Of a DNA stretch of 64,000 bases, positions 1-64,000 are shown one piece after another. Both the position numbers and the translations under genes were made by a program. Source of the stretch: a bacterium (GTDB taxonomy: Bacteria; Elusimicrobiota; Elusimicrobia; Elusimicrobiales; UBA9959); contig JAJZPL010000009.1 in the NCBI GenBank assembly GCA_021811185.1, forward strand, positions 36,481 to 100,480, in the 5' to 3' direction. The notes under the pieces were generated by a model. It was not told where the DNA came from. It made no database searches and saw only the letters and a program-made list of their open reading frames with translations. The stretch's first letter is position 1. Each line of letters begins with the position of its first letter.

Positions 1-938
1 GTGACCACCGGGTTCCAGCTGTTGCCCTGGCTCACGTCAACGGGAATGCCGCCCGTGTCCCACAGCACGGCGCCCACAGAGCTTATATGCTGCGCGTAAA
101 GGTCCGTGCTGCCGTTGCGGCCGTCTTCCCACACCACGAAGGCGCCGCCCAGGCCGTCGTCGGCCAGTTGGGCGTTGGCTTTGTAGCTGATGGCGTCGCT
201 GGCCTGCACGTCGTCGGGCCAGGAGGCGCCGTCGGCGTTGAACCTGCGCACCACGATGCCTTTATCGCCGTTATGCAGGTGGCGGAAAGCCGCCAGCACG
301 CCGCCGGCGCCGGAGGGGGCCAGCACGGGGTCCAGGTACCGTTCGTTCCCGTCCCTGTCCCCCAGGACATTAGTCCAGCGCAGCCCGGAGGTCCCTATTT
401 CCGCCACGCCCACGTAAGTGGTCTTAACGGCGGGGTCGTAATCTTCCCAGGCAAGCGCGGCGGAGTCTCCTTCGGCGGCTATCATAACGTTCTTGTCCCG
501 GTTCACTTTGGAGATGCCGTGGACCCGGGCTTTCATGGGTAGCTGGTCGCCGTCGGCGTCCAGGACGGCGGCGTTAAGGCTGAAGGAGCCCAGCAGGTAT
601 TCGTCCCAGGAAGCGAACACGTTGGCGGAGGAAACGGCCACCCTGGCCTCGAACTGCAGGGGCCGGCGGGTTTCGGCGGCCGCGGGCGAAGCCTTCCAGA
701 GTTCCCGGCCGGTCTCGTCCACGGCGGTTATATGGACCGCGGAGCTGGTGCTCCCGGTGATCGAGGTCCACGCGAAGATGGACCGCCCGGTGCCGGGCTC
801 GTACTCCACGTCGAAAGCCGGTTCGTCCCTAAGCCCGTCCGCCACCAGCAGCCCCCGGTTCACCGGCGCTTTCTCTATAAGCCCATGGAAGCACCCGCTC
901 AGCAGCAGCGCCGCCCCCGCCAGAATAAATTTTCTCAT
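1..938 (-). CDS. secreted lipoprotein, partial (C-terminus beyond window)
   Basis: Open minus frame starting MRKFILAGAALLLSGCFHG (lipobox LLSGC), no stop before the window edge; absent from the ORF track because it is truncated. Confidence 0.7.
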   Translation of the reverse strand, partial: MRKFILAGAALLLSGCFHGLIEKAPVNRGLLVADGLRDEPAFDVEYEPGTGRSIFAWTSITGSTSSAVHITAVDETGRELWKASPAAAETRRPLQFEARVAVSSANVFASWDEYLLGSFSLNAAVLDADGDQLPMKARVHGISKVNRDKNVMIAAEGDSAALAWEDYDPAVKTTYVGVAEIGTSGLRWTNVLGDRDGNERYLDPVLAPSGAGGVLAAFRHLHNGDKGIVVRRFNADGASWPDDVQASDAISYKANAQLADDGLGGAFVVWEDGRNGSTDLYAQHISSVGAVLWDTGGIPVDVSQGNSWNPVV

Positions 939-1126
939 GCCGTCTCCGTCCCTTATCCTGTTTCTACGCATATAATACAATACTTCCCTTTCCTCTTCAC
1001 GTCCGGGCAGCGGAGCTTTCGGAAGATTAAAATCTTTTAATGTTGTTTTAAGGCTAGTTTAATGGGGGCAGTGCTAGACTATGGGTATAGAAGTTGCCAG
1101 TCAATATCGCCAGAGGAGACACTAAA

Positions 1127-1534
1127 ATGAAAAAGTACATACTCGCAGCCGTAACTCTCGCCGCTTTCACCGGAATGAGCTTCGCCCAGAACGCCCCCGC
1201 TGCCGCCCCCGCGGCCGCCCCGGCCAAGGTGGAGAAGCCCGTTGCCAAGAAGCACGAGATGAAGAAAGCCGAGATCACCATGGGTGTGATCACCGCCGTC
1301 GACGCAGCCGCCAAGACGATCACCGTAAAGAACAACAAAGGCGTGGAGAAGCAGTTCACGCTCGAGTCCGTCGGCACCCTTGCCCAGGGCGTTAAAGTGA
1401 AAGTCGCCGTAAAAGACGGCAAGACCACCGTTAAAGAGATAAAAGAGCACAAGGGCAAGCACGAAACCAAGAAGCACGAGAAGAAAGCCGAGGCCCCCAA
1501 AGCCGAAGCCGCTCCTGCCGCCGCCACCAAATAA
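1127..1534 (+). CDS. small secreted Ala/Lys/Glu-rich protein
   Basis: Signal peptide MKKYILAAVTLAAFTGMSFA, AGGAG-like RBS, followed by an intrinsic terminator. Confidence 0.75.
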   Translation: MKKYILAAVTLAAFTGMSFAQNAPAAAPAAAPAKVEKPVAKKHEMKKAEITMGVITAVDAAAKTITVKNNKGVEKQFTLESVGTLAQGVKVKVAVKDGKTTVKEIKEHKGKHETKKHEKKAEAPKAEAAPAAATK

Positions 1535-1555
1535 TAGCAGCAGGCATAACAAATA

Positions 1556-1588
1556 AACCGCCCGGGACAGCCCGGGCGGTTTTCTTTT
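1556..1588 (+). terminator. intrinsic terminator
   Basis: aaccgcccggg-aca-gcccgggcggtt followed by ttcttttcc. Confidence 0.8.
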
Positions 1589-1610
1589 CCCCTCCCGTAC
1601 TCCGCGTCAT

Positions 1611-1640
1611 AAAAAAAGGGCCGGCAGTTAAGCCGGCCCC
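1611..1640 (-). terminator. intrinsic terminator of clostripain-like gene 1
   Basis: Minus strand GGGCCGGC-TTAACT-GCCGGCCC followed by TTTTTTT. Confidence 0.75.
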
Positions 1641-1659
1641 CTTTTAAGCCCTTTATTCC

Positions 1660-2979
1660 TCAGGGCTGGTTCATCCAGAGAGCGAACTCGTCCCACTGGG
1701 AGGCCTTGGCCCACTGGAGGTCGGTGTAGCCGGCTCCCAAGGCGGCCTTGGGGAAGTAGGCCGCTATGCCCTTGGAGAGGGTGTATTCCTTGGCTTCGCT
1801 CCAGTAGCTGGCTTTCGCGTCGCGGGAGCGGCTGAGCAGCACAAGGTCCTTGGTGATGAAGGTCAGCAGGGCCTGGCCCTTCGCCTTAACGTCCGCGCTC
1901 TTGGTGCCCTCGACCACGCGGCGGACGAAGTCGCCCAAATCGCGGTTCTCGTCGTAAGCGTAGTTGATCGTGGCGTCGCGGGAAGTTTTGGCCAGCTCCT
2001 TCTCACCGGCGGCCATCACGGCGGCGCCGAAGGCGTCGGTAAGGGCCGGCAGCCGGCCCATAGAGGAGGCCTTCACCAGGCTCTGGGTGTAGCCGCCGTC
2101 GATAGAGTCGTAGTGGTTGCCGTAGCCGTTCACCGCGGCTTTGCCCACTTCCATCGCGGACATAGCGGGGTTGGCCACCACGGGGCCCAGGAACAGGTCG
2201 TAGGTGTAGCCGTCGCCGGGCTCGGTCTCTTCGGAGGCCACGATGTAGTCCACGCTGTCCTTGAATTCATAGTTCACTTCGGCCATCTGCATCAGGCAGG
2301 CGTCGGTGCCGATCACGTCGGTCTTGCCCAGGGCTTTCATGATCTGGCCCATCTGGGGGGTGTTGATGTGGTTGCCGCTCTGCTCGTCATAGGAGATGCC
2401 CTTGGTGATGATGCGCTTGCCGTCCTTGGTCCAGCCGGCGCCGTGGTTCCACAAGATCAGCATGTAATGTTTGGCAGGGTAGGCTTTTTTGGCCCATTTG
2501 GCGAAATCTATCACGCTCTGGTAGGACCCCATGTCCACCTCGCCCAGGTCAGCCAGGACCGGGGAATTGACCTTTTCGGTATCAGTGTCCTTGGCTATGA
2601 GGTAGCGGCGCACGCCTTTCCAGTCGCCGTCGCTTTCGTCGTAACCGTCTATGCGGCCGGCTTCCACCACGATATTGACCTTTTCGGTGGAGCCGATCTT
2701 CTCCATCTCGTTCATGTCCTTAAGGAGGTAGGGCTCCAGGTCGTTCTTGCCGTTCCCGAAAACCATGATGGTCCATTCGGCGGGGTCGAAAGTGTTGTGC
2801 AGCCAGCTGGCCAGGTTCTTGTCCTGGCTGACTTCCGGAGCTGCGTCCATGCCGGCGAGCTGTTCCTTGATGTTCAGCCCTCCGCCAACGCCGTCGAAAT
2901 CCACCGTAGAGCCCTGGGCCGAGGCAACCGAGGCGAACAACGAAACGGCCATAACGGAAAGGTATATCTTGCGTATCAT
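1660..2979 (-). CDS. secreted clostripain-family (C11) cysteine peptidase
   Basis: Signal peptide; EWTIMVFGNGKNDLE, WNHGAGW (His) and GTDACLMQMAEV (Cys) motifs of the C11 family. Confidence 0.85.
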   Translation of the reverse strand: MIRKIYLSVMAVSLFASVASAQGSTVDFDGVGGGLNIKEQLAGMDAAPEVSQDKNLASWLHNTFDPAEWTIMVFGNGKNDLEPYLLKDMNEMEKIGSTEKVNIVVEAGRIDGYDESDGDWKGVRRYLIAKDTDTEKVNSPVLADLGEVDMGSYQSVIDFAKWAKKAYPAKHYMLILWNHGAGWTKDGKRIITKGISYDEQSGNHINTPQMGQIMKALGKTDVIGTDACLMQMAEVNYEFKDSVDYIVASEETEPGDGYTYDLFLGPVVANPAMSAMEVGKAAVNGYGNHYDSIDGGYTQSLVKASSMGRLPALTDAFGAAVMAAGEKELAKTSRDATINYAYDENRDLGDFVRRVVEGTKSADVKAKGQALLTFITKDLVLLSRSRDAKASYWSEAKEYTLSKGIAAYFPKAALGAGYTDLQWAKASQWDEFALWMNQP

Positions 2980-3090
2980 GGAGACCTCCGTGCTTTTTTC
3001 GAAGAAGTTCATACCAATAGTTTAACCCTATCCCCGCTTTTCCACAAGGGACCCGGGACCCGCCCAATACTGGGCCCAAGGGCCCAGACA

Positions 3091-3147
3091 AAAATAATGG
3101 GGACAGGCTACTTTATTAAAAATAAAGTAGCCTGTCCCCATTATTTT
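3091..3147. repeat. 57-bp perfect palindrome (27-bp arms, 3-nt loop), REP/RAYT-like candidate
   Basis: aaaataatggggacaggctactttatt-aaa-aataaagtagcctgtccccattatttt. Confidence 0.9.
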
Positions 3148-3182
3148 AAAAAAGAAGGGCCGGCGGTTAAGCCGGCCCTTCC
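3148..3182 (-). terminator. intrinsic terminator of clostripain-like gene 2
   Basis: Minus strand AAGGGCCGGC-TTAACC-GCCGGCCCTT then CTTTTTT. Confidence 0.75.
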
Positions 3183-3199
3183 GTCAGCGTGGTTAACGC

Positions 3200-4456
3200 T
3201 TATTTCGCCGAGTACCAGGCGATGAACTCGTCCCACTGGGTCGCGTTGGCCCAAGCCAGAGCGTTGTAGGCGGAGTTGGTGTAGTTAGGCATATAGATCG
3301 CCAGGCCGTGCGAGTTCGCGTAGTTAGCGTTCGCGCGGTTGAGAAGCACCAGGTCGCCGGTCAGGTAGGTCTGCAGGGCCTTCGCGGTGGCCTTCACGTT
3401 CGCGTCCTTGGAGGAAGCGGCGTAGAGGCTCAGGAAGTGCCACAGGTCCTTGTTCTCGGCGTAGGCATAAGCCTGCGCGCTGCTCATGGCGCTCTTGATC
3501 AGGGCTTTTTCGTTGGCGGCCATGGCGGCTTTAACGAAGGCGTTGACCGGGGCCACGAGGCCGTTGAGCTTGGCGGAATCGACAAGGCTCTGGGTGTGGT
3601 CCTGGGTGCCGTAATGGTCGGCATAGGCGTTCACGGCCAGTTTGCCGAGTTCCATGGCGCTCATGGTGGGCTTCTTCACGAGGGGTCCGAGCAGCAGGTC
3701 GTAGGTGTAGCCGTCGCCGGGTTCGGTCTCTTCGGAACCGACTATGTAGTTAACGTAGTCTTTGATCTCGTAGTCGACTTCGGGCATCTGCATCAGGCAG
3801 GCGTCGGAGCCATACACGTCGATCTTGCCGATAGCCTTCATCATCAGGCCCATCTGGGGAGTGTTGATGTGGTTGCCGGTCTCGTCGTCGTAGGAGATAC
3901 CCTTGGTAACTTCGGGGCTGCGGGATTTGATCCAGCCGGCGCCGTGGTTCCACACGACAAGCATATAATGCTTGGCGGGGTAGTTGGTCTGGGCCCATTT
4001 CACGAAGGCCACTACGTTCTTGTAGTCGCCCATGTCGGACTTGCCCAAGTTCTGGAGGATGGGGGAGGTGACCTTGTTGGTGTCGGCGTCCTTCTTAATA
4101 AGGAAGCGGGCCGTGCCGGTCCAGGGAAGCGTGCCGTAGCCGGCGATCAGGCCGGTCTCGGTGACCACGTTCACTTTATCGGTGGAGCCGATCTTCTCCA
4201 TCTCGTTCATATCTTTGAGGGCGTACGGCTCAAGGTTGTTTTTGCCGTTCACGTAGACCATGATGGTCCATTCTTTGTCAACCTTGCTGGAAACGGCCTT
4301 ATCTTCAACGATAACGGCCGAGGGCACGTTAAGGTCGAGGTTGGCTATTTCATCCTGCAGGTTGGTGTTGTTGATGGTGTCGAAGCTGACGGCAGCGGAC
4401 ACCAGGGTGGATACTGACGCGATTATCGCGAGGGATGCGGCTATCTTCCTTAACAT
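3200..4456 (-). CDS. secreted clostripain-family (C11) cysteine peptidase, tandem paralog
   Basis: Same motifs (EWTIMVYVNGKNNLE, WNHGAGW, GSDACLMQMPEV), signal peptide, GGAGG RBS. Confidence 0.85.
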   Translation of the reverse strand: MLRKIAASLAIIASVSTLVSAAVSFDTINNTNLQDEIANLDLNVPSAVIVEDKAVSSKVDKEWTIMVYVNGKNNLEPYALKDMNEMEKIGSTDKVNVVTETGLIAGYGTLPWTGTARFLIKKDADTNKVTSPILQNLGKSDMGDYKNVVAFVKWAQTNYPAKHYMLVVWNHGAGWIKSRSPEVTKGISYDDETGNHINTPQMGLMMKAIGKIDVYGSDACLMQMPEVDYEIKDYVNYIVGSEETEPGDGYTYDLLLGPLVKKPTMSAMELGKLAVNAYADHYGTQDHTQSLVDSAKLNGLVAPVNAFVKAAMAANEKALIKSAMSSAQAYAYAENKDLWHFLSLYAASSKDANVKATAKALQTYLTGDLVLLNRANANYANSHGLAIYMPNYTNSAYNALAWANATQWDEFIAWYSAK

Positions 4457-4745
4457 TACTTCCTCCCGTACTGCGGTTTGGTCTGGCGCCTGGTCTGGAG
4501 GCGCTATGCTCACTTTTATAGTTTAAGCACTTACCTGATTATAATCAAGAACAAAGGACCTAGTCAAGTACTAGTCTTTGTGCCTATTGCTTTTTGGGCC
4601 CTAAGGCCCATGGACTTGTCAAGGCTTCATTGGAGAAAGGCACAAAAAAAGATCGCCACATACAGAACTATTTTTTTACCACGCCCGCGCCGCGGCGCGC
4701 CTAAAGGCCCAAAGAGTGGGCACTATGGGGCAAACGCGCCGGCGC

Positions 4746-6761
4746 CTATTTCAGCAGCGCGTTGACCTTTTGAACGATGGCCTGGGGGCTGAACGGCTTC
4801 TCTATGAATTCAGCCCTCGCGCCGAGCTTCTCCCTGAACTCCTCCTCTTTCTCCAGGTATCCGGACATGCAGATCACCTTGATGCCGGGATATTTAGCCA
4901 GGACCGCCAGGGTAAGCTCCACCCCGTCCATCGCCGGCATGGCCATGTCGGTAAGCAGCAGGCCCACCGGCTGGCCGCCCTCCGCCAGCAGCCGCAGGGC
5001 TTCCTTGCCGTCCGCGGCCTCCTGCACGGAATACCCGGCGGAAGCGAGTATCCTTTTGGCGATCTTCCGCATCTGCTCGTCGTCTTCCACGACCAGGATG
5101 CCGCCTTTGCCGGTTACGGCCCTGGTTTGGGCGGCGGGCTGTTCGCGCTCCACCCCGCCTTCCGCCAGCGGGAAGCAGAGGCGGAAGACCGAACCGGCCC
5201 CCGGGGAACTTTCAACCATGATATCCCCGCCGCTCTGCTTGACTATCCCGTAGACGGTGGAAAGCCCCAGGCCGACCCCCTTGCCGGGCTCTTTCGTGGT
5301 AAAGAAGGGCTCGAATATTTTTTTCTGGGTCGCTTCGTCCATTCCTGCCCCGCTGTCTTTCACGCTCAGCGCTATATACCGCCCTGCGGGAACTGCCCCG
5401 CTCACGGCCTGTGCCGGGGCCTTAAGGTCCAGCAGCGCGGTCTCTATGCGGATGTCGCCGCCCATAGGCATGGCGTCGCGGGCGTTCAGGACGAGGTTCA
5501 GGATAACCTGCTCCAGCTGGCCGGGGTCCACCTTGACCGGGCCCACGACCGGGCCGAGCGCGGCTTCCAGGCGCACGTTCTCCCCTATAACCCGCTTCAG
5601 CATCCTCTGCATTTCCGAAACTATAACGTTTATATCTATGACCTTGGGCTCCATCACCTGCTTCCGGCTGAACGCCAGGAGTTTGCGCACCAGGGCGGCG
5701 GCGTGGTCCGCGGCCTTCACTATTTCAGTTATATCCTCCAGCCTGGCGTCGCCCGGGGCCAGGCTTTTGCCGAGGAAATCGGCGTAGGCCAGGATGGGCC
5801 CAAGCAGGTTGTTCAGGTCGTGCGCCACCCCGCCGGCCAGCCGGCCCATGGAGTCCAGCTTCTGGCTGCGCCGCAGCCGCTCTTCGCTCTCCAGTAGTTT
5901 TTTTTCCGCCAGTTTACGCTCGGTAATATCCTGCAGGACCCCCACCACCATGGCCGGGGCGCCGTCGGGCCCCGAAACCAGTTCCCCCTTGGAATAAATA
6001 TCGCGTATCTCTCCGGTGTCCGTTTTTTTTACCCGGAATTCCTCGCTGTAGCCGCCTTCGCCGCGGATCAGCCCTTTCATGGCCCGGTCCAGGGCGGGCC
6101 TGTACTCCTCCAGCACGCTTTCCTGCACCTCGGCCAGCGGCAGCCTGGAGGCGGCAGGCCTGAGCCCGTAGATGCGGAAGGCCTCTTCCGAAGCCCAGAT
6201 ATCCCCGGTGCGCAGGTCCAGCTCCCAGTTGCCCACCTGCGCGATAGCCTGCGCCCGCTTGAGCCGCCTCTCGCTCAGGGACAGCTTTTCAAGCGCCCGT
6301 TCCAACTCGGCCTCTTTAGCCCGAAGCTTGCGGGTAAGGATCGTAAGATATTCGTTGTCTAAAACGCTCCCGGCTTCGTCCGGCGGGCCGCCGGCGCCCT
6401 GCGCCAGCGCCTCCGCCACGGCCGCCAGCAGGTCCGCGGCCTCGAAAGGCTTGCGTATGTACCTGGCGGCGCCCAGGCCGAGCGCCAGGGCCTCTTCGTC
6501 CTTCTCGGAATTCGTGGCGGTGAAAAGGATTAACGGTATCCGTTTGAGTTCGGGGTCGGCTTTCAGCAGGCGGCAGAGCATGAAGCCGTCCATCTCCGGC
6601 ATCATCACGTCGGAGAGGATAAGGTCCGGCCGGGAAAGCCTGGCCTTCTCCAGCGCCTCGCGGCCGTTGCCGGCCAGTTCCGTCCCGTAACCCTTCCTCT
6701 TCAGGGTCAGTTCCAGCGCCTCCCTGTTGCCCAGGTCGTCTTCCACGATCAGTATTTTCAT
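4746..6761 (-). CDS. hybrid sensor histidine kinase (REC-PAS-HisKA-HATPase-REC)
   Basis: N-terminal REC (ILIVEDD, LILSDVMMPEMDG), PAS, H-box GGVAHDLNNLLGPI, HATPase GxGLGLSTVYGIV, C-terminal REC (ILVVEDD). Confidence 0.9.
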   Translation of the reverse strand: MKILIVEDDLGNREALELTLKRKGYGTELAGNGREALEKARLSRPDLILSDVMMPEMDGFMLCRLLKADPELKRIPLILFTATNSEKDEEALALGLGAARYIRKPFEAADLLAAVAEALAQGAGGPPDEAGSVLDNEYLTILTRKLRAKEAELERALEKLSLSERRLKRAQAIAQVGNWELDLRTGDIWASEEAFRIYGLRPAASRLPLAEVQESVLEEYRPALDRAMKGLIRGEGGYSEEFRVKKTDTGEIRDIYSKGELVSGPDGAPAMVVGVLQDITERKLAEKKLLESEERLRRSQKLDSMGRLAGGVAHDLNNLLGPILAYADFLGKSLAPGDARLEDITEIVKAADHAAALVRKLLAFSRKQVMEPKVIDINVIVSEMQRMLKRVIGENVRLEAALGPVVGPVKVDPGQLEQVILNLVLNARDAMPMGGDIRIETALLDLKAPAQAVSGAVPAGRYIALSVKDSGAGMDEATQKKIFEPFFTTKEPGKGVGLGLSTVYGIVKQSGGDIMVESSPGAGSVFRLCFPLAEGGVEREQPAAQTRAVTGKGGILVVEDDEQMRKIAKRILASAGYSVQEAADGKEALRLLAEGGQPVGLLLTDMAMPAMDGVELTLAVLAKYPGIKVICMSGYLEKEEEFREKLGARAEFIEKPFSPQAIVQKVNALLK

Positions 6762-6786
6762 AAATATCCTGATTTAAACATTTTCG

Positions 6787-8322
6787 TCAGACAAAAAGAA
6801 CAGCCAGCAGGAACGCGGAAACCAGCAGCAGCGCGGCCCCGGCGAACCACTTCCCGTAGTACGGGAAAATGGCCCGCTCCGAGTACACCCTGACCGGGAC
6901 CAGCAGCGCGGTCCGCTCGCCCAGAGCCGTCCTGGCCGTAACGCGGCCCCAGGGGTCTATCGCTCCGGAAATGCCGTTGTTGGCGGCGCGCAGCACCGCG
7001 CGCCGGTTCTCCACCGCCCGGAAAACGTTCGCCGCAAAATGCTGGTACGGCGCGGCCGTGTCCAGATACCAGCCGTCGTTGGTGATGTTCACGAAAAAAT
7101 CGGCCCCGTCACGGGTGTCGCCCGTGAACAGATAAGGGAAGATCGACTCGTAGCAGATGACGGCGCCGAATTTAAGCCCCTGGAACGGCATCAGCTCCTG
7201 CCGGGGCGCCCCCGGCAGGAATTCCCCCAGCGCGGCCACCGGTTTAATATATTTTCCGAGCAGGCCCCTGAGCGGAACGTATTCGCCGAACGGCACCAGC
7301 TGGCGCTTGTTGTAGGCGGCGGTTATAGCGCCGTCCTTATCCAGCAGGAAGGCCGCCACCCGGCTGCCGTCGCCTTTCGAGACGGAGCCCACCAGCGTCG
7401 CGCCTGCGGGCCGGGCCGCGGCGGTCTTCAGCCATGCGTAACAGGCCGGCTCGTCTATCCAGCAGGGCAGCGCGTTCTCCGGCCATACGGCCAGGTCCGC
7501 GCCCTTCGCCGCCGCGGCGAGCCCCTCCATGTTCCTCATGATGTTCCCGGCCTCGGCGGCGTCCCACTTGGCGTACTGGTCTATGGAAGGCTGCAGCAGG
7601 GCGGCGGTAAAAGTTAAGCGCGGCACGGCGGCATCGGCCCGGCGGAGTTCCCGCGCGCCGAAGAGCCAGATGGCGGCGAAAAGCATGAGGGCAGGCAGGA
7701 AACGGACCCCTTTCTTCCAGGCGGGGCCGTCGAGCGCGAATAACGAGCCGGCCAGCGCCCCGGTAAAACAGACGGCGGCGCCGAGGCCGTACACGCCGGT
7801 AACGGACGCCAGCTGGATCAGCGGCGTATAAGCCCATTGTGTGTAGCCCAGCATGAACCAGGGGAACCAGACCGCCTTCGCGCTCAGGTAGACCTTGCCG
7901 TACTCCAGCAGGAACCAGCCCGCGGCGAAAACGTAGGGCCAGGCCTTGAGGCCGGCCTTTTTAAGATAAAAACCGAACACGGAAACGAGCAGGAACTCGG
8001 AGGACATCAGCAGGCTGAGGAGCAGCAGCCCCAGCGCGGAAACCGCCGGCTCCACGCCGCCCGCGCGCATGGTGGGGTAGATCCAGTAAAGGATCCCGGC
8101 GTAAAAAAGGAACCCGCAGGCCAGCCCGCCGGCGGCGGCGGCCTTAAGCGTTCTTGTTTTCAGGAGGTAATACGACAAAGGCGCCAGCGCGACCCACGCC
8201 AGCCACCCCTGGTCGAACTTAGGATAACTGAGGACCAGCAGCAGGGAGGTCAGCGCCGGCAGCAGCCGGAAATAAACCGGGGCGGAAAAAGAAGAACTTC
8301 GTTTTCCGCCCCGTTCGGCCAT
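6787..8322 (-). CDS. lnt: apolipoprotein N-acyltransferase
   Basis: Polytopic N-terminus plus nitrilase-like motifs AVWPENALP, AVICYESIFP, NITNDGWY. Confidence 0.9.
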   Translation of the reverse strand: MAERGGKRSSSFSAPVYFRLLPALTSLLLVLSYPKFDQGWLAWVALAPLSYYLLKTRTLKAAAAGGLACGFLFYAGILYWIYPTMRAGGVEPAVSALGLLLLSLLMSSEFLLVSVFGFYLKKAGLKAWPYVFAAGWFLLEYGKVYLSAKAVWFPWFMLGYTQWAYTPLIQLASVTGVYGLGAAVCFTGALAGSLFALDGPAWKKGVRFLPALMLFAAIWLFGARELRRADAAVPRLTFTAALLQPSIDQYAKWDAAEAGNIMRNMEGLAAAAKGADLAVWPENALPCWIDEPACYAWLKTAAARPAGATLVGSVSKGDGSRVAAFLLDKDGAITAAYNKRQLVPFGEYVPLRGLLGKYIKPVAALGEFLPGAPRQELMPFQGLKFGAVICYESIFPYLFTGDTRDGADFFVNITNDGWYLDTAAPYQHFAANVFRAVENRRAVLRAANNGISGAIDPWGRVTARTALGERTALLVPVRVYSERAIFPYYGKWFAGAALLLVSAFLLAVLFV

Positions 8323-8339
8323 GGTTTTTACCTTGCTGT

Positions 8340-10976
8340 TCAGGCGTTAACGCCGTGGCACTTCTTGTATTTCTTGCCCGAGCCGCAGGGACAGGGATCG
8401 TTGCGCCCTATCTTGGCGTCCGCGAACTTGGCCGCCGGCTTCGCTTCGGGCTGTTTGCCTCCCAGCCTGGGGGGCTGCTTCTGCTCGGAGGCGGGCGCGC
8501 CTTCCTGCGTTACCGGCTGCGCCACCGGGCGCGGCGGCAGCTGGATGCGGAACACGTATTCCACCATCTGGTCGCGCACGCGGCCCAGCATGGCCTCGAA
8601 CAGGGAATAGGACTCCTTCTGGTACTCGATCAGCGGGTCCTTCTGGCCGTAGGCGCGCAGGCCCACGCCCTTCTTGAGATGGTCCAGGTCGAACAGGTGG
8701 TTCTTCCAGATATGGTCCATGATCTGCAGCAGCAGCAGGCGCTGCAGCTCGGCGAAATCCACGTTGCGCTCGGCGAAGTCCTTGAAGCGGGCCTGGTAGG
8801 CCGCGTCGATGCGCTTCATGACCTCTTCCTCGAGCGCCATCCGGTTCAGCGTGTGCACCTCGTCCGGGGTGTACGTCACTTCGAAACCCGCGGTCTTCTT
8901 CAGGAACACGTTCAGCGCTTCCAGGTTCCACAGCTGCGAGGCCTGCTCCAGCGGGCAGTTCAGGTCCAGCTGCTCCGTCACGGCCTCGTGGATCATCTTG
9001 GTGATGCGCTCGGTCACTTCCGCGCCGTCCAGGATGATGTTGCGCAGCTCGTAGACGGCCATGCGCTGCTTGTTCATAACGTTGTCGTAATCCAGCAGCT
9101 GCTTGCGGGCGTCGAAGTTCATGCCTTCCACGCGCTTCTGCGCGCCTTCGATCTGGCGGCTGACCAGCGAGGACTCGATCACCTCGCCCTCCTCCATGCC
9201 CAGCTTCTCCATGATGGCGGAGATGCGCTCGGAACCGAAAAGCCGCATCAGCTCGTCTTCCAGGGAGACGTAGAAGACCGACGAGCCGGGGTCGCCCTGG
9301 CGCGCGCAGCGGCCGCGCAGCTGGTTGTCGATGCGGCGGCTCTCGTGGCGCTCGGTGCCCATCACGCACAGGCCGCCGATCTGGCTGACGTAGTCGTGCT
9401 CGGCCTCCAGCGGCGGGTTGCCGCCCAGGATGATGTCGGTGCCGCGGCCGGCCATGTTGGTGGCGATGGTCACCTGGCCCTTGCGGCCGGCCTGGGAAAT
9501 GATCTGTGCTTCCATCTCGTGGTACTTGGCGTTCAGGACCTGGTGCGGAATGCCCTTGGTGCGGAGCATCGCGGCGAGCTTTTCCGACTTCTCGATGGAA
9601 CGGGTGCCGACCAGCATCGGCTGGCCCTTCCTCCAGCGCTCGTCGATCTCCATCACGATGGCGTTGTTCTTCTCGCGCTCGGTGCGGTAGATGCGGTCGG
9701 GAGAGTCCTTGCGCACCAGCGGGCGGTTGGGCGGGATCTCCACCACTTCCAGCTTGTAGATCTCCCAGAATTCGTCGGACTCGGTCATGGCGGTGCCGGT
9801 CATGCCGGACAGCTTGTTGTAGAGCTTGAAGTAGTTCTGGAAGGTGATGGTGGCCAGCGTCTGGTTCTCTTCCTTGATGCGCAGGTTCTCTTTGGCCTCG
9901 ATGGCCTGATGCAGGCCGTCGGACCAGCGGCGGCCCGGCATCAGGCGCCCGGTGAACTCGTCCACGATCACGATCTCGCCGTCCTTCACCACGTACTCCA
10001 CGTCCTTGTCGAACAGGTGGTGCGCGCGCAGGCCCTGGTTCAGGTGGTGGGCCCATTCGGAGGAAACGTCGTCGTAGATATTGCCCACGCCCAGGATCTT
10101 CTCGGCCTTGCGCACGCCCTCCTCGGTGAGGGTGGCGGTGTGGCCCTTCTCGTCCACGATCGCGTCGAAGCCAAGCCCCAAGTCCACGTCCTCGCGCTTG
10201 GCCTCGATCTCCTCTTTCTCGGTAATGAAGCGCACGTTCAAGAGCGGGATCACCCGGTTCACGACGTAATATTTATCGGTGGATTCTTCGGACGGGCCGG
10301 AGATGATCAGCGGCGTGCGGGCCTCGTCGATCAGGATCGAGTCCACCTCGTCGATCACGGCGAAATTGCGTTCGCGCATCACGCGCTCGTCCTTGCCCAT
10401 CACCATGTTGTCGCGCAGGTAGTCGAAGCCCACCTCGTTGTTGGTAATGTAGGTGATGTCGCGGTTGTACATCTCGCGGCGGTCCTCGTTCTTCATGTCG
10501 TGCTGGACGAAGCCGACGGTGAGGCCCAGAAATTCGTGCACCGGGCCCATCCACAGGCTGTCGCGCTTGGCCAGGTAGTCGTTCACGGTCACCACGTGCA
10601 CGCCCTTGCCGGTGAGGGCGTTCAGGTAGGCGGGCAGGGTGGAGACCAGTGTTTTACCTTCGCCGGTGCGCATTTCGGCGATCTTGCCGCGGTGCAGCGT
10701 GATGCCGCCGATAAGCTGCACGTCGTAGTGGCGCATCTTCAGCACGCGCTTGGAGGCCTCGCGCACGCAGGCGAAAGCCTCGGGCAGCAGGTCGTCCAGG
10801 GTTTCACCCTTGGCCAGGCGTTCCTTGAACTCCGGGGTCTTGGCCTTGAGCTGTTCGTCGGAGAGTTTTGAAATGGTTTCTTCGAGGGCGTTGATCTGGT
10901 CGACCACCGGCTGCACGGTCTTCAGCGCGCGCTCGCTTTTTGAGCCTATAATGGATTCAACTATTTTTTTCAGCAT
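8340..10976 (-). CDS. secA: preprotein translocase subunit SecA
   Basis: [48 protein letters not shown]-terminal [22 protein letters not shown]. Confidence 0.97.
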
Positions 10977-11062
10977 ATACCCTATATTAAACAATTTTTA
11001 AACGCTTTTATACACCGGGCCGCGCCCGCCGCGCGCGATTTTAAAGAAAACGTCAGTTTTTC

Positions 11063-11094
11063 TTAACCCCAGGTTCAGGAAAGGCCGTTACACT
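11063..11094 (+). promoter_or_regulatory. putative OmpR-family response-regulator box plus -10-like TACACT
   Basis: CGTCAG-N5-CTTAAC-N5-GTTCAG repeats with 11-bp period (first at 11051), then TACACT at 11089. Confidence 0.45.
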
Positions 11095-11118
11095 ATACCG
11101 GCGGAATAAGGAGGTCTT

Positions 11119-11481
11119 ATGGAAATACGCATACTGGCGGCTGACGACGAGAAGGCGACACTCGCCCTCTACCGGGTGATCTTCGCGGCGAAGCGCTACC
11201 GCCTCACCTTCGCCAGGAACGTGGCGGAAGCCCTTAACCTCCTGGAGTCGGGCACCTACGACCTGCTGATCTCGGACCTGTTCTTCGCGGACGGGACCGG
11301 CCTGGAACTGGCGCGCCGGTTCAGGGAAGCCGGCCCGGACAGGAGCATCCTGATAACCGACTCCCTGCCCCCGGACGCGCGCGCCCTGCTTGAAAAAAAG
11401 GAAGGTTTTATTAAATCCTTCGGCAAGTCTTTCGAGTACGGGGACCTGCTGAAGCTGGTGGACAATTTTTTCGGCGCCTGA
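11119..11481 (+). CDS. single-domain response regulator (REC)
   Basis: ILAADDEKATLALYRV, DLLISDLFFADGTGLEL; receiver domain only. Confidence 0.8.
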   Translation: MEIRILAADDEKATLALYRVIFAAKRYRLTFARNVAEALNLLESGTYDLLISDLFFADGTGLELARRFREAGPDRSILITDSLPPDARALLEKKEGFIKSFGKSFEYGDLLKLVDNFFGA

Positions 11482-11506
11482 GCCGGCGCCGGAAAGATGA
11501 CAAGAA

Positions 11507-11550
11507 AGTCAGTTTGATTTCACACGGAGTTAAGGTTCGGCGGCTACACT
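11507..11550 (+). promoter_or_regulatory. putative OmpR-family response-regulator box plus -10-like TACACT
   Basis: AGTCAG/TTTCAC/GTTAAG at 11507, 11518 and 11529 (11-bp period), TACACT at 11545, same geometry as the 11119 upstream region. Confidence 0.45.
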
Positions 11551-11602
11551 TGGAGGACGGCGGAAACTGCGGAAGCGCAACTACAGAACGGAGGACATCG
11601 TT

Positions 11603-12187
11603 ATGAAAACCCACACAAAGAACAAAATTAAGAACTGCGCGGCGCTGCTGGCCGGACTGGCCATGCTGCTGCCTTACGCGAGCCAGGCCGCGGCGGCCGC
11701 GGGCGGGAAAACGGAGAAGGAAGTTTCGGAACACGCGGGATTGTCCCTGAAAGACCTTAAGGTCAAAGGCGCCGGCCGGGAAAAAGCCGCCGTGCCGGCC
11801 GAAAAGGAAATAAGCGCGGCCGGGGAAAAGGACTTAAAAGCCGGCAAAGAAACGGAGAAAGCGGGTCCTGAAGCCCAGGGGAAAGAACTGGCGGTGGAAA
11901 AAGAAGCCCCGGAACTTAGCGCCAAAGAGGCGGACGAAGGCGCCGGCGGGCAGAAAGAGCTGGACAAGGAAAACGGCGGCGAAAAGGACCTTGAAAAAGA
12001 GGCCGGCGACGAAAAAGAGGCGGCCGGGCTGGACGAGAAGGAACTGGACAAAGAGGGCGACGAAAAGGAAGTAGAGGGCATCGAGAACGAAAAAGACACC
12101 GAGACCGAATCCGAGGCCGACAACAAAGGCGAGCAGATTGAGGCCGAGGACTCGACCGCGGCCGAAAAGCCCGAAGCCGGAGATTGA
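11603..12187 (+). CDS. secreted highly charged Glu/Lys-rich protein
   Basis: Signal peptide then low-complexity KE/ED-rich tail; RBS GGAGG. Confidence 0.65.
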   Translation: MKTHTKNKIKNCAALLAGLAMLLPYASQAAAAAGGKTEKEVSEHAGLSLKDLKVKGAGREKAAVPAEKEISAAGEKDLKAGKETEKAGPEAQGKELAVEKEAPELSAKEADEGAGGQKELDKENGGEKDLEKEAGDEKEAAGLDEKELDKEGDEKEVEGIENEKDTETESEADNKGEQIEAEDSTAAEKPEAGD

Positions 12188-12256
12188 CCGGCCATGGCCC
12201 GCCCGGCCAAGCCGGGCGGGCGCGGCTTCCGGGGATTATACTGCTATAATTTCCGG

Positions 12257-12811
12257 ATGAAAACATTAATATCGCGCACAGAGGCCGTATTTATGAGCAT
12301 AGCAAAGGGGTTCTTTCCGGGGAGGGCGCTGTTCCTCCTGGCCGCGGCAATACTGCTGGCGGCCGTGCCCCCGCTCAAGCTCCTGAGGGCAGGGACTCCC
12401 GCGGAGGCCGGGCCGGCCGGAGAAGCCGCAGCCGCGGCCCTGGCCCTTAACGCCAGGGACCTGGACGCCCCGGTTACCGCCGCCGCCGGCAGGGACCTGG
12501 AGGCGCTGGTGCAGGAAGCGGCCGCCGGCGACGGAGAAGAGAAACTGGCTTTGGAGGCGCTCAACGAGGTGGACGTGGACGCGGACGCGGAGGAGAAAGC
12601 CGCCGCCGGAACGATAGGCGCCGAAGCCGCGGAGAAGGAGCGGGCCGTCAGGGAAGACGGCGGAGAGGACCCGGGCCGTTTGGAGCGGGAGGCCGAACGG
12701 GACCAGAAAGAGATCTCCACCATAGAGAAGGATACCGAAGGGACGGCCGAACCGGGCGAGGACGATAAAGGCGACACGATAGAGAGGGAAGACCCGGGGA
12801 TGGATGACTGA
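12257..12811 (+). CDS. secreted acidic low-complexity protein
   Basis: Hydrophobic N-terminus, A/E/D-rich body, same operon orientation; start codon uncertain. Confidence 0.55.
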   Translation: MKTLISRTEAVFMSIAKGFFPGRALFLLAAAILLAAVPPLKLLRAGTPAEAGPAGEAAAAALALNARDLDAPVTAAAGRDLEALVQEAAAGDGEEKLALEALNEVDVDADAEEKAAAGTIGAEAAEKERAVREDGGEDPGRLEREAERDQKEISTIEKDTEGTAEPGEDDKGDTIEREDPGMDD

Positions 12812-13217
12812 TATGCACAGACTTACGACCATAGCCATGATCCTGCTGCTCTCAGCCGCGGCCCTGCTCTTTTCGGCGGCCCTCCCCGCCCTGGCCGCGG
12901 AAAAACCGGCCCAGGCGGAGCTCACCAAGAACGAAGCGGTGTCCTATTACTTCAACCGCTCGGGGGACGAAATAGCGGCCCTGCGCGCGGAAGGCTTCGG
13001 CTACGGAGAGATAGTCAAGATCTTCGTGATAGCCGAAATGGCCAGGCGGCCGCTGGACGAGCTGCTGGGCGAAAACCGCAAAGGTTACGGCTGGGGAACG
13101 CTCAGCGTAAAACTCGGCCTGAACCCGGTGTTCGTAAAAAGGAGAGTTGATTCGGCGCGCAGGGAGCTGGACATAAGCGTCAGGCCCGCGGTACCGAAGC
13201 AAGCGGTAAAAAAGTAA
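12804..13217 (+). CDS. secreted protein of unknown function
   Basis: Signal peptide, GYGEIVKIFVIAEMARRPLDELL...GYGWGTL motif; overlaps the previous gene. Confidence 0.65.
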   Translation: MTDMHRLTTIAMILLLSAAALLFSAALPALAAEKPAQAELTKNEAVSYYFNRSGDEIAALRAEGFGYGEIVKIFVIAEMARRPLDELLGENRKGYGWGTLSVKLGLNPVFVKRRVDSARRELDISVRPAVPKQAVKK

Positions 13218-13242
13218 AAAACGCAGCACAAGGAGACCGTTT

Positions 13243-14217
13243 ATGAGACTTCTAAAGGTGCTTTCGGCTATTTTTTTACTCGCCTCCGCCCAGGCTTGGG
13301 CGCAGGACATACGATCGGATAAATATCCGCGCCCCGGCGCGGTCCCGGCGCACATACTGCCGCGGCCGCTGCCCGAGCCGAAGACCTGGGAAGTTACCGC
13401 CGGGGCCGCTATGACCGCGGACGCCAACATCTCCCACCTGCTGGTAAACTCGGCGGTGAACAGCAACGCCAAGGTGAAGGATAATATCCGCCACCTCAGC
13501 GCGGGCTTTTCGGCGGAACCCGCCTTCGCGAAGAAAGCCGGGCTGGAGCTGTCCTATTCCTTCGACGACTACGCCTACCGCACCCACACGGCCTTCAGCT
13601 ACAAGAACCACTCGCTGGCCGCCGGCGTTACGCCCGGCCTGGGCAAGGCCTGGAACCTGGACCTCGGCTGGGATATGGACCTGGTAAAGGACAAAACCGG
13701 GACCATAGCCGAAGACAGCGGGGCCCATGCCGGCCTGATCTGGCACGGTCCCGGGGGGCTGCGGATAAAAGGCGGCTACGAGCGCCGGAAGGACAACGTG
13801 CGGACCAATGCCATGAAGGACGCGGACACCAACGCGGCCTACCTGTCGGCCAACCGGCGCTTTTTTAAACGGCACCTCGGCTTCGTCAGCCTGCGCTGGC
13901 AGGCCCATGCCGCGGCCGGTCCGGATTACTCCTTCAAAGCGCGCTCCGCGGTGCTGGGCCTGATCAGCAGATGGACGCCCTGGTTCAAGCTGGTGACCGC
14001 GGCCGTGCGCGTAGAGAAGGATTACGACAACGTCGATACGCGCTTCCTGAAACTCAGGCGCGACGCCACCAACTCGGTGATGATAAAGCCGGTCTTCACG
14101 CTGGCGCACGGGCTGTCGGCGGTAGGTTCTTTCACTTACATGGACAACCACTCCAACGTGTCCATGAAGAGCTATTCGGACAGGATCTATTCGGTAGGCC
14201 TGGAAGGCAGGTTCTGA
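13243..14217 (+). CDS. putative outer-membrane beta-barrel protein
   Basis: Signal peptide, alternating amphipathic strands, terminal aromatic residue (LEGRF). Confidence 0.65.
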   Translation: MRLLKVLSAIFLLASAQAWAQDIRSDKYPRPGAVPAHILPRPLPEPKTWEVTAGAAMTADANISHLLVNSAVNSNAKVKDNIRHLSAGFSAEPAFAKKAGLELSYSFDDYAYRTHTAFSYKNHSLAAGVTPGLGKAWNLDLGWDMDLVKDKTGTIAEDSGAHAGLIWHGPGGLRIKGGYERRKDNVRTNAMKDADTNAAYLSANRRFFKRHLGFVSLRWQAHAAAGPDYSFKARSAVLGLISRWTPWFKLVTAAVRVEKDYDNVDTRFLKLRRDATNSVMIKPVFTLAHGLSAVGSFTYMDNHSNVSMKSYSDRIYSVGLEGRF

Positions 14218-15572
14218 GCCGTAACGGCGGGCAGCAGGATGCGCACCGTCAGCCCGGCGCCGGGAGGAGAGGAGACCTCTATCTTCCCGGAGAAACTCTC
14301 CACCATGGCCCTGGCCAGGCCCAGGCCCAGGCCGGAGCCGGAAGTTGAATAGCCTCTCTCGAACAGCCGGGGCAGGTTCTCGGGCCTGACCCCGGGCCCG
14401 GTGTCCTCTACGCTGACGGAAGCGCTCCCGCCGGAGCCGCGCGTCCTCAAGATGATGCGGCCTCCGGCCGGAGTGTTCCTCACGGCGTTGTCCACGATAT
14501 TCAGCAGGGCCTGTTCCAGTTTGCCGGCCTGCACCAGCGCCGACACCGCCTCCAGCTCGGTCTCCACCTTCTGGGCCCTGGGCAGGGCCAGCACCGCGGC
14601 CTTCTTGGCTATCCGGGCGACCAGCGCGTCCAGGCGCTCCTCTTTAGGCCGGCCCGCGCCGCGGCCGTCCAGGCGGGAATATTCCAGGATATCCTCGATG
14701 ACGCGCGTCATCGTCTCCAGTTCGGCCAGGTTGCTCTCCAGCACCGCCACGGCCTCCGCGCGGCCCGGCTTGCCCAGCAGCGCCACCTCGGTCTCGCCGC
14801 GCATTACGGTTATGGGCGTCTTCAGCTGGTGGCTGACGTTGGAGGCGAACTGTTTCATCTTTATCGAGTAGGCCTCTATGGCGGCCAGCATGCCGTTGAG
14901 CACGTCCACCAGCGCGCCCAGCTCGTCCTCGGCGCGGTGGCGCGGGATGCGTCCGCTCAGGTCCCCCTCGCCGGCCTTAATGGCCACCTCCACGATGCGG
15001 TCTATCGGGGACAGCGCCCGGCCGGCTATCGCCCAGCCGGCCCAGCCGGCCGCGAGGAAAAAGAGCAGAGCGGTCCCGCCCAGCAGCGCCCAGCTGCCGG
15101 CCGACAGCGCCCGCAGCGGCGACGGCAGCGGCAGCCCCAGCTCCAGCAGCAGCCCGCCGGCCACCCCGGGCAGGAAAACCGAGGCCGTCCGGAGCTTTCC
15201 CCCGGCCTGCAGGCGGACCGTCTCCAGCGAGATCCTTTTCCGGGTGTAAACCGCCGCGCCGGCCGGCGGCCGCAGGGCGGCCAGGCCGGGGTCGGAACTG
15301 TACAGGAGGTCCCCGCCTGGGCCGCGCAGGGAGACGAAAAATCCGTCGAGACTTTCCGAGAAGCGGTCCAGGCGCGGCCGGACGCGCTCGAGTTCGAATG
15401 GGCCGGGCGCGGCCAGGATATCGGCCGCCTCGTCGGCGGTAGACCGCAGTTTGCGGTCCGCCAGGGACTCCAGGCCGCGGTTAAAGAAAAAAACCGCCGT
15501 CAGCGCCGATAAAAGGAAAAAAGCCGCGGTGGCGGCCAGATAGAGCAGCGCCAGGCGCCGGCGCAGCGTCAT
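14187..15572 (-). CDS. two-component sensor histidine kinase
   Basis: HAMP region, H-box ASNVSHQLKTPITVMRGE, HATPase motifs; stops overlap the convergent gene by 31 bp. Confidence 0.9.
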   Translation of the reverse strand: MTLRRRLALLYLAATAAFFLLSALTAVFFFNRGLESLADRKLRSTADEAADILAAPGPFELERVRPRLDRFSESLDGFFVSLRGPGGDLLYSSDPGLAALRPPAGAAVYTRKRISLETVRLQAGGKLRTASVFLPGVAGGLLLELGLPLPSPLRALSAGSWALLGGTALLFFLAAGWAGWAIAGRALSPIDRIVEVAIKAGEGDLSGRIPRHRAEDELGALVDVLNGMLAAIEAYSIKMKQFASNVSHQLKTPITVMRGETEVALLGKPGRAEAVAVLESNLAELETMTRVIEDILEYSRLDGRGAGRPKEERLDALVARIAKKAAVLALPRAQKVETELEAVSALVQAGKLEQALLNIVDNAVRNTPAGGRIILRTRGSGGSASVSVEDTGPGVRPENLPRLFERGYSTSGSGLGLGLARAMVESFSGKIEVSSPPGAGLTVRILLPAVTAQNLPSRPTE

Positions 15573-16246
15573 GCCCGCCCCTGGACTTCTATCTTGTACC
15601 CTACGCCGTAGACCGTCTGCAGCAGCTTATCGCCGGCTCCGGCGTCGATCTTGCGCCTGAGGCGCCCCACGTGCACGTCCAGCACGTTGGAGTCCACCTC
15701 GAAGGAACCTTCCCACGCGTGCTCCCACAGCACGGCCCGGCTTACCGGCCGGCCGGCGTTGCGCAGCAGGATCTCCAACAGCGCGAATTCCTTATTGGTC
15801 AGTTCTATGGTTTTCCCGGCGCGGACAGCCTTGCGCGCCCTGACGTCCAGCGTCAGGTCGCCGGCGGCCAGCACGTCCGTGTTCTTTTCGACCGTGCGCA
15901 TGAGCACGCGGGCGCGGGCCACCAGCTCGCGGAAAGAGAAAGGCTTGGTCAGGTAGTCGTTGGCGCCGGTCTCGAGCCCTCGCACCTTGTCGTCCACCGA
16001 GCCGCGGGCGGTCAGCATTATGACCGGGGTCTGGTCCCCCTGCCGGCGCAGTTCCTCCAGCAGCGTGAAGCCGTCCCCGTCGGGAAGGTTTACGTCCATA
16101 ACGATCAGGTCGTAGACGCCGTTGAGGGTCTGTTTTTCCGCTTCCGCCGCGCTCGCGGCCGTGTCCACGGAAAACCCCTCCTGCGCGAGGCCCTTGGCGA
16201 TGAAAGCGGAAAGTTTCTTTTCGTCCTCTATTATCAGTACGCGCAT
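15569..16246 (-). CDS. OmpR-family response regulator
   Basis: MRVLIIEDEKKLSAFI, DLIVMDVNLPDGDGF, winged-helix C-terminus; ATGA overlap with the kinase gene. Confidence 0.92.
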   Translation of the reverse strand: MRVLIIEDEKKLSAFIAKGLAQEGFSVDTAASAAEAEKQTLNGVYDLIVMDVNLPDGDGFTLLEELRRQGDQTPVIMLTARGSVDDKVRGLETGANDYLTKPFSFRELVARARVLMRTVEKNTDVLAAGDLTLDVRARKAVRAGKTIELTNKEFALLEILLRNAGRPVSRAVLWEHAWEGSFEVDSNVLDVHVGRLRRKIDAGAGDKLLQTVYGVGYKIEVQGRA

Positions 16247-16343
16247 AATGTTCAAGCCGGGCGGCCGGTCCGGTATATATTAGCAAAATAGGCCCGCAGC
16301 CACGCCCCGCGCGGCAGCCAAATATTATAAACTTCCTGACAGC

Positions 16344-17057
16344 ATGAGAATGGAAGAATCCTCCGACACCGCGGCCTGCCCCTATTGCGGGGCCGGCAAC
16401 CCGCTCGACAACGAATTTTGCGGCGCCTGTTATAAGAACCTGCACATCCCGGCCGGGGTGCGGGCGGAGGCTAAGGTCAGAAAGCTCATGAGCGGGACCA
16501 GGGCGCGCTCCGCCGCTTCGGCCGCGGAGAGCCGGCCGGCGGTCCGCCTGTGGGCGCGCGCCCTCCTCGTAGCGGGGCTGTTCCTGTTCTACCTGCAGTG
16601 GTTCAAGAAAGAGAACTATTTCTCCCCTTTGGACTTCGTCAACCTGGGCTTCCACGAAGCCGGCCATATTTTCCTGGGCTTTTTCGGGCGCTTCATCATG
16701 TTCCTCGGCGGCACCCTCTTCCAGCTGCTGGTCCCCGCCGTCTGCCTGCTACACCTGAAAAGGCGCGGCGCCAACCTGGGCTGGCAGCTCTGCCTGTTCT
16801 GGCTGGGCGAGAACCTGCTCAATATCAGCATCTACGCCGGCGACGCCATAAAGCAGACGCTGCCGCTGGTGGGCGGCGGCGAGCACGACTGGACCTACCT
16901 GCTGACCGAAACCGGCCTGATCGCGCACCCCGCCGGCGTGGCCGGGGTAATTTTCCTGGCCGGCTCGGCGGTGATCTTCCTCAGCTTCTGGTTCATAGGC
17001 TTGGACGCCCTGGCCCGGGAGCCGCTGGAGCTGGGCACTCTAGACCGCGGTTTTTAG
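16344..17057 (+). CDS. zinc-ribbon plus HExxH (M50-like) membrane protein
   Basis: CPYCGAGNPLDNEFCGAC zinc ribbon, NLGFHEAGHIFLGFFG, several TM segments. Confidence 0.7.
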   Translation: MRMEESSDTAACPYCGAGNPLDNEFCGACYKNLHIPAGVRAEAKVRKLMSGTRARSAASAAESRPAVRLWARALLVAGLFLFYLQWFKKENYFSPLDFVNLGFHEAGHIFLGFFGRFIMFLGGTLFQLLVPAVCLLHLKRRGANLGWQLCLFWLGENLLNISIYAGDAIKQTLPLVGGGEHDWTYLLTETGLIAHPAGVAGVIFLAGSAVIFLSFWFIGLDALAREPLELGTLDRGF

Positions 17058-17156
17058 TTTTGAACTTTTACCGCCTCTTCCGACACTAATAAACATAGGA
17101 CCTACTGCATCAAGGGAATTTAGGCCCTTTCGCACAGGGATGGAGGCCGCCATAAT

Positions 17157-17909
17157 ATGACCATGCTCCGCAACGCGTTTATCCTGCTGCTTGCCGCCGC
17201 CCCCGCTTCCGCGGAGGGGCTGCCTGAATTCAACCTGAACGCGCTGCACGCCAAAGACCTGCTGCGCCGCGATCGTAACCGGGAACTAGCCGCCGCCATG
17301 CGCGACTACGATATGATCCCCAATGCGCCCCAGCCGGTCTTCGTGCGCATGGACGGCGGCCCCGTACCGGAACTGCCCGGCCCGGAAGTTTACCAGGTCT
17401 ACGACCCTTTCCCAGGCCCCAGCCTGCCCCCGCCCCTTTCGAAAGCCGGCTACGTCCTGCTGACCTCCTCTACCAGGCTGAAGATAGACCGCGAGAAGGG
17501 CGAACTGACCGTGACCTTCCCGGAAGCGCAGTTCTCCGGCTGGGCTTTCGGCGGCACGGAGGAACTGTTCGTTAAAGTTACGCCGGGCAGAACTTCGCCG
17601 CGCATCTCGTGGGCCGCGGTGCTGTGCTCCAGGGGCTCGTACCTTGGGTATAAAGGCGGCACGGTAACCTTTCCCTCGCGCAGCGGCAGCTACTCGCTGA
17701 AGGAAACGCTGGCCCTAGGCTCGCCGAAAGGCGGCATAAGCAGGACCCACCGCTGGCTCACCGCCGGCATGATGACGCTGGACGACCTGTGCTCCGACGA
17801 TTTCCGCAAAAAGATGAAGGACGCCAGGGCCGAAACCCTGCCGCCCAGGATAGGCGCCTATAGTTTTGAATTCAACCCCGACACGAACACGCTTAAAGCT
17901 AAGTGGTAA
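17157..17909 (+). CDS. secreted hypothetical protein
   Basis: Signal peptide MLRNAFILLLAAAPASA; no recognised domain. Confidence 0.6.
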   Translation: MTMLRNAFILLLAAAPASAEGLPEFNLNALHAKDLLRRDRNRELAAAMRDYDMIPNAPQPVFVRMDGGPVPELPGPEVYQVYDPFPGPSLPPPLSKAGYVLLTSSTRLKIDREKGELTVTFPEAQFSGWAFGGTEELFVKVTPGRTSPRISWAAVLCSRGSYLGYKGGTVTFPSRSGSYSLKETLALGSPKGGISRTHRWLTAGMMTLDDLCSDDFRKKMKDARAETLPPRIGAYSFEFNPDTNTLKAKW

Positions 17910-19260
17910 CGGCCGCCTTCTGCCATTTGCGGCGCTTTTTAAAAAAGATTTTAACCCCCGGCAAAATAGCGGCCAGCGAGATCAGGGCCGCCGAGGCGGC
18001 TACCGCGGAAATGCCGGAATACCTGGCCATCAGCGGAACTAAAGCCGCGTACGCCAGACCCGTGCCCAGGGTCAGATACATGTATGGTTCGTGACGATAC
18101 GCCCTGAGGTAGCAGGCCATCGCGGCCACCGGCAGCTGGAACATAGCCGCCAGCATGAACAACCCCAATGGCAGCGAGGCGGGCAGCCGGTGTATCCAGG
18201 CATAGTGGAGATAATGGAGCCCGGAAAGCAGGAGCACCACGGGCAGCAGCAGCCCCAGGGCGACCAGCGCCATCTGCCCGAAAGCCCTACGGAACAGCTT
18301 ATCCAGTTCCTCAAACCGCTTTTTTGCTATAAGCCAGCTGAATTCGGGGATCCGGCATCTCACCCAGTTGAGCGGGATATTCACCATGGCAGTCGTTATC
18401 GTGCCGATCACGCCCATTTGCCCTGCGACAACGGGGCCGCAGAAATAGAATAAGACCGGGGTGACGAACGCGGTAGTAAAATAACTGGACGCCACGCTCA
18501 CAGCAAGCCGCCATTGCAGCGGCCAGATCTTCGTCCGCCAGTCAATCAGGCCCCGGGGTTTTATGCGCAGCAGGACGTCGAAAAACTTCCGGTATTTGGC
18601 GAACAAGATCGAAACCATGATCGCGAACGAGGCCGCTGAAGCGGCTGCCGGCGCCCATAACCCTACCCCGGACAGGATAGCGGCCCAGGTCACCACGCTG
18701 CCTGCCGCCGCCTGCACGAGCCGGTATTTGCTGGTGGCATGCAGCTGGCCGCAGCCGTCGAGGATGTAAAGCGCCGGCGTCACAAAGAAATTAAGGTACC
18801 CCATAAGGCAGAACGCGAGCCAGGCCGAGGTCACCCCGCCCGGGGTCCCCGCCTTGGAATTGAAAAAGATCAGCCCGCCCGCCGCTACAGAAAAGAACGC
18901 CGCGCTGCCCACCCAGAAAAACCATTTATAAGCTATACGCAGCACTTCGGCCAATTCGCCCCGCCCCTGTTCCTCCCCGATAATGACGCCTTCCTCGTTC
19001 AGGCCCAGCTTCGCCCAGATATGCCCCGCCATCAGCTGAAACACCGACCCGGCCCCGAGTTCAAGCAGGTTGGCGAGAGCCAGTACGCCGTAGAAAGTAT
19101 AGTAATAACCCTGCTCCGGCGGCGTCAGGTAGGTTATTATCAGGAAAATGCTCAGCGGCCCGGCCAGGATGGACCAGCTGTAGGTAAGCACGGCAAAGAC
19201 TATGGCCCGGTTCACCCCGGCTTTTATGGCTAGCTCTTTCACGTTCTGTTTCAGGCCCAT
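17899..19260 (-). CDS. polysaccharide flippase-like membrane protein (Wzx/MOP type)
   Basis: About 12 hydrophobic segments; beside glycosyltransferases. Confidence 0.7.
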   Translation of the reverse strand: MGLKQNVKELAIKAGVNRAIVFAVLTYSWSILAGPLSIFLIITYLTPPEQGYYYTFYGVLALANLLELGAGSVFQLMAGHIWAKLGLNEEGVIIGEEQGRGELAEVLRIAYKWFFWVGSAAFFSVAAGGLIFFNSKAGTPGGVTSAWLAFCLMGYLNFFVTPALYILDGCGQLHATSKYRLVQAAAGSVVTWAAILSGVGLWAPAAASAASFAIMVSILFAKYRKFFDVLLRIKPRGLIDWRTKIWPLQWRLAVSVASSYFTTAFVTPVLFYFCGPVVAGQMGVIGTITTAMVNIPLNWVRCRIPEFSWLIAKKRFEELDKLFRRAFGQMALVALGLLLPVVLLLSGLHYLHYAWIHRLPASLPLGLFMLAAMFQLPVAAMACYLRAYRHEPYMYLTLGTGLAYAALVPLMARYSGISAVAASAALISLAAILPGVKIFFKKRRKWQKAAVTT

Positions 19261-19269
19261 AGAAAAATG

Positions 19270-20301
19270 TTAAAGACTATCTATAACTTCCAGGTATTTC
19301 CGCGTGAATATTTTTTCCGAAAAATTGTCCCTGACAAAACCCGCGGCCTCCAGGCCCACGGTCTTCCTGATTTCGGCCGAAGCGCCCAGCCGCCTTATAG
19401 CCTGCGCCCAGTCCTGCGGGCTGCGCGCGATATACCCGGTAACGCCTTCTTTTATAACTTCCAGGTGCGACTCCACCGGGCTGGCCACCACCGGGAGCCC
19501 CATCCCCATCATCAGCAAGGCCCGGCCGGCCGGCTTGGCCCGGTAAAAAGCGCCGCCGCAGTCCACGGGCACTATCCCGATATCGCACTTAGCTGTTTCC
19601 GCCAGCAAAGTGTCATAATCCCAGTCGACGAAACGGCAGGGCAGCTTCTGCCCGCCGATAAACTCCCCGACGGTCCGTGGGACCTTCCCGAGGTAGCGCC
19701 CCTGCGGCGCCGCGGACGTTATCAAGACCAGTTCGTACCCGCCCTCGCCGGCCAGTTCGTCGAGGGCCCGCCCCATGGCCCGGAACCCGTGCAGGCTGGA
19801 CGCGTTGCCGAACCAGGCGATCCGGCATGGCTTTTTCTGCTCGTAAGCCGCGCGGAACGCCAGGATATCGTCCGTGATCGCATCGGTCACTACCGAGGAA
19901 TTCTTGTTCAGCTCCGTGAATTTGCGCAGAAGCGCGGAACTGCCGACGACCATGCGCTCGCATTTCCCTATCATTTTGCCGAGCCTGCGGAATTGACCTT
20001 CGACGAGGCTTAACTTCAGGCGGTAATAGATCCTGCCCGGCAGGAGGTAGTTGGAGTAGGGAAAAGTAAGGACGTCGTCGACGCTGTCGCCGATTAGCGG
20101 GACCCCCGCGGCATGAAGGCGCTCAAGGATCCGCTCGTTGCGCAGGGCGATCGGGATTATCACGGCGTCATACTTCCCGTTTTCGGCCCAATATTGCGCC
20201 GTATGCCCGGAACCGGGCAGATTTCTTATCAGGACGTCGTAGCGCCACCGGTGCATCACGTGCCCCGGGTCGGCGTCAAAAGGTATGATCCCGATATTCA
20301 T
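19270..20301 (-). CDS. glycosyltransferase family 1-like
   Basis: GT-B C-terminal pattern RALLMMGMGLPVVASPVESHLEVIKEGVTGYIA. Confidence 0.75.
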   Translation of the reverse strand: MNIGIIPFDADPGHVMHRWRYDVLIRNLPGSGHTAQYWAENGKYDAVIIPIALRNERILERLHAAGVPLIGDSVDDVLTFPYSNYLLPGRIYYRLKLSLVEGQFRRLGKMIGKCERMVVGSSALLRKFTELNKNSSVVTDAITDDILAFRAAYEQKKPCRIAWFGNASSLHGFRAMGRALDELAGEGGYELVLITSAAPQGRYLGKVPRTVGEFIGGQKLPCRFVDWDYDTLLAETAKCDIGIVPVDCGGAFYRAKPAGRALLMMGMGLPVVASPVESHLEVIKEGVTGYIARSPQDWAQAIRRLGASAEIRKTVGLEAAGFVRDNFSEKIFTRKYLEVIDSL

Positions 20302-20332
20302 AAATTAAGCATCGAACGCCCTGCGGGCTGGA

Positions 20333-21313
20333 TCACGGCCGGCTGCCGCGCCGCCGTCTCCCCCAGTATAATATTTTTAAAATTATATGCGACAGAATTA
20401 CCGCGTTGATATAGGCGAATTCCCGCAGGGAAATGCCGCTTTTTTCATACATTGCGCGCGTCAGCCGGAAAAAGTGCCGCTTGTGCCGTATTATTATGGA
20501 TTTATAAATGTTTATAAGCTGGCCGAGCACCACCCGTTTTCGCCACAGCGCCAGTTCAGCCGCGGTGAACAGCCCGGTCTTGACGGCCATCTCGTAGGGG
20601 CGGACGAACCAGTCCATATGGTTGAGCAGCATTTCACTGTTCCGGCTGTAGTTCTGGATCAGGTTGTTCTCGTGGATCCTGTACGCCGAGACCGGTTTCC
20701 CGATATAGCCGACGTCGCCGGACAGGCACATCTCCAGAAAAAGCTCCGAATCGCAGGCGATATTGTACTCGTTCGAAAAGGCGTTCAGCTTAATTGCCAG
20801 CGGCCGGTTAAAGAGCACATTGCAAAGCATGAAATCCTGCGGCCCTACGGCGTCGCGCGTTAAAAAAATAGTTTTCCCGCTTTGATTCCTTCCGAAAGGA
20901 AGGTCCAGGGGCGTGTCCGTCTTCCCGGTGCGCCGGTACCCGTTGGCATAGACCAGCATCGTTTTCGGGAATTCATTGATAAGCCGCACCGCCTCCGCGA
21001 TGTAGTCCGGATCCAGCAAGAGATCGTCGTCAGAAAGCAATAAGAACCATTCGCCGGCGGTATGTTCCAGCAGCGCTTTTCTCCAATTGCCTACCATGCC
21101 TAGGTTCGAGCTGTTTTTAAAGTAGCGGAACCTCGGGTCGCCCGTGTAGCCGGAGACAGCAGCCTGGGTACCGTCCGTAGAGGCGTTGTCGGCCACGACT
21201 ACCTCAAGGTTCGGATAGGTCTGGGCCAGCGCCGAGTCGATAGCTTCCTTAAGCAGCGCGGCGCGGTTGTAGGTGGGGATGATAATGCTCACCAGCGGCG
21301 CGGCGGCGCTCAT
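20333..21313 (-). CDS. glycosyltransferase family 2
   Basis: VSIIIPTYNRAALLKEAIDSAL, VVADNASTDGT, LLSDDDLLL. Confidence 0.88.
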   Translation of the reverse strand: MSAAAPLVSIIIPTYNRAALLKEAIDSALAQTYPNLEVVVADNASTDGTQAAVSGYTGDPRFRYFKNSSNLGMVGNWRKALLEHTAGEWFLLLSDDDLLLDPDYIAEAVRLINEFPKTMLVYANGYRRTGKTDTPLDLPFGRNQSGKTIFLTRDAVGPQDFMLCNVLFNRPLAIKLNAFSNEYNIACDSELFLEMCLSGDVGYIGKPVSAYRIHENNLIQNYSRNSEMLLNHMDWFVRPYEMAVKTGLFTAAELALWRKRVVLGQLINIYKSIIIRHKRHFFRLTRAMYEKSGISLREFAYINAVILSHIILKILYWGRRRRGSRP

Positions 21314-21370
21314 TGGATCCTCCCGGAGATATTTTTCCGTATCATATTAATCCCTGCCGGATTTTCCGGA

Positions 21371-22690
21371 TCATGCCCTGCCGCTGCGCAGCCGCGCGCC
21401 GAGCGTTTCTGCCAGCCTGGCAAGCCTGCGCCTTATCCGGTACCCGACGCTGACGCGCATGCTCTCCCGTATCATCCTGTCCACGTACGCGTAATCCACG
21501 CCCTTGATCTTGGCGCCGCTCCCGGCGCTTCTCCGGTAGCCTTCCGCGGAGGTGATTAGACTAAGGTCGCGCTCCATGCAGTAGGCGTAGAGATCGCTTC
21601 CCGGGGCCGGGGTGAAAACCGAAGGACTGTACATATCCGGCCGTATCTTGCGCATCATGGCCGCCGTCTGGGACATCTCTTCCCTGGTCTCGGTAGGAAG
21701 GCCGAACATATAGTTCGCGAAGATCTTTATGCCGAGGCGTCTGCAGATAGAGGCGGCCTCCAGGTTCTGCGCTACCGTCACCCCTTTCCGGATAAACTGC
21801 AGGACCCTGTCGCTTCCGCTCTCAAAACCGATATAGACCCAGGTAAGCCCGGCCTCCCGCAGGCGCCGCATCAGGTCGTGGCGCCGGCAGATGATGTCGG
21901 CCCTGCTCTGGCACACGAAAGGCTGGGTAAGGCCTCTCGCCTTTTTCTTCTCGCAGAATTCGCCGGCCCATTCGTGGTACTGCGTGAAGCAGTCGTCATG
22001 TATCATGAACGACTTCATGCCGTACTCGCGCGAAAGGTTTTCCAGTTCGTCCAGGACGTTACCGATGCTTCTCCTGCGCACCTTGTTCCCGAACACGGCG
22101 CGCTCGGCCGGCTGGCAGAAAGAGCAGTTATAAAGACAGCCGCGGGAGGCGGTTATGGAAAAGTACGGCGCGGGCATATCCCAAAGCCCGGTGGATTCCC
22201 CCTCGGGGGCCAGGCTCCTGTCCACGAAGGGCAGCGCGTCCAGGTCCGGCGGCATCTCTCCCCGTATAATCCTGGGCGCCGACCGCAAATCTTCCAGCAC
22301 CAGCGGGAGGGTAACCTCGGCCTCGTGCGTAAAAACGTGGTCGAATTCAGCGGCCCCGGCGGTCTCCTGGGTCATCAGCGTCGCATGCGGGCCGCCGGCT
22401 ATCACGCGGAGCGCGGGATCTTTTTTCTTGATGAGCCCCGCGATCCGGCGCGCAGCGGTGAAATCCACGGTAGCGACGGAGATGAGCGCGGCCTCGAACT
22501 CCGAGGCGCCGATAAAACTTTCAACCTCTTCCCAACTGGCCAGCTTCCGGCAGTCCAGGTAGACAATGGTATGCCCGGCACGCTTCAGCAGGGCGCTGAT
22601 TATACCGGTCCCATGGTGGAACCAGTTCGCGCCGGCGCGGTAGGAGCCGAAACCGTCGGCTAACCCGGGGTATATTAACAGTAGTTTCAT
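21371..22690 (-). CDS. B12-binding-domain radical SAM protein
   Basis: N-terminal cobalamin-binding-like fold, SRGCLYNCSFCQP 4Fe-4S motif. Confidence 0.88.
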   Translation of the reverse strand: MKLLLIYPGLADGFGSYRAGANWFHHGTGIISALLKRAGHTIVYLDCRKLASWEEVESFIGASEFEAALISVATVDFTAARRIAGLIKKKDPALRVIAGGPHATLMTQETAGAAEFDHVFTHEAEVTLPLVLEDLRSAPRIIRGEMPPDLDALPFVDRSLAPEGESTGLWDMPAPYFSITASRGCLYNCSFCQPAERAVFGNKVRRRSIGNVLDELENLSREYGMKSFMIHDDCFTQYHEWAGEFCEKKKARGLTQPFVCQSRADIICRRHDLMRRLREAGLTWVYIGFESGSDRVLQFIRKGVTVAQNLEAASICRRLGIKIFANYMFGLPTETREEMSQTAAMMRKIRPDMYSPSVFTPAPGSDLYAYCMERDLSLITSAEGYRRSAGSGAKIKGVDYAYVDRMIRESMRVSVGYRIRRRLARLAETLGARLRSGRA

Positions 22691-23145
22691 AAAGGTACCG
22701 CCGTACGCCTGAGCCCCTCGTAAAGGGCTATGCCGGCGGAGGTGGAGAGGTTGAGGGAGCGGACGCGGTCGGAGCTCATCGGGATCCTGTAGATCCGGTC
22801 CGCGTATTTTTCGTAGATGCTGTCGGGGAAGCCCGCCGTCTCGGCGCCGAAGATAAGGCAGGAGTCCTCCAGGTACGGGGCCTCCCAGTAAGTTCTCCCG
22901 CCGCGCGTCGAGAAGAAAAGCAGCGAGGGATTTTCGGGCAGGGTCTTCAGGAAGGACTCGAAGTCCGCGTGCACCGAATATTTCAGGAACTGCCAGTAAT
23001 CCAGGCCCGAGCGCCGGATCTCCTTGGAATTTATCTCAAAGCCCATCTTCCCCACGAAAGCCAGCTCCGTGCCGGTGGCCACGCAGGTACGGCCAATGTT
23101 GCCGGCGTTCCAGGGTATGTCGGGATTTATCAAAACGATCTTCAT
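22687..23145 (-). CDS. trmL: tRNA (cytidine(34)-2'-O)-methyltransferase, SPOUT family
   Basis: INPDIPWNAGNIGRTCVATGTELAFV, IFGAETAGFPDSIYE, RIPMSSDRVRSLNLSTSAGIALYE. Confidence 0.9.
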   Translation of the reverse strand: MKIVLINPDIPWNAGNIGRTCVATGTELAFVGKMGFEINSKEIRRSGLDYWQFLKYSVHADFESFLKTLPENPSLLFFSTRGGRTYWEAPYLEDSCLIFGAETAGFPDSIYEKYADRIYRIPMSSDRVRSLNLSTSAGIALYEGLRRTAVPL

Positions 23146-25046
23146 AATTTAAAGTCGTCGGCGAATTCCTTGTGCCAAAGCTCCAGCATCAGCAGCGCCC
23201 ACAGTTTGTAGCCGTGGTCGCGGGCGCCGCTCTGGTGCTCGTCCCACAGCCTGAACAAGTGCTCTTTGTTGAAATACCCGCGGCCCAGCGCCTTGGCGGA
23301 CAGGCAGGTGCCGGCCCAGTACTCCTTCAACTCGCCCCTGAACCAGGGGCCCAGCGGGATGCCGAAGCCCATCTTGCCGCGCGAATAAATCTGCTTCGGG
23401 AGCATGTCCTTGAAGGTTTCCTTCAGGATCCACTTGGTCCCGTTCACGCCCTTCAACTTCAAATGCTCTGGCAGGCTGAAGGCGAACTCTATGACCTTGT
23501 GGTCGAGGAACGGCGACCTGGCCTCCAGCGAGTTGGCCATGGAAGCTATGTCCATCTTGGTCATAAGGCATTCGGGCAGGTAGGAGTGGAAGTCCACGTA
23601 ACTGAGGACGTTCTGCAGGTCCTGTCCTTCCGGGATCTTGTAAAGCCCGGTGATGTATTTTTCGCCGTAGCGCAGATCCGCGCCCAGCGCGTTCTCGAAC
23701 GCCTGGCTGAACAGCCCCTGTTTCTCGTCGGGCCCGAAGTAGGAGACCGTGGACAGGTAGCGCCGGGCCGGGTCCTGCATCATTGACGCGGCCAGGAATT
23801 TCCTGGCCCGCCAGAAAACGCCGTAAGGCGCTTTCTGCGGGAACAGCTTGGCGGCCCCCAGCAGCGTTTTTTTAACGCCGTCCGGCATCACCCTCAGGTA
23901 CGAATCCAGCTTCATCGCCACGTACCGCAGGTACCCGCCGAAAGCCTCGTCCCCGCCGTCGCCGTTCAGCGCCACCGTTACGGACTTGCGCGTTTCGCGG
24001 GAAACGAAATAGGAAGGCAGCGCGCTGGAGTCGGCATACGGCTCGCCGTAGTGGCGAACGAGCTTTTCCAGCACGTCCACCATGTTGGCTTCCACCACGA
24101 ACTCGGTGTGCCTGGTGCCGTACATCTCCGCCACCTGTTTGGCGTAGCCGAGCTCGGAGAACGCGGCCTCTTTGAAACCTATCGAGAAAGTTTTGACCGG
24201 CGCGGAGGAGCTCTTGGCCATCAGGGCCACGACCACCGAGGAGTCGATGCCGCCGGACAGGAAGGCGCCCAGCGGGACTTCCGAGATCAGGCGGATCCTG
24301 GTGGCTTCCAGCAGCTCGGCGCAGAGCCGCTCTTTTATCTCCGGGAGCGGCAGGTCGAGCTTCTCCGCTCCCAGCGGCAGGTCCCAGTATTTCTCGATCT
24401 CCACCTTACCGTCCTCGAACGTGAGCACCGAGGCGGGCTCCAGCTTTTTAACGCCTTTGAAGATGCTGAGCGGGCTGGGGATATATTGAAGCGTAAGGTA
24501 GGCGTCCACCGCGCGCAGGTCCACCTCGCGGGGAATGCCAGGGGCGGCCAGCAGCGCCCGCAGCTCCGAGGCGAAAGAAACGGCGCCCGGCGTTACGGAG
24601 TAAAAAAGCGGTTTCTTGCCCATGCGGTCGCGCGCCAGCAGCAGCCGGTCCCGCTTCTTATCCCAGATGGCGATGGCGAACATACCGCGCAGGTCCTTTA
24701 CGAAATCCTTACCCTTCTCCTCGTAAAGGTGGACGATGGTCTCGGTGTCGGACTTGGTCTTGAACACGTGGCCCTGCCCGATAAGCTTGTCCCTGAGTTC
24801 CTGGAAATTGTAGATCTCGCCGTTGAAAACTATCCAGACGGAGCCGTCCTCGTTGGAGATGGGCTGGTGGCCGGTGCTGACGTCTATGATAGAAAGCCGG
24901 CGCATGGCCAGGCCCACGGTATCTTTCTCGTAATAGCCCTCGTCGTCCGGGCCGCGGTGAGCTATCAGGTCGTTCATGGCCTTGAGCGCGGCGCGCTCTA
25001 CCGGCAGGCCGGAACCGTAATTATATATTCCGCAGATTCCGCACAT
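23142..25046 (-). CDS. asnB: asparagine synthase (glutamine-hydrolyzing)
   Basis: MCGICGIYNYGS, HRGPDDEGYY, FLSGGIDSSVVVALM. Confidence 0.95.
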   Translation of the reverse strand: MCGICGIYNYGSGLPVERAALKAMNDLIAHRGPDDEGYYEKDTVGLAMRRLSIIDVSTGHQPISNEDGSVWIVFNGEIYNFQELRDKLIGQGHVFKTKSDTETIVHLYEEKGKDFVKDLRGMFAIAIWDKKRDRLLLARDRMGKKPLFYSVTPGAVSFASELRALLAAPGIPREVDLRAVDAYLTLQYIPSPLSIFKGVKKLEPASVLTFEDGKVEIEKYWDLPLGAEKLDLPLPEIKERLCAELLEATRIRLISEVPLGAFLSGGIDSSVVVALMAKSSSAPVKTFSIGFKEAAFSELGYAKQVAEMYGTRHTEFVVEANMVDVLEKLVRHYGEPYADSSALPSYFVSRETRKSVTVALNGDGGDEAFGGYLRYVAMKLDSYLRVMPDGVKKTLLGAAKLFPQKAPYGVFWRARKFLAASMMQDPARRYLSTVSYFGPDEKQGLFSQAFENALGADLRYGEKYITGLYKIPEGQDLQNVLSYVDFHSYLPECLMTKMDIASMANSLEARSPFLDHKVIEFAFSLPEHLKLKGVNGTKWILKETFKDMLPKQIYSRGKMGFGIPLGPWFRGELKEYWAGTCLSAKALGRGYFNKEHLFRLWDEHQSGARDHGYKLWALLMLELWHKEFADDFKL

Positions 25047-25049
25047 AGT

Positions 25050-26171
25050 TCAGCTCCCGTATACCGCCAGCAAGTCGTCGGCCACGCGGGCCATGGAATA
25101 TTTTTCCACGGCGGTCTTGCGCGCCCGCTCCCCCAGCTTCACCGCCAGGGAGCGGTCGGCCAGGAAGCCGCGCAGACAGTCCTTGATCTCCTGGCGGCTG
25201 CGCGGGTCGAACAGGCAGCCGCTCGCGCCCTGCTCCACGGCCTCGCCGGCGCTCCCGGCGCGGCTGGCGATCACGGCCACGCCGCAGGCCATGGCCTCCA
25301 GCATGGAGTTGGAAAGCCCGCCGGAGACGGACGGCAGCATGAAAACGTCCGCCGCGCGGTAATAGGGCAGCAGGTCGTCTTTCGGCCCGGCCAGGGTTAC
25401 GCTGCCGGCCAGCCCCATGTCGGCTACGGACCGGCGCAGCGCGGCCTCTTCGGACCCGCCGCCGACTATCAGCAGGCGCGCCCTCGGCGGCACGGCTTCC
25501 TCGCTGAAGATCTCGGCCCAGGCTTCCACGAACCCCCTCACGCGCGTCACGGACGAAAGGCGGCCCACGCAGAGAAAGACCGTGGCATTGTCCAGGCCTA
25601 TGGCCGTCTTGGCGTTTATCTTCTCGTTATAAAGCGGCGGCGTGTAGCGGCCCGTATCCACGCCGTTGCGGAAAGAATGCGTTCGCAGCCCGGAGAAGTG
25701 GGGGTCGGCCTTCAGCCTGTCGCCTTCCTCCTTGTTCATCACCAGCAGCTCCGCGCCGGCGCTCCGCAGCAGGGCCAGCTTCACGCGCCCCGCCAGGCTC
25801 CCCGGCAAAAGCGAGGCCTCGCCAGCGGCCCCGGTCCTTACCAGGGTTTTCCTGCCGGTCAGCCTGGCGGCCAGCGCGGCCGCGGCGCAGGAGGCCAGCG
25901 GCGAATACACGGCCTGGTACTCCGACTTGTGCGAGAGCAGCCAGAAAAAACTTTTAAGCCCGAAAGCGGTTTCGCCCGTGCCGGAGAGCCTCTTTATCGC
26001 CACGCCGTCCAGCAGCTCTTCCGCCGGCAGGCCGGCGGGCCGCCCGGTAAGCACGGTCACTTTTACGCCGCGCCCGGCCAGGGCCCTGGCGAGCTCGAGC
26101 GCCTGCTTTTCCGCCCCGCCCAGCGCCGGGTGGAACGCGCGGCTCAGCATCACCAGCGAAGTTACTCTCAC
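25050..26171 (-). CDS. glycosyltransferase family 4-like
   Basis: GTG start (GTGA overlap with upstream gene); HPALGGAEKQALELARALAGRGVKVTVLT; SNSMLEAMACGVAVIASRAGSAGEAVEQG. The longer ORF in the track is an upstream over-extension. Confidence 0.85.
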   Translation of the reverse strand: MRVTSLVMLSRAFHPALGGAEKQALELARALAGRGVKVTVLTGRPAGLPAEELLDGVAIKRLSGTGETAFGLKSFFWLLSHKSEYQAVYSPLASCAAAALAARLTGRKTLVRTGAAGEASLLPGSLAGRVKLALLRSAGAELLVMNKEEGDRLKADPHFSGLRTHSFRNGVDTGRYTPPLYNEKINAKTAIGLDNATVFLCVGRLSSVTRVRGFVEAWAEIFSEEAVPPRARLLIVGGGSEEAALRRSVADMGLAGSVTLAGPKDDLLPYYRAADVFMLPSVSGGLSNSMLEAMACGVAVIASRAGSAGEAVEQGASGCLFDPRSRQEIKDCLRGFLADRSLAVKLGERARKTAVEKYSMARVADDLLAVYGS

Positions 26172-27157
26172 GCGGCGTCCTTCGGAGAGGAGAATTGCTT
26201 CCAGACCTTGCCGAGAGAATGCCCCATCTGGTAAACGAACGCCAGGCCCAGCAGCGTGATCATCATATAACTCAGCACATGGGCGTAGGAGGCGTAGGCA
26301 AAGCCCACGTTCCCGGGAACGCCCCAGGTAACCAGCACCCTGGTAAGGGTGAATTCGAAATTGCCGAAGTAGCCAGGCATGCCCGGCACCGAGGCGGCTA
26401 CCGCGCCGGTGAACACCAGGGCCATGCAGCGGTACATATCCAGCACGCCGCCCAGCCCGAAAGCGAGCCCTATCCAGTAGTAATTCAGCGCGTCCATCAG
26501 CCACTGGCCGGCCGCGTACAGGAAGATCAGCGCGCCGCTCCTGAAGGAGTGGAAACCCTTCACGCCCATGGCCACTCTTTCGAACAGCAGCCGCAGGCGC
26601 GGGAACCGCGCGAAGAAACCGGAGAACCAGTGGTGGGCGATCAGTTCGTCGGAGAAGATCAGCGCGGCCATGGCGGCCGTCACGCCGCCGAACAGCGTCC
26701 ACATCACGCTGTGGTAATTCAGGAAGCCGCCGGTGATGCCGCCCAGCCAGGCCGCCGCGGCGAACAGCGCGAACAGCACCAGCACGTCCAGCGCGCGTTC
26801 CACCAGGATGGTGGCCAGAACGGTAAGCAGCGGGATGCCGAAAAGCCCGGCGCCGAAAGTTGCGCGGGCCAGTTCCCCCAGGCGCATCGGCAGCAGGTTG
26901 TTCAGAGCGAGCCCGGCGGCCTGCAGCTTGAAAGCGTCCGCCAGCCGCACCGGCTTCGAGGGGTTCAGCAGCAAGCGCCAGCGCGCCGCGCGGAACAGCA
27001 GCTCAGCCAGGGTGGTGAGCACGAACGGGACGATGAAGACCGCCCTGACCTTGGAATAGATGGCGAGCAGGTTCCGGAAGTCGATGCTGCGGAAAGCGAA
27101 ATAAAGCAGCACTGCCCCTATAAGGAAGCCCGCTATTATGGAAATTTTCGCTTTCAT
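26168..27157 (-). CDS. LPG-synthase-TM-like flippase (UPF0104/PF03706 type)
   Basis: Polytopic; RWRLLLNPSKPVRLADAFKLQAAGLALNNLLPMRLGELAR. Confidence 0.8.
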   Translation of the reverse strand: MKAKISIIAGFLIGAVLLYFAFRSIDFRNLLAIYSKVRAVFIVPFVLTTLAELLFRAARWRLLLNPSKPVRLADAFKLQAAGLALNNLLPMRLGELARATFGAGLFGIPLLTVLATILVERALDVLVLFALFAAAAWLGGITGGFLNYHSVMWTLFGGVTAAMAALIFSDELIAHHWFSGFFARFPRLRLLFERVAMGVKGFHSFRSGALIFLYAAGQWLMDALNYYWIGLAFGLGGVLDMYRCMALVFTGAVAASVPGMPGYFGNFEFTLTRVLVTWGVPGNVGFAYASYAHVLSYMMITLLGLAFVYQMGHSLGKVWKQFSSPKDAA

Positions 27158-27171
27158 AGCCTTTCTCTCCC

Positions 27172-29118
27172 CTACGCCGCGTCTATGCTCTTCAGGAACG
27201 CCTCTTCGCCGGCCGGCCGGCCGAGGAACCTGGCCACCTGGCCCGCCTCGTCGTAGCTGCGGCCCGGGGCCAGGATCAGCTCGCGGTACTTGGCGCCGGT
27301 CTCCGGGTTCATCACGCCGGCGGCCTCGAAGGCCCCGAACAGGTCCATCGCTATCACCTCGCTCCACAGGTAGCTGTAGTAGCCCGCCTCGTAGCCGCCC
27401 ATCAGGTGGCCGAAGTTGGCCTGCGGGTGCGTGTCGGGGCTCAGCGGGATCAGCGAGATTTTCTTCATCAGCTGGTCGTAAACCTTAGTCGTATTCACCT
27501 TGCCGCGCGCGGTGTGGTAGCGCATATCCAGCAGGCTGAAGAACAGCTGGCGCAGGTAGACCAGGCCGGAATCCATGTTCTTGGCGGCGATCAGTTTCTT
27601 TATCAGTTCTTCCGGCAGCTTCTCGGCGGGGTTCTTATAGTGCCCGGAGATGCGGCGCAGCACTTCGGGCGCGTAGGCCCAGTTCTCCAGCATCTTGGAC
27701 GGCACTTCCACGAAGTCCCTGGACACGCTGGTGCCGGAGAACTTGCCGTACTTAGCCCTGGTGAAAATATTGTGCGTGACGTGCCCGAACTCGTGGAACA
27801 GCGTGACCACGTCGTCGAACTTGAGCAGCGCGGGCGCATCGCCGGACGGGGCCGGGAAGTTGGCCACGATGGCCGCGGCCGGCAGCTCGTAGGAACCGTC
27901 CGCCAGCTCGCGCCCGCCCCGCACGCCGAAGCACGCCGCGTGCTTGTACTTGCCGTCGCGCGGGAACAGGTCGAAATAGAAATAGGCGGCCACGGAGCCG
28001 CCGGCGTTCTTCACCTCGTACGCGCGCACGTCCTTGTGCCAGGTCTCGAGCGGCGCCGGCACGAAGCTCACGCCGAACACCTCGCCGAACACCTCGAACA
28101 TCCCCTTCACCACGGTCTCCAGCGGGAAATACTCCTTTATCTTCTCGTGGTCGATGGAATACTTGCTCTTCTTCAGCAGGTTGTTGTAATAGCGCCACTC
28201 CCAGGAGCGCATCACCTTGTCTTCCCCGCCTTTCAGCTTAAGCCTCGCGCGCAGTTCCTTGCGGCCCTTTAGTTTGAGCTTGGCCCAGGTCCGCTCGAGA
28301 AAAGCGAACACGTTGGCGCTGTCGGCGGCCATGCGGTCGGCCAGCACGTAGTCGGCGAAAGTGGGGTAGCCCAGGATCTTCGCGATCTTGCGGCGCAGCG
28401 CTATAGCCTTCTCCATAAGCTCGATGTTGGCCGGCACGCAGCGGTTGTTGTACATGTGCTCCAGCCGGCGGCGCGCGTCGCCGCTCTCGGCGGTGTCCAT
28501 GAACGGCACGTAGTCCGGGTAGTTCATCGTCACCAGGTATTTGCCGGCGTCGGTCTTCTTAAGGCGCGCCTTGAAATCTTCCGGGAGCCCCTTCAGCTCC
28601 GCCTCCGTCACCTCCAGCGCGTCGCTCACCTCGCGCAGGTTCTTGGAGAACTCCAGCTCGATGCCGATCAGTTCCTTCATCAGCTTCTTCACGCGGTTCC
28701 TGGCGCGGGGCTCAAGCCCCAGGCCGTTGCGCTTGAAATCCAGCAGCGTCTTCTCCAGCAGCCGGGCTTCCACCTCTCCCAGCTTCTCCCCCCTGGCGGC
28801 GTATTCGTTCAGCGCCTTGAACACGTCCTCGCGGGTGAAAAGGTCCACGGAATACTGGCTGATCCTGAGCTCCAACTCCTGGCCGGCGGCGCGCAGGTCC
28901 GCGTTGTCGGACACGTAGGCCAGCAGGATGGGGATCTGCACGGCCTCGCCGAAGCCGCTCACGGCGTTCTCGAAGGCCAGCAGGGTGTTCCTGAAATCGC
29001 GCCGCTCCGCGGGAACGGCCGCCAGGGTTTTTAGCTTCTCTTCTAGCTCTTTGATCACGCTTACGGACAGGGCTTTAACGCTTTCGGGTGTATAGGAAAA
29101 ATCGGGCGCCTTGGACAT
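27172..29118 (-). CDS. M3-family zinc oligopeptidase
   Basis: VTLFHEFGHVTHNIF and M3 architecture. Confidence 0.92.
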   Translation of the reverse strand: MSKAPDFSYTPESVKALSVSVIKELEEKLKTLAAVPAERRDFRNTLLAFENAVSGFGEAVQIPILLAYVSDNADLRAAGQELELRISQYSVDLFTREDVFKALNEYAARGEKLGEVEARLLEKTLLDFKRNGLGLEPRARNRVKKLMKELIGIELEFSKNLREVSDALEVTEAELKGLPEDFKARLKKTDAGKYLVTMNYPDYVPFMDTAESGDARRRLEHMYNNRCVPANIELMEKAIALRRKIAKILGYPTFADYVLADRMAADSANVFAFLERTWAKLKLKGRKELRARLKLKGGEDKVMRSWEWRYYNNLLKKSKYSIDHEKIKEYFPLETVVKGMFEVFGEVFGVSFVPAPLETWHKDVRAYEVKNAGGSVAAYFYFDLFPRDGKYKHAACFGVRGGRELADGSYELPAAAIVANFPAPSGDAPALLKFDDVVTLFHEFGHVTHNIFTRAKYGKFSGTSVSRDFVEVPSKMLENWAYAPEVLRRISGHYKNPAEKLPEELIKKLIAAKNMDSGLVYLRQLFFSLLDMRYHTARGKVNTTKVYDQLMKKISLIPLSPDTHPQANFGHLMGGYEAGYYSYLWSEVIAMDLFGAFEAAGVMNPETGAKYRELILAPGRSYDEAGQVARFLGRPAGEEAFLKSIDAA

Positions 29119-29229
29119 AGTTCCTCCGCTGCGGTAATGATATCTTTATTATAGCAATGTGGAACTGCCGGCAGAAAGGCCGTTGGCAGGGGGCTGACCG
29201 GGCTCTCGACCCACGGCCGGATATGACGA

Positions 29230-29253
29230 AACCGCCGGGCTTTCCCGGCGGTT
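29230..29253 (-). terminator. intrinsic hairpin downstream of the GGGtGRT gene
   Basis: aaccgccggg-cttt-cccggcggtt. Confidence 0.5.
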
Positions 29254-29278
29254 CCATTCATGCGGCTGCGCGCCAGCT

Positions 29279-30283
29279 TTACTTTTTAGCGGCAGCCTGC
29301 GCCATGGCCACGGCTACGGCCACGGAGGCGCCCACCATGGGGTTGTTGCCCATGCCGATCAGGCCCATCATCTCGACGTGCGCGGGCACCGAGGAGGAGC
29401 CCGCGAACTGCGCGTCCGAGTGCATGCGGCCCATGGTGTCGGTCATGCCGTAGGAGGCGGGGCCGGCGGCCATGTTGTCCGGGTGCAGGGTGCGGCCCGT
29501 GCCGCCGCCCGAGGCCACGGAGAAATACTTCTTCCCCTGCTCTATGCATTCTTTCTTATAGGTGCCGGCCACCGGGTGCTGGAAGCGGGTGGGGTTGGTG
29601 GAGTTGCCGGTGATGGACACGTCCACGCCTTCCTTGTGGTTGATGGCCACGCCTTCGCGCACGTCGTCGGCGCCGTAGCAGCGCACTTTGCCGCGCTCGC
29701 CGGCGGAGTAGGCTATCTCCCGCACCACGTTCAGCTTGCCGGTGAAGTAGTCGAACTTGGTCTGCACGTAGGTGAAGCCGTTGATGCGCGAGATGATCTG
29801 CGCGGCGTCCTTCCCGAGGCCGTTCAGGATGACCTTGAGCGGCTTCGTGCGCACACGGTTGGCCGACTTGGCCAGGCCGATGGCGCCCTCGGCGGCGGCG
29901 AAGGATTCGTGGCCGGCCAGGAAGGCGAAGCACGCGGTCTCTTCCTTCAGCAGCATCGAGGCCAGGTTGCCGTGGCCTATGCCCACCTTGCGGTCGTCGG
30001 CTACGGAGCCGGGGATGCAGAAAGCCTGCAGCCCTTCGCCCAGCGTGACGGCTATGTCGGCGGCGGCGGTCTGGCCTTTCTTTATGGAGATGGCCGCGCC
30101 CAGGATATACGCCCAGCAGGCGTTCTCGAAACAGATGGGCTGGATGCCTTTCACTATGTCGTAGACGTTGACGCCTTTCTCCTCGCAGAGCTTTTTGGCG
30201 TCTTCGAGGGACTTGATGCCGTACTTCTGCAGCACGGGGGTGATCTGGTTTATTCTTCTGTCGTAGCTTTCAAATAGAGCCAT
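29279..30283 (-). CDS. GGGtGRT protein
   Basis: Diagnostic SVASGGGTGRTLHPDNMAAGPASYGMTDTMGRMHSDAQFAGSSSVPAHVEMMG. Confidence 0.88.
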   Translation of the reverse strand: MALFESYDRRINQITPVLQKYGIKSLEDAKKLCEEKGVNVYDIVKGIQPICFENACWAYILGAAISIKKGQTAAADIAVTLGEGLQAFCIPGSVADDRKVGIGHGNLASMLLKEETACFAFLAGHESFAAAEGAIGLAKSANRVRTKPLKVILNGLGKDAAQIISRINGFTYVQTKFDYFTGKLNVVREIAYSAGERGKVRCYGADDVREGVAINHKEGVDVSITGNSTNPTRFQHPVAGTYKKECIEQGKKYFSVASGGGTGRTLHPDNMAAGPASYGMTDTMGRMHSDAQFAGSSSVPAHVEMMGLIGMGNNPMVGASVAVAVAMAQAAAKK

Positions 30284-30294
30284 GGTGTTAGTCC

Positions 30295-30987
30295 TTATTC
30301 GTGCCTGGGATCGATGTAGGTCTTCGCTTCCGCGAAGCGCCCGTAATTGCCGGTAGCCTTCTTGATGGCTTCGGCGGCGTCCGTGCCCTTCTTGATGGCG
30401 TCGGTCAGCTTGCCGAGGTTGATGAACTCGTAGCCGATGATCTCTTTTTTCTCGTCGAGGGCGAGGCGGGTGACGTAGCCTTCGGCCATCTCGAGGTAGC
30501 GCGGCCCCTTCTTGACGGTGCCGTACATGGTGCCGATCACGCTGCGCAGGCCCTTGCCGAGGTCCTCGAGGCCGGCGCCTATGGGCAGGCCGCCTTCGGA
30601 GAACGCGGTCTGGGTGCGCCCGTAAACGATCTGCAGGAAAAGTTCCCGCATGGCGGTATTGATGGCGTCGCAGACGAGGTCCGTGTTGAGAGCCTCCAGG
30701 ATGGTCTTGCCGGTGAGGATCTCGGCGGCCATGGCGGCGGAGTGGGTCATGCCGGTGCAGCCGATGGTCTCGACGAGGGCCTCCTGGATGACGCCTTCCT
30801 TCACGTTAAGGGTAAGTTTGCACGCACCCTGCTGCGGCGCGCACCAGCCTATACCGTGGGTAAGGCCGTTGATATCTTTTATCTCTTTGGACTGCGTCCA
30901 TTTGCCTTCCTGGGGGATAGGCGCGGGGCCGTGGTTGGCGCCCTTGGCCACGCAGGTCATCTGTTCAACTTCATGCGAGTAGATCAT
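30295..30987 (-). CDS. NifU/IscU-like iron-sulfur scaffold protein
   Basis: ETIGCTGMTHSAAMAAEILTGKTILEAL; directly upstream of GGGtGRT. ORF in track extends artificially upstream. Confidence 0.8.
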   Translation of the reverse strand: MIYSHEVEQMTCVAKGANHGPAPIPQEGKWTQSKEIKDINGLTHGIGWCAPQQGACKLTLNVKEGVIQEALVETIGCTGMTHSAAMAAEILTGKTILEALNTDLVCDAINTAMRELFLQIVYGRTQTAFSEGGLPIGAGLEDLGKGLRSVIGTMYGTVKKGPRYLEMAEGYVTRLALDEKKEIIGYEFINLGKLTDAIKKGTDAAEAIKKATGNYGRFAEAKTYIDPRHE

Positions 30988-31115
30988 GCTGAGAACTCCT
31001 TTTTGCCCGCCGCGGAAGCGTTCCGCCGCCGGGCCAGTAACATAATGATACAAAAAACCGGAAAGACCTGGGAACGCCGCCCGTAGACAAAGGCCCGTCC
31101 CGCCAAAATAAAGAA

Positions 31116-31141
31116 CCCCGGGTATTTGCCCGGGGCCCTTT
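31116..31141 (-). terminator. intrinsic terminator
   Basis: Minus strand CCCCGGG-CAAATA-CCCGGGG then TTCTTTATTTT. Confidence 0.7.
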
Positions 31142-31160
31142 GTTTCGCGCGCGGGCGCGT

Positions 31161-31802
31161 TTACCGGAAGTGGTCGCGCATCATGCGCACCAGGCCCTCG
31201 GTGGCCTTGCCGGGGATCTCCTCGCCTTCCCAGTTGATGGAGAAGTGGGCGTTGCGCTGCGTGGGCTTCACGTAGGTCTCGTACATCGGCATCACGGTGG
31301 TCAGGATCTGGTGCTTGATGCCCTCGATGTCGCGGCCGCGCTCGCTGATGTCGCGCTGCACGCGGCGCAGCACCGCGGTCACCATGCCGGTGGAGACGAA
31401 GATCTTGTAGTCGCACTGGGCGAGCAGCTTGGGAAAGTACAGCGTGTAGAGGCCTTCCAGCACTATCAGCTGGGTGGGCTTGCAGACATTGCAATCCTTC
31501 TCGCGGGTGTGCTGCTTGAAGTCGTAAACCGGCTGCTGGATGGCCTTGCCGGAGCAGAGATCGTGCAGCTGCTTCACGGCCAGCGCGGCGTCGATCGCGT
31601 CGGGATGGTCGAAATTGTAGGTCTTGCGTTCCTCGAAATCCAGGTGATCGAGGGGCTGGTAGTAGTTGTCCAGCGAGAAGATCTGGCCGGTGATGCCGAT
31701 CTTGGCGCACTGGTCCACCAGCTTGCCGGCCAGCGTGGTCTTGCCGGAGCCGGAGCCGCCGGCGATGCCGATTATAAAGCGAGTTTTTTTGGTGTTATCC
31801 AT
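31161..31802 (-). CDS. udk: uridine kinase / phosphoribulokinase family
   Basis: IGIAGGSGSGKTTLAGKL, SLDNYYQPLD, FDHPDAID. Confidence 0.85.
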   Translation of the reverse strand: MDNTKKTRFIIGIAGGSGSGKTTLAGKLVDQCAKIGITGQIFSLDNYYQPLDHLDFEERKTYNFDHPDAIDAALAVKQLHDLCSGKAIQQPVYDFKQHTREKDCNVCKPTQLIVLEGLYTLYFPKLLAQCDYKIFVSTGMVTAVLRRVQRDISERGRDIEGIKHQILTTVMPMYETYVKPTQRNAHFSINWEGEEIPGKATEGLVRMMRDHFR

Positions 31803-31871
31803 TTTATATCCCGTCAGAGCCTTACCAGCGGAGCACTAACACCATGATACAAAATAAGAAAGCGGCGGGCT

Positions 31872-32861
31872 TTACTTGCCGGCGGGCGCGTCGAGCAGCG
31901 GGGTTTCGCGCGCCTCCAGCTGCGCGCGGCGGCCAAGGGCCGCCTGTTCGGAGATGAATTCGTTCAAAAGAGCCAGGCAGGCGGGTCGCAGTTTCACGCA
32001 GCCGCTGGTGTCGCGGTAGCGGAAATCTTTACCCTCGGGCCGGGCCGCATACTTCGGGTCGGCCAGCTTCGCCGCGTCGTCCCAGTGGTCGGTATGCACG
32101 GCGAACCCAGAGCGGCCGTAGGGGCCGAAATAGTAGCGCGGGTTATGCGCCAGTTGCGCAGCCTGCCGCGCAGCGCTGGCCGGCGAGGAGGGCTTGCCGC
32201 GCCGCTCGAAGAAAGGGACGCCCGCGCCCTGCGTGCCGGCCTGCCAGCCTTCGGCCCAGACCAGGTCCACCGGCATTACGGCGGCGGCCCGCGGGTACCA
32301 GTTGCCCCAGATGCCTGAGAAATATTTTTTCGGCTTGCCGTCGGGCGCCAGCACCGCGGCGGGGACCATGTCCTCGTCGTCCGGCTTGGCTATGAGCGCC
32401 AGCTCGTAGGTTTCGGGCGAGATGTTCCGCAGGTCGTACACGCCGGGCACCGTGGCGCCGTCGCCCTGGTCCTGCGGCGCGTAATAAATGGTGACCCCGG
32501 CGATCAGCCCGCTCTTCCAGCCTTCGTGCGGCTCCAGCGAGGTTAGGCCGCGGCCCAGCGCCTCGCACTGGTAAACGCCGGCCCTGGTGCCGGCTTCTAT
32601 CTCGAAATTTATCACGCCGGCCTGGGCGCGGTCGCGCGGCAGCAGCAGCAGCGCGCGGGACACTTTCTCGCCCTTTATTTTCAGGCCGTTGAGCCCCAGC
32701 GTCCTGACTTTGGCGCGCAGCCCGGCGGTAAGCCCGGCCTGCGCCGGCCTGTCCGTGGGAATGGCGGCGGGCAGCAGTTTTTCGGCTTTAACGGGCCGGC
32801 CTCCGGCCGGCAGGGCGGCGGGGGAGAGAAGCAGCGCGAGGAATAATATTTTTTTGCCCAT
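31872..32861 (-). CDS. secreted L,D-transpeptidase-like (YkuD) protein
   Basis: Signal peptide; FAVHTDHWDD...YRDTSGCVKLRPACL matches HxxxxS/T-GC pattern. Confidence 0.65.
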   Translation of the reverse strand: MGKKILFLALLLSPAALPAGGRPVKAEKLLPAAIPTDRPAQAGLTAGLRAKVRTLGLNGLKIKGEKVSRALLLLPRDRAQAGVINFEIEAGTRAGVYQCEALGRGLTSLEPHEGWKSGLIAGVTIYYAPQDQGDGATVPGVYDLRNISPETYELALIAKPDDEDMVPAAVLAPDGKPKKYFSGIWGNWYPRAAAVMPVDLVWAEGWQAGTQGAGVPFFERRGKPSSPASAARQAAQLAHNPRYYFGPYGRSGFAVHTDHWDDAAKLADPKYAARPEGKDFRYRDTSGCVKLRPACLALLNEFISEQAALGRRAQLEARETPLLDAPAGK

Positions 32862-32867
32862 AAATTG

Positions 32868-33743
32868 TCAGAACAGGAAGCTCATGCCCGCCAGGAAGAA
32901 GCCGAACGACACAACCAGGTAGACGGACGGGCGCTTGCGCTCGAACGCGCATTCGAAGGCCGAGGCGAAGATGGTGCCGGTGATGCCGATGCCGGCCACC
33001 GTGGCCAGCGCCCCGGCGTAGCGGATGGCGGTCAGGTAGAACATCAGCGAAAGGTAGGTGCCCGCCACCGAGCCGATGGTGATCCACATTAGGTTCTTCC
33101 GGCCCAGCCCGCGCAGTTTCTCGAAGAAGTGGAAAGGCCGCACGTAGGACAGCGCTCCGAACAGCAGCAGCGCCCCTACCGCGCGGTAGAAGTTGCCCTC
33201 GGTGGTGCCTATGCCCGGCGAGCTGTTGAAGGCGTAGCGGGTGATCAGCACGCCCAGCCCGTCCAGGACTATACCGGCCAGCGCGAACAGGCTGGCCTTC
33301 ACGTTCCAGTGCCCGTTCTTCCGGAACGACTCCAGCGAGAAGATGAACAGGCAGACGACGAAGAAAAAGATGGCCGCGAACTGCCGCAGGTCCACCTGCT
33401 GGCCGAAGGCAAAGTAGCTCAGCACGCCTATGACCAGCGGCTGGAAGCCGAACAGCAGCATGGTGCGGCCGGGCCCCATCAGCGAAAAGGACTTTATCAG
33501 GAACAGGTCCGCCAGCCCCAGCCCGATCATGCCGGAAAGGCCGAACAGCGAGGCGCAGCCTAAGGTGATATGGTGAAAGCCGCCCTGAAAAAAGATGGTC
33601 AGCGCGAAAAGGAAGGCGGCCACCCAGCCCTTGAAGCAGTTCACCCAGAAGCTGGAGATGCGCCGGGCATAGTGCGTGAAGAACTGCACGCCTATGGCGA
33701 AGACGAGGTTGGCGGCCAGCGCGTAGATGTAAACTTTGTCCAT
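32868..33743 (-). CDS. DMT/EamA family transporter
   Basis: About 10 TM segments in two repeats. Confidence 0.8.
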   Translation of the reverse strand: MDKVYIYALAANLVFAIGVQFFTHYARRISSFWVNCFKGWVAAFLFALTIFFQGGFHHITLGCASLFGLSGMIGLGLADLFLIKSFSLMGPGRTMLLFGFQPLVIGVLSYFAFGQQVDLRQFAAIFFFVVCLFIFSLESFRKNGHWNVKASLFALAGIVLDGLGVLITRYAFNSSPGIGTTEGNFYRAVGALLLFGALSYVRPFHFFEKLRGLGRKNLMWITIGSVAGTYLSLMFYLTAIRYAGALATVAGIGITGTIFASAFECAFERKRPSVYLVVSFGFFLAGMSFLF

Positions 33744-33888
33744 AGTTGTGTTTTCCGGGACGTTCCTGTACTGGTATAATATAAAAATAGCGCACAGCCT
33801 TTCCCGTACTCACAGCTAAAACGGTATTTTTCAGGAGAATTTAAGCGACACGCCCTTGTCGGGTTCGTCTGCTAGACTTTTATCATCT

Positions 33889-35166
33889 ATGGACCTGCAG
33901 AAAAAACTCGAGATACTGGCCGACTCGGCCAAGTACGACGCCTCCTGTTCCTCCAGCGGTTCCGACCGCGGCGGCGCCGGCACTGGCGCGGCGCATATCA
34001 GCGGGGTCTGCCACAGCTGGGCCGCGGACGGCCGCTGTATTTCCCTCCTTAAAATTTTGATGACCAACGCCTGCGTGTACGACTGCGCCTACTGCGTGAA
34101 CCGCTCCTCCAACGACGCGCCCAAGGCCATCCTTACCCCGGACGAGATCGCCGGCCTCACCTTCGAGTTCTATAAAAGGAATTATATAGAAGGCCTGTTC
34201 CTCAGCTCGGGCATCGTAGTCTCACCCGACCGCACGATGGAACTGATGCTGGAAGCGGTGAGGAAGCTGCGCCAGGTCTTCCGCTTCAACGGCTACGTGC
34301 ACATGAAGGTGATCCCGGGCGCCAGCCGGGACCTGGTAGACCAGGCCGGGCTGTGGGCGGACCGCGTGAGCGTGAACATCGAACTCCCCACGGACAAGAG
34401 CCTGCGCCTGCTGGCCCCCGGCAAGACCAAGCAGAACGTGCTGGGGCCCATGGACCGCCTGGCGCGGAAGATCTCCGAATCCAAAGAGGATAGGCGCTCC
34501 ATCAAGACCACGCCCGCCTACGCCCCCACCGGGCAGAGCACGCAGATGATAATCGGCGCCACGCCGGAAACCGACCGCGAAATAATAAAACTCAGCGAGG
34601 CGCTCTACGACAAAATGCGGCTGAAGCGCGTGTACTATTCGGCCTTCGTGCCGGTCTCGAAGGACAACCGCCTGCCGGCGCTCCGCGAGCCGCCGCTGCT
34701 GCGCGAGCACCGCTTGTACCAGGCCGACTGGCTGCTGCGCTTCTACGGCTTCAGGGCCGACGAGCTGCTGGACGAGGCGCACCCCGTGCTGGACCTCTCC
34801 TTCGACCCCAAGACCGTCTGGGCGCTGAACAACCTGGACAAATTCCCGCTGGAGGTGAACAAGGCCTCCTACGAGGACATCCTCCGCGTGCCCGGCATCG
34901 GCGTGACCTCCGCCCAGCGCATCCTGCGCGCCCGCCGCGCCGGCGCTCTCGGCCTGGACGACCTCAAGAAACTCGGCGTGGTGATGAAGCGCGCCGTCTA
35001 CTTCGTTACCGCCGGCGGCAAGTACGGCGGCGTCAAAAAAGACACGCAGGAAGCCATAAAGATAAAGCTCCTCGAACATAAGAACATTAACGGCCAGCTG
35101 AACCTGTTCAGCGAAGCCGACCTCGTAAAGGAGGGCCTGACCGGCACGCTCACCGGGCAGCTGTAA
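33889..35166 (+). CDS. putative DNA modification/repair radical SAM protein (TIGR03916-like)
   Basis: LKILMTNACVYDCAYCVNR; C-terminal helix-hairpin-helix VPGIGVTSAQRILRAR. Confidence 0.85.
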   Translation: MDLQKKLEILADSAKYDASCSSSGSDRGGAGTGAAHISGVCHSWAADGRCISLLKILMTNACVYDCAYCVNRSSNDAPKAILTPDEIAGLTFEFYKRNYIEGLFLSSGIVVSPDRTMELMLEAVRKLRQVFRFNGYVHMKVIPGASRDLVDQAGLWADRVSVNIELPTDKSLRLLAPGKTKQNVLGPMDRLARKISESKEDRRSIKTTPAYAPTGQSTQMIIGATPETDREIIKLSEALYDKMRLKRVYYSAFVPVSKDNRLPALREPPLLREHRLYQADWLLRFYGFRADELLDEAHPVLDLSFDPKTVWALNNLDKFPLEVNKASYEDILRVPGIGVTSAQRILRARRAGALGLDDLKKLGVVMKRAVYFVTAGGKYGGVKKDTQEAIKIKLLEHKNINGQLNLFSEADLVKEGLTGTLTGQL

Positions 35167-35167
35167 C

Positions 35168-35902
35168 ATGCGCACCTATCTTTACGACGGGAGCTTCGGC
35201 GGGTTCCTCACCGCGCTCGCGCTGGCGCTGGAGAGCGGGGAGGCCTGCGCCATTTCCAAAGAAGCCGGTGCGGAGGCCGGGCTTTTCACCGAATTCATAA
35301 ATTCAGGTAATGACCCGGAGAAAGCCGGCGGGGTACGGAACCAGATAGAGGTCCGCGGCTCGCTCGACGCCTGGCAGCGCGTGCGCTACGCCTTCCTTTC
35401 CGAAGCGACGGGTTCGGAAACGGCCGTCTTCGAATACGTGAGGCTGCTGCTCGAGAAAGGCCGGCGCGCGGACAATATGCTGGCGGACGACAGGGTAAGA
35501 ACGGTGCATAACCTGGCGAACAAGGTGGGCGGCGAGGCGCACCGCTTCAAGGGTTTTGTGCGCTTCAAGGAGCTGGCTGACAAAACGCTTTACGCCAAAA
35601 TAGAGCCGGACCATAACATCCTCCCGCTGCTGACCGGTCATTTCCGGGCGCGGCTCGGCGGCTTCAACTGGGTGATCCACGACGCCAGGCGCGGCACGGC
35701 CGCCTTCTATTTCGACAAGAAGCTTATCCTCGCCCCGCTCGAAGCCGCCAGGGCGCTGGAGTTCGACGGCAAAGAGGCGGAGGTGCAGGCCCTCTGGAAG
35801 CACTTCTTCAAGACCGTCGCCATCAAGGAAAGGATAAACCCCAAGCTGCAGCGGCAGAACGTGCCGCTGAAATACCGCGGGAACCTGACCGAATTCGACT
35901 AA
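35168..35902 (+). CDS. DUF4130 / TIGR03915-like DNA metabolism protein
   Basis: MRTYLYDGSFGGFLTALALALE, HRFKGFVRFKEL; adjacent to the radical SAM gene. Confidence 0.8.
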   Translation: MRTYLYDGSFGGFLTALALALESGEACAISKEAGAEAGLFTEFINSGNDPEKAGGVRNQIEVRGSLDAWQRVRYAFLSEATGSETAVFEYVRLLLEKGRRADNMLADDRVRTVHNLANKVGGEAHRFKGFVRFKELADKTLYAKIEPDHNILPLLTGHFRARLGGFNWVIHDARRGTAAFYFDKKLILAPLEAARALEFDGKEAEVQALWKHFFKTVAIKERINPKLQRQNVPLKYRGNLTEFD

Positions 35903-35906
35903 CAAA

Positions 35907-35944
35907 CGAAGCGGCCCGGAAAGATCCGGACCGCTTCGAAAAAA
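35907..35944. terminator. bidirectional intrinsic terminator
   Basis: cgaagcggcccgga-aaga-tccggaccgcttcg then aaaaaa, between convergent genes. Confidence 0.7.
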
Positions 35945-35958
35945 CCCGCCCTGTTCCG

Positions 35959-36453
35959 TTACTTCGCGTCTTTTTTCCTTCTGGCCGCTATGGCCTTCAC
36001 CACGTGCGGCGGCACCAGCTTGGAAACATCGCCGCTGAAATGGGCTATATCGCGCACCACGCTGGACGACAGGTAGGTATAGCGCTGGCGCGGCATGAAG
36101 AAGACGGTCTCGATGTCAGGGTAGAGCGTGCGGTTGGCCGCGGCGATCTGGAACTCGTAGTCCAGGTCCGAGATGGCGCGCAGGCCCCTGATAACCACCT
36201 TGGTCTTTTTCTTTTTTACGTAGTCCACCAGCAGGCCCTCGAAGCAGTCCACCGACACATTCTTCTTGCCCTTCAGGGCCGTCTTCAGCATGGCCACGCG
36301 CTCTTCAACGCTGAACATGTGTTTTTTAGCGCTGTGCACGAACACGCTGACGATCAGATGGTCGAAGATGGTGGACGCCCGCTTGATGATATCCAGGTGG
36401 CCGAAAGTGACCGGGTCGAAACTGCCGGGGTAGACCGCGACTTTCTTTTTCAT
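35959..36453 (-). CDS. coaD: pantetheine-phosphate adenylyltransferase
   Basis: AVYPGSFDPVTFGHLDIIKRA, VIRGLRAISDLDYEFQ, YTYLSSSVVRDIA. Confidence 0.95.
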   Translation of the reverse strand: MKKKVAVYPGSFDPVTFGHLDIIKRASTIFDHLIVSVFVHSAKKHMFSVEERVAMLKTALKGKKNVSVDCFEGLLVDYVKKKKTKVVIRGLRAISDLDYEFQIAAANRTLYPDIETVFFMPRQRYTYLSSSVVRDIAHFSGDVSKLVPPHVVKAIAARRKKDAK

Positions 36454-36542
36454 ATTAGGGAAATTATACAACACTCTCGGGCGGGGATTAAGAAACCCGG
36501 CGCCTTGCTCCGGCCCCGCGAAAAAGTTGTATTATCTTCCGT

Positions 36543-37508
36543 ATGAAGACAATTTTTCTGGCACTTATTACGGCCTGGTGCGCCGCGGCCGGAGCGCAGG
36601 ACCTGGTCCCCTACCACGCGCAGCGCTGGGGGTTCGCCGCCCCCGGCGGCAAACTGGTCATTCCCGCCAGGTACGACTACGCCGAACCCTTCAGCGAGGG
36701 CCTGGCCCTGATCCGCGTCGGCACGGCGTACGGCTTCATAGACCGTTCCGGCAAGAAAGTGATAGCGCCCAAATACCAGTCCGCCGGTTCTTTCAGCGAA
36801 GGCTGCGCCCCGGTGAAGAGCAGGGGGCTCTGGGGCTGCGTGGATAAAGCGGGCAAGTCCGTGGTTCCGTTCGAATACGAGGAACTGCTGCCTTTCAAAG
36901 AAGGCGCCGCGCCGGCCAAGAAGGGAGGCCGCTGGGGACTGCTGCTTAAAGATACCCGTGAATTCCGCGGCGGCATCTACGAAGAGATCTACCCCGTGAG
37001 CGAAGGCCTGGCCCGGGTGAAAGTGAACGGAAAGTACGGATACATAGACCTTTCGGGGCGCGAGGTGCTGCCGCCGGTATACCCCGAGGCCTTCCCGTTC
37101 AGCGGCGGCTTCGCTACCGCCAGGCTGGGAGAGAAATACGGTTTCATCAGCCGGGCCACGCTTGGCTTCAAAGAAAAGCCCTATCTGGAGATAGGCCCCT
37201 ACAGCGACGGGCTGGCGCACGCGCAGTCCCTGCAGGAAGAGGGCCGCTGCGGGTATATCGATTCGGAGGGCAAGGTAGCGATCCCTTTCACTTTCACCAT
37301 GTGCGCCGCTTTTGACGACGGGCGGGCTCCCGTGCTTAAAGATATGGCCGCCGGCTGGGCCTACATCGATAAAAGCGGCAAGGCGGTGACCCCCTTCAAA
37401 TATACCCAGGCCGGCGGCTTCCGCGGCGGGCTGGCCAAGGTGGCGGTAAAGGACCGGACCTTTTACATAGACCTAAACGGTTTTGAATACACGCCCCAAA
37501 AGAAATAA
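36543..37508 (+). CDS. secreted WG-repeat protein
   Basis: Repeated WGF/YGFI/WGCVDKAGKSVVPFEYEE units. Confidence 0.85.
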   Translation: MKTIFLALITAWCAAAGAQDLVPYHAQRWGFAAPGGKLVIPARYDYAEPFSEGLALIRVGTAYGFIDRSGKKVIAPKYQSAGSFSEGCAPVKSRGLWGCVDKAGKSVVPFEYEELLPFKEGAAPAKKGGRWGLLLKDTREFRGGIYEEIYPVSEGLARVKVNGKYGYIDLSGREVLPPVYPEAFPFSGGFATARLGEKYGFISRATLGFKEKPYLEIGPYSDGLAHAQSLQEEGRCGYIDSEGKVAIPFTFTMCAAFDDGRAPVLKDMAAGWAYIDKSGKAVTPFKYTQAGGFRGGLAKVAVKDRTFYIDLNGFEYTPQKK

Positions 37509-37570
37509 AAGGATGCTTACCGACCTCGGGGAAATGAGGTCGATCCGCGCTTGCTCCGAACAAAAAGAAA

Positions 37571-37644
37571 GGGTCCGCGAGAAACCCGTTTTATAAGGGC
37601 CGCGGACCCATCCATAGTATAGCAGGCGTATTCCCGTTGTCAAG
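37571..37644. repeat. dispersed hairpin repeat, copy 1
   Basis: GGGTCCGCG...CGCGGACCC stem plus conserved 3' tail ATAGTATAGCAG; aligns with 40038-40110. Confidence 0.8.
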
Positions 37645-37659
37645 GGGGGTAGCCCGGCG

Positions 37660-38520
37660 TTAATCCCCGCCCATGTGGCGCCAGGTCTGGTTCTGCCAGA
37701 CCGACTCGCCGAAGATGCGTTCCTGGTCCATGGCGGCCGCCTGGGCCGCCGCGGTCTCGGCCAGTTCCGGGGCCAGGACTATGGAGATCTCTATCGTCTG
37801 GTTGTCCTCGCTGATATCGCCCTTGAACCTGATGGGGACGCGCACCCCCACCCCGGTGCCCGAAGCCCCGCCGGGAGAACTGCCCTCGAAATGCCGGCCG
37901 TTCAGCGTGGCGGTACCGTAAACCGCGCCGGAAAAATCCCAGCAGCGCATCCTTATCACCAGTTGGCTGCCCTTCACGGCGAACTCGTAGCGCCAGCAGT
38001 CCATACCGTTCCCCCACGAACCTCTGAAGTCAGGCTTAGGCCCGGCCGGCGCGGGGGCGGGCGGCGGGGCCGCCTCGACTGCTTTTTTCGCGGCGCGCCC
38101 GGGAACATTAGCGAGGTCGTAAAAGCGCATGGCCTCCGCGGCTTCCTCGAAGCGCTTGGCGGACTCCAGGGCTTTACCCCTGTTGTAATAGCATTGCCCC
38201 CACCACGGGGCCAGTTCCAGCGCCTTCTCGTAAATTTTCGCCACCTTGTCGAAATCGTCGTCGTTCACGGCGTCGAGCTGCGCGGCCATCGCCCGGATAT
38301 AGAATTTCTTGGCCTCTACCGGGATGGGCGGCTTGCCGCGCATGGCGCGCACGTAGCGCAGCAGTTTTTCCCTGGCGGCGGCGTCCTCCGGGTTTTCCCT
38401 AACGTCGGACAGCAGCCGCAGGAAGACCTGCTGCTCCCCCGCGGGCGGCGGCGCCGCGCAGAGCGCCGCAGGCCGCAGCGCGGGCAGCGCCAGGAATACC
38501 GCGAAAATAATTTTACGCAT
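37660..38520 (-). CDS. secreted TPR-like hypothetical protein
   Basis: Signal peptide; KIYEKALELAPWWGQCYYNRGKALESAKRFEEAAEAM TPR unit. Confidence 0.65.
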   Translation of the reverse strand: MRKIIFAVFLALPALRPAALCAAPPPAGEQQVFLRLLSDVRENPEDAAAREKLLRYVRAMRGKPPIPVEAKKFYIRAMAAQLDAVNDDDFDKVAKIYEKALELAPWWGQCYYNRGKALESAKRFEEAAEAMRFYDLANVPGRAAKKAVEAAPPPAPAPAGPKPDFRGSWGNGMDCWRYEFAVKGSQLVIRMRCWDFSGAVYGTATLNGRHFEGSSPGGASGTGVGVRVPIRFKGDISEDNQTIEISIVLAPELAETAAAQAAAMDQERIFGESVWQNQTWRHMGGD

Positions 38521-38753
38521 AAACCCCGTGAAACAACCGGCTGCCGGCGGCAGCTCCGCCGGCGCGAAGTACGCCGGGACCGGCTTATATTTACAGGCTT
38601 TCCCCTATCCCAAGGACTGTTTAACATTTACTTCCGGAACCTGTCAAGAAGACCTTTCCCTGACGCGGAACTGGAGGTGGGGAGGGCATAAAAGATATAA
38701 TAAGACCATACCCCGATCCGGCATACGGCCCGGCACCACACAACAAGGAACAC

Positions 38754-39956
38754 ATGAACAGCAACAACCAACCCCAGGAAGACCAGAACGAAGAAAATTT
38801 TGCGGAGATGTTCGAGCAGGCCTACAAAGAACCCTCCAGGATGGAACCCGGCCAGAAAGTAGAAGCCCCCATAATAAAGCTTACCCCCGAATGGGCCCTC
38901 ATAGAAGTGGGCGGCAAGGGCGAAGGCTACGTGGCCATCAGCGAACTTAAAGATTCAGCCGGCAACCTGATCGTCAAGGAAGGCGACCGGATCCGCGCGT
39001 GGTTCCTGCACACCGAAGAAGGCGAAATGCGCTTCACCACCAAGATCGGCACCGGCCCGGCCGCCATGGCCCAGCTCGGAGACGCTTTCAGGAGCCACAT
39101 CCCGCTGGCGGGCACCGTTTCCCGCGAGATGAAGGGCGGCTTCGAGATCACCATCAACGGCGGACTGCGGGCTTTCTGCCCCTTCTCGCAGATGGGCATC
39201 CGCCGCGAAGAGGACAAGGCCGCTTACATTGGAAAGGAATTCGCTTTCAACATCATCGAGATGGACCGCCGCAATATCGTGCTGTCCCGCCGCGAGATGG
39301 TGGAGAAGGAAAGGCAGGAAAAAGCCGCCGCCCTCAAAGAGACCCTGCACGAGGGAGACAAGGTGCACGGCACCGTAACCTCCATCCAGAAATTCGGCGC
39401 GTTCATCGACATCGGCGGCGTGGAAGGCCTGCTGCCGGTTTCCGAGATAGCCTGGAGCCGCACCGAGAACGTCAGCGACGTGCTCAAGTCCGGCCAGCAG
39501 GTGGACGTTATCGTCAAGAAACTGGACTGGGACAACCAGCGCATCTCTTTCAGCCTCAAGGACACCCTGCAGGACCCGTGGGAAACCGCCGACGCCAACT
39601 GGCCCTCCGGCACCTACCACACCGGCACTGTGACCCGCCTGGCCCCGTTCGGCGCGTTCATCTCCCTCGGCGAGGGCGTGGAAGGGCTGCTGCACGTCTC
39701 ACGCCTCGGCGGAGACCGCCGCGTCAACCATCCCGAAGACGTGCTGAAGGTCGGCCAGACCATCGAAGTGCGCATCGAATCGGTGGACAGCAGGAACCGC
39801 CGCATCTCCCTGATCCCGGCCGAAGTCAGCCGCGAGCAGGACGAGACCAACGCCACGCTGTCCAAGTACCAGGGCCAGGCCGAAACCGAAGCCCCCATGA
39901 TGGGCTCGATGGGCGAACAGCTCAAGCGCCAGCTGGAGAAGAAAGGCAAGATATAA
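38754..39956 (+). CDS. rpsA: S1 RNA-binding-domain protein (30S ribosomal protein S1-like)
   Basis: Multiple S1 domains (GTVTSIQKFGAFIDIGGVEGLLPVSEI, GTVTRLAPFGAFISLGEGVEGLLHVSRL). Confidence 0.88.
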   Translation: MNSNNQPQEDQNEENFAEMFEQAYKEPSRMEPGQKVEAPIIKLTPEWALIEVGGKGEGYVAISELKDSAGNLIVKEGDRIRAWFLHTEEGEMRFTTKIGTGPAAMAQLGDAFRSHIPLAGTVSREMKGGFEITINGGLRAFCPFSQMGIRREEDKAAYIGKEFAFNIIEMDRRNIVLSRREMVEKERQEKAAALKETLHEGDKVHGTVTSIQKFGAFIDIGGVEGLLPVSEIAWSRTENVSDVLKSGQQVDVIVKKLDWDNQRISFSLKDTLQDPWETADANWPSGTYHTGTVTRLAPFGAFISLGEGVEGLLHVSRLGGDRRVNHPEDVLKVGQTIEVRIESVDSRNRRISLIPAEVSREQDETNATLSKYQGQAETEAPMMGSMGEQLKRQLEKKGKI

Positions 39957-39977
39957 GCCGGGGTTAAACCCGGCCTA

Positions 39978-40023
39978 AAGAAGAGGCTCAGCCCCGGAAA
40001 CGCGGCTGAGCCTCTCTTCTTTT
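39978..40023. terminator. intrinsic terminator
   Basis: aaagaagaggctcagcc...ggctgagcctctcttcttt. Confidence 0.75.
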
Positions 40024-40037
40024 ACCCCTAAAAGGAA

Positions 40038-40110
40038 GAGTCCGCGAATACCCGTTTGATAAGGGCCGCGGACTCATTGATAGTATAGCAGACGGATTTT
40101 AACTGTCAAG
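40038..40110. repeat. dispersed hairpin repeat, copy 2
   Basis: GAGTCCGCG...CGCGGACTC stem; tail ATAGTATAGCAG...TGTCAAG shared with copy 1. Confidence 0.8.
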
Positions 40111-40123
40111 ACCCAAAAAAGGA

Positions 40124-40936
40124 CTAGATTTCCCCTGCCTGCCCCTCGTTAATATTGAAATACACCGCCTTCGGGTTATGGAAGACTATGGCGGACACCG
40201 AAGCCTCCGGGTCCATCATGAAACCGTCGGTCAACTTAATGCCGGTATCAGGTTCGGGCCGCAGCAGGTCGAACAGCAGCTTCTGGTTGGCCAGGTCCGG
40301 GGCCACCGGGTAACCGAAAGAATACCGTTTGCCGCGGTACTTGCTCCGGAGCAGCGGCTTAACGGGTTCCTCTTCGGCTATGCCCCAGGCCTTGCGGACC
40401 TGGTAATGGACCACGTCGGCGAAGGCCTCGGCGAGCGTCAGGGCCAGCGCCTCCGCCAGGTAGGAGCGCACATAATTCCCCGCCTCGCGCTCCCTGCGGG
40501 AGAACTCCGGCACTCCCTCGCCGCAGGTTACCGCGAAAAGGGCCGCGTAATCCCGCCGGCCGCCGACAGGCTCCGCGAAGTCCGCCAGGCACAGCCCCTC
40601 CCCGCCTTTCTGCCGCGGGAAAGCGAAGGCAGCCAGCTTAGCTCCGCCGTTGCCGTAAAAGAACAGTTCGTCGCCCGAACCGTTTACCGGGAAGAATCGG
40701 TAAACGCCGCGCGGCTTAAAAATCTTTTTTTCAATTATCTCCGCCTTAAGCGCGCCGACGAGCTTCGCGGTTTCCCGCACCTTCGCTTCGTCGGTCTTCT
40801 TCAGCTTCAGGAAACGCAGGTTGAACAAACCTTCGTCCATGTTTTCAAACAATTCAGCAAGCGCCGGCTCCACGAAGTGCCGCTCCAGATCCCCCGGAAC
40901 GGGAATATCGTCGGGGCGGTATTTCCCTTCGGTCAC
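40124..40936 (-). CDS. methionine synthase activation-domain protein (split MetH reactivation domain)
   Basis: RGKRYSFGYPVAPDLANQ, MMDPEASVSAIVFHNPKAVYF. Confidence 0.82.
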   Translation of the reverse strand: MTEGKYRPDDIPVPGDLERHFVEPALAELFENMDEGLFNLRFLKLKKTDEAKVRETAKLVGALKAEIIEKKIFKPRGVYRFFPVNGSGDELFFYGNGGAKLAAFAFPRQKGGEGLCLADFAEPVGGRRDYAALFAVTCGEGVPEFSRREREAGNYVRSYLAEALALTLAEAFADVVHYQVRKAWGIAEEEPVKPLLRSKYRGKRYSFGYPVAPDLANQKLLFDLLRPEPDTGIKLTDGFMMDPEASVSAIVFHNPKAVYFNINEGQAGEI

Positions 40937-43452
40937 TTCCCGACCCCCAGGTTAAGCGCGTAATTCAGGCCTTCCATGGCGTCCTTGGCGTAGAAAACCT
41001 GGCCGGGGTAGACCGGTACGATGTTGTTGGCGGTGAACTTTTCGGTAAGGGCGGCGCCGCCCACCAGCAGCGGGGCCTTGATCCCGGCGGCGGCCAGCTC
41101 CCGCGCGGTAATGGTCATCTGCTCGCAGGAGCGCACCAGCAGGCCGGACAGGCCGATGAGGTCGGGGCGGGATTTTACGGCGGCGGCCACTACGTCCTCG
41201 GGCGCCACCTTCACGCCCAGGTCTTCCACCTCGTAACCGTTGCTCTCGAAAATTATGCCCACCAGGTTCTTGCCGATATCGTGCACGTCGCCCTTCACCG
41301 TGGCCAGCAGCAGCTTGCCGCGCTTGGGGGCCTTCTGCGCCTTCAGCGCGGGCTCCAGCGCGGTCACCGCGGCCTTGGCGGCCTCGGCGCTCTGCAGCAC
41401 CTCGGTCACGATCAGGTCCCCGGCGGAGAAGCATTTGCCCACCTCGGCCATGGCCTGCATGATGGGCCCGTTCACGATGTCCAGCGGCGAAGTGTCGACG
41501 AGCAGGGCTGCCACGGCCTCGGCTATGCCGGCGCGGGTGCCGTTCAGCACGGCGAGGCGCAGCTTCTCGGCCGGCGGGGCGTCTTGCGCCGCCGGGACAG
41601 CCGCGCCCTTCTTGGCGTCGCGGTAGCGGGCCGCAAAGGCCTGCGCCGCGTCCGGCTTCCGGGCGAAGATCAGGTCGTCGGCCAGCGCTTTTTCCTCGTC
41701 GGAGATGGCGGCGTAGCGTTTGAGCTTCTCGATGTTCACTATGGCGATATCCAGCCCGGCTTTGACGGCGTGGTGCAGGAACACGGAATTGAGCACCTCC
41801 CGGGAAGCTGGCGGCAGGCCGAAAGAGACGTTGCTCACGCCCAGGATGGTCTTAACTCCGGGAAACTCTTTCTTTATGGTCGCGATAGCCTTTATGGTCT
41901 CCTCGCCGGTGCGGGCGTGCTCGCCGCCCACCGCTACCGGGAACACCAGCGTGTCGAATACGATATCCTCGGCCTTAAGGCCGCACTCCTTGGTGAGGAA
42001 AGCGTAGGCGCGGCGCGCTATGGCCACCTTGCGCTCCGCGTCCAGCGGCAGGCCGTGGGCCTTATCCTCGTCGATACAGCCGAACACCAGCTTGGCGCCG
42101 TAGGTTTTCACCAGCTCGGCGGCGGCGCGCGGCTTTTCGGGCCCGAACTCGAAATTTACGGAATTGAGGAGCGCCTTGCCCGGCGCGGTCTTAAGCGCCT
42201 CTTCCATCACGGCCAGGTCGGTGGTGTCGGTCATCAGCGGCAGGCGCACGGACTTGGTCAGGCGGGGCAGAAAGGTCTTAACGTCTTCCAGCTCGTTCCT
42301 TTCGGGGTTGGCCAGGCACACGTCCAGCACGTGAGCGCCGGCGGCCGCCTGGGCCTTGCCCAGCGCCAGCGCGCCGTCCCAGTCGCCGGCGGCCACCATG
42401 TCGCGGAACTTCCTGGAGCCTATGGAATTGTTGCGCTCGCCGGCCATCACCGGGGGCTCTATCTCGTCATAGAACAGGGCCTCCACGCCGGAGACCACCC
42501 AGGGGGCGGCGGCGGAGAGCGCGCGGGGCTTTACGCCCTTAACGGCTTCGGCCAGGGCCTTTATGTGCGCCGGGTTGGTGCCGCAGCAGCCTCCCGCCAG
42601 GTTCAGCAGGCCGCCCTTCACGAAGCTCCCCATCACGGAGGCGAATTTTTCCGGGGTTTCCAGGTAACGGCCGTTCTCGTCGGGCATGCCCGCGTTGGGC
42701 ATGGCGAAAACGGGGAACTGGGCGCGGGCGGACAGGCGCTCCAGGCGCAGGCGCAGGCCCTCGGGACCGGTGGAGCAGTTGAAACCTATGGCGGCCAGCG
42801 GGAAGTGTTCCACGGCGGCGTAGAAGGCTTCGGCGTCGTGGCCGGAGAGCATCTTGTTGCTGGCGTCCATGGTGGCGGAGACAACCACGGGGACCTCGAG
42901 GCCGGTCTTTTTGAAGGCTTGGCGCACGGCGGCGAGGCCGGCCTTGAGGTTCAGGATATCGTGCGCGGTCTCCAGCAGCAGGATGTCGGCGCCGCCGTCG
43001 AGCAGCGCGGTGAGCTGCTCGAGGTAGATGGCGCGGAGGTCGTCGAACGAGAGGCCGCCGGTGACGAAGAGGGCCTTGTTGGTGGGGCCTACGGAACCGG
43101 CTACGTATCTTTTATGGCCGGAGGCGGAATATTTGTCGGCGGCGGCGCGGGCGAGCTTTACCGAGGCGAGGTTGAATTCGCGGACGCGGGCGGCGAGGCC
43201 GTACTCGGCGAGGACGGCGGCGTTGGCGCCGAAGGTGTTGGTCTCCACGAAGTCGGCGCCGGCGGCGAGGTAGTCTTCGTGGACTTTCTGGATTATCTCC
43301 GGTTTTGCTACGGAGAGGATCTCGTTGAGGCCTTCGTGGCCGGCGTAGTCGGCTTCTTTGAGGCCGAAGGTCTGGAGGTAGGTACCCATGGCGCCGTCGA
43401 AGACGGGGATGCGCTCCGCCAGCAGTTTTTTCATTTCATTGTTCGAGATCAT
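40933..43452 (-). CDS. metH: cobalamin-dependent methionine synthase lacking the activation domain
   Basis: Hcy-methyltransferase (GGCCGTNPAHI), pterin-binding and B12 domains (TVKGDVHDIGKNLVGIIFESNGYEVEDLG). Confidence 0.93.
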   Translation of the reverse strand: MISNNEMKKLLAERIPVFDGAMGTYLQTFGLKEADYAGHEGLNEILSVAKPEIIQKVHEDYLAAGADFVETNTFGANAAVLAEYGLAARVREFNLASVKLARAAADKYSASGHKRYVAGSVGPTNKALFVTGGLSFDDLRAIYLEQLTALLDGGADILLLETAHDILNLKAGLAAVRQAFKKTGLEVPVVVSATMDASNKMLSGHDAEAFYAAVEHFPLAAIGFNCSTGPEGLRLRLERLSARAQFPVFAMPNAGMPDENGRYLETPEKFASVMGSFVKGGLLNLAGGCCGTNPAHIKALAEAVKGVKPRALSAAAPWVVSGVEALFYDEIEPPVMAGERNNSIGSRKFRDMVAAGDWDGALALGKAQAAAGAHVLDVCLANPERNELEDVKTFLPRLTKSVRLPLMTDTTDLAVMEEALKTAPGKALLNSVNFEFGPEKPRAAAELVKTYGAKLVFGCIDEDKAHGLPLDAERKVAIARRAYAFLTKECGLKAEDIVFDTLVFPVAVGGEHARTGEETIKAIATIKKEFPGVKTILGVSNVSFGLPPASREVLNSVFLHHAVKAGLDIAIVNIEKLKRYAAISDEEKALADDLIFARKPDAAQAFAARYRDAKKGAAVPAAQDAPPAEKLRLAVLNGTRAGIAEAVAALLVDTSPLDIVNGPIMQAMAEVGKCFSAGDLIVTEVLQSAEAAKAAVTALEPALKAQKAPKRGKLLLATVKGDVHDIGKNLVGIIFESNGYEVEDLGVKVAPEDVVAAAVKSRPDLIGLSGLLVRSCEQMTITARELAAAGIKAPLLVGGAALTEKFTANNIVPVYPGQVFYAKDAMEGLNYALNLGVGK

Positions 43453-43493
43453 AATTTTTCCTAATCCAAGTTTAATAAACCGCAAGATGCCCA

Positions 43494-43633
43494 GTCGGGG
43501 CGGGCAGGGGGACCGGAACGCAAAACGCGTTCGGCCACACCGTGGCCTCACTCCACATTCGGCTCCGGCGCTTACGCAAGCCGGAGCCTCACGAGGGTTT
43601 TGCTAACCCGGTCCCCCTGTCCGCCCCTCCGAC
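43494..43633. other. multi-branched structured element between tatD and metH
   Basis: 20-bp closing stem 43497-43516/43608-43627 (one G.T) enclosing three perfect hairpins. Confidence 0.65.
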
Positions 43634-43711
43634 CGAGCTCTCCGTAAAATCTTCTATTACCGGCTCTTCATCCCCTTCCCTCATTTCACTGAAAAAAACC
43701 GGCCGGCCGCG

Positions 43712-44512
43712 CTAGAAGTTACCGAAGAGTTCCATGGCGTTGGCGGTGGTTGTTTCGGCCAGGGCGGTGTTGCCGAGGCCTAGGTGGGTGGCGACCATGG
43801 CGGCTATTTCGGGGATATAAGAGGGATCGTTGCGTTTGCCGCGGGCGGACTGGGGCGGCAGGTACGGGCAGTCGGTTTCAAGCACGAGGTTGGCGGCGCC
43901 GGCTTTTTTAATGGTGTCGCGGAGGTCGTGGTTGTTCTTGTAGGTGAAGGTGCCGTTGACGCCCAGGGCGAGGCCCATGCCGAGGGCGGTTTTTGCGTCG
44001 ACCCAGCTGCCGGAGAAGCAGTGGAGCACGCCGCGGAATTTCCCGGCGGGGCTGTAGGTCCATTTATTTTTTAAAACTTCAAGCAGCTCGGCGTAGGCGT
44101 TCTGGCCCTCTTTGCCGTTCCTGGCGTGGTAGACGGCTGGCTTGCCGTATTTGGCGCAGAGCGGGAGCTGTTCGGCCAGCAGGGCCAGCTGTTCTTCCCG
44201 GCGGGCGGGCTCCCACCAGTAATCCAGGCCTATTTCGCCCAGCGCGACGGCGCAAGGCTTAGCCAGGTACTTCTCAAGTTCCGGCAGGCAGCCCGGTTTA
44301 AGGTCTTTGATATATTCCGGGTGCACGCCGAAGGCGCAGCGCAGGGTCTCCGGGCGGGCGGCGCAGAAGGCTTCCCCCGCGGCCCACTCGGAAGGGGCGC
44401 AGGCTATCTCCACGACCTTGGTCACACCGGACTTCAGGACGCGGTCCATCACGGCGTCCCGGTCCTGGTCGAAGGCTTTGTCGTTAAGATGGGCGTGGGT
44501 TTCGGTGAACAT
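43712..44512 (-). CDS. tatD: TatD-family hydrolase
   Basis: FTETHAHLNDKAFDQDRD, ALGEIGLDYWW, LETDCPYLPP. Confidence 0.92.
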   Translation of the reverse strand: MFTETHAHLNDKAFDQDRDAVMDRVLKSGVTKVVEIACAPSEWAAGEAFCAARPETLRCAFGVHPEYIKDLKPGCLPELEKYLAKPCAVALGEIGLDYWWEPARREEQLALLAEQLPLCAKYGKPAVYHARNGKEGQNAYAELLEVLKNKWTYSPAGKFRGVLHCFSGSWVDAKTALGMGLALGVNGTFTYKNNHDLRDTIKKAGAANLVLETDCPYLPPQSARGKRNDPSYIPEIAAMVATHLGLGNTALAETTTANAMELFGNF

Positions 44513-45636
44513 TACTTCTTCTTGTTGGCCGCGGCCCAGGTGAGGTAGGAGCGCATGAAAGGGTCCAGGTCGCCGTCCATCACGGTGTCGATCTGCGAGG
44601 TTTCGTAGTCCGTACGCATGTCCTTCACCAGCTGGTACGGCATGAAGACGTAGGAGCGGATCTGGTGGCCCCAGCCTATGTCGCCCTTGGCGTCGTAATG
44701 GCGCTCCATCTCCGAGCGCTTCTTGTCCATTTCTATCTCGTAGAGCCGGGCCTTCAGCATGGCCATCGCGGTCTCGCGGTTCTGGTGCTGGGAGCGTTCT
44801 ATCTGGCAGGCCACCACTATGCCCGACGGGATATGGGTGAGGCGGACGGCCGTTTCCACCTTGTTCACGTTCTGGCCGCCGGCGCCGCCGGAGCGGAAGG
44901 TGTCCAGTTTAATGTCCTTGTCCTCCACCTTTATCTCGATCTGGTCGTTGATGTCGGCCAGCACGTCGATGGAGGCGAAAGAGGTGTGGCGCCGCTTGGC
45001 GGCGTCGAAGGGCGAGATGCGCACCAGGCGGTGCACGCCGATCTCGCTTTTCAGGTAGCCGTAGGCGTAGCGGCCCCGGACAATGGCGGTAACGCCGCGC
45101 ACTCCGGCCTCTTCGCCTTTCAGCATGTCGGTAATGGAGAACGTAAAGCCCTTGCTCTGCGCCCAGCGGGTGTACATCCTAAGCAGCATCTCCGCCCAGT
45201 CGCAGGCCTCGGTGCCGCCCACGCCGGCGTGGATGGTGATGATGGCGTCCAGCTTGTCCATGGGCCCGGCCAGCTTCAGCTCGAAGTCCAGCACGGACAG
45301 CTTTTTCTCCACCGCCCGCAGGCCTTCCATGATGACCGGCAGCTCGGAAAGGTCGCCGGCGTCTTTGGCCAGTTCGAAGTGCACCTTGAAATCCTCTATC
45401 TCGCGGCCCACGGAATCCAGCAGGTCCACGCCTTTCTTCAGGTCGTTGAGCTCCTTCAGGTGGAGCTGGGCTTTCGCCGCGTCGTCCCAGAAATCCCCGG
45501 CCCCCGAGGCGGCTTCCTTCTCGCGCAGAGTGGCGCGCTTGTCCTCTAGGTCGTAAAGCTTGGCCAGCCCGGCGAGAGATTCCTCCAGCGCGGCTATCTT
45601 ATTGGTAATGTCCTTGAGCTCCAGGTTTTCGGCCAT
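44512..45636 (-). CDS. prfB: peptide chain release factor 2
   Basis: [29 protein letters not shown]; single uninterrupted frame. Confidence 0.93.
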
Positions 45637-45682
45637 AATGATATTTTATTTTATTATGAATCGTATTTTAATAGAATTCTAT

Positions 45683-45940
45683 ATGATGACCGATAAGCTT
45701 GCCGCCGCGCGCGCCAAAATAGACCTGCTGGACAGGCGGATAGCCGCCCTGCTGGCCCGTCGTTTCGCGCTGGCGGTCTCCCTTAAAGGCCTGAAGAAGA
45801 CCGTTACCGACCGCGCCCGCGAAAAACGCGTGCTGGCGAACGCCCGCCGCGCGGTTGGAATGAAGAGCTACGCCGCCGGCGCCGGCGCGGTCTTCTCCGA
45901 AATAATAAAACAATCGAAAAAACTGCAGGTCGCCAAATGA
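45683..45940 (+). CDS. chorismate mutase (AroQ-type)
   Basis: AARAKIDLLDRRIAALLARRFALAVSLKGLKK; first gene of the shikimate operon. Confidence 0.82.
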   Translation: MMTDKLAAARAKIDLLDRRIAALLARRFALAVSLKGLKKTVTDRAREKRVLANARRAVGMKSYAAGAGAVFSEIIKQSKKLQVAK

Positions 45941-46890
45941 TCATACGCCTTGCGAAACACCTCGGACCGCCCGGACGGCGCGCCCTGCTGGCCGCGTTAG
46001 CCGGGCTTTTCCCCCGCGCCCGCTTCAAAGCCGTCTCCGGAGGCCTGGCAGTCTCCGGCCTGCCGGCGGAAAAAGCCGCCGACGCGGCCCCGCGCATGGA
46101 AAACCTTCCCGGCGCGGCGGAAGTTGTTTTTTCGCGGGAGGAACTCTGCCCGCTGGCCTGCCGCAAGGACCGCCCCCTGGCGGGAACGCCGCTCGATTTC
46201 AGAGCCAAGCCCGTTTTCATTGCCGGCCCCTGCGCCGTGGAGGACCTGGACTCCTACCTGGCCTCCGCCGTCGCACTGAAGGCCGCCGGAGCGCACGCGC
46301 TGCGCGCGGCGCTGTTCAAACCCCGCTCCTCGCCTTACGCCTTCCAGGGCATCGGCTGGCCCGGTCTGAAGATCATAGCGCGGGCCGCCAAGATTACCGG
46401 CCTGCCGCTGGTCACCGAAGCCACCGATACCCGGCAGGTAGCGCGGCTGGCGAAAGTATGCGCCGTGCTGCAGATCGGCGCGCGCAACATGCGCAACTAC
46501 GAACTGCTGAAAGAAGCCGGCGCCTCCGGCCGCGCGGTGCTGCTGAAGCGCGCCATGAACGCCACGCTGCGCGACTGGCTGCTCTCCGCCGAATACCTGC
46601 TCAAACACGGCACGAAGAATTTGATCCTATGCGAGCGCGGGGATTCCCGCCCCGCCGGCCTCGACCTTAAAATGCTGCGCGAGGCGAAAAAACTTACCGG
46701 CCTGCCGGTACTGGCCGACCCCAGCCATATTTCCGGCGACAGGCTGGCCGCCGCCGCGCTGGCCAAGGCCGCGCTGCGCGCCGGCGCTGACGGCCTGCTT
46801 ATAGAAGCGAGCTCCTACCCGCTCGCGGCCAGGGTAGACGGCCGGCAGACCCTTACTATCGAGGCCTTCCGGAACCTTACCGGCAAATAA
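45937..46890 (+). CDS. aroF: 3-deoxy-7-phosphoheptulonate synthase
   Basis: VFIAGPCAVEDLDSY, FKPRSSPYAFQGIGWPGLKI, LADPSHISGDR. Confidence 0.92.
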   Translation: MIIRLAKHLGPPGRRALLAALAGLFPRARFKAVSGGLAVSGLPAEKAADAAPRMENLPGAAEVVFSREELCPLACRKDRPLAGTPLDFRAKPVFIAGPCAVEDLDSYLASAVALKAAGAHALRAALFKPRSSPYAFQGIGWPGLKIIARAAKITGLPLVTEATDTRQVARLAKVCAVLQIGARNMRNYELLKEAGASGRAVLLKRAMNATLRDWLLSAEYLLKHGTKNLILCERGDSRPAGLDLKMLREAKKLTGLPVLADPSHISGDRLAAAALAKAALRAGADGLLIEASSYPLAARVDGRQTLTIEAFRNLTGK

Positions 46891-46891
46891 C

Positions 46892-47740
46892 GTGGCGACT
46901 AAAACTTACAAAGCGGGGTTGATCGGCCTGCCCCTTTCCAGATCCCTTTCCCCCGGGATCTTCCGCATCTTCTCGGGGCTCACGGGCGCGGCCATAACCT
47001 ATGAGCTGCGCGAATGCGGCGCCGGCGAACTGGCGGCCGTAATAGCCTCGCTGAAGACCGGAGGCTGGGCCGGCTTCAACGTTACCCTCCCCCACAAACA
47101 AGCCGTTTTTTCGCTCCTGGCCCAGGCGGACCCGGCTTCGCGCGAGATCCGCGCCGTCAACGCGGCGCGCTTCGGGAAAGCGGGCCTGGAAGGCCTCAAC
47201 ACCGACGCCGGCGCCGTGCGCGAAGCCCTTGAGGAACATGGCGCGGAGACGGCCGGCAAAGCCGCCGTGGTCTTCGGCTCCGGCGGAGCCGCCGCCGCGG
47301 CCGGCTGGGCGCTGGGGCGTTCGGGCGCGGCTTCGGTTACCTTCAACGCCAGGAACCGGGCCGCGGCCGCCGCAATAGCGGGCAGGCTGGGCGCGGCTTT
47401 CCCCCGTACTATTTTTTCAGACGCTGAATTCTCCGCCCCCTCGGCTGCCGCCGGCATCCTGGTGAACGCCACGCCGCTGGGCATGTACCAGCCCGGCAGG
47501 CCGCCCTGTACCCCGGGGCGCGGCACGGTCTGCCTGGACCTGGCCTACGCGCCCGCTGGCACGGAATTCATAGCCGCGGCCCGGGCGGCCGGGGCCGGGA
47601 CCATAGACGGGCTCGAGGTGCTGGTGAGGCAGGCTTCCCTCTCGCTTAAATTCTGGACGGGCCTGCCGGGCGGGGATATAGTAAAATTTAACCGTGAAGC
47701 CATCGGGCTTTTCAGGAAGCAGCTTCTAATGGGGGACTGA
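46892..47740 (+). CDS. aroE: shikimate dehydrogenase
   Basis: GTG start; GLPLSRSLSPGIF, FNVTLPHKQAVF, VFGSGGAAAAAGWAL. Confidence 0.9.
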   Translation: MATKTYKAGLIGLPLSRSLSPGIFRIFSGLTGAAITYELRECGAGELAAVIASLKTGGWAGFNVTLPHKQAVFSLLAQADPASREIRAVNAARFGKAGLEGLNTDAGAVREALEEHGAETAGKAAVVFGSGGAAAAAGWALGRSGAASVTFNARNRAAAAAIAGRLGAAFPRTIFSDAEFSAPSAAAGILVNATPLGMYQPGRPPCTPGRGTVCLDLAYAPAGTEFIAAARAAGAGTIDGLEVLVRQASLSLKFWTGLPGGDIVKFNREAIGLFRKQLLMGD

Positions 47741-48762
47741 TGCTAAGACACCTTACCGCCGGGGAATCGCACGGCGAATATCTCACCGGCATTCTGGAAG
47801 GCTTCCCCGCGGGAGTCAAAATAACCCCGGCCTTGATAGAGGCCCAGCTCAGGCGCCGCCGCCAGGCACCCGGCCGCAGCGCCCGCCAGGCCCTGGAGAC
47901 CGACCAGTTCAAAATAATTTCAGGCGTGGCCGCCGGGCTTACCACCGGCGCCCCCATCAGCGTGCTGATCGCCAACAAAGGCCGCGCGCTGCCGCCCGCC
48001 TCCAGCCTGCCCAGGCCCGGCCACGCCGACCTGGCCGGCATGCTCAAGTACGACACTTTGAACGCCTCGCTGATCCGCGAAAGGGCCAGCGCCCGCGAAA
48101 CCGCCGCCGGCGTGGCGCTGGGCGCCTTCGCGCTGCGCTTCCTCGAAATGCTGGACGTCGGCGTCAATTCCCGCGTGCTTAGCCTCGGCGAGCTCGGCCG
48201 GCTCACGGCGGAGAGCGCCGCGGCGGAGATCCTGCGCGCCCGCAAAGCCGGCGATACCTTGGGCGGGATCTTCGAACTTACCGTGGAGAACCTGCCCGCC
48301 GGGCTGGGCGGCTTCGGCCAGCGAGACCGCAGGCTGGGCGCGCGCCTCGGCGCGGCGCTGCTGGGCATAAACGGCGTAAAAGGTTTCGAGATAGGAGGCG
48401 GCTTCAGCCTGGCCGCGCTCGGCGGCAAAGCGGCTTCCCTGGACCCCGGGCTTTCCGGCGGCCTGGACGGCGGCATGACCAACGGCCGGGTCCTGCGCGT
48501 GCGCTGCGCGGTAAAGCCGGTGCCGGGCCTGCCCGGAGGTTCGCCCTCCACGGACCTCAAGAGCTTCCGTAAAAAACTTTCCAGCTCCGCCACCTCCGAC
48601 ACCACCGCGGTCTTCGCGGCGGCGGTGATAGCCGAGAACGCGGCCGCGCTGGAGCTGGCCGGCGCCGTGCTGGAGAAATTCGGCGGCGACTCCCTGGGCG
48701 AGATAAGAACGCGGGTGGACGAATGGCGAAAAAGAACACAAAAGATCCTGCGCCGGCTGTAA
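47740..48762 (+). CDS. aroC: chorismate synthase
   Basis: LRHLTAGESHGEYLTGILEGFPAG, RPGHADLAGMLKY, RERASARETAAGVALGA. Confidence 0.95.
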   Translation: MLRHLTAGESHGEYLTGILEGFPAGVKITPALIEAQLRRRRQAPGRSARQALETDQFKIISGVAAGLTTGAPISVLIANKGRALPPASSLPRPGHADLAGMLKYDTLNASLIRERASARETAAGVALGAFALRFLEMLDVGVNSRVLSLGELGRLTAESAAAEILRARKAGDTLGGIFELTVENLPAGLGGFGQRDRRLGARLGAALLGINGVKGFEIGGGFSLAALGGKAASLDPGLSGGLDGGMTNGRVLRVRCAVKPVPGLPGGSPSTDLKSFRKKLSSSATSDTTAVFAAAVIAENAAALELAGAVLEKFGGDSLGEIRTRVDEWRKRTQKILRRL

Positions 48763-49271
48763 GGAACATCTTCCTGACCGGCTTCATGTGCGCGGGCAAA
48801 ACCTCCGCAGGGAAGCTGCTCGCCCGCGCGCTGGGCCGGCCTCTTGCCGACAGCGACGCGCTGGCGGAGAAGAAGGCCGGGAACTCCGTCTCCGCCATCG
48901 TTGAGCAACGCGGGCTGGCGGCTTTCCGCAAGCTGGAGTCCGCCTGCGTTAAAGAACTGGCCGCGGGCCGGGGGCGCGTGATAGCGCTGGGCGGCGGGAT
49001 CTACCCTTCCCACAGGTGGAAAGGCGCGCTGGCGGCCTCCGGCATAACGGTTTTCCTCCATTGCCCCTGGAACGAACTGGAGAAACGGCTTAAGCCGGAA
49101 GCGGGCACGAGGCCGCTGCTTAAAGGCGCCTGGGCCGCCGCCGGCCCGCGCGCCAAAAAACTTTACGCCGCCCGCCTGCCTTTCTACCGCAGGGCGGACA
49201 TAACCATAAACACCGCAGGTCTCACGCCCGCCCGGACCGCGGCGAAAATAAAGAAAGCGATAAAACTATGA
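48723..49271 (+). CDS. aroK: shikimate kinase
   Basis: IFLTGFMCAGKTSAGKLLARAL, ALGGGIY. Confidence 0.9.
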   Translation: MAKKNTKDPAPAVRNIFLTGFMCAGKTSAGKLLARALGRPLADSDALAEKKAGNSVSAIVEQRGLAAFRKLESACVKELAAGRGRVIALGGGIYPSHRWKGALAASGITVFLHCPWNELEKRLKPEAGTRPLLKGAWAAAGPRAKKLYAARLPFYRRADITINTAGLTPARTAAKIKKAIKL

Positions 49272-50359
49272 AAACCTTCAGCTATACGGTCAACGATTCG
49301 AAGACGGTGAAAGCGGCGCTGGGCCGCGGCATGGCAAACATCCCGGCGGACTTCCCGGAGATCTTCAACGGGGTCGACAAGGTGTGCCTGGTGACCGGCA
49401 CCGACGCGCCGCCCAGCCTCAGGGCCAGGGCGCTCGCGCTTTTCCCGGAGAAAAAAGGCCACCATTTTTACTTCTGGCTGCCGCCCTCGGAAAAAGCCAA
49501 GACGCTGGAGCAGGCCGGCGAGCTGGCCGCCTTTCTTTTCGAACATGGCTTTTCCCGCAATTCGCTGATCATAGCCGCGGGCGGCGGCGCGGTTACGGAC
49601 CTGGCCGGATTCGCGGCCTCCATCTACATGCGCGGCATAGCGTGGGTCAGCGTGCCCACCACTTTCCTGGCGCAGATCGACGCGGGGCTCGGCGGCAAGA
49701 CCGCCGTGAACCTGGCCGGCGCCAAGAACATCGCCGGCACCTTCCACCAGCCGGCGCTCTCCGTGTGCGACACGGCCTTCCTGGACTCGCTGCCGCACTC
49801 CGAGCTGCGCTCCGGCGCGGGCGAACTGGTAAAGTACGCCATGATCGGCCCCGGGGCGCTGCGCCGCGTGGTGGAAAAGAACCTCTCTAAAACCCTGGCC
49901 GGCGACAAGAGCGCCCTGACCGCCTGCGTCAGCGCCTGCGCCGCCTATAAGATCAAGCTGGTCGCCAAGGACGAGCGCGACGAAAGCGGCCTGCGCGAAA
50001 GGCTGAACTTCGGCCATACCGCCGGACACGCCTTCGAGGCTATGGCCGGCGGCAGGCTGCCGCACGGAGAGGCCGTGGCCAGGGGTCTGCGCTTCGCCCT
50101 TATAGCCTCGCGCGAGAAAGGCCTGCTGGGCAAAGCCGCTTTCCACAAGGCCGACGCGCTGATAGACGCGCTGCGCCTGCCGCCCGCCGGCGCGGTACGG
50201 CGCGACTTCCGGCAGTTCCTCTCGCTGGTCTCGCGCGACAAGAAGGCGCGCGGCGCCGCCAACCGCTTTCTGCTCGCCGAAGGCCCCGGCCGCCTGCGCG
50301 CGGCGGAGGACCTGAAGCCGGCCATCCTGAAAAAGGCCTTCGAGGGAGCGCTCAAATGA
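49268..50359 (+). CDS. aroB: 3-dehydroquinate synthase
   Basis: AAGGGAVTDLAGFAASIYMRGIAWVSVPTTFLAQIDAGLGGKTAVNL. Confidence 0.95.
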   Translation: MKTFSYTVNDSKTVKAALGRGMANIPADFPEIFNGVDKVCLVTGTDAPPSLRARALALFPEKKGHHFYFWLPPSEKAKTLEQAGELAAFLFEHGFSRNSLIIAAGGGAVTDLAGFAASIYMRGIAWVSVPTTFLAQIDAGLGGKTAVNLAGAKNIAGTFHQPALSVCDTAFLDSLPHSELRSGAGELVKYAMIGPGALRRVVEKNLSKTLAGDKSALTACVSACAAYKIKLVAKDERDESGLRERLNFGHTAGHAFEAMAGGRLPHGEAVARGLRFALIASREKGLLGKAAFHKADALIDALRLPPAGAVRRDFRQFLSLVSRDKKARGAANRFLLAEGPGRLRAAEDLKPAILKKAFEGALK

Positions 50360-50781
50360 ACATCCTGGTCATCCACGGCCCGAACCTTCACCTGCTGGGC
50401 AAAAGGCAGCCGGAGATCTACGGCGCCGAAACCCTGGCGCAGCTGAACTGCCGCATAAAAAAACGCGCGGCCGCGCTCGGCGTGAAAGTCCGGATCTTCC
50501 AGAGCAACTGCGAAGGCGCCATCATCGACCTGCTCACCGCGCACGCGGCCTGGGCCGACGCGCTGGTGATCAACCCGGCCGCCTACACGCATTACAGCTA
50601 CGCCATCCGCGATGCCATAGCCGCGCTGGCCCTTCCCGCCGTGGAGGTGCACCTCAGCGATATTTCCAAGCGCGAGCCTTTCAGGAAGGTCTCCGTGATA
50701 AAGCCGGTCTGCCTCGCGCAATTTAAAGGCGGCGGCGCGGCCTCCTACCTTAAAGCTTTGGACTACCTCAAGAAGAAATGA
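50356..50781 (+). CDS. aroQ: 3-dehydroquinate dehydratase, type II
   Basis: HGPNLHLLGKRQPEIYG, QSNCEGAIIDLL, INPAAYTHYSYAIRDA. Confidence 0.94.
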   Translation: MNILVIHGPNLHLLGKRQPEIYGAETLAQLNCRIKKRAAALGVKVRIFQSNCEGAIIDLLTAHAAWADALVINPAAYTHYSYAIRDAIAALALPAVEVHLSDISKREPFRKVSVIKPVCLAQFKGGGAASYLKALDYLKKK

Positions 50782-52016
50782 AGAGCTACACGCCCCCGGC
50801 GGATAAATCCATGACCATAAGGGCGCTGCTGCTGGCGGCCCTGGCCCGGGGCGGCGCGCGCATCGAGAACCCGCTGAGCTGCGAGGACACCGAAGCCGCG
50901 CTCGGCTGCCTGGCGGCGCTCGGCGTCAGGACGGCCAGGGACGGCAGCGCTTTGCTGGTGACCGGCGAAGGCCCGGAAGGGCTGCGGCAGCCGGCCGGCC
51001 CGCTGGACGCCGGCGAATCCGGCGCGCTGGCCAGAATGCTCGCCGGCCTGCTCGCCGGGCGGCCTTTCCCTTCCGAAATTACCGGGCGCGGCTCGCTCCT
51101 TAAAAGGCCGATGCGGCCTTTGGCCGAAGCCCTCGCCAAGCTGGGCGCCAAGGTAGGCACGAACTCCGGCCTGCTGCCGGTCTCCATAAAGCCCGCGGCG
51201 CTGCGCGGGGCCAAGATCTCCGGAGTAGAGAGCGCGCAGGTAAAATCCGCGCTGCTGCTGGCCGGGCTCCAGGCCGCCGGCCCCACCGAGATAAAAGAAA
51301 AATTCCAGACCCGCGACCACACCGAACGCCTGCTGGCGCTGATGGGCGCGGACATAAAGATGGCGCCCCGCCGCACCGACATCGGCCCCGGGCCGCTCAC
51401 CGCCAGGCCGGTAACCGTGCCGGGGGACATTTCTTCGGCCGCGCCTTTCATAGCCGCCGCGCTGCTCTCCGGCCAGCCGCTCACGCTCAACGCCTGCGGC
51501 CTCAACCAGACCCGGCTGGGCTTCATCCGCGCGCTTCAAAAGATGGGCGCCAAGATAAGCCTTAAGGTCGGCGGCACCTTCCCCGAACCCGAAGGCAGCC
51601 TGGAAGTACGGCCTTCCAAACTTAAAGGCATCCGCGTTACCCCGGCGGAGATCCCGGCCATGATTGACGAGATCCCCCTGCTGGCGGTAGTGGCCGCGCG
51701 GGCGAAAGGGAAAACCGTTATAAGCGGTATAGAGGGACTGCGCTCGAAGGAATCCGACAGGATAGAAAGCACGCTGGCGCTGCTGGCCGCCCTCGGCGTG
51801 AAAGCTTCCTACGCCAAAGGTTCGCTTACCGTAACCGGCCAGGCGAAGTTCAAAGCCGCCGCGCCCGTCGACACTTTCAACGACCACCGCATCGCCATGG
51901 CGGCCGCCGCCGCCTCCACGGCCTGCCCCGGCCTGAAAATAAAAAACCCGGGCTGCGTGAACAAATCATACCCGGGTTTCTGGCGCGACTTCAAAAAACT
52001 CTTCAAAGCGCTTTAA
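50778..52016 (+). CDS. aroA: 3-phosphoshikimate 1-carboxyvinyltransferase
   Basis: PADKSMTIRALLLAAL, SAQVKSALLLAGL, FNDHRIAMAAA. Confidence 0.93.
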   Translation: MKSYTPPADKSMTIRALLLAALARGGARIENPLSCEDTEAALGCLAALGVRTARDGSALLVTGEGPEGLRQPAGPLDAGESGALARMLAGLLAGRPFPSEITGRGSLLKRPMRPLAEALAKLGAKVGTNSGLLPVSIKPAALRGAKISGVESAQVKSALLLAGLQAAGPTEIKEKFQTRDHTERLLALMGADIKMAPRRTDIGPGPLTARPVTVPGDISSAAPFIAAALLSGQPLTLNACGLNQTRLGFIRALQKMGAKISLKVGGTFPEPEGSLEVRPSKLKGIRVTPAEIPAMIDEIPLLAVVAARAKGKTVISGIEGLRSKESDRIESTLALLAALGVKASYAKGSLTVTGQAKFKAAAPVDTFNDHRIAMAAAAASTACPGLKIKNPGCVNKSYPGFWRDFKKLFKAL

Positions 52017-52506
52017 GCAAAGCCTGCCCGTACCGCTTGGCGGGGACAGGGCCGTTGGCGGTTATCAGTTTGCCGTCCACCTCCAGCTCGGCGCCCGTGC
52101 ATTTCCCGCCGCTCTTCTCCACTTCCGCCGCCCCGTCGGGGAAACAGGTCACAGTCCTGCCCTTGAGCAGCCCCGCGTGGGCCAGCGCCACCGGCGAGAT
52201 GCAGATGGAACCCACCACCTTGCCGAGCTCCATGGCTTTTTTAAAGATAGCGTGCACCGCCGGGGTGTCCAGGTCGCCCAGCGCGCCGGGCCCGCCCACC
52301 AGCGTGAGCGCGTCGTAATCCGCGGGGTTTATCTCGTCCACGGTCTTATCCACCTGCGCGGTAAGCCTGAACTTGCCGCTGGCTGTGCCGAGCGAGGTGG
52401 AAACGGTCACCACCTTGTGCCCGGCGGCCTCCAGCACCTTCTTCGGCTCGCTGTACTCCTCGTCGCGGAAACCCTTGAAAGCTATGAACATGGCTATTTT
52501 TTTCAT
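52003..52506 (-). CDS. DJ-1/PfpI family protein
   Basis: DALTLVGGPGALGDL, GSICISPVALAHAGLLKGRTVTCFP. Confidence 0.88.
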   Translation of the reverse strand: MKKIAMFIAFKGFRDEEYSEPKKVLEAAGHKVVTVSTSLGTASGKFRLTAQVDKTVDEINPADYDALTLVGGPGALGDLDTPAVHAIFKKAMELGKVVGSICISPVALAHAGLLKGRTVTCFPDGAAEVEKSGGKCTGAELEVDGKLITANGPVPAKRYGQALLKAL

Positions 52507-52570
52507 AAAGAATCAAGTCCCCCTTGTTATAAAAGCATTATAACAAAGGCGGGCAAATCCCAAAAAGTAT

Positions 52571-53626
52571 TTACCTGCCGCCGGCGGCGGATAGGGCCAG
52601 GTCGGCGCGGTACTGGGCCACCGAACGGCGGGAAAGGTCAACGCCGTGCCGCGCTTTTAGTTCCCCGCGCAGTTTCTCGTCGCTCAGCGCGGGGTTCTCC
52701 ACGGCCAGCGCGTAAAGCCGCTCCAGGTTCACTTCTTTGGAACTCGGCAGCAGCACGGTCATGGGGGCTTCCATCCCCCAGGGCATCTGGATGGATTTAT
52801 TGGAGACCAGCCGGTTCAGCACGCTGGTATGCACTTCCAGGTTCTTGGCCAGCGTCTTCTGCGAGAGCGGGCGGCGGCGGCCAGGCTCGCCGGTGGCGAG
52901 GTAGTCGGCCTGCACGCTGATCAGGATTTCCAGCGCGCGGTACAGCGTGGTCTTGCGCTTGTCGGCGAACTCCAGGCGCTTGATCACCTTCTCGATGCCG
53001 GTCTTCTCGGAGTCCGGCAGACCGCGCAGCAGCTCCGCCAGCTTGTCGCCGTCCACCTTGTAGCGGCCTTTCCAGATCTCGCGGTGGAAGAAGGCCAGCA
53101 CCGGCGCGCCTTCGACCATCTCGATGCCGGCCACAGCGCTGAAAACTTTCGCCGCCGGGGCGGGGGCCGCCCCTTCGAACTCGGCCTGGATGAAAGCCCG
53201 GTTCACAAAATCGCGCAGGCGTTCCGCGTCCTGCACCGTAATGTCGCATTCCTCCGCCCGCTCCACGTCGCTCATTACGGCGTCTTTAAGGAAGCAGGCC
53301 TCGAACTTCTCCTGGCCTATGCCCTGTATCATACCCACCAGGTCGCCTTTGCCGTCCGCCAGTTCCGGCAGGTCCCCGCCCGAAAGTTTAAGCCCGTAGC
53401 CGGCGTACTTGCGCGCGGCGTAACGGGCCGAAGGGAATTCCGCCAGGTTCATGGCGCCGGAGCTCTTAAGCAGCTGGAAGAACCGGTTCCCCTCCACCGC
53501 GGCCAGTTCCTTCTCGAACTCCTCTTCGGACATGGCCGCCATATGCGCCAGCTTCAGCGCGCCCCTCAGCGCGGCCGAGGTTTTTGTGCCTGTGGACAGT
53601 ATCAGTTTGTGACCGGTAAATTTCAT
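52571..53626 (-). CDS. divergent sigma-54 (RpoN)-like factor, about 351 aa
   Basis: N-terminus HKLILSTGTKTSAALRGALKLAHMAAMSEEEFEKEL resembles RpoN region I; KTTLYRALEILISVQADYLATGEPGRRRPLSQKTLAKNLEVHTSVLNRLVSNKSIQMPWG resembles the core/HTH region; SRRSVAQYRADLAL resembles the RpoN box (ARRTVAKYRE). Confidence 0.75.
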   Translation of the reverse strand: MKFTGHKLILSTGTKTSAALRGALKLAHMAAMSEEEFEKELAAVEGNRFFQLLKSSGAMNLAEFPSARYAARKYAGYGLKLSGGDLPELADGKGDLVGMIQGIGQEKFEACFLKDAVMSDVERAEECDITVQDAERLRDFVNRAFIQAEFEGAAPAPAAKVFSAVAGIEMVEGAPVLAFFHREIWKGRYKVDGDKLAELLRGLPDSEKTGIEKVIKRLEFADKRKTTLYRALEILISVQADYLATGEPGRRRPLSQKTLAKNLEVHTSVLNRLVSNKSIQMPWGMEAPMTVLLPSSKEVNLERLYALAVENPALSDEKLRGELKARHGVDLSRRSVAQYRADLALSAAGGR

Positions 53627-53675
53627 ATGGATTCCCTTTGACCGCCCGGTTATTATAACCATTACTAACAATAAA

Positions 53676-53692
53676 GAGCAATTTTAATGCCA
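53676..53692 (-). promoter_or_regulatory. putative sigma-54 (-24/-12) promoter of the RpoN-like gene
   Basis: TGGCAT-TAAAA-TTGC-TC, GG-N10-GC spacing, about 50 bp upstream of the ATG. Confidence 0.7.
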
Positions 53693-53770
53693 ATAATCCG
53701 CGCCGGCCCCTCTTCCATATGCGGCACTGCGGCCCCTATTTTCTGTATAATTGGGGCAGGGGACAAATCA

Positions 53771-53782
53771 TTTCATTTGAAA
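53771..53782. promoter_or_regulatory. putative enhancer dyad (UAS-like)
   Basis: TTTCA-TT-TGAAA, about 80 bp upstream of the -24 element. Confidence 0.45.
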
Positions 53783-53809
53783 ATATTCTTCTCGCCCGAA
53801 AAGGAACCC

Positions 53810-55150
53810 ATGGAAAAGCTCAATATCCTGGTGCTCGAAGACGACAAGCTGGCGCAGAAAGTGATGGCGTCGCATCTTTCCGCCCATAACGTGGACATAG
53901 CCGGCGATCTCAAGACCGCGCTCAAGAAAATAGAGACGGGAAAATACGACATCGGTTTTTTCGACCTGATGCTGGGCCCGGACGACGACTACTCCGGCCT
54001 CAAGGCCATCCAGCCGGCCGTGGCCAAGGGCATCCACGCCGTGGTAGTCTCCAGCTCGGACTCGGACGCGACCATAGACCGCGCCTACGAGCTGGGCGCG
54101 GCGGACTTCTACGCCAAGGGCAACGAAGAGTCGAACGTCGGGGATATCCTGCGCAAGTTCGTCCAGAACCGCAAGGCCGCCGGCGCCGCCGACATTTTCA
54201 CCTCGGCCTTCATCACCGAGGACGCCGAAACCCGCGCCGCCGCGACGGAGGCGCTAAAGTACGCGCCCACCGAGCTGCCTATCCTGATCCTGGGCCCGTC
54301 GGGCACGGGCAAAACCTCGCTGGCCAAGGTACTGCACGAGCATTCCGGCCGCGAGGGCGCTTTCGTCTCCATCAACTGCTCGGCGTACACCGAGGACCTG
54401 CTGGAGGCCGAGCTGTTCGGCTACAAGAAAGGCGCTTTCACCGGCGCCGGCGACCACCGCAAGGGCCGCCTGCTGGAGGCGCATAAAGGCACGCTGTTCC
54501 TGGACGAGATCGGCACCATGAGCCTGAACATGCAGATGAAGCTGCTGAAATCCATAGAGGAGCGCTCGTTCTACCCGCTGGGCTCGGAGAAGCCCGAGCA
54601 TTCCGAGTTCCGCATCATCAGCGCCACGCTGGAAGACCCGCAGGCGCTGATAGCCCAGGGCAAGATGCGCTTCGACCTGTTCCAGCGCGTGCACGGCTTC
54701 ACCATCAAGCTCAAGCCGCTCTCGCACCGCAAGGCGGACATCTTCCCGCTGATCCAGCATTTCACCAAGGGCGGCAAGCGCCTCTCGTTCACGGCCGAGG
54801 CCAGGGAATTCATGGAGAATTACGCCTGGCCCGGCAACGTGCGCGAGCTCAAGAAGTTCGTGGACCTGCTCTCCAGCGGCGCCGGCGGCCGCGTGGACGC
54901 CGAAGCGGTGAAGAAGCACCTGAAAGGGCAGGAAAGCCCGCGCGCCGAGGCCGGCGACGGGAACATTTACGCGTACGCCCTGCAGCACGGCCTGGAAGCC
55001 GCGCTGGACAGGACCGCCGCAGAGATCATCATGCGCAACCTGGCGGAGAACAAAGGCAAGAAGACCAAGACCATGGCGGACCTGAAAATTTCCACCAGGC
55101 TGCTTTACGCCACGCTCAAGAAGAGCGGGTTCGAGATGGAGGAAAAATGA
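53810..55150 (+). CDS. sigma-54-dependent response regulator (REC-AAA+-HTH)
   Basis: REC ([13 protein letters not shown]), Walker [24 protein letters not shown] (GAFTGA), Walker [10 protein letters not shown]-terminal helical DNA-binding region. Confidence 0.93.
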
Positions 55151-55329
55151 CCGCTCCCGACGCTACCAAGCTCCTGCACGACCTTAAATCCAAATGCGCC
55201 AGCCTCAAGAGCGCGGCCGAGCTTTACAAGGACTGCTCCCCCGCCGAGAAAAAAGAAATGCTGGCCCTGATGACCGCCGCGGCGGACGAGATAGCCGGCA
55301 CGGTTTCCGCGCTCGCCAAGGCTTCTTAA
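55147..55329 (+). CDS. 60-aa stand-alone DHp/HisKA-like helical hairpin protein
   Basis: LLHDLKSKCASLKSAAELYK...EKKEMLALMTAAADEIAGTVSALAKA resembles a histidine-kinase H-box hairpin; ATGA overlap with the REC-AAA gene. Confidence 0.6.
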   Translation: MTAPDATKLLHDLKSKCASLKSAAELYKDCSPAEKKEMLALMTAAADEIAGTVSALAKAS

Positions 55330-55451
55330 CCATCAGCCGCGCCCGGGAAACCCCTGCCGCGCCGACTTACCCCCCGTTAAACCGCTTAGAAATTTTGGAG
55401 CGGGCCGCCCTACCCCTGCTTAACTGGTACAGCCCGCTCACGCACGCTATA

Positions 55452-55468
55452 GAGCATTTTTTATGCCA
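55452..55468 (-). promoter_or_regulatory. second -24/-12-like element
   Basis: TGGCAT-AAAAA-ATGC-TC with GG-N10-GC spacing, between convergent operons. Confidence 0.4.
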
Positions 55469-55508
55469 ATCCCGGCAAGGCGCGCCTGGGTCTTGATGGT
55501 AAACGGCG

Positions 55509-57056
55509 TTAAGACAGCGCCACTAAGTGGTCGAACTGCGAGTGGAACTCTTCGTCCCCATGCATGATAACGATAAGCGCGCTGTTTTTAGAGCGCTCAA
55601 AAATATGCCGCATGATCCCGCTCTTACTCTCCGCGTCCACATTCGCGAGCGGTTCGTCGAATAAGTACAACCCGGCCTTCTTCATAAGCCCCATCACCAC
55701 CTCAACCTTCTTCTTTTGCCCGGCAGAAAGCTCCTCGGGATTCTTTTCAAGACTTGCTGCCAGGGAGAAATCCTCCACCAATCTGTGCAGATAAACCTTT
55801 TGCTCCTGGTCCAGCCCGTCATACCCGACATTGTCCTTAACTGAACCGGGAACGAAAGTATGCGGCGCTATGCAGGCGCTGGTCTGCGCTATCCCGAACG
55901 TTTCCGCCCTCCCGTTTTGCGGCGACAGAAAGCCGGACAGGATATTGGCGACCGTGGATTTGCCGGAACCGTTCTTGCCGCTAAGCAGCAGTTTCTCGCC
56001 TTTTGACACCCGGAAACTAAGGTCCGAGAACACTTTTTTATCGCCATAGCTGAACCCGACGCCCTCAAGCTTTATAGCGCCGTCAACCGCAAGGGCAGCG
56101 GCGTCCGCTCCGGCTTCGGCGCCGAACTCGGTCAACCTCTGCAATGCGATCGAATTTTTCGACAGCTCCGGTATTTTCTGCACAAGCGTCCTCATATTCC
56201 CCACTGCCAGCCAGAAAGCGTTCATAAAAGCCATGAACCCGCCGAAGCTCATCTCGCCTTTCAGGATCGCGTAACCGCAGGCCATCATTACCAGCATTTC
56301 CCCGTAGGACATGAAAATAGTGGCGAACGTGTTGTGTTTCGCGCTGTTTTTTATGCGCCCGCTGAGGCTCGCTATATATTTATCGAACCTCCCGTTTATT
56401 TGCGCCAGCGCGGCGGCCTGCAGCCCGAAAATATTCACGGTACGGTACGATTCCGCGGCGACATTAAGCACTCCGCGCAATTCACCTTCGCCTTCTTTCT
56501 CATCCCTGGAGTGCTTTTTTATTTCCGACCGGTACCTGTTGGAAATTATTATCAAGAATGGCACTGTCAACGCCAGGGCAAGCGTAGCCTTCAAGGAGAG
56601 GAAGATAATTACGCCTAACGCCACCGCGAACGAAACAGCGGCGGAACATACCGAGAAGGAAAGATCTATTGCCGCCGAGGATGCCGACAAAGGTTCGTCG
56701 TAAATCCTGGAAGTGTAATACCCCGTGGTATTTTTCACCACCTGGATGTAAGGCAGCCGGTAATAACTGCCAAGCATGCTGCCGATCAGGCGTTTAAGCA
56801 CCTTATTCTTCAGGCCTTGAACGAACAGCGCGTTCCACAGGGAGAAAAGCCTGAACGCCGTAGCCAGGATCATGAAGGCGACAGTTACGCCCATGAAGAG
56901 CCGGAAATCTTTTTTTATAACCCCCTCGTCAAAGATATATTTCAGCAGGAGCGGGTTAAGCAAAGTCATGACCGCGTCCATGCAGATAGCGCTCGCCAGT
57001 GCCAGCGCGAACGGTTTTGTATATGGCCGGACAATACGCCGCAAATTTTTCAGCAT
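55509..57056 (-). CDS. ABC transporter, fused TMD-NBD (lanthipeptide exporter)
   Basis: LLLSGKNGSGKSTVANIL, EELSAGQKKKVEVVMGLMKKAGLYLFDEPLANVD; 11 nt downstream of the LanKC stop. Confidence 0.88.
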   Translation of the reverse strand: MLKNLRRIVRPYTKPFALALASAICMDAVMTLLNPLLLKYIFDEGVIKKDFRLFMGVTVAFMILATAFRLFSLWNALFVQGLKNKVLKRLIGSMLGSYYRLPYIQVVKNTTGYYTSRIYDEPLSASSAAIDLSFSVCSAAVSFAVALGVIIFLSLKATLALALTVPFLIIISNRYRSEIKKHSRDEKEGEGELRGVLNVAAESYRTVNIFGLQAAALAQINGRFDKYIASLSGRIKNSAKHNTFATIFMSYGEMLVMMACGYAILKGEMSFGGFMAFMNAFWLAVGNMRTLVQKIPELSKNSIALQRLTEFGAEAGADAAALAVDGAIKLEGVGFSYGDKKVFSDLSFRVSKGEKLLLSGKNGSGKSTVANILSGFLSPQNGRAETFGIAQTSACIAPHTFVPGSVKDNVGYDGLDQEQKVYLHRLVEDFSLAASLEKNPEELSAGQKKKVEVVMGLMKKAGLYLFDEPLANVDAESKSGIMRHIFERSKNSALIVIMHGDEEFHSQFDHLVALS

Positions 57057-57067
57057 AGAAGTTTTCC

Positions 57068-59731
57068 TTAGAACAATTCGTCCAGCATGAAATCCGCGGC
57101 TCCGCCGGACTCCAGCCGGTGGAAGAACGACGCTATCCCCGCTGAACCGGAGGCGTAGTCGCAACTGAGGCGCAGAAGCCCGTTGCCGGGGAAAGCCAGC
57201 CCTCTTTCAACTTTGACTCCGAATTTTTCTATCCCCGCCGCCACTTTGCGCGCGGCCTCGATATACTTCTTTTCCCCGGTGAACCTGTACGCGTCCAGCA
57301 GGAACTCGCCTATCCCCGCCAAGCCGTTGCTCCTGCCCGGGTAAACCGTATAGATCCTGTCGCAGGCTATGTAGATCTTTTCCACCAGGTCCGAATATTC
57401 TTTTTTTCCGGTCAGTTTCCAAAGCCTGAGACAGGCCATGCCGATACCGGCGCTGCCGGATTCCAGGTAGAAATAGATGGGACCGTCCGGGGAGGTGTTT
57501 GCCGGCCAGGCCAGGCCGCCGTCCGGAGTGGAAAACTCATGTTTCAGATCGAACCGGAGCGCTTTTTCCGCCGCCTCCCCGAACTCCGCGCTGCCCGCCG
57601 CCTTGCTTAGGCAGGCAAGGAACACGGAAATACCGGAAGCCCCGAAAGCGAAACCTACGGGGGTGGATTTGCCGGATATCTTCCAGCACATCCCTCCGTT
57701 TTCAGCCGAGGCCGAGGCGATAATTTTTTTACCCGCTTCAACGGCCATATTAAGATATTTTGCATCCCCCGACTCCAGCCAGAAACGCAGGTTGGTCATT
57801 CCCCAGCCGGCGGTACCGTTATACATGTCGGGAGCGGAGTAAAGCAGGGGGTGTCCGGTAGTTTTTTCCAACACTTCAGCCGCTTCCTTTTTTAAACCGA
57901 GATCAAGCAGCGCCCACGCTATACCGCTCATGCCCACATGCAGACCTGGGGGATAATTTTCAGCCTGTATATCTTTATTTAAAACCCAGTCCAGCATTTG
58001 CCTGGAGATCTTTTCCGGCGCCGCGTTTTTAAGGCCTTTTAAAACCCCGGCGGCGCCATACGCCATACTAAGCGGATTAGTCTCGAACACCTCGGGCAAG
58101 GCCGGCCAAAGCCTGTCTTTCCGGGAATAATCCGCTACCGACTCCAGATGGGAGACTATCTGCGCGGCAAGCCCGCCGTAATAGCCGGCCCCTTTGGGCT
58201 CCACCCTCAGCGGCATGATCTCCCGCCCTTCACGCATAGCCTTTACAGCCGTTTCAAGCGTGCGCACCGCTTCGGCCGGCTTTATCCTTGCCGCCGGATC
58301 CGGATGCATAAGGCCTAAAATAACGGGACGGAGTTCAGGCGGAAATCCAAATTCGGTAACCAGGCAGTCCAGCCATTTTCCGGATATCCCCGGATTAAGT
58401 CCGGCCATCTGGTTTACCCGGACCAGGGCATAAAGCATGTTCGCCCCGAAAGCGTAATAGTCGTCCTCGAACGACAGTTCCTTGCCGCGGGGCCTGGCCG
58501 GGTCGGAAAAACCGGGCGTAAAGAACCAGGCCGGGCTCGCGGCCCCGCTTTCCCGCGCGCCCTCGAAGTCGATGATCTTGACATCCAGCGAGTCGGGGTT
58601 CAGCATCACGTTATTAGCGGAGAAATCACCGAAGATTATCCCGCGCCCGTGCAATTTTTCGATTATGCCGGCGAGTTTTCTGAAAATATCGATATACTTC
58701 AGGAAAAATTCCCTGGCTTCGGTATAGGTAAACCTGGCGTGGAGCACTATATCGTTCCTGACCGCCCATTTATCCAGCGAGATATATTTATCCAGATATT
58801 CCTGGACCAGGAAAGTGTGCTCCCATTCGCGGAAAAACTCCACGGGGCCGGGCGCGATACCGAGATCCTTTATTTTTTCCAAAACCCGGTGTTCCTTGCC
58901 GAGAAGGCTGACCATATCATGCTCCGGCGCGGACTCATTTATCCAGGGGCGCGCCTCTTTAACTACCACTTTTTGGCCGCTCTGCCCGTCAACGGCAAGA
59001 TAAACGCCGCCTGAATTAGAAAAACCAAGGGAGCTCTCCACCTTGTACCGCCCATTGTTTAAACCTTTCCCTCCGCTTTTTTCGGATTTGAAAAGATCCT
59101 CCACCCATGCGGGCAGGCTGAAATACGGGTGCCTGACATCCGGGACCTTTTCTCCGGAAGGTGAAACCAGCACCGGCGTTTTCTGGCCGTCCGTTTCAAG
59201 CACGGTGTTCAGTTTAATACCGCCATAGCGGTAGTACACGACTTTATATTCTTTGTACCTTTTGTCCGACAATATATACGGGCCGCTGAACTCGGAGGTA
59301 GCTTTCCCCAAAGCCTCCAGCAGCTCCAGGAACTCCTTGTTGTCCGCGGGGTAGACGGTTATAAATTTACCGGCTCCGCCTCTTCCCCATGACTTGGAGT
59401 TAGTCATAGTGAGAACGGTCTTATCCAGCAGGAATTTAAAGGATACGCCGCGCGGCACAAGCACATCCGCTGCTCGCTTCAATATCTCTTCGGCGTCTTT
59501 GCGCCGGGCCGACAGGTGTATCTTCCAGCCCTGCAACTGGAGCCTTGCCGCGTCAGGTTTGCAGTGAAGCCAGACCCCCTTCCGGATTACGTTCCAGCCG
59601 CTGCCCAGCCTGGCTTCGGTCGGCGCGTGAAAGTCCGCTTTGGAGTACGGGTAACGGTCCATGGACTCATAATAGCGAGGGTCCGCCGCGATGTAAGATT
59701 GAAACGCGCGATTGTCTTTTTTCATATTCAT
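57068..59731 (-). CDS. class III lanthionine synthetase (LanKC): lyase + Ser/Thr kinase + LanC-like cyclase
   Basis: N-terminal GWKIHLSARRKDAEEIL...NSKSWGRGGAGKFITVYP; kinase IIFGDFSANNVMLNPDSLDVKIIDFEGA; C-terminal LanC-like GxxG repeats without the Zn-ligand CxxG/CHG motifs. Confidence 0.88.
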   Translation of the reverse strand: MNMKKDNRAFQSYIAADPRYYESMDRYPYSKADFHAPTEARLGSGWNVIRKGVWLHCKPDAARLQLQGWKIHLSARRKDAEEILKRAADVLVPRGVSFKFLLDKTVLTMTNSKSWGRGGAGKFITVYPADNKEFLELLEALGKATSEFSGPYILSDKRYKEYKVVYYRYGGIKLNTVLETDGQKTPVLVSPSGEKVPDVRHPYFSLPAWVEDLFKSEKSGGKGLNNGRYKVESSLGFSNSGGVYLAVDGQSGQKVVVKEARPWINESAPEHDMVSLLGKEHRVLEKIKDLGIAPGPVEFFREWEHTFLVQEYLDKYISLDKWAVRNDIVLHARFTYTEAREFFLKYIDIFRKLAGIIEKLHGRGIIFGDFSANNVMLNPDSLDVKIIDFEGARESGAASPAWFFTPGFSDPARPRGKELSFEDDYYAFGANMLYALVRVNQMAGLNPGISGKWLDCLVTEFGFPPELRPVILGLMHPDPAARIKPAEAVRTLETAVKAMREGREIMPLRVEPKGAGYYGGLAAQIVSHLESVADYSRKDRLWPALPEVFETNPLSMAYGAAGVLKGLKNAAPEKISRQMLDWVLNKDIQAENYPPGLHVGMSGIAWALLDLGLKKEAAEVLEKTTGHPLLYSAPDMYNGTAGWGMTNLRFWLESGDAKYLNMAVEAGKKIIASASAENGGMCWKISGKSTPVGFAFGASGISVFLACLSKAAGSAEFGEAAEKALRFDLKHEFSTPDGGLAWPANTSPDGPIYFYLESGSAGIGMACLRLWKLTGKKEYSDLVEKIYIACDRIYTVYPGRSNGLAGIGEFLLDAYRFTGEKKYIEAARKVAAGIEKFGVKVERGLAFPGNGLLRLSCDYASGSAGIASFFHRLESGGAADFMLDELF

Positions 59732-59799
59732 CCCGCACTGCCCACGCCGGACCGCAGCTGCCGGGCCCCGGCAAACCCGGGGCCGGAAGGCCGAAGGAG

Positions 59800-60591
59800 T
59801 TATTTGGCTTTCGCCGCCTTCACCACATTTACGTCCCCGCCGTACATCGTGACCGACACAAGCGTGCCGTCCGTCCCCGAGAAGTCATTGCGGATCTTGC
59901 CCTTCTCCTTAGTCCTCAACTCCGTCTTAATTTTGGCGTCGGGAGGGAAAGTGAACGTAGCTGTGCCGCCATCCGATTTGACCCTGATCTCCGAAGAGGG
60001 CGTAGTCGCCCAGGCGAGGTCCAGCCCGCCGCAATCCCGCTCCACGGACGCGCCGCTCGTAAGCCCCGTCAGTTTGATCTTGCCGGCGATGCCGGAGATA
60101 GTCAACTTGGAGGGGTTTATATCGCCGCTCATGTTCCCGGCGGTCATATCCAGCGTTAAAGGCCCCGACAGACCGGCAAGGGTCCCGTCCCCGGCGATCT
60201 TTGAAATGGAGACCGGGCCGGAGATCCCGCTGACATCCAGATTGCCGGCGGCCATCGAAACCTCCAGCGCCAGCCTGGACGGCACTTTTATCAGGCAGTT
60301 TGAAATCACGCCGTCATGGTCGTTGCTCCTTTCGATCTTGAGCGTCCGCCCCGAGACCTTCGAAGTCACCTCGCAGACTCCCGCGGCTTCCAGGGGCGAA
60401 ACTTCCACGGCGCCGCCCGTTCCGCCCTCTATGCGTATATGCCCGGCACCGGAACCGAAATACACGCCCGAAAGATCGCCGGCGGGGAAGGTTCCGCCGT
60501 TGGTCACCTTCCCGTTCACCGATACCGAAACGATCAGCGCCAGCATTCCCGCCGCCAGAACTCCTCCCGCGATTTTATATTTGATTTTCAT
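59800..60591 (-). CDS. secreted DUF4097-like beta-solenoid protein in the lan operon
   Basis: Signal/TM N-terminus then repetitive VSGISGPVSISKIAGDGTLAGLSGPLTLDMTAGNM. Confidence 0.65.
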   Translation of the reverse strand: MKIKYKIAGGVLAAGMLALIVSVSVNGKVTNGGTFPAGDLSGVYFGSGAGHIRIEGGTGGAVEVSPLEAAGVCEVTSKVSGRTLKIERSNDHDGVISNCLIKVPSRLALEVSMAAGNLDVSGISGPVSISKIAGDGTLAGLSGPLTLDMTAGNMSGDINPSKLTISGIAGKIKLTGLTSGASVERDCGGLDLAWATTPSSEIRVKSDGGTATFTFPPDAKIKTELRTKEKGKIRNDFSGTDGTLVSVTMYGGDVNVVKAAKAK

Positions 60592-60719
60592 ATCATTTCC
60601 TTTGATCTTGCCCGTTCCCCGTTAAGTCCAAGCCGTCCCCGTCCGCCGCGCCGCGATCACCTGAGTATCGCCGCGGATAACTTTCCCGCATGAGCCGGGA
60701 ATCATCTTATTTTAGTTTT

Positions 60720-60827
60720 TTAATTCCCGTTAGTGTTGTTGCAGTCGTTGCTGATCGTGCTCCAGTCCTTGTTGACGGCCTCTTCCTGCGCGGTTTCCAC
60801 TTTCTGAAGGTCGAGTATAGCGTTCAT
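60720..60827 (-). CDS. class III lanthipeptide precursor, copy 2 (35 aa)
   Basis: MNAILDLQKVETAQEEAVNKDWSTISNDCNNTNGN; ILDLQ leader motif and SxxSxxC core; RBS AGGAG. Not in ORF track. Confidence 0.88.
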   Translation of the reverse strand: MNAILDLQKVETAQEEAVNKDWSTISNDCNNTNGN

Positions 60828-60838
60828 GTTATTCTCCT

Positions 60839-60946
60839 TTAATTCCCGTTAGTGTTGTTGCAGTCGTTGCTGATCGTGCTCCAGTCCTTGTTGACGGCCT
60901 CTTCCTGCGCGGTTTCCACTTTCTGAAGGTCGAGTATGTTGTTCAT
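60839..60946 (-). CDS. class III lanthipeptide precursor, copy 1 (35 aa)
   Basis: MNNILDLQKVETAQEEAVNKDWSTISNDCNNTNGN; RBS GGGAGG; tandem copy with 119-bp period. Confidence 0.9.
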   Translation of the reverse strand: MNNILDLQKVETAQEEAVNKDWSTISNDCNNTNGN

Positions 60947-60980
60947 TTTGCCTCCCTGGATTTTGCTTACACCCGCTACA

Positions 60981-60997
60981 GAGCAATTTTTATGCCA
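60981..60997 (-). promoter_or_regulatory. putative sigma-54 (-24/-12) promoter of the lanthipeptide operon
   Basis: TGGCAT-AAAAA-TTGC-TC, GG-N10-GC; predicted start about 25 nt before the precursor ATG. Confidence 0.78.
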
Positions 60998-61084
60998 GAA
61001 GCGAAAAAACAACTCCCGCGCCGTTGCCATCATTGGGAAAGCGCAATTATCCCGGCAGCGGGACAAGGTAAAAGCCTGTAAATG

Positions 61085-61118
61085 TTTTCATATGAAAATA
61101 TTTATTTTCGTATGAAAT
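61085..61118. promoter_or_regulatory. tandem enhancer dyads (UAS-like)
   Basis: TTTTCATATGAAAA at 61085-61098 and TTTTCGTATGAAAT at 61105-61118, 20 bp apart, about 90-120 bp upstream of the -24 element. Confidence 0.6.
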
Positions 61119-61146
61119 GAAAAAAGAGGGCGGAAAGCCCTCTTTG
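61118..61146 (-). terminator. intrinsic terminator of the M50-S41 operon
   Basis: Minus strand AAAGAGGGC-TTTCC-GCCCTCTTT then TTTC. Confidence 0.75.
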
Positions 61147-61170
61147 CGGTTTCCCCCATGGTTCCGGCCG

Positions 61171-61302
61171 TCAGCCTGCCCAGGGAGGCTCTTTGCCGGT
61201 TACTTTGAGCCAGGGGAGGTGGGCGAATTTTTCGGGGCCGTGGCCGGTGGTAATGGTCTGCATGGAAAAGCCGTTGCCGCCGGATTTTCCGTGGGTCACC
61301 AT
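61171..61302 (-). CDS. possible 43-aa small ORF
   Basis: MVTHGKSGGNGFSMQTITTGHGPEKFAHLPWLKVTGKEPPWAG, between the S41 gene and the operon terminator; no homology recognised. Confidence 0.25.
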   Translation of the reverse strand: MVTHGKSGGNGFSMQTITTGHGPEKFAHLPWLKVTGKEPPWAG

Positions 61303-61342
61303 ACCCGACTCTCACCCATGGCCGCGCGCCTGGCCAGAGCGA

Positions 61343-62812
61343 TTATAGCTGCATGTCTTTTTGCATCCGACGCTTAACGATACTGTCAACAACTAGATCT
61401 TTAACACGCCCTCCGTATGGGCGCAGCAGTGTGTCGTTAAGCACTATGTCCGGAATGATCCCGTGTTTATCATCTCCGGGCAGGGGTTTCCTGGGGAAAT
61501 ACCTGCACGCAGACACAGTATAACGTATCCCGCTGTGCGGCAATGAGAACTTTAAAGCGTTGCCAAAGGCTATAGGCGGCTCACCAGTCTCATAACCCAG
61601 GATCTTCCCTATCTTGTGGTCTCGAAACGCGGCCGCGAAGGCGCTTGCCGATGAATAGGATCCATTGTCTACGACCAAATATACCCTGCCGGAGAAAAAG
61701 TCTTCCGGAACCGGACTTGCGCCTTTGTCACTGTCCGTATTAACCACCTCTCCCAGGTGCGCTTTAAGATACTTAAGTCGAGGGAACGCCCGGAGCAACT
61801 CTTTGGATATCTTGATCTTGCCGTTAAGCTGCGTGACCTTCTCCCGTGAGATATAGGAGAAAATTAAATCTCCCATGCTGGAATCCCCTCCGAGATTACC
61901 TCTGAGGTCCAGCACCAGATCGCGGATGCCTTCAGTCCTCAACCTCTTGAAAATACCGGAAATTTCTTGTTTCTGCTGCTCGGAATTATCGAACGACGCA
62001 TAACTTATCCAACCTACACCGGCTTTATGATAAACGTCCAGACTTACACCGCCACCCTGTGTGCCACTGCAAACCGAAACTGTCCCAGCCGCGTCCGCAG
62101 TATTGAATCCGACCTTTTTAATGGCCCCATCCTTTAAGCGCAATGCCGCATTGAACGATCCAAGTCCGGAGAACAGCCCGCTGAAATCTGACCAGAAAGA
62201 TTGATCGCGCGCAAATTGATAAGCCCGGAACTTAAGCGTCTCTCCCGAGATGTGCTCAAGAACCGGCCGCAGGAATTCCTTGAATGGCGTCCCGTTTATC
62301 GCGATTATCTCCGCACCACCGAATTGTCCGCCTGGATCCCGGGAAATAACAAATCTGCCGTCATTACTGGCCACCGCAAAAGGAAGGAAGCGCTTCTTTG
62401 CGTCCGTTGTATCTATGTCATACCTATAGTTTATTCTGGTATGCCCGTCGCCAATAGCCGCGGCGGAATAGGAAAGCACATAAGCGAGGTCCCGGACCGT
62501 CATACTGCCGTTCGCCGAGCTTTTATTATTAACTTCGGCAATTGTCTGACGCTTCATTTTCACATAAGCATCATGCCCTATGTTAATTTCAACATCCGGA
62601 TGCACACGCTCAAGTGTGGAAAAGAAATCGTCCACATCCCGCAGCGCCGCGCTGCGGGATACACGTTCCGGAGAGAACCGGAACCTGGCTATTATCTGGC
62701 GCAATGGCATTATCCCGGCCCGGTCTATCAAGAGTGCAGCCCCCCAAAAAAGCAAGGCGGCTGCCGCCGTCCCTATGGCGCACAACTTCAGGATTTTAAA
62801 CAACATCTTCAT
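61343..62812 (-). CDS. membrane-anchored S41-family (tail-specific) serine peptidase
   Basis: DLVLDLRGNLGGD, VYLVVDNGSYSSASAFAAAFRD. Confidence 0.85.
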   Translation of the reverse strand: MKMLFKILKLCAIGTAAAALLFWGAALLIDRAGIMPLRQIIARFRFSPERVSRSAALRDVDDFFSTLERVHPDVEINIGHDAYVKMKRQTIAEVNNKSSANGSMTVRDLAYVLSYSAAAIGDGHTRINYRYDIDTTDAKKRFLPFAVASNDGRFVISRDPGGQFGGAEIIAINGTPFKEFLRPVLEHISGETLKFRAYQFARDQSFWSDFSGLFSGLGSFNAALRLKDGAIKKVGFNTADAAGTVSVCSGTQGGGVSLDVYHKAGVGWISYASFDNSEQQKQEISGIFKRLRTEGIRDLVLDLRGNLGGDSSMGDLIFSYISREKVTQLNGKIKISKELLRAFPRLKYLKAHLGEVVNTDSDKGASPVPEDFFSGRVYLVVDNGSYSSASAFAAAFRDHKIGKILGYETGEPPIAFGNALKFSLPHSGIRYTVSACRYFPRKPLPGDDKHGIIPDIVLNDTLLRPYGGRVKDLVVDSIVKRRMQKDMQL

Positions 62813-63825
62813 ACTTTAGCGCTTGAAACCCCGATAAGATCATTAAATTCCCTGCGGCCCTCATGAAAACGGCGCAAGCCTCCGGACAGGCCGATAAAAA
62901 CAAAATAGGCTCCAAGAATAACACGATAACCGCCTGAAAAAAAGTATGAAGGGGACTGCGCCAGGAGAACCAGATCGCCCCAGATACGTTCGATCCTGAT
63001 AAATACGAACCAGAGAAAGTAAGCAGAAAACAACATAAAAGCCAGCAGATACGCATAATGCACAGCGCGCACCCAGGGATTGTGCTTCAGCTCAGAATAG
63101 GTGTCTTTATAAAGCCAGTATCCGTCCGTTCTGAAAAATGGGTTCATATTAAAAAGCATTATCGCTATTATCCAATGCACGGTCTCAGCGGCCGAGGCGT
63201 TCCCGGTCAAAGAGGAGAACAGCAAAAGCCCCAGGATTAAAACAGACTGCAGAATGAAGCCGCCGCAATCTATCATGATCTTAGCTTTCAGACCGAGTTT
63301 ATCTATGCCGGAAACATTTGTGTAAAATGCCGGATAAATAAGGTAGACGGAAAAGCCTATCGGCCTCAGCCCTATCCCTGCAGCCGCAGCGGCGAAAGAA
63401 TGCCCGAGTTCATGCACCAGGCTGCCTGCCATAGCCAGAAAGAACACCGTAAGCCCGTTCGCCGCGCCCGAAAGAGAAGTCGGCAAGGCTTTTGCCGGTC
63501 CGACGACCGTGAGCCATATGCCCCATGATATCCCAAGCATCGCGGGCCAAACAAAATAAATTGAGGTGCGGCCAAGCCTGGCGGCGTCGATGCCGATCGA
63601 ACTCAGCGCTTTCTCCTGCAGCTGAGCCGGGATCAGGCTTATCTTCGGGGAGAAGATCATTCCGAGAACGCCCTTCCAGGTCCGCCCGGTCTTTTCCTGC
63701 AAAGCCCCGATATCCAAAAGCTTTCCGAATATTTTTTCGGGATCCGCCAGGCCGAGGCCCGCCAAGCGATCCATATCCCGTCTAGCCTGATAGACACATA
63801 TTTGGAAAGCTAATTCTGTTGACAC
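62809..63825 (-). CDS. M50-like membrane metallopeptidase family protein
   Basis: SLVHELGHSFAAAAAGI (HExxH), NMNPFFRTDGYWLYKD, multiple TM; GTG start; ATGA overlap with the S41 gene. Confidence 0.8.
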   Translation of the reverse strand: MSTELAFQICVYQARRDMDRLAGLGLADPEKIFGKLLDIGALQEKTGRTWKGVLGMIFSPKISLIPAQLQEKALSSIGIDAARLGRTSIYFVWPAMLGISWGIWLTVVGPAKALPTSLSGAANGLTVFFLAMAGSLVHELGHSFAAAAAGIGLRPIGFSVYLIYPAFYTNVSGIDKLGLKAKIMIDCGGFILQSVLILGLLLFSSLTGNASAAETVHWIIAIMLFNMNPFFRTDGYWLYKDTYSELKHNPWVRAVHYAYLLAFMLFSAYFLWFVFIRIERIWGDLVLLAQSPSYFFSGGYRVILGAYFVFIGLSGGLRRFHEGRREFNDLIGVSSAKV

Positions 63826-63950
63826 TTTCTCGGCTCTTAGACGGTTCAGTTTCTTGCAGGTTCTCGCGTGAAAAATCCGATTCGCATTAGATAGAGCAGA
63901 AAGTGTCCTAAAAACCGTGGCGCTTTCATAAATTGGAAACCGGCCAAAAG

Positions 63951-64000
63951 TGTCAACAGAATTGCCAATTCAAATGTTTCAATCTAAACTAGACAGTACA
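63951..64000 (+). CDS. N-terminus of a divergent paralog of the M50-like gene, partial
   Basis: GTG start; MSTELPIQMFQSKLDST vs MSTELAFQICVYQARRD of the minus-strand gene; shared 17-bp inverted repeat. Confidence 0.45.

What the first reader, a model, noticed from the sequence alone, without database searches (positions are those of the whole stretch)
52571..61118. Class III lanthipeptide cluster apparently wired to its own sigma-54 module
Seen: a short divergent RpoN-like gene, a divergent REC-AAA(GAFTGA)-HTH activator, a 60-aa DHp-like gene and a LanA1-LanA2-DUF4097-LanKC-ABC operon lie side by side. -24/-12 elements with exact GG-N10-GC spacing precede both the precursor operon and the RpoN-like gene. 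My manual scan of the other 55 kb found no comparable AT-rich intergenic site. Knowledge: GAFTGA AAA+ proteins activate sigma-54 RNA polymerase from upstream dyads, whereas the lanthipeptide clusters I know of use LanRK, LuxR-type or ECF/antisigma control. Inference: a local sigma-54/activator pair controls lanthipeptide production.
Basis: partly seen in the sequence, partly recalled or inferred. Interest (0 to 1): 0.93.

Follow-up and report, generated by a model that had tools for sequence, protein, structure and literature searches.

The report
Sigma-54 module driving RiPP peptide genes
In a family of uncultured Elusimicrobiota, a second, shortened sigma-54 factor with its own activator appears to switch on many modified-peptide (RiPP) and exported-protein genes, including the lanthipeptide genes in this window; this would be a previously undescribed way to control such products.

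Summary
The window encodes a real class III lanthipeptide operon, a divergent sigma-54 factor ("RpoN-B"), a GAFTGA response-regulator activator (EBP) and a 60-aa DHp-like protein. Strong -24/-12 elements precede lanA and rpoN-B.

The module controls lanA, but it is not the lanthipeptide's own. RpoN-B/EBP/DHp is conserved (mostly 70-80% identity) across about 30 Elusimicrobiota genomes, whereas LanKC occurs in only 4 of 150 relatives. All four lanA promoters carry the motif; one lies on a contig without the module.

A longer signature (TTTCNNNNGAAA dyads, then TGGCAY-N4-ATTGCTCTGTA) gives over 130 distinct sites in relatives against almost no control hits. It tracks RpoN-B (30/32 genomes with it, 6/27 without). 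It precedes lanthipeptide and radical-SAM RiPP precursors, exported proteins and rpoN-B itself. This genome has four exact sites and one decayed site; one is a second, ryptide-like RiPP operon.

RpoN-B promoters are composite: the -12 TTGC can double as a sigma-70 -35 before a TATAAT found in 16/21 rpoN-B sites and 0/112 others. Hybrid-kinase genes often end 77-191 bp before these promoters, suggesting kinase -> DHp -> EBP -> RpoN-B. All of this is comparative inference, without expression data.

The parts
52571..53626 (-). rpoN-B: 351-aa divergent sigma-54 paralogue (DNA-binding domain with RpoN box SRRSVAQYR; degenerate N-terminal region)
   Evidence: PF04552 58 bits; all 29 aligned homologues hit PF04552; profile hit to Aquifex RpoN 5ui5 E 4e-19; AF2/Foldseek best 25 hits all sigma-54
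53652..53657 (-). TATAAT, candidate sigma-70 -10 of the rpoN-B promoter; the sigma-54 -12 TTGCTC (53681-53676) would be its -35, 18-bp spacer
   Evidence: Sequence; exact TATAAT at this offset in 16/21 rpoN-B promoters and 0/112 other motif sites
53678..53692 (-). -24/-12 element of rpoN-B, TGGCATTAAAATTGC
   Evidence: conserved upstream of most rpoN-B orthologues
53746..53751 (+). TATAAT (context TTTCTGTATAAT), candidate sigma-70 -10 of the EBP-DHp operon
   Evidence: Sequence; conserved at about -60 of the EBP start in nearly all relatives
53771..53782 (.). Dyad TTTCATTTGAAA, candidate EBP site between the divergent genes
   Evidence: conserved in relatives
53810..55150 (+). EBP: REC-AAA+(GAFTGA)-Fis-type HTH activator; conserved start is 53810
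   Evidence: PF00072, PF00158, PF25601; alignment of 22
55147..55329 (+). 60-aa stand-alone DHp-like protein, start overlaps the EBP stop
   Evidence: 26 orthologues with invariant His11/Asp12; two-helix hairpin, pLDDT 91; profile match to HisKA of the linked kinases, E 3.5e-5
55454..55468 (-). Third -24/-12-like site TGGCATAAAAAATGC with no gene behind it; in relatives the equivalent promoter drives a ~190-aa exported protein
55509..57164 (-). ABC transporter (ABC_membrane + ABC_tran) of the lan operon
57068..59731 (-). LanKC, class III lanthipeptide synthetase
   Evidence: NF038151 732 bits; RamC_N, Pkinase, LANC_like
59800..60591 (-).
   Evidence: No Pfam hit; weak LiaG NCBIfam match; related genes near rpoN-B in other genomes
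60720..60827 (-). lanA2, near-identical duplicate precursor
   Evidence: Sequence
60839..60946 (-). lanA1, leader ILDLQ, core STISNDC (S-X2-S-X2-C, labionin type)
   Evidence: NF038154 26 bits, cut-off 22
60983..60997 (-). -24/-12 element of lanA1, TGGCATAAAAATTGC, followed by TCTGTA
   Evidence: conserved in G007, G026, G047 lanA promoters
61086..61097 (.). Dyad TTTCATATGAAA, candidate EBP UAS of lanA
   Evidence: aligned with G047 dyads
61106..61117 (.). Second dyad TTTCGTATGAAA, 20 bp from the first
61168..61278 (-). 37-residue relic of the C-terminus of a sensor kinase
   Evidence: 68% identity to the C-terminus of the intact kinase on C3, E 4e-9; same spacing from the promoter as intact kinases in relatives

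Best explanation
RpoN-B and the divergently encoded EBP form a dedicated sigma-54 transcription module of one Elusimicrobiota family. EBP-DHp is made from a sigma-70 promoter. Phosphorylated EBP binds TTTCNNNNGAAA dyads, often in pairs, about 70-120 bp upstream of TGGCAY-N4-ATTGCTCTGTA promoters and remodels RNA polymerase carrying RpoN-B. Targets are RiPP precursor operons of several classes (here lanA1-lanA2, and a ryptide-like operon on contig C58), exported proteins (contig C64) and rpoN-B itself, whose composite sigma-54/sigma-70 promoter gives a basal level plus positive feedback. Shown by sequence: genes, motifs, conservation, co-occurrence. Inferred: binding, activation, and input through hybrid kinases via the stand-alone DHp protein to the EBP.
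For: Domains and fold. Extended motif: 4 exact sites in this genome; hits in 29 of 59 relatives with 0 control hits; motif in 30/32 family genomes with RpoN-B and 6/27 without (Fisher p 1.2e-8; 25/26 v 2/14 at >=90% completeness, p 2e-7, counted). 57 of 133 unique sites have a dyad in the 90 bp upstream, against 1.4% of random windows. Most sites lie about 48 bp before a start codon. All four lanA operons of the clade carry the motif and dyad-like blocks, including G047 where the operon is on a contig without the module. RiPP maturases behind motif sites or beside the module confirmed by HMM. TATAAT specific to rpoN-B promoters, 16/21 v 0/112. Kinase C-termini 77-191 bp before motif sites.
Against: RpoN-B lacks recognisable Pfam AID and CBD, so loading and activator response are inferred from a medium-confidence model (pLDDT 74; TM-scores about 0.4). 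A second sigma-54 (RpoN-A) is in the genome. Five of 14 genomes with only RpoN-A-type hits have motif sites (drafts, 74-94% complete), and G045 has three sites but no sigma-54 hit. Co-occurrence is not corrected for phylogeny. No transcription or binding data.
Confidence: 0.82

Rival explanations
1. RpoN-A (contig C28, in an operon with its own kinase and NtrC-like EBP) transcribes these promoters; RpoN-B is redundant or minor.
For: RpoN-A is present and has the RpoN box. Five genomes with RpoN-A-type hits only still have motif sites.
Against: Nine of 14 RpoN-A-only genomes have no motif site, against 2 of 32 with RpoN-B (p 8e-5). rpoN-B, not rpoN-A, adjoins the EBP and carries the motif itself. 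No such motif near rpoN-A in this genome.
Confidence: 0.1
2. RpoN-B is a DNA-binding competitor or repressor of -24/-12 sites rather than a working sigma factor.
For: Only the DNA-binding domain is recognised by Pfam; the N-terminal regions are strongly diverged.
Against: RpoN-A, in an rpoN-kinase-EBP operon, is equally short and equally unrecognised N-terminally. The model's N-terminal helices and middle domain align with sigma-54 structures, and residues 163-220 extend the profile match beyond the DBD. Conservation with a GAFTGA activator argues for activation.
Confidence: 0.06
3. lanA is transcribed by sigma-70, and the -24/-12 motif is a relic.
For: rpoN-B promoters do contain a TATAAT.
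Against: 0 of 112 non-rpoN sites have TATAAT at that offset. The lanA motif and dyads are conserved to a 47%-identical LanKC operon while flanking sequence diverges.
Confidence: 0.03

Closest known systems
Cereibacter (Rhodobacter) sphaeroides RpoN1-RpoN4 with dedicated activators (NifA, FleQ, AprX)
   Same: Several rpoN paralogues, each studied one working with a particular activator on its own gene set (PMC11999139)
   Different: There the targets are nif, flagellar and xrpA genes; here RiPP and exported-protein genes. The activator is divergent from rpoN-B and coupled to a stand-alone DHp, and rpoN-B has a composite sigma-54/sigma-70 promoter
NtrC-type REC-AAA+-Fis bacterial enhancer-binding proteins
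   Same: Domain order, GAFTGA, REC aspartate, dyad sites upstream of -24/-12
   Different: Linked to a sigma-54 paralogue and a 60-aa DHp instead of an adjacent full kinase
Class III lanthipeptide clusters (SapB/RamCSAB, labyrinthopeptins)
   Same: LanKC above the curated cut-off, ILxLQ leader, S-X2-S-X2-C core, ABC exporter
   Different: sigma-54-type promoter with UAS dyads rather than the LuxR-type, LanRK or ECF control known from other clusters (own knowledge)
Spo0B/ChpT-type phosphorelays
   Same: Stand-alone DHp-like hairpin between a REC-bearing kinase and a response regulator (own knowledge)
   Different: Only 60 residues, no catalytic-like domain; relay not tested; kinase C-terminus only weakly REC-like
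sigma-54 promoters reported in PKS/NRPS clusters (PMC3665592)
   Same: Claim that sigma-54 can drive secondary-metabolite genes
   Different: Heterologous expression and motif prediction; no dedicated sigma/activator pair and no RiPPs

Membership tests
Sigma-54 (RpoN) | DNA-binding domain with RpoN box | tested here: met
   PF04552 58 bits; SRRSVAQYR conserved
Sigma-54 (RpoN) | Activator-interacting region I and core-binding domain | tested here: inconclusive
   No Pfam AID/CBD hit in 29 members; model-based matches span the length of sigma-54 structures at E 1e-8 but low TM-score
Sigma-54 (RpoN) | Binds core RNA polymerase; ATP-dependent activation | not testable with these tools
   needs biochemistry
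bEBP | AAA+ with GAFTGA, Walker motifs, C-terminal HTH | tested here: met
bEBP | Binds dyad UAS sites upstream of the promoter | tested here: inconclusive
   Dyads enriched upstream of motif sites, 57/133 v 1.4%; binding itself not testable
Class III lanthipeptide cluster | LanKC (lyase-kinase-cyclase) | tested here: met
   NF038151 732 bits, cut-off 575
Class III lanthipeptide cluster | LanA with ILxLQ leader and labionin motif | tested here: met
   NF038154 26 bits, cut-off 22; sequence
DHp/HisKA phosphotransferase | Helical hairpin with invariant H-box histidine | tested here: met
   HisKA profile match E 3.5e-5; Pfam HisKA weak, best E 0.004, in 16/26 members
DHp/HisKA phosphotransferase | Phosphotransfer between REC domains | not testable with these tools
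   needs biochemistry
Hybrid kinase (input) | C-terminal receiver domain | tested here: inconclusive
   Conserved DDD, IDS-L and TGH/K residues; sole PDB profile hit is a response regulator, E 0.0055; no Pfam REC hit; no profile match to the EBP's REC

The most novel reading that the evidence does not exclude
A family-wide, dedicated sigma-54 system for peptide weaponry: a substrate-binding protein and hybrid kinase sense an extracellular signal (possibly the peptide product), pass phosphate through a 60-aa stand-alone DHp to the EBP, and RpoN-B then switches on a dispersed arsenal of chemically different RiPPs and exported proteins, with RpoN-B amplifying itself through a composite sigma-54/sigma-70 promoter.
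Probability: 0.35. Interest if true: 0.9.

Novelty: new variant of a known kind. Interest (0 to 1): 0.76.

Why it matters
Known RiPP control runs mostly through cluster-specific two-component, LuxR-type or ECF/anti-sigma systems (own knowledge). A sigma-54 paralogue devoted to RiPPs and exported proteins would be a new regulatory logic. Its long promoter signature also gives a practical search key: it finds RiPP precursors and exported proteins, many with no recognised family, in an uncultured phylum. It also suggests one activator/sigma pair to co-express for heterologous production.

Tried and rejected
Bare -24/-12 consensus as evidence: rejected, not above the reversed control. Lanthipeptide-specific sigma-54: rejected, the module is clade-wide and LanKC rare. 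One Fisher test restricted to RpoN-A-only genomes with zero sites (second value) was badly framed and is not used; the proper counts are. HK C-terminus against the EBP REC by profile comparison: no match. DHp against PDB sequences: nothing significant. My first EBP start (53811) was out of frame and gave low, gapped identities; the correct start is 53810. The first regulon script had wrong spacing, corrected. No -24/-12 near rpoN-A in this genome. Literature: no paper found on sigma-54 control of RiPPs or on sigma-54 in this clade; the library is open-access only.
Full report
WHERE IT IS. The window is G000:C36:36481-100480 of a 3.09-Mb, 79-contig draft. Named relatives carrying the rpoN-B gene are Elusimicrobia MAGs. 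The window's right end is the contig end.

THE GENES. The lan operon (minus strand) is lanA1-lanA2-exported protein-LanKC-ABC transporter. LanKC scores 732 bits against the class III model (cut-off 575), with RamC_N, kinase and LanC-like domains. LanA passes the class III precursor model. Its leader ILDLQ and core STISNDC fit labionin-type class III peptides (established knowledge). Left of it lie the 60-aa DHp-like gene, the EBP and the divergent RpoN-B. RpoN-B has the DNA-binding domain and RpoN box but no Pfam-recognisable N-terminal domains, in any of 29 homologues. A profile of the family extends the match into the core-binding region of Aquifex RpoN (positions 163-346, E 4e-19). An AlphaFold2 model (pLDDT 74) has sigma-54 chains as its 25 best PDB matches. 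The EBP has all catalytic motifs and GAFTGA.

NOT THE LANTHIPEPTIDE'S OWN. Orthologues of RpoN-B (mostly 70-80% identity) occur in about 30 genomes of the genus and family, nearly always divergent from EBP-DHp. LanKC occurs in only 4 of 150 relatives. Beside the module in other genomes are radical-SAM/SPASM RiPP operons. A second sigma-54, RpoN-A (about 28% identity), sits on contig C28 in an operon with a kinase and an NtrC-like EBP.

PROMOTERS. The bare -24/-12 consensus is not informative. The promoters here share a longer signature, TGGCAY-N4-ATTGCTCTGTA, often followed by GGGTG, and have TTTCNNNNGAAA dyads upstream, often in pairs about 20 bp apart. In this genome exact hits are lanA, rpoN-B, contig C58 and contig C64, plus a decayed site at 55454-55468. 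C58 is a 37-aa peptide, an ABC protein, a ryptide-like radical-SAM maturase (NF040899 208 bits, below its cut-off of 600) and a methyltransferase. C64 is a 183-aa exported protein. Over 59 relatives the motif gives hits in 29 with 0 control hits. Family genomes with RpoN-B have it in 30 of 32 cases, those without in 6 of 27. The exceptions are mostly incomplete drafts, but G045 (92% complete) has three sites and no sigma-54 hit; the test is not corrected for phylogeny.

REGULON. Of 133 unique sites, the next plausible start codon lies a median 48 bp downstream. By a simple script, 54 precede long proteins with a signal-peptide-like start, 40 precede short ORFs (36 without and 4 with such a start) and 15 precede rpoN-B. 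The short ORFs include several clear RiPP-precursor families (LanA, Cys-rich 'EFEALP' leaders, tandem repeats of MKYESPVIIESV...), but some are probably spurious frames. The sample leans towards regions fetched around rpoN-B. Many exported proteins share a start like MKKSNILIAVFAV...FDG; the ones tested have no Pfam hit.

FOOTPRINT AT lanA. All four lanA operons of the clade keep the extended -24/-12 motif, and dyad-like blocks align in all four (imperfect in G007), while the sequence between diverges. In G047, LanKC is only 47% identical and lies on a 5.7-kb contig without the module, yet both dyads and the motif are intact.

CIRCUIT DETAILS. rpoN-B promoters carry TATAAT 17-18 bp after TTGCTC, so the sigma-54 -12 can serve as a sigma-70 -35: 16 of 21 rpoN-B sites, 0 of 112 others. 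This suggests basal sigma-70 supply plus RpoN-B autoactivation. EBP-DHp has a conserved TGTATAAT, with the dyad about 20 bp downstream, which would let the EBP repress itself. Both are inferences from sequence.

INPUT. A family of sensor kinases (HisKA, HATPase, conserved C-terminal ~100 residues) ends 77-191 bp before motif sites at about ten distinct loci, sometimes with an overlapping upstream gene for a solute-binding-like protein (a G047 protein of this neighbourhood matches SBP_bac_5, while the L089 protein itself has no Pfam hit). In this genome only a 37-residue relic remains, 182 bp before the lanA -24 element; an intact member is on contig C3. The kinase C-terminus has receiver-like residues, but its identity is unproven. 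The 60-aa DHp folds as a hairpin with an invariant histidine and matches the kinases' HisKA profile. The economical reading is a phosphorelay, kinase -> DHp -> EBP. I rate that about 0.35.

KNOWN VERSUS NEW. Sigma-54 paralogues with dedicated activators are known in Cereibacter sphaeroides (PMC11999139). Sigma-54 as a controller of the bacterial exterior was proposed by Francke et al., who list Elusimicrobium minutum as lacking sigma-54 (PMC3162934). I found no description of sigma-54 control of RiPPs, within an open-access library only. I therefore call it a new variant of a known kind.

Noticed in passing
61343-63825 (-): An S41 peptidase gene and an M50-like metalloprotease gene (weak match to YydH/LiaK epipeptide and daptide HExxH proteases) lie just upstream of the lan operon; a 58% identical M50-like gene is near rpoN-B in L111.
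   Followed up: partly
61168-61278 (-): C-terminal relic of a sensor kinase that is intact at this position in G047 and before RiPP promoters in other genomes.
   Followed up: yes
L014 (G000:C58) 8278-12060: Second RiPP operon of this genome under the same signature: 37-aa peptide, ABC protein, ryptide-like radical-SAM maturase, methyltransferase.
   Followed up: partly
L013 (G000:C64) 13615-14327: Same dyads and promoter before a 183-aa exported, C-terminally anchored protein; similar proteins are convergent to DHp in most relatives, where the window has only the promoter relic at 55454-55468.
   Followed up: partly
L101:8982-9130, L105:3460-3610, L113 and L114 upstream of rpoN-B: Tiny Phe/Tyr/Gly-rich ORFs (about 31-33 aa) between the promoter and rpoN-B in some genomes, possibly a leader peptide or attenuator; absent in the window.
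   Followed up: no
L162, L176, L174, L177 and others: Exported proteins starting like MKKSNILIAVFAV...VDFDG, some with glycine-zipper-like C-termini, recur under the motif and have no Pfam hit where tested.
   Followed up: no
L118:11920, L119:12462, L120:5222: A different conserved -24/-12 (TTTGGCAAAGTCGTTGCTAT) a few kb from rpoN-A in three relatives, perhaps the RpoN-A promoter type.
   Followed up: no
L102 (G054:C45): Two rpoN-B copies about 8 kb apart with radical-SAM and ABC genes between them and no EBP on that contig.
   Followed up: no
G000:C78:1677-1931: Another short C-terminal fragment of the same kinase family, with no motif site behind it.
   Followed up: partly
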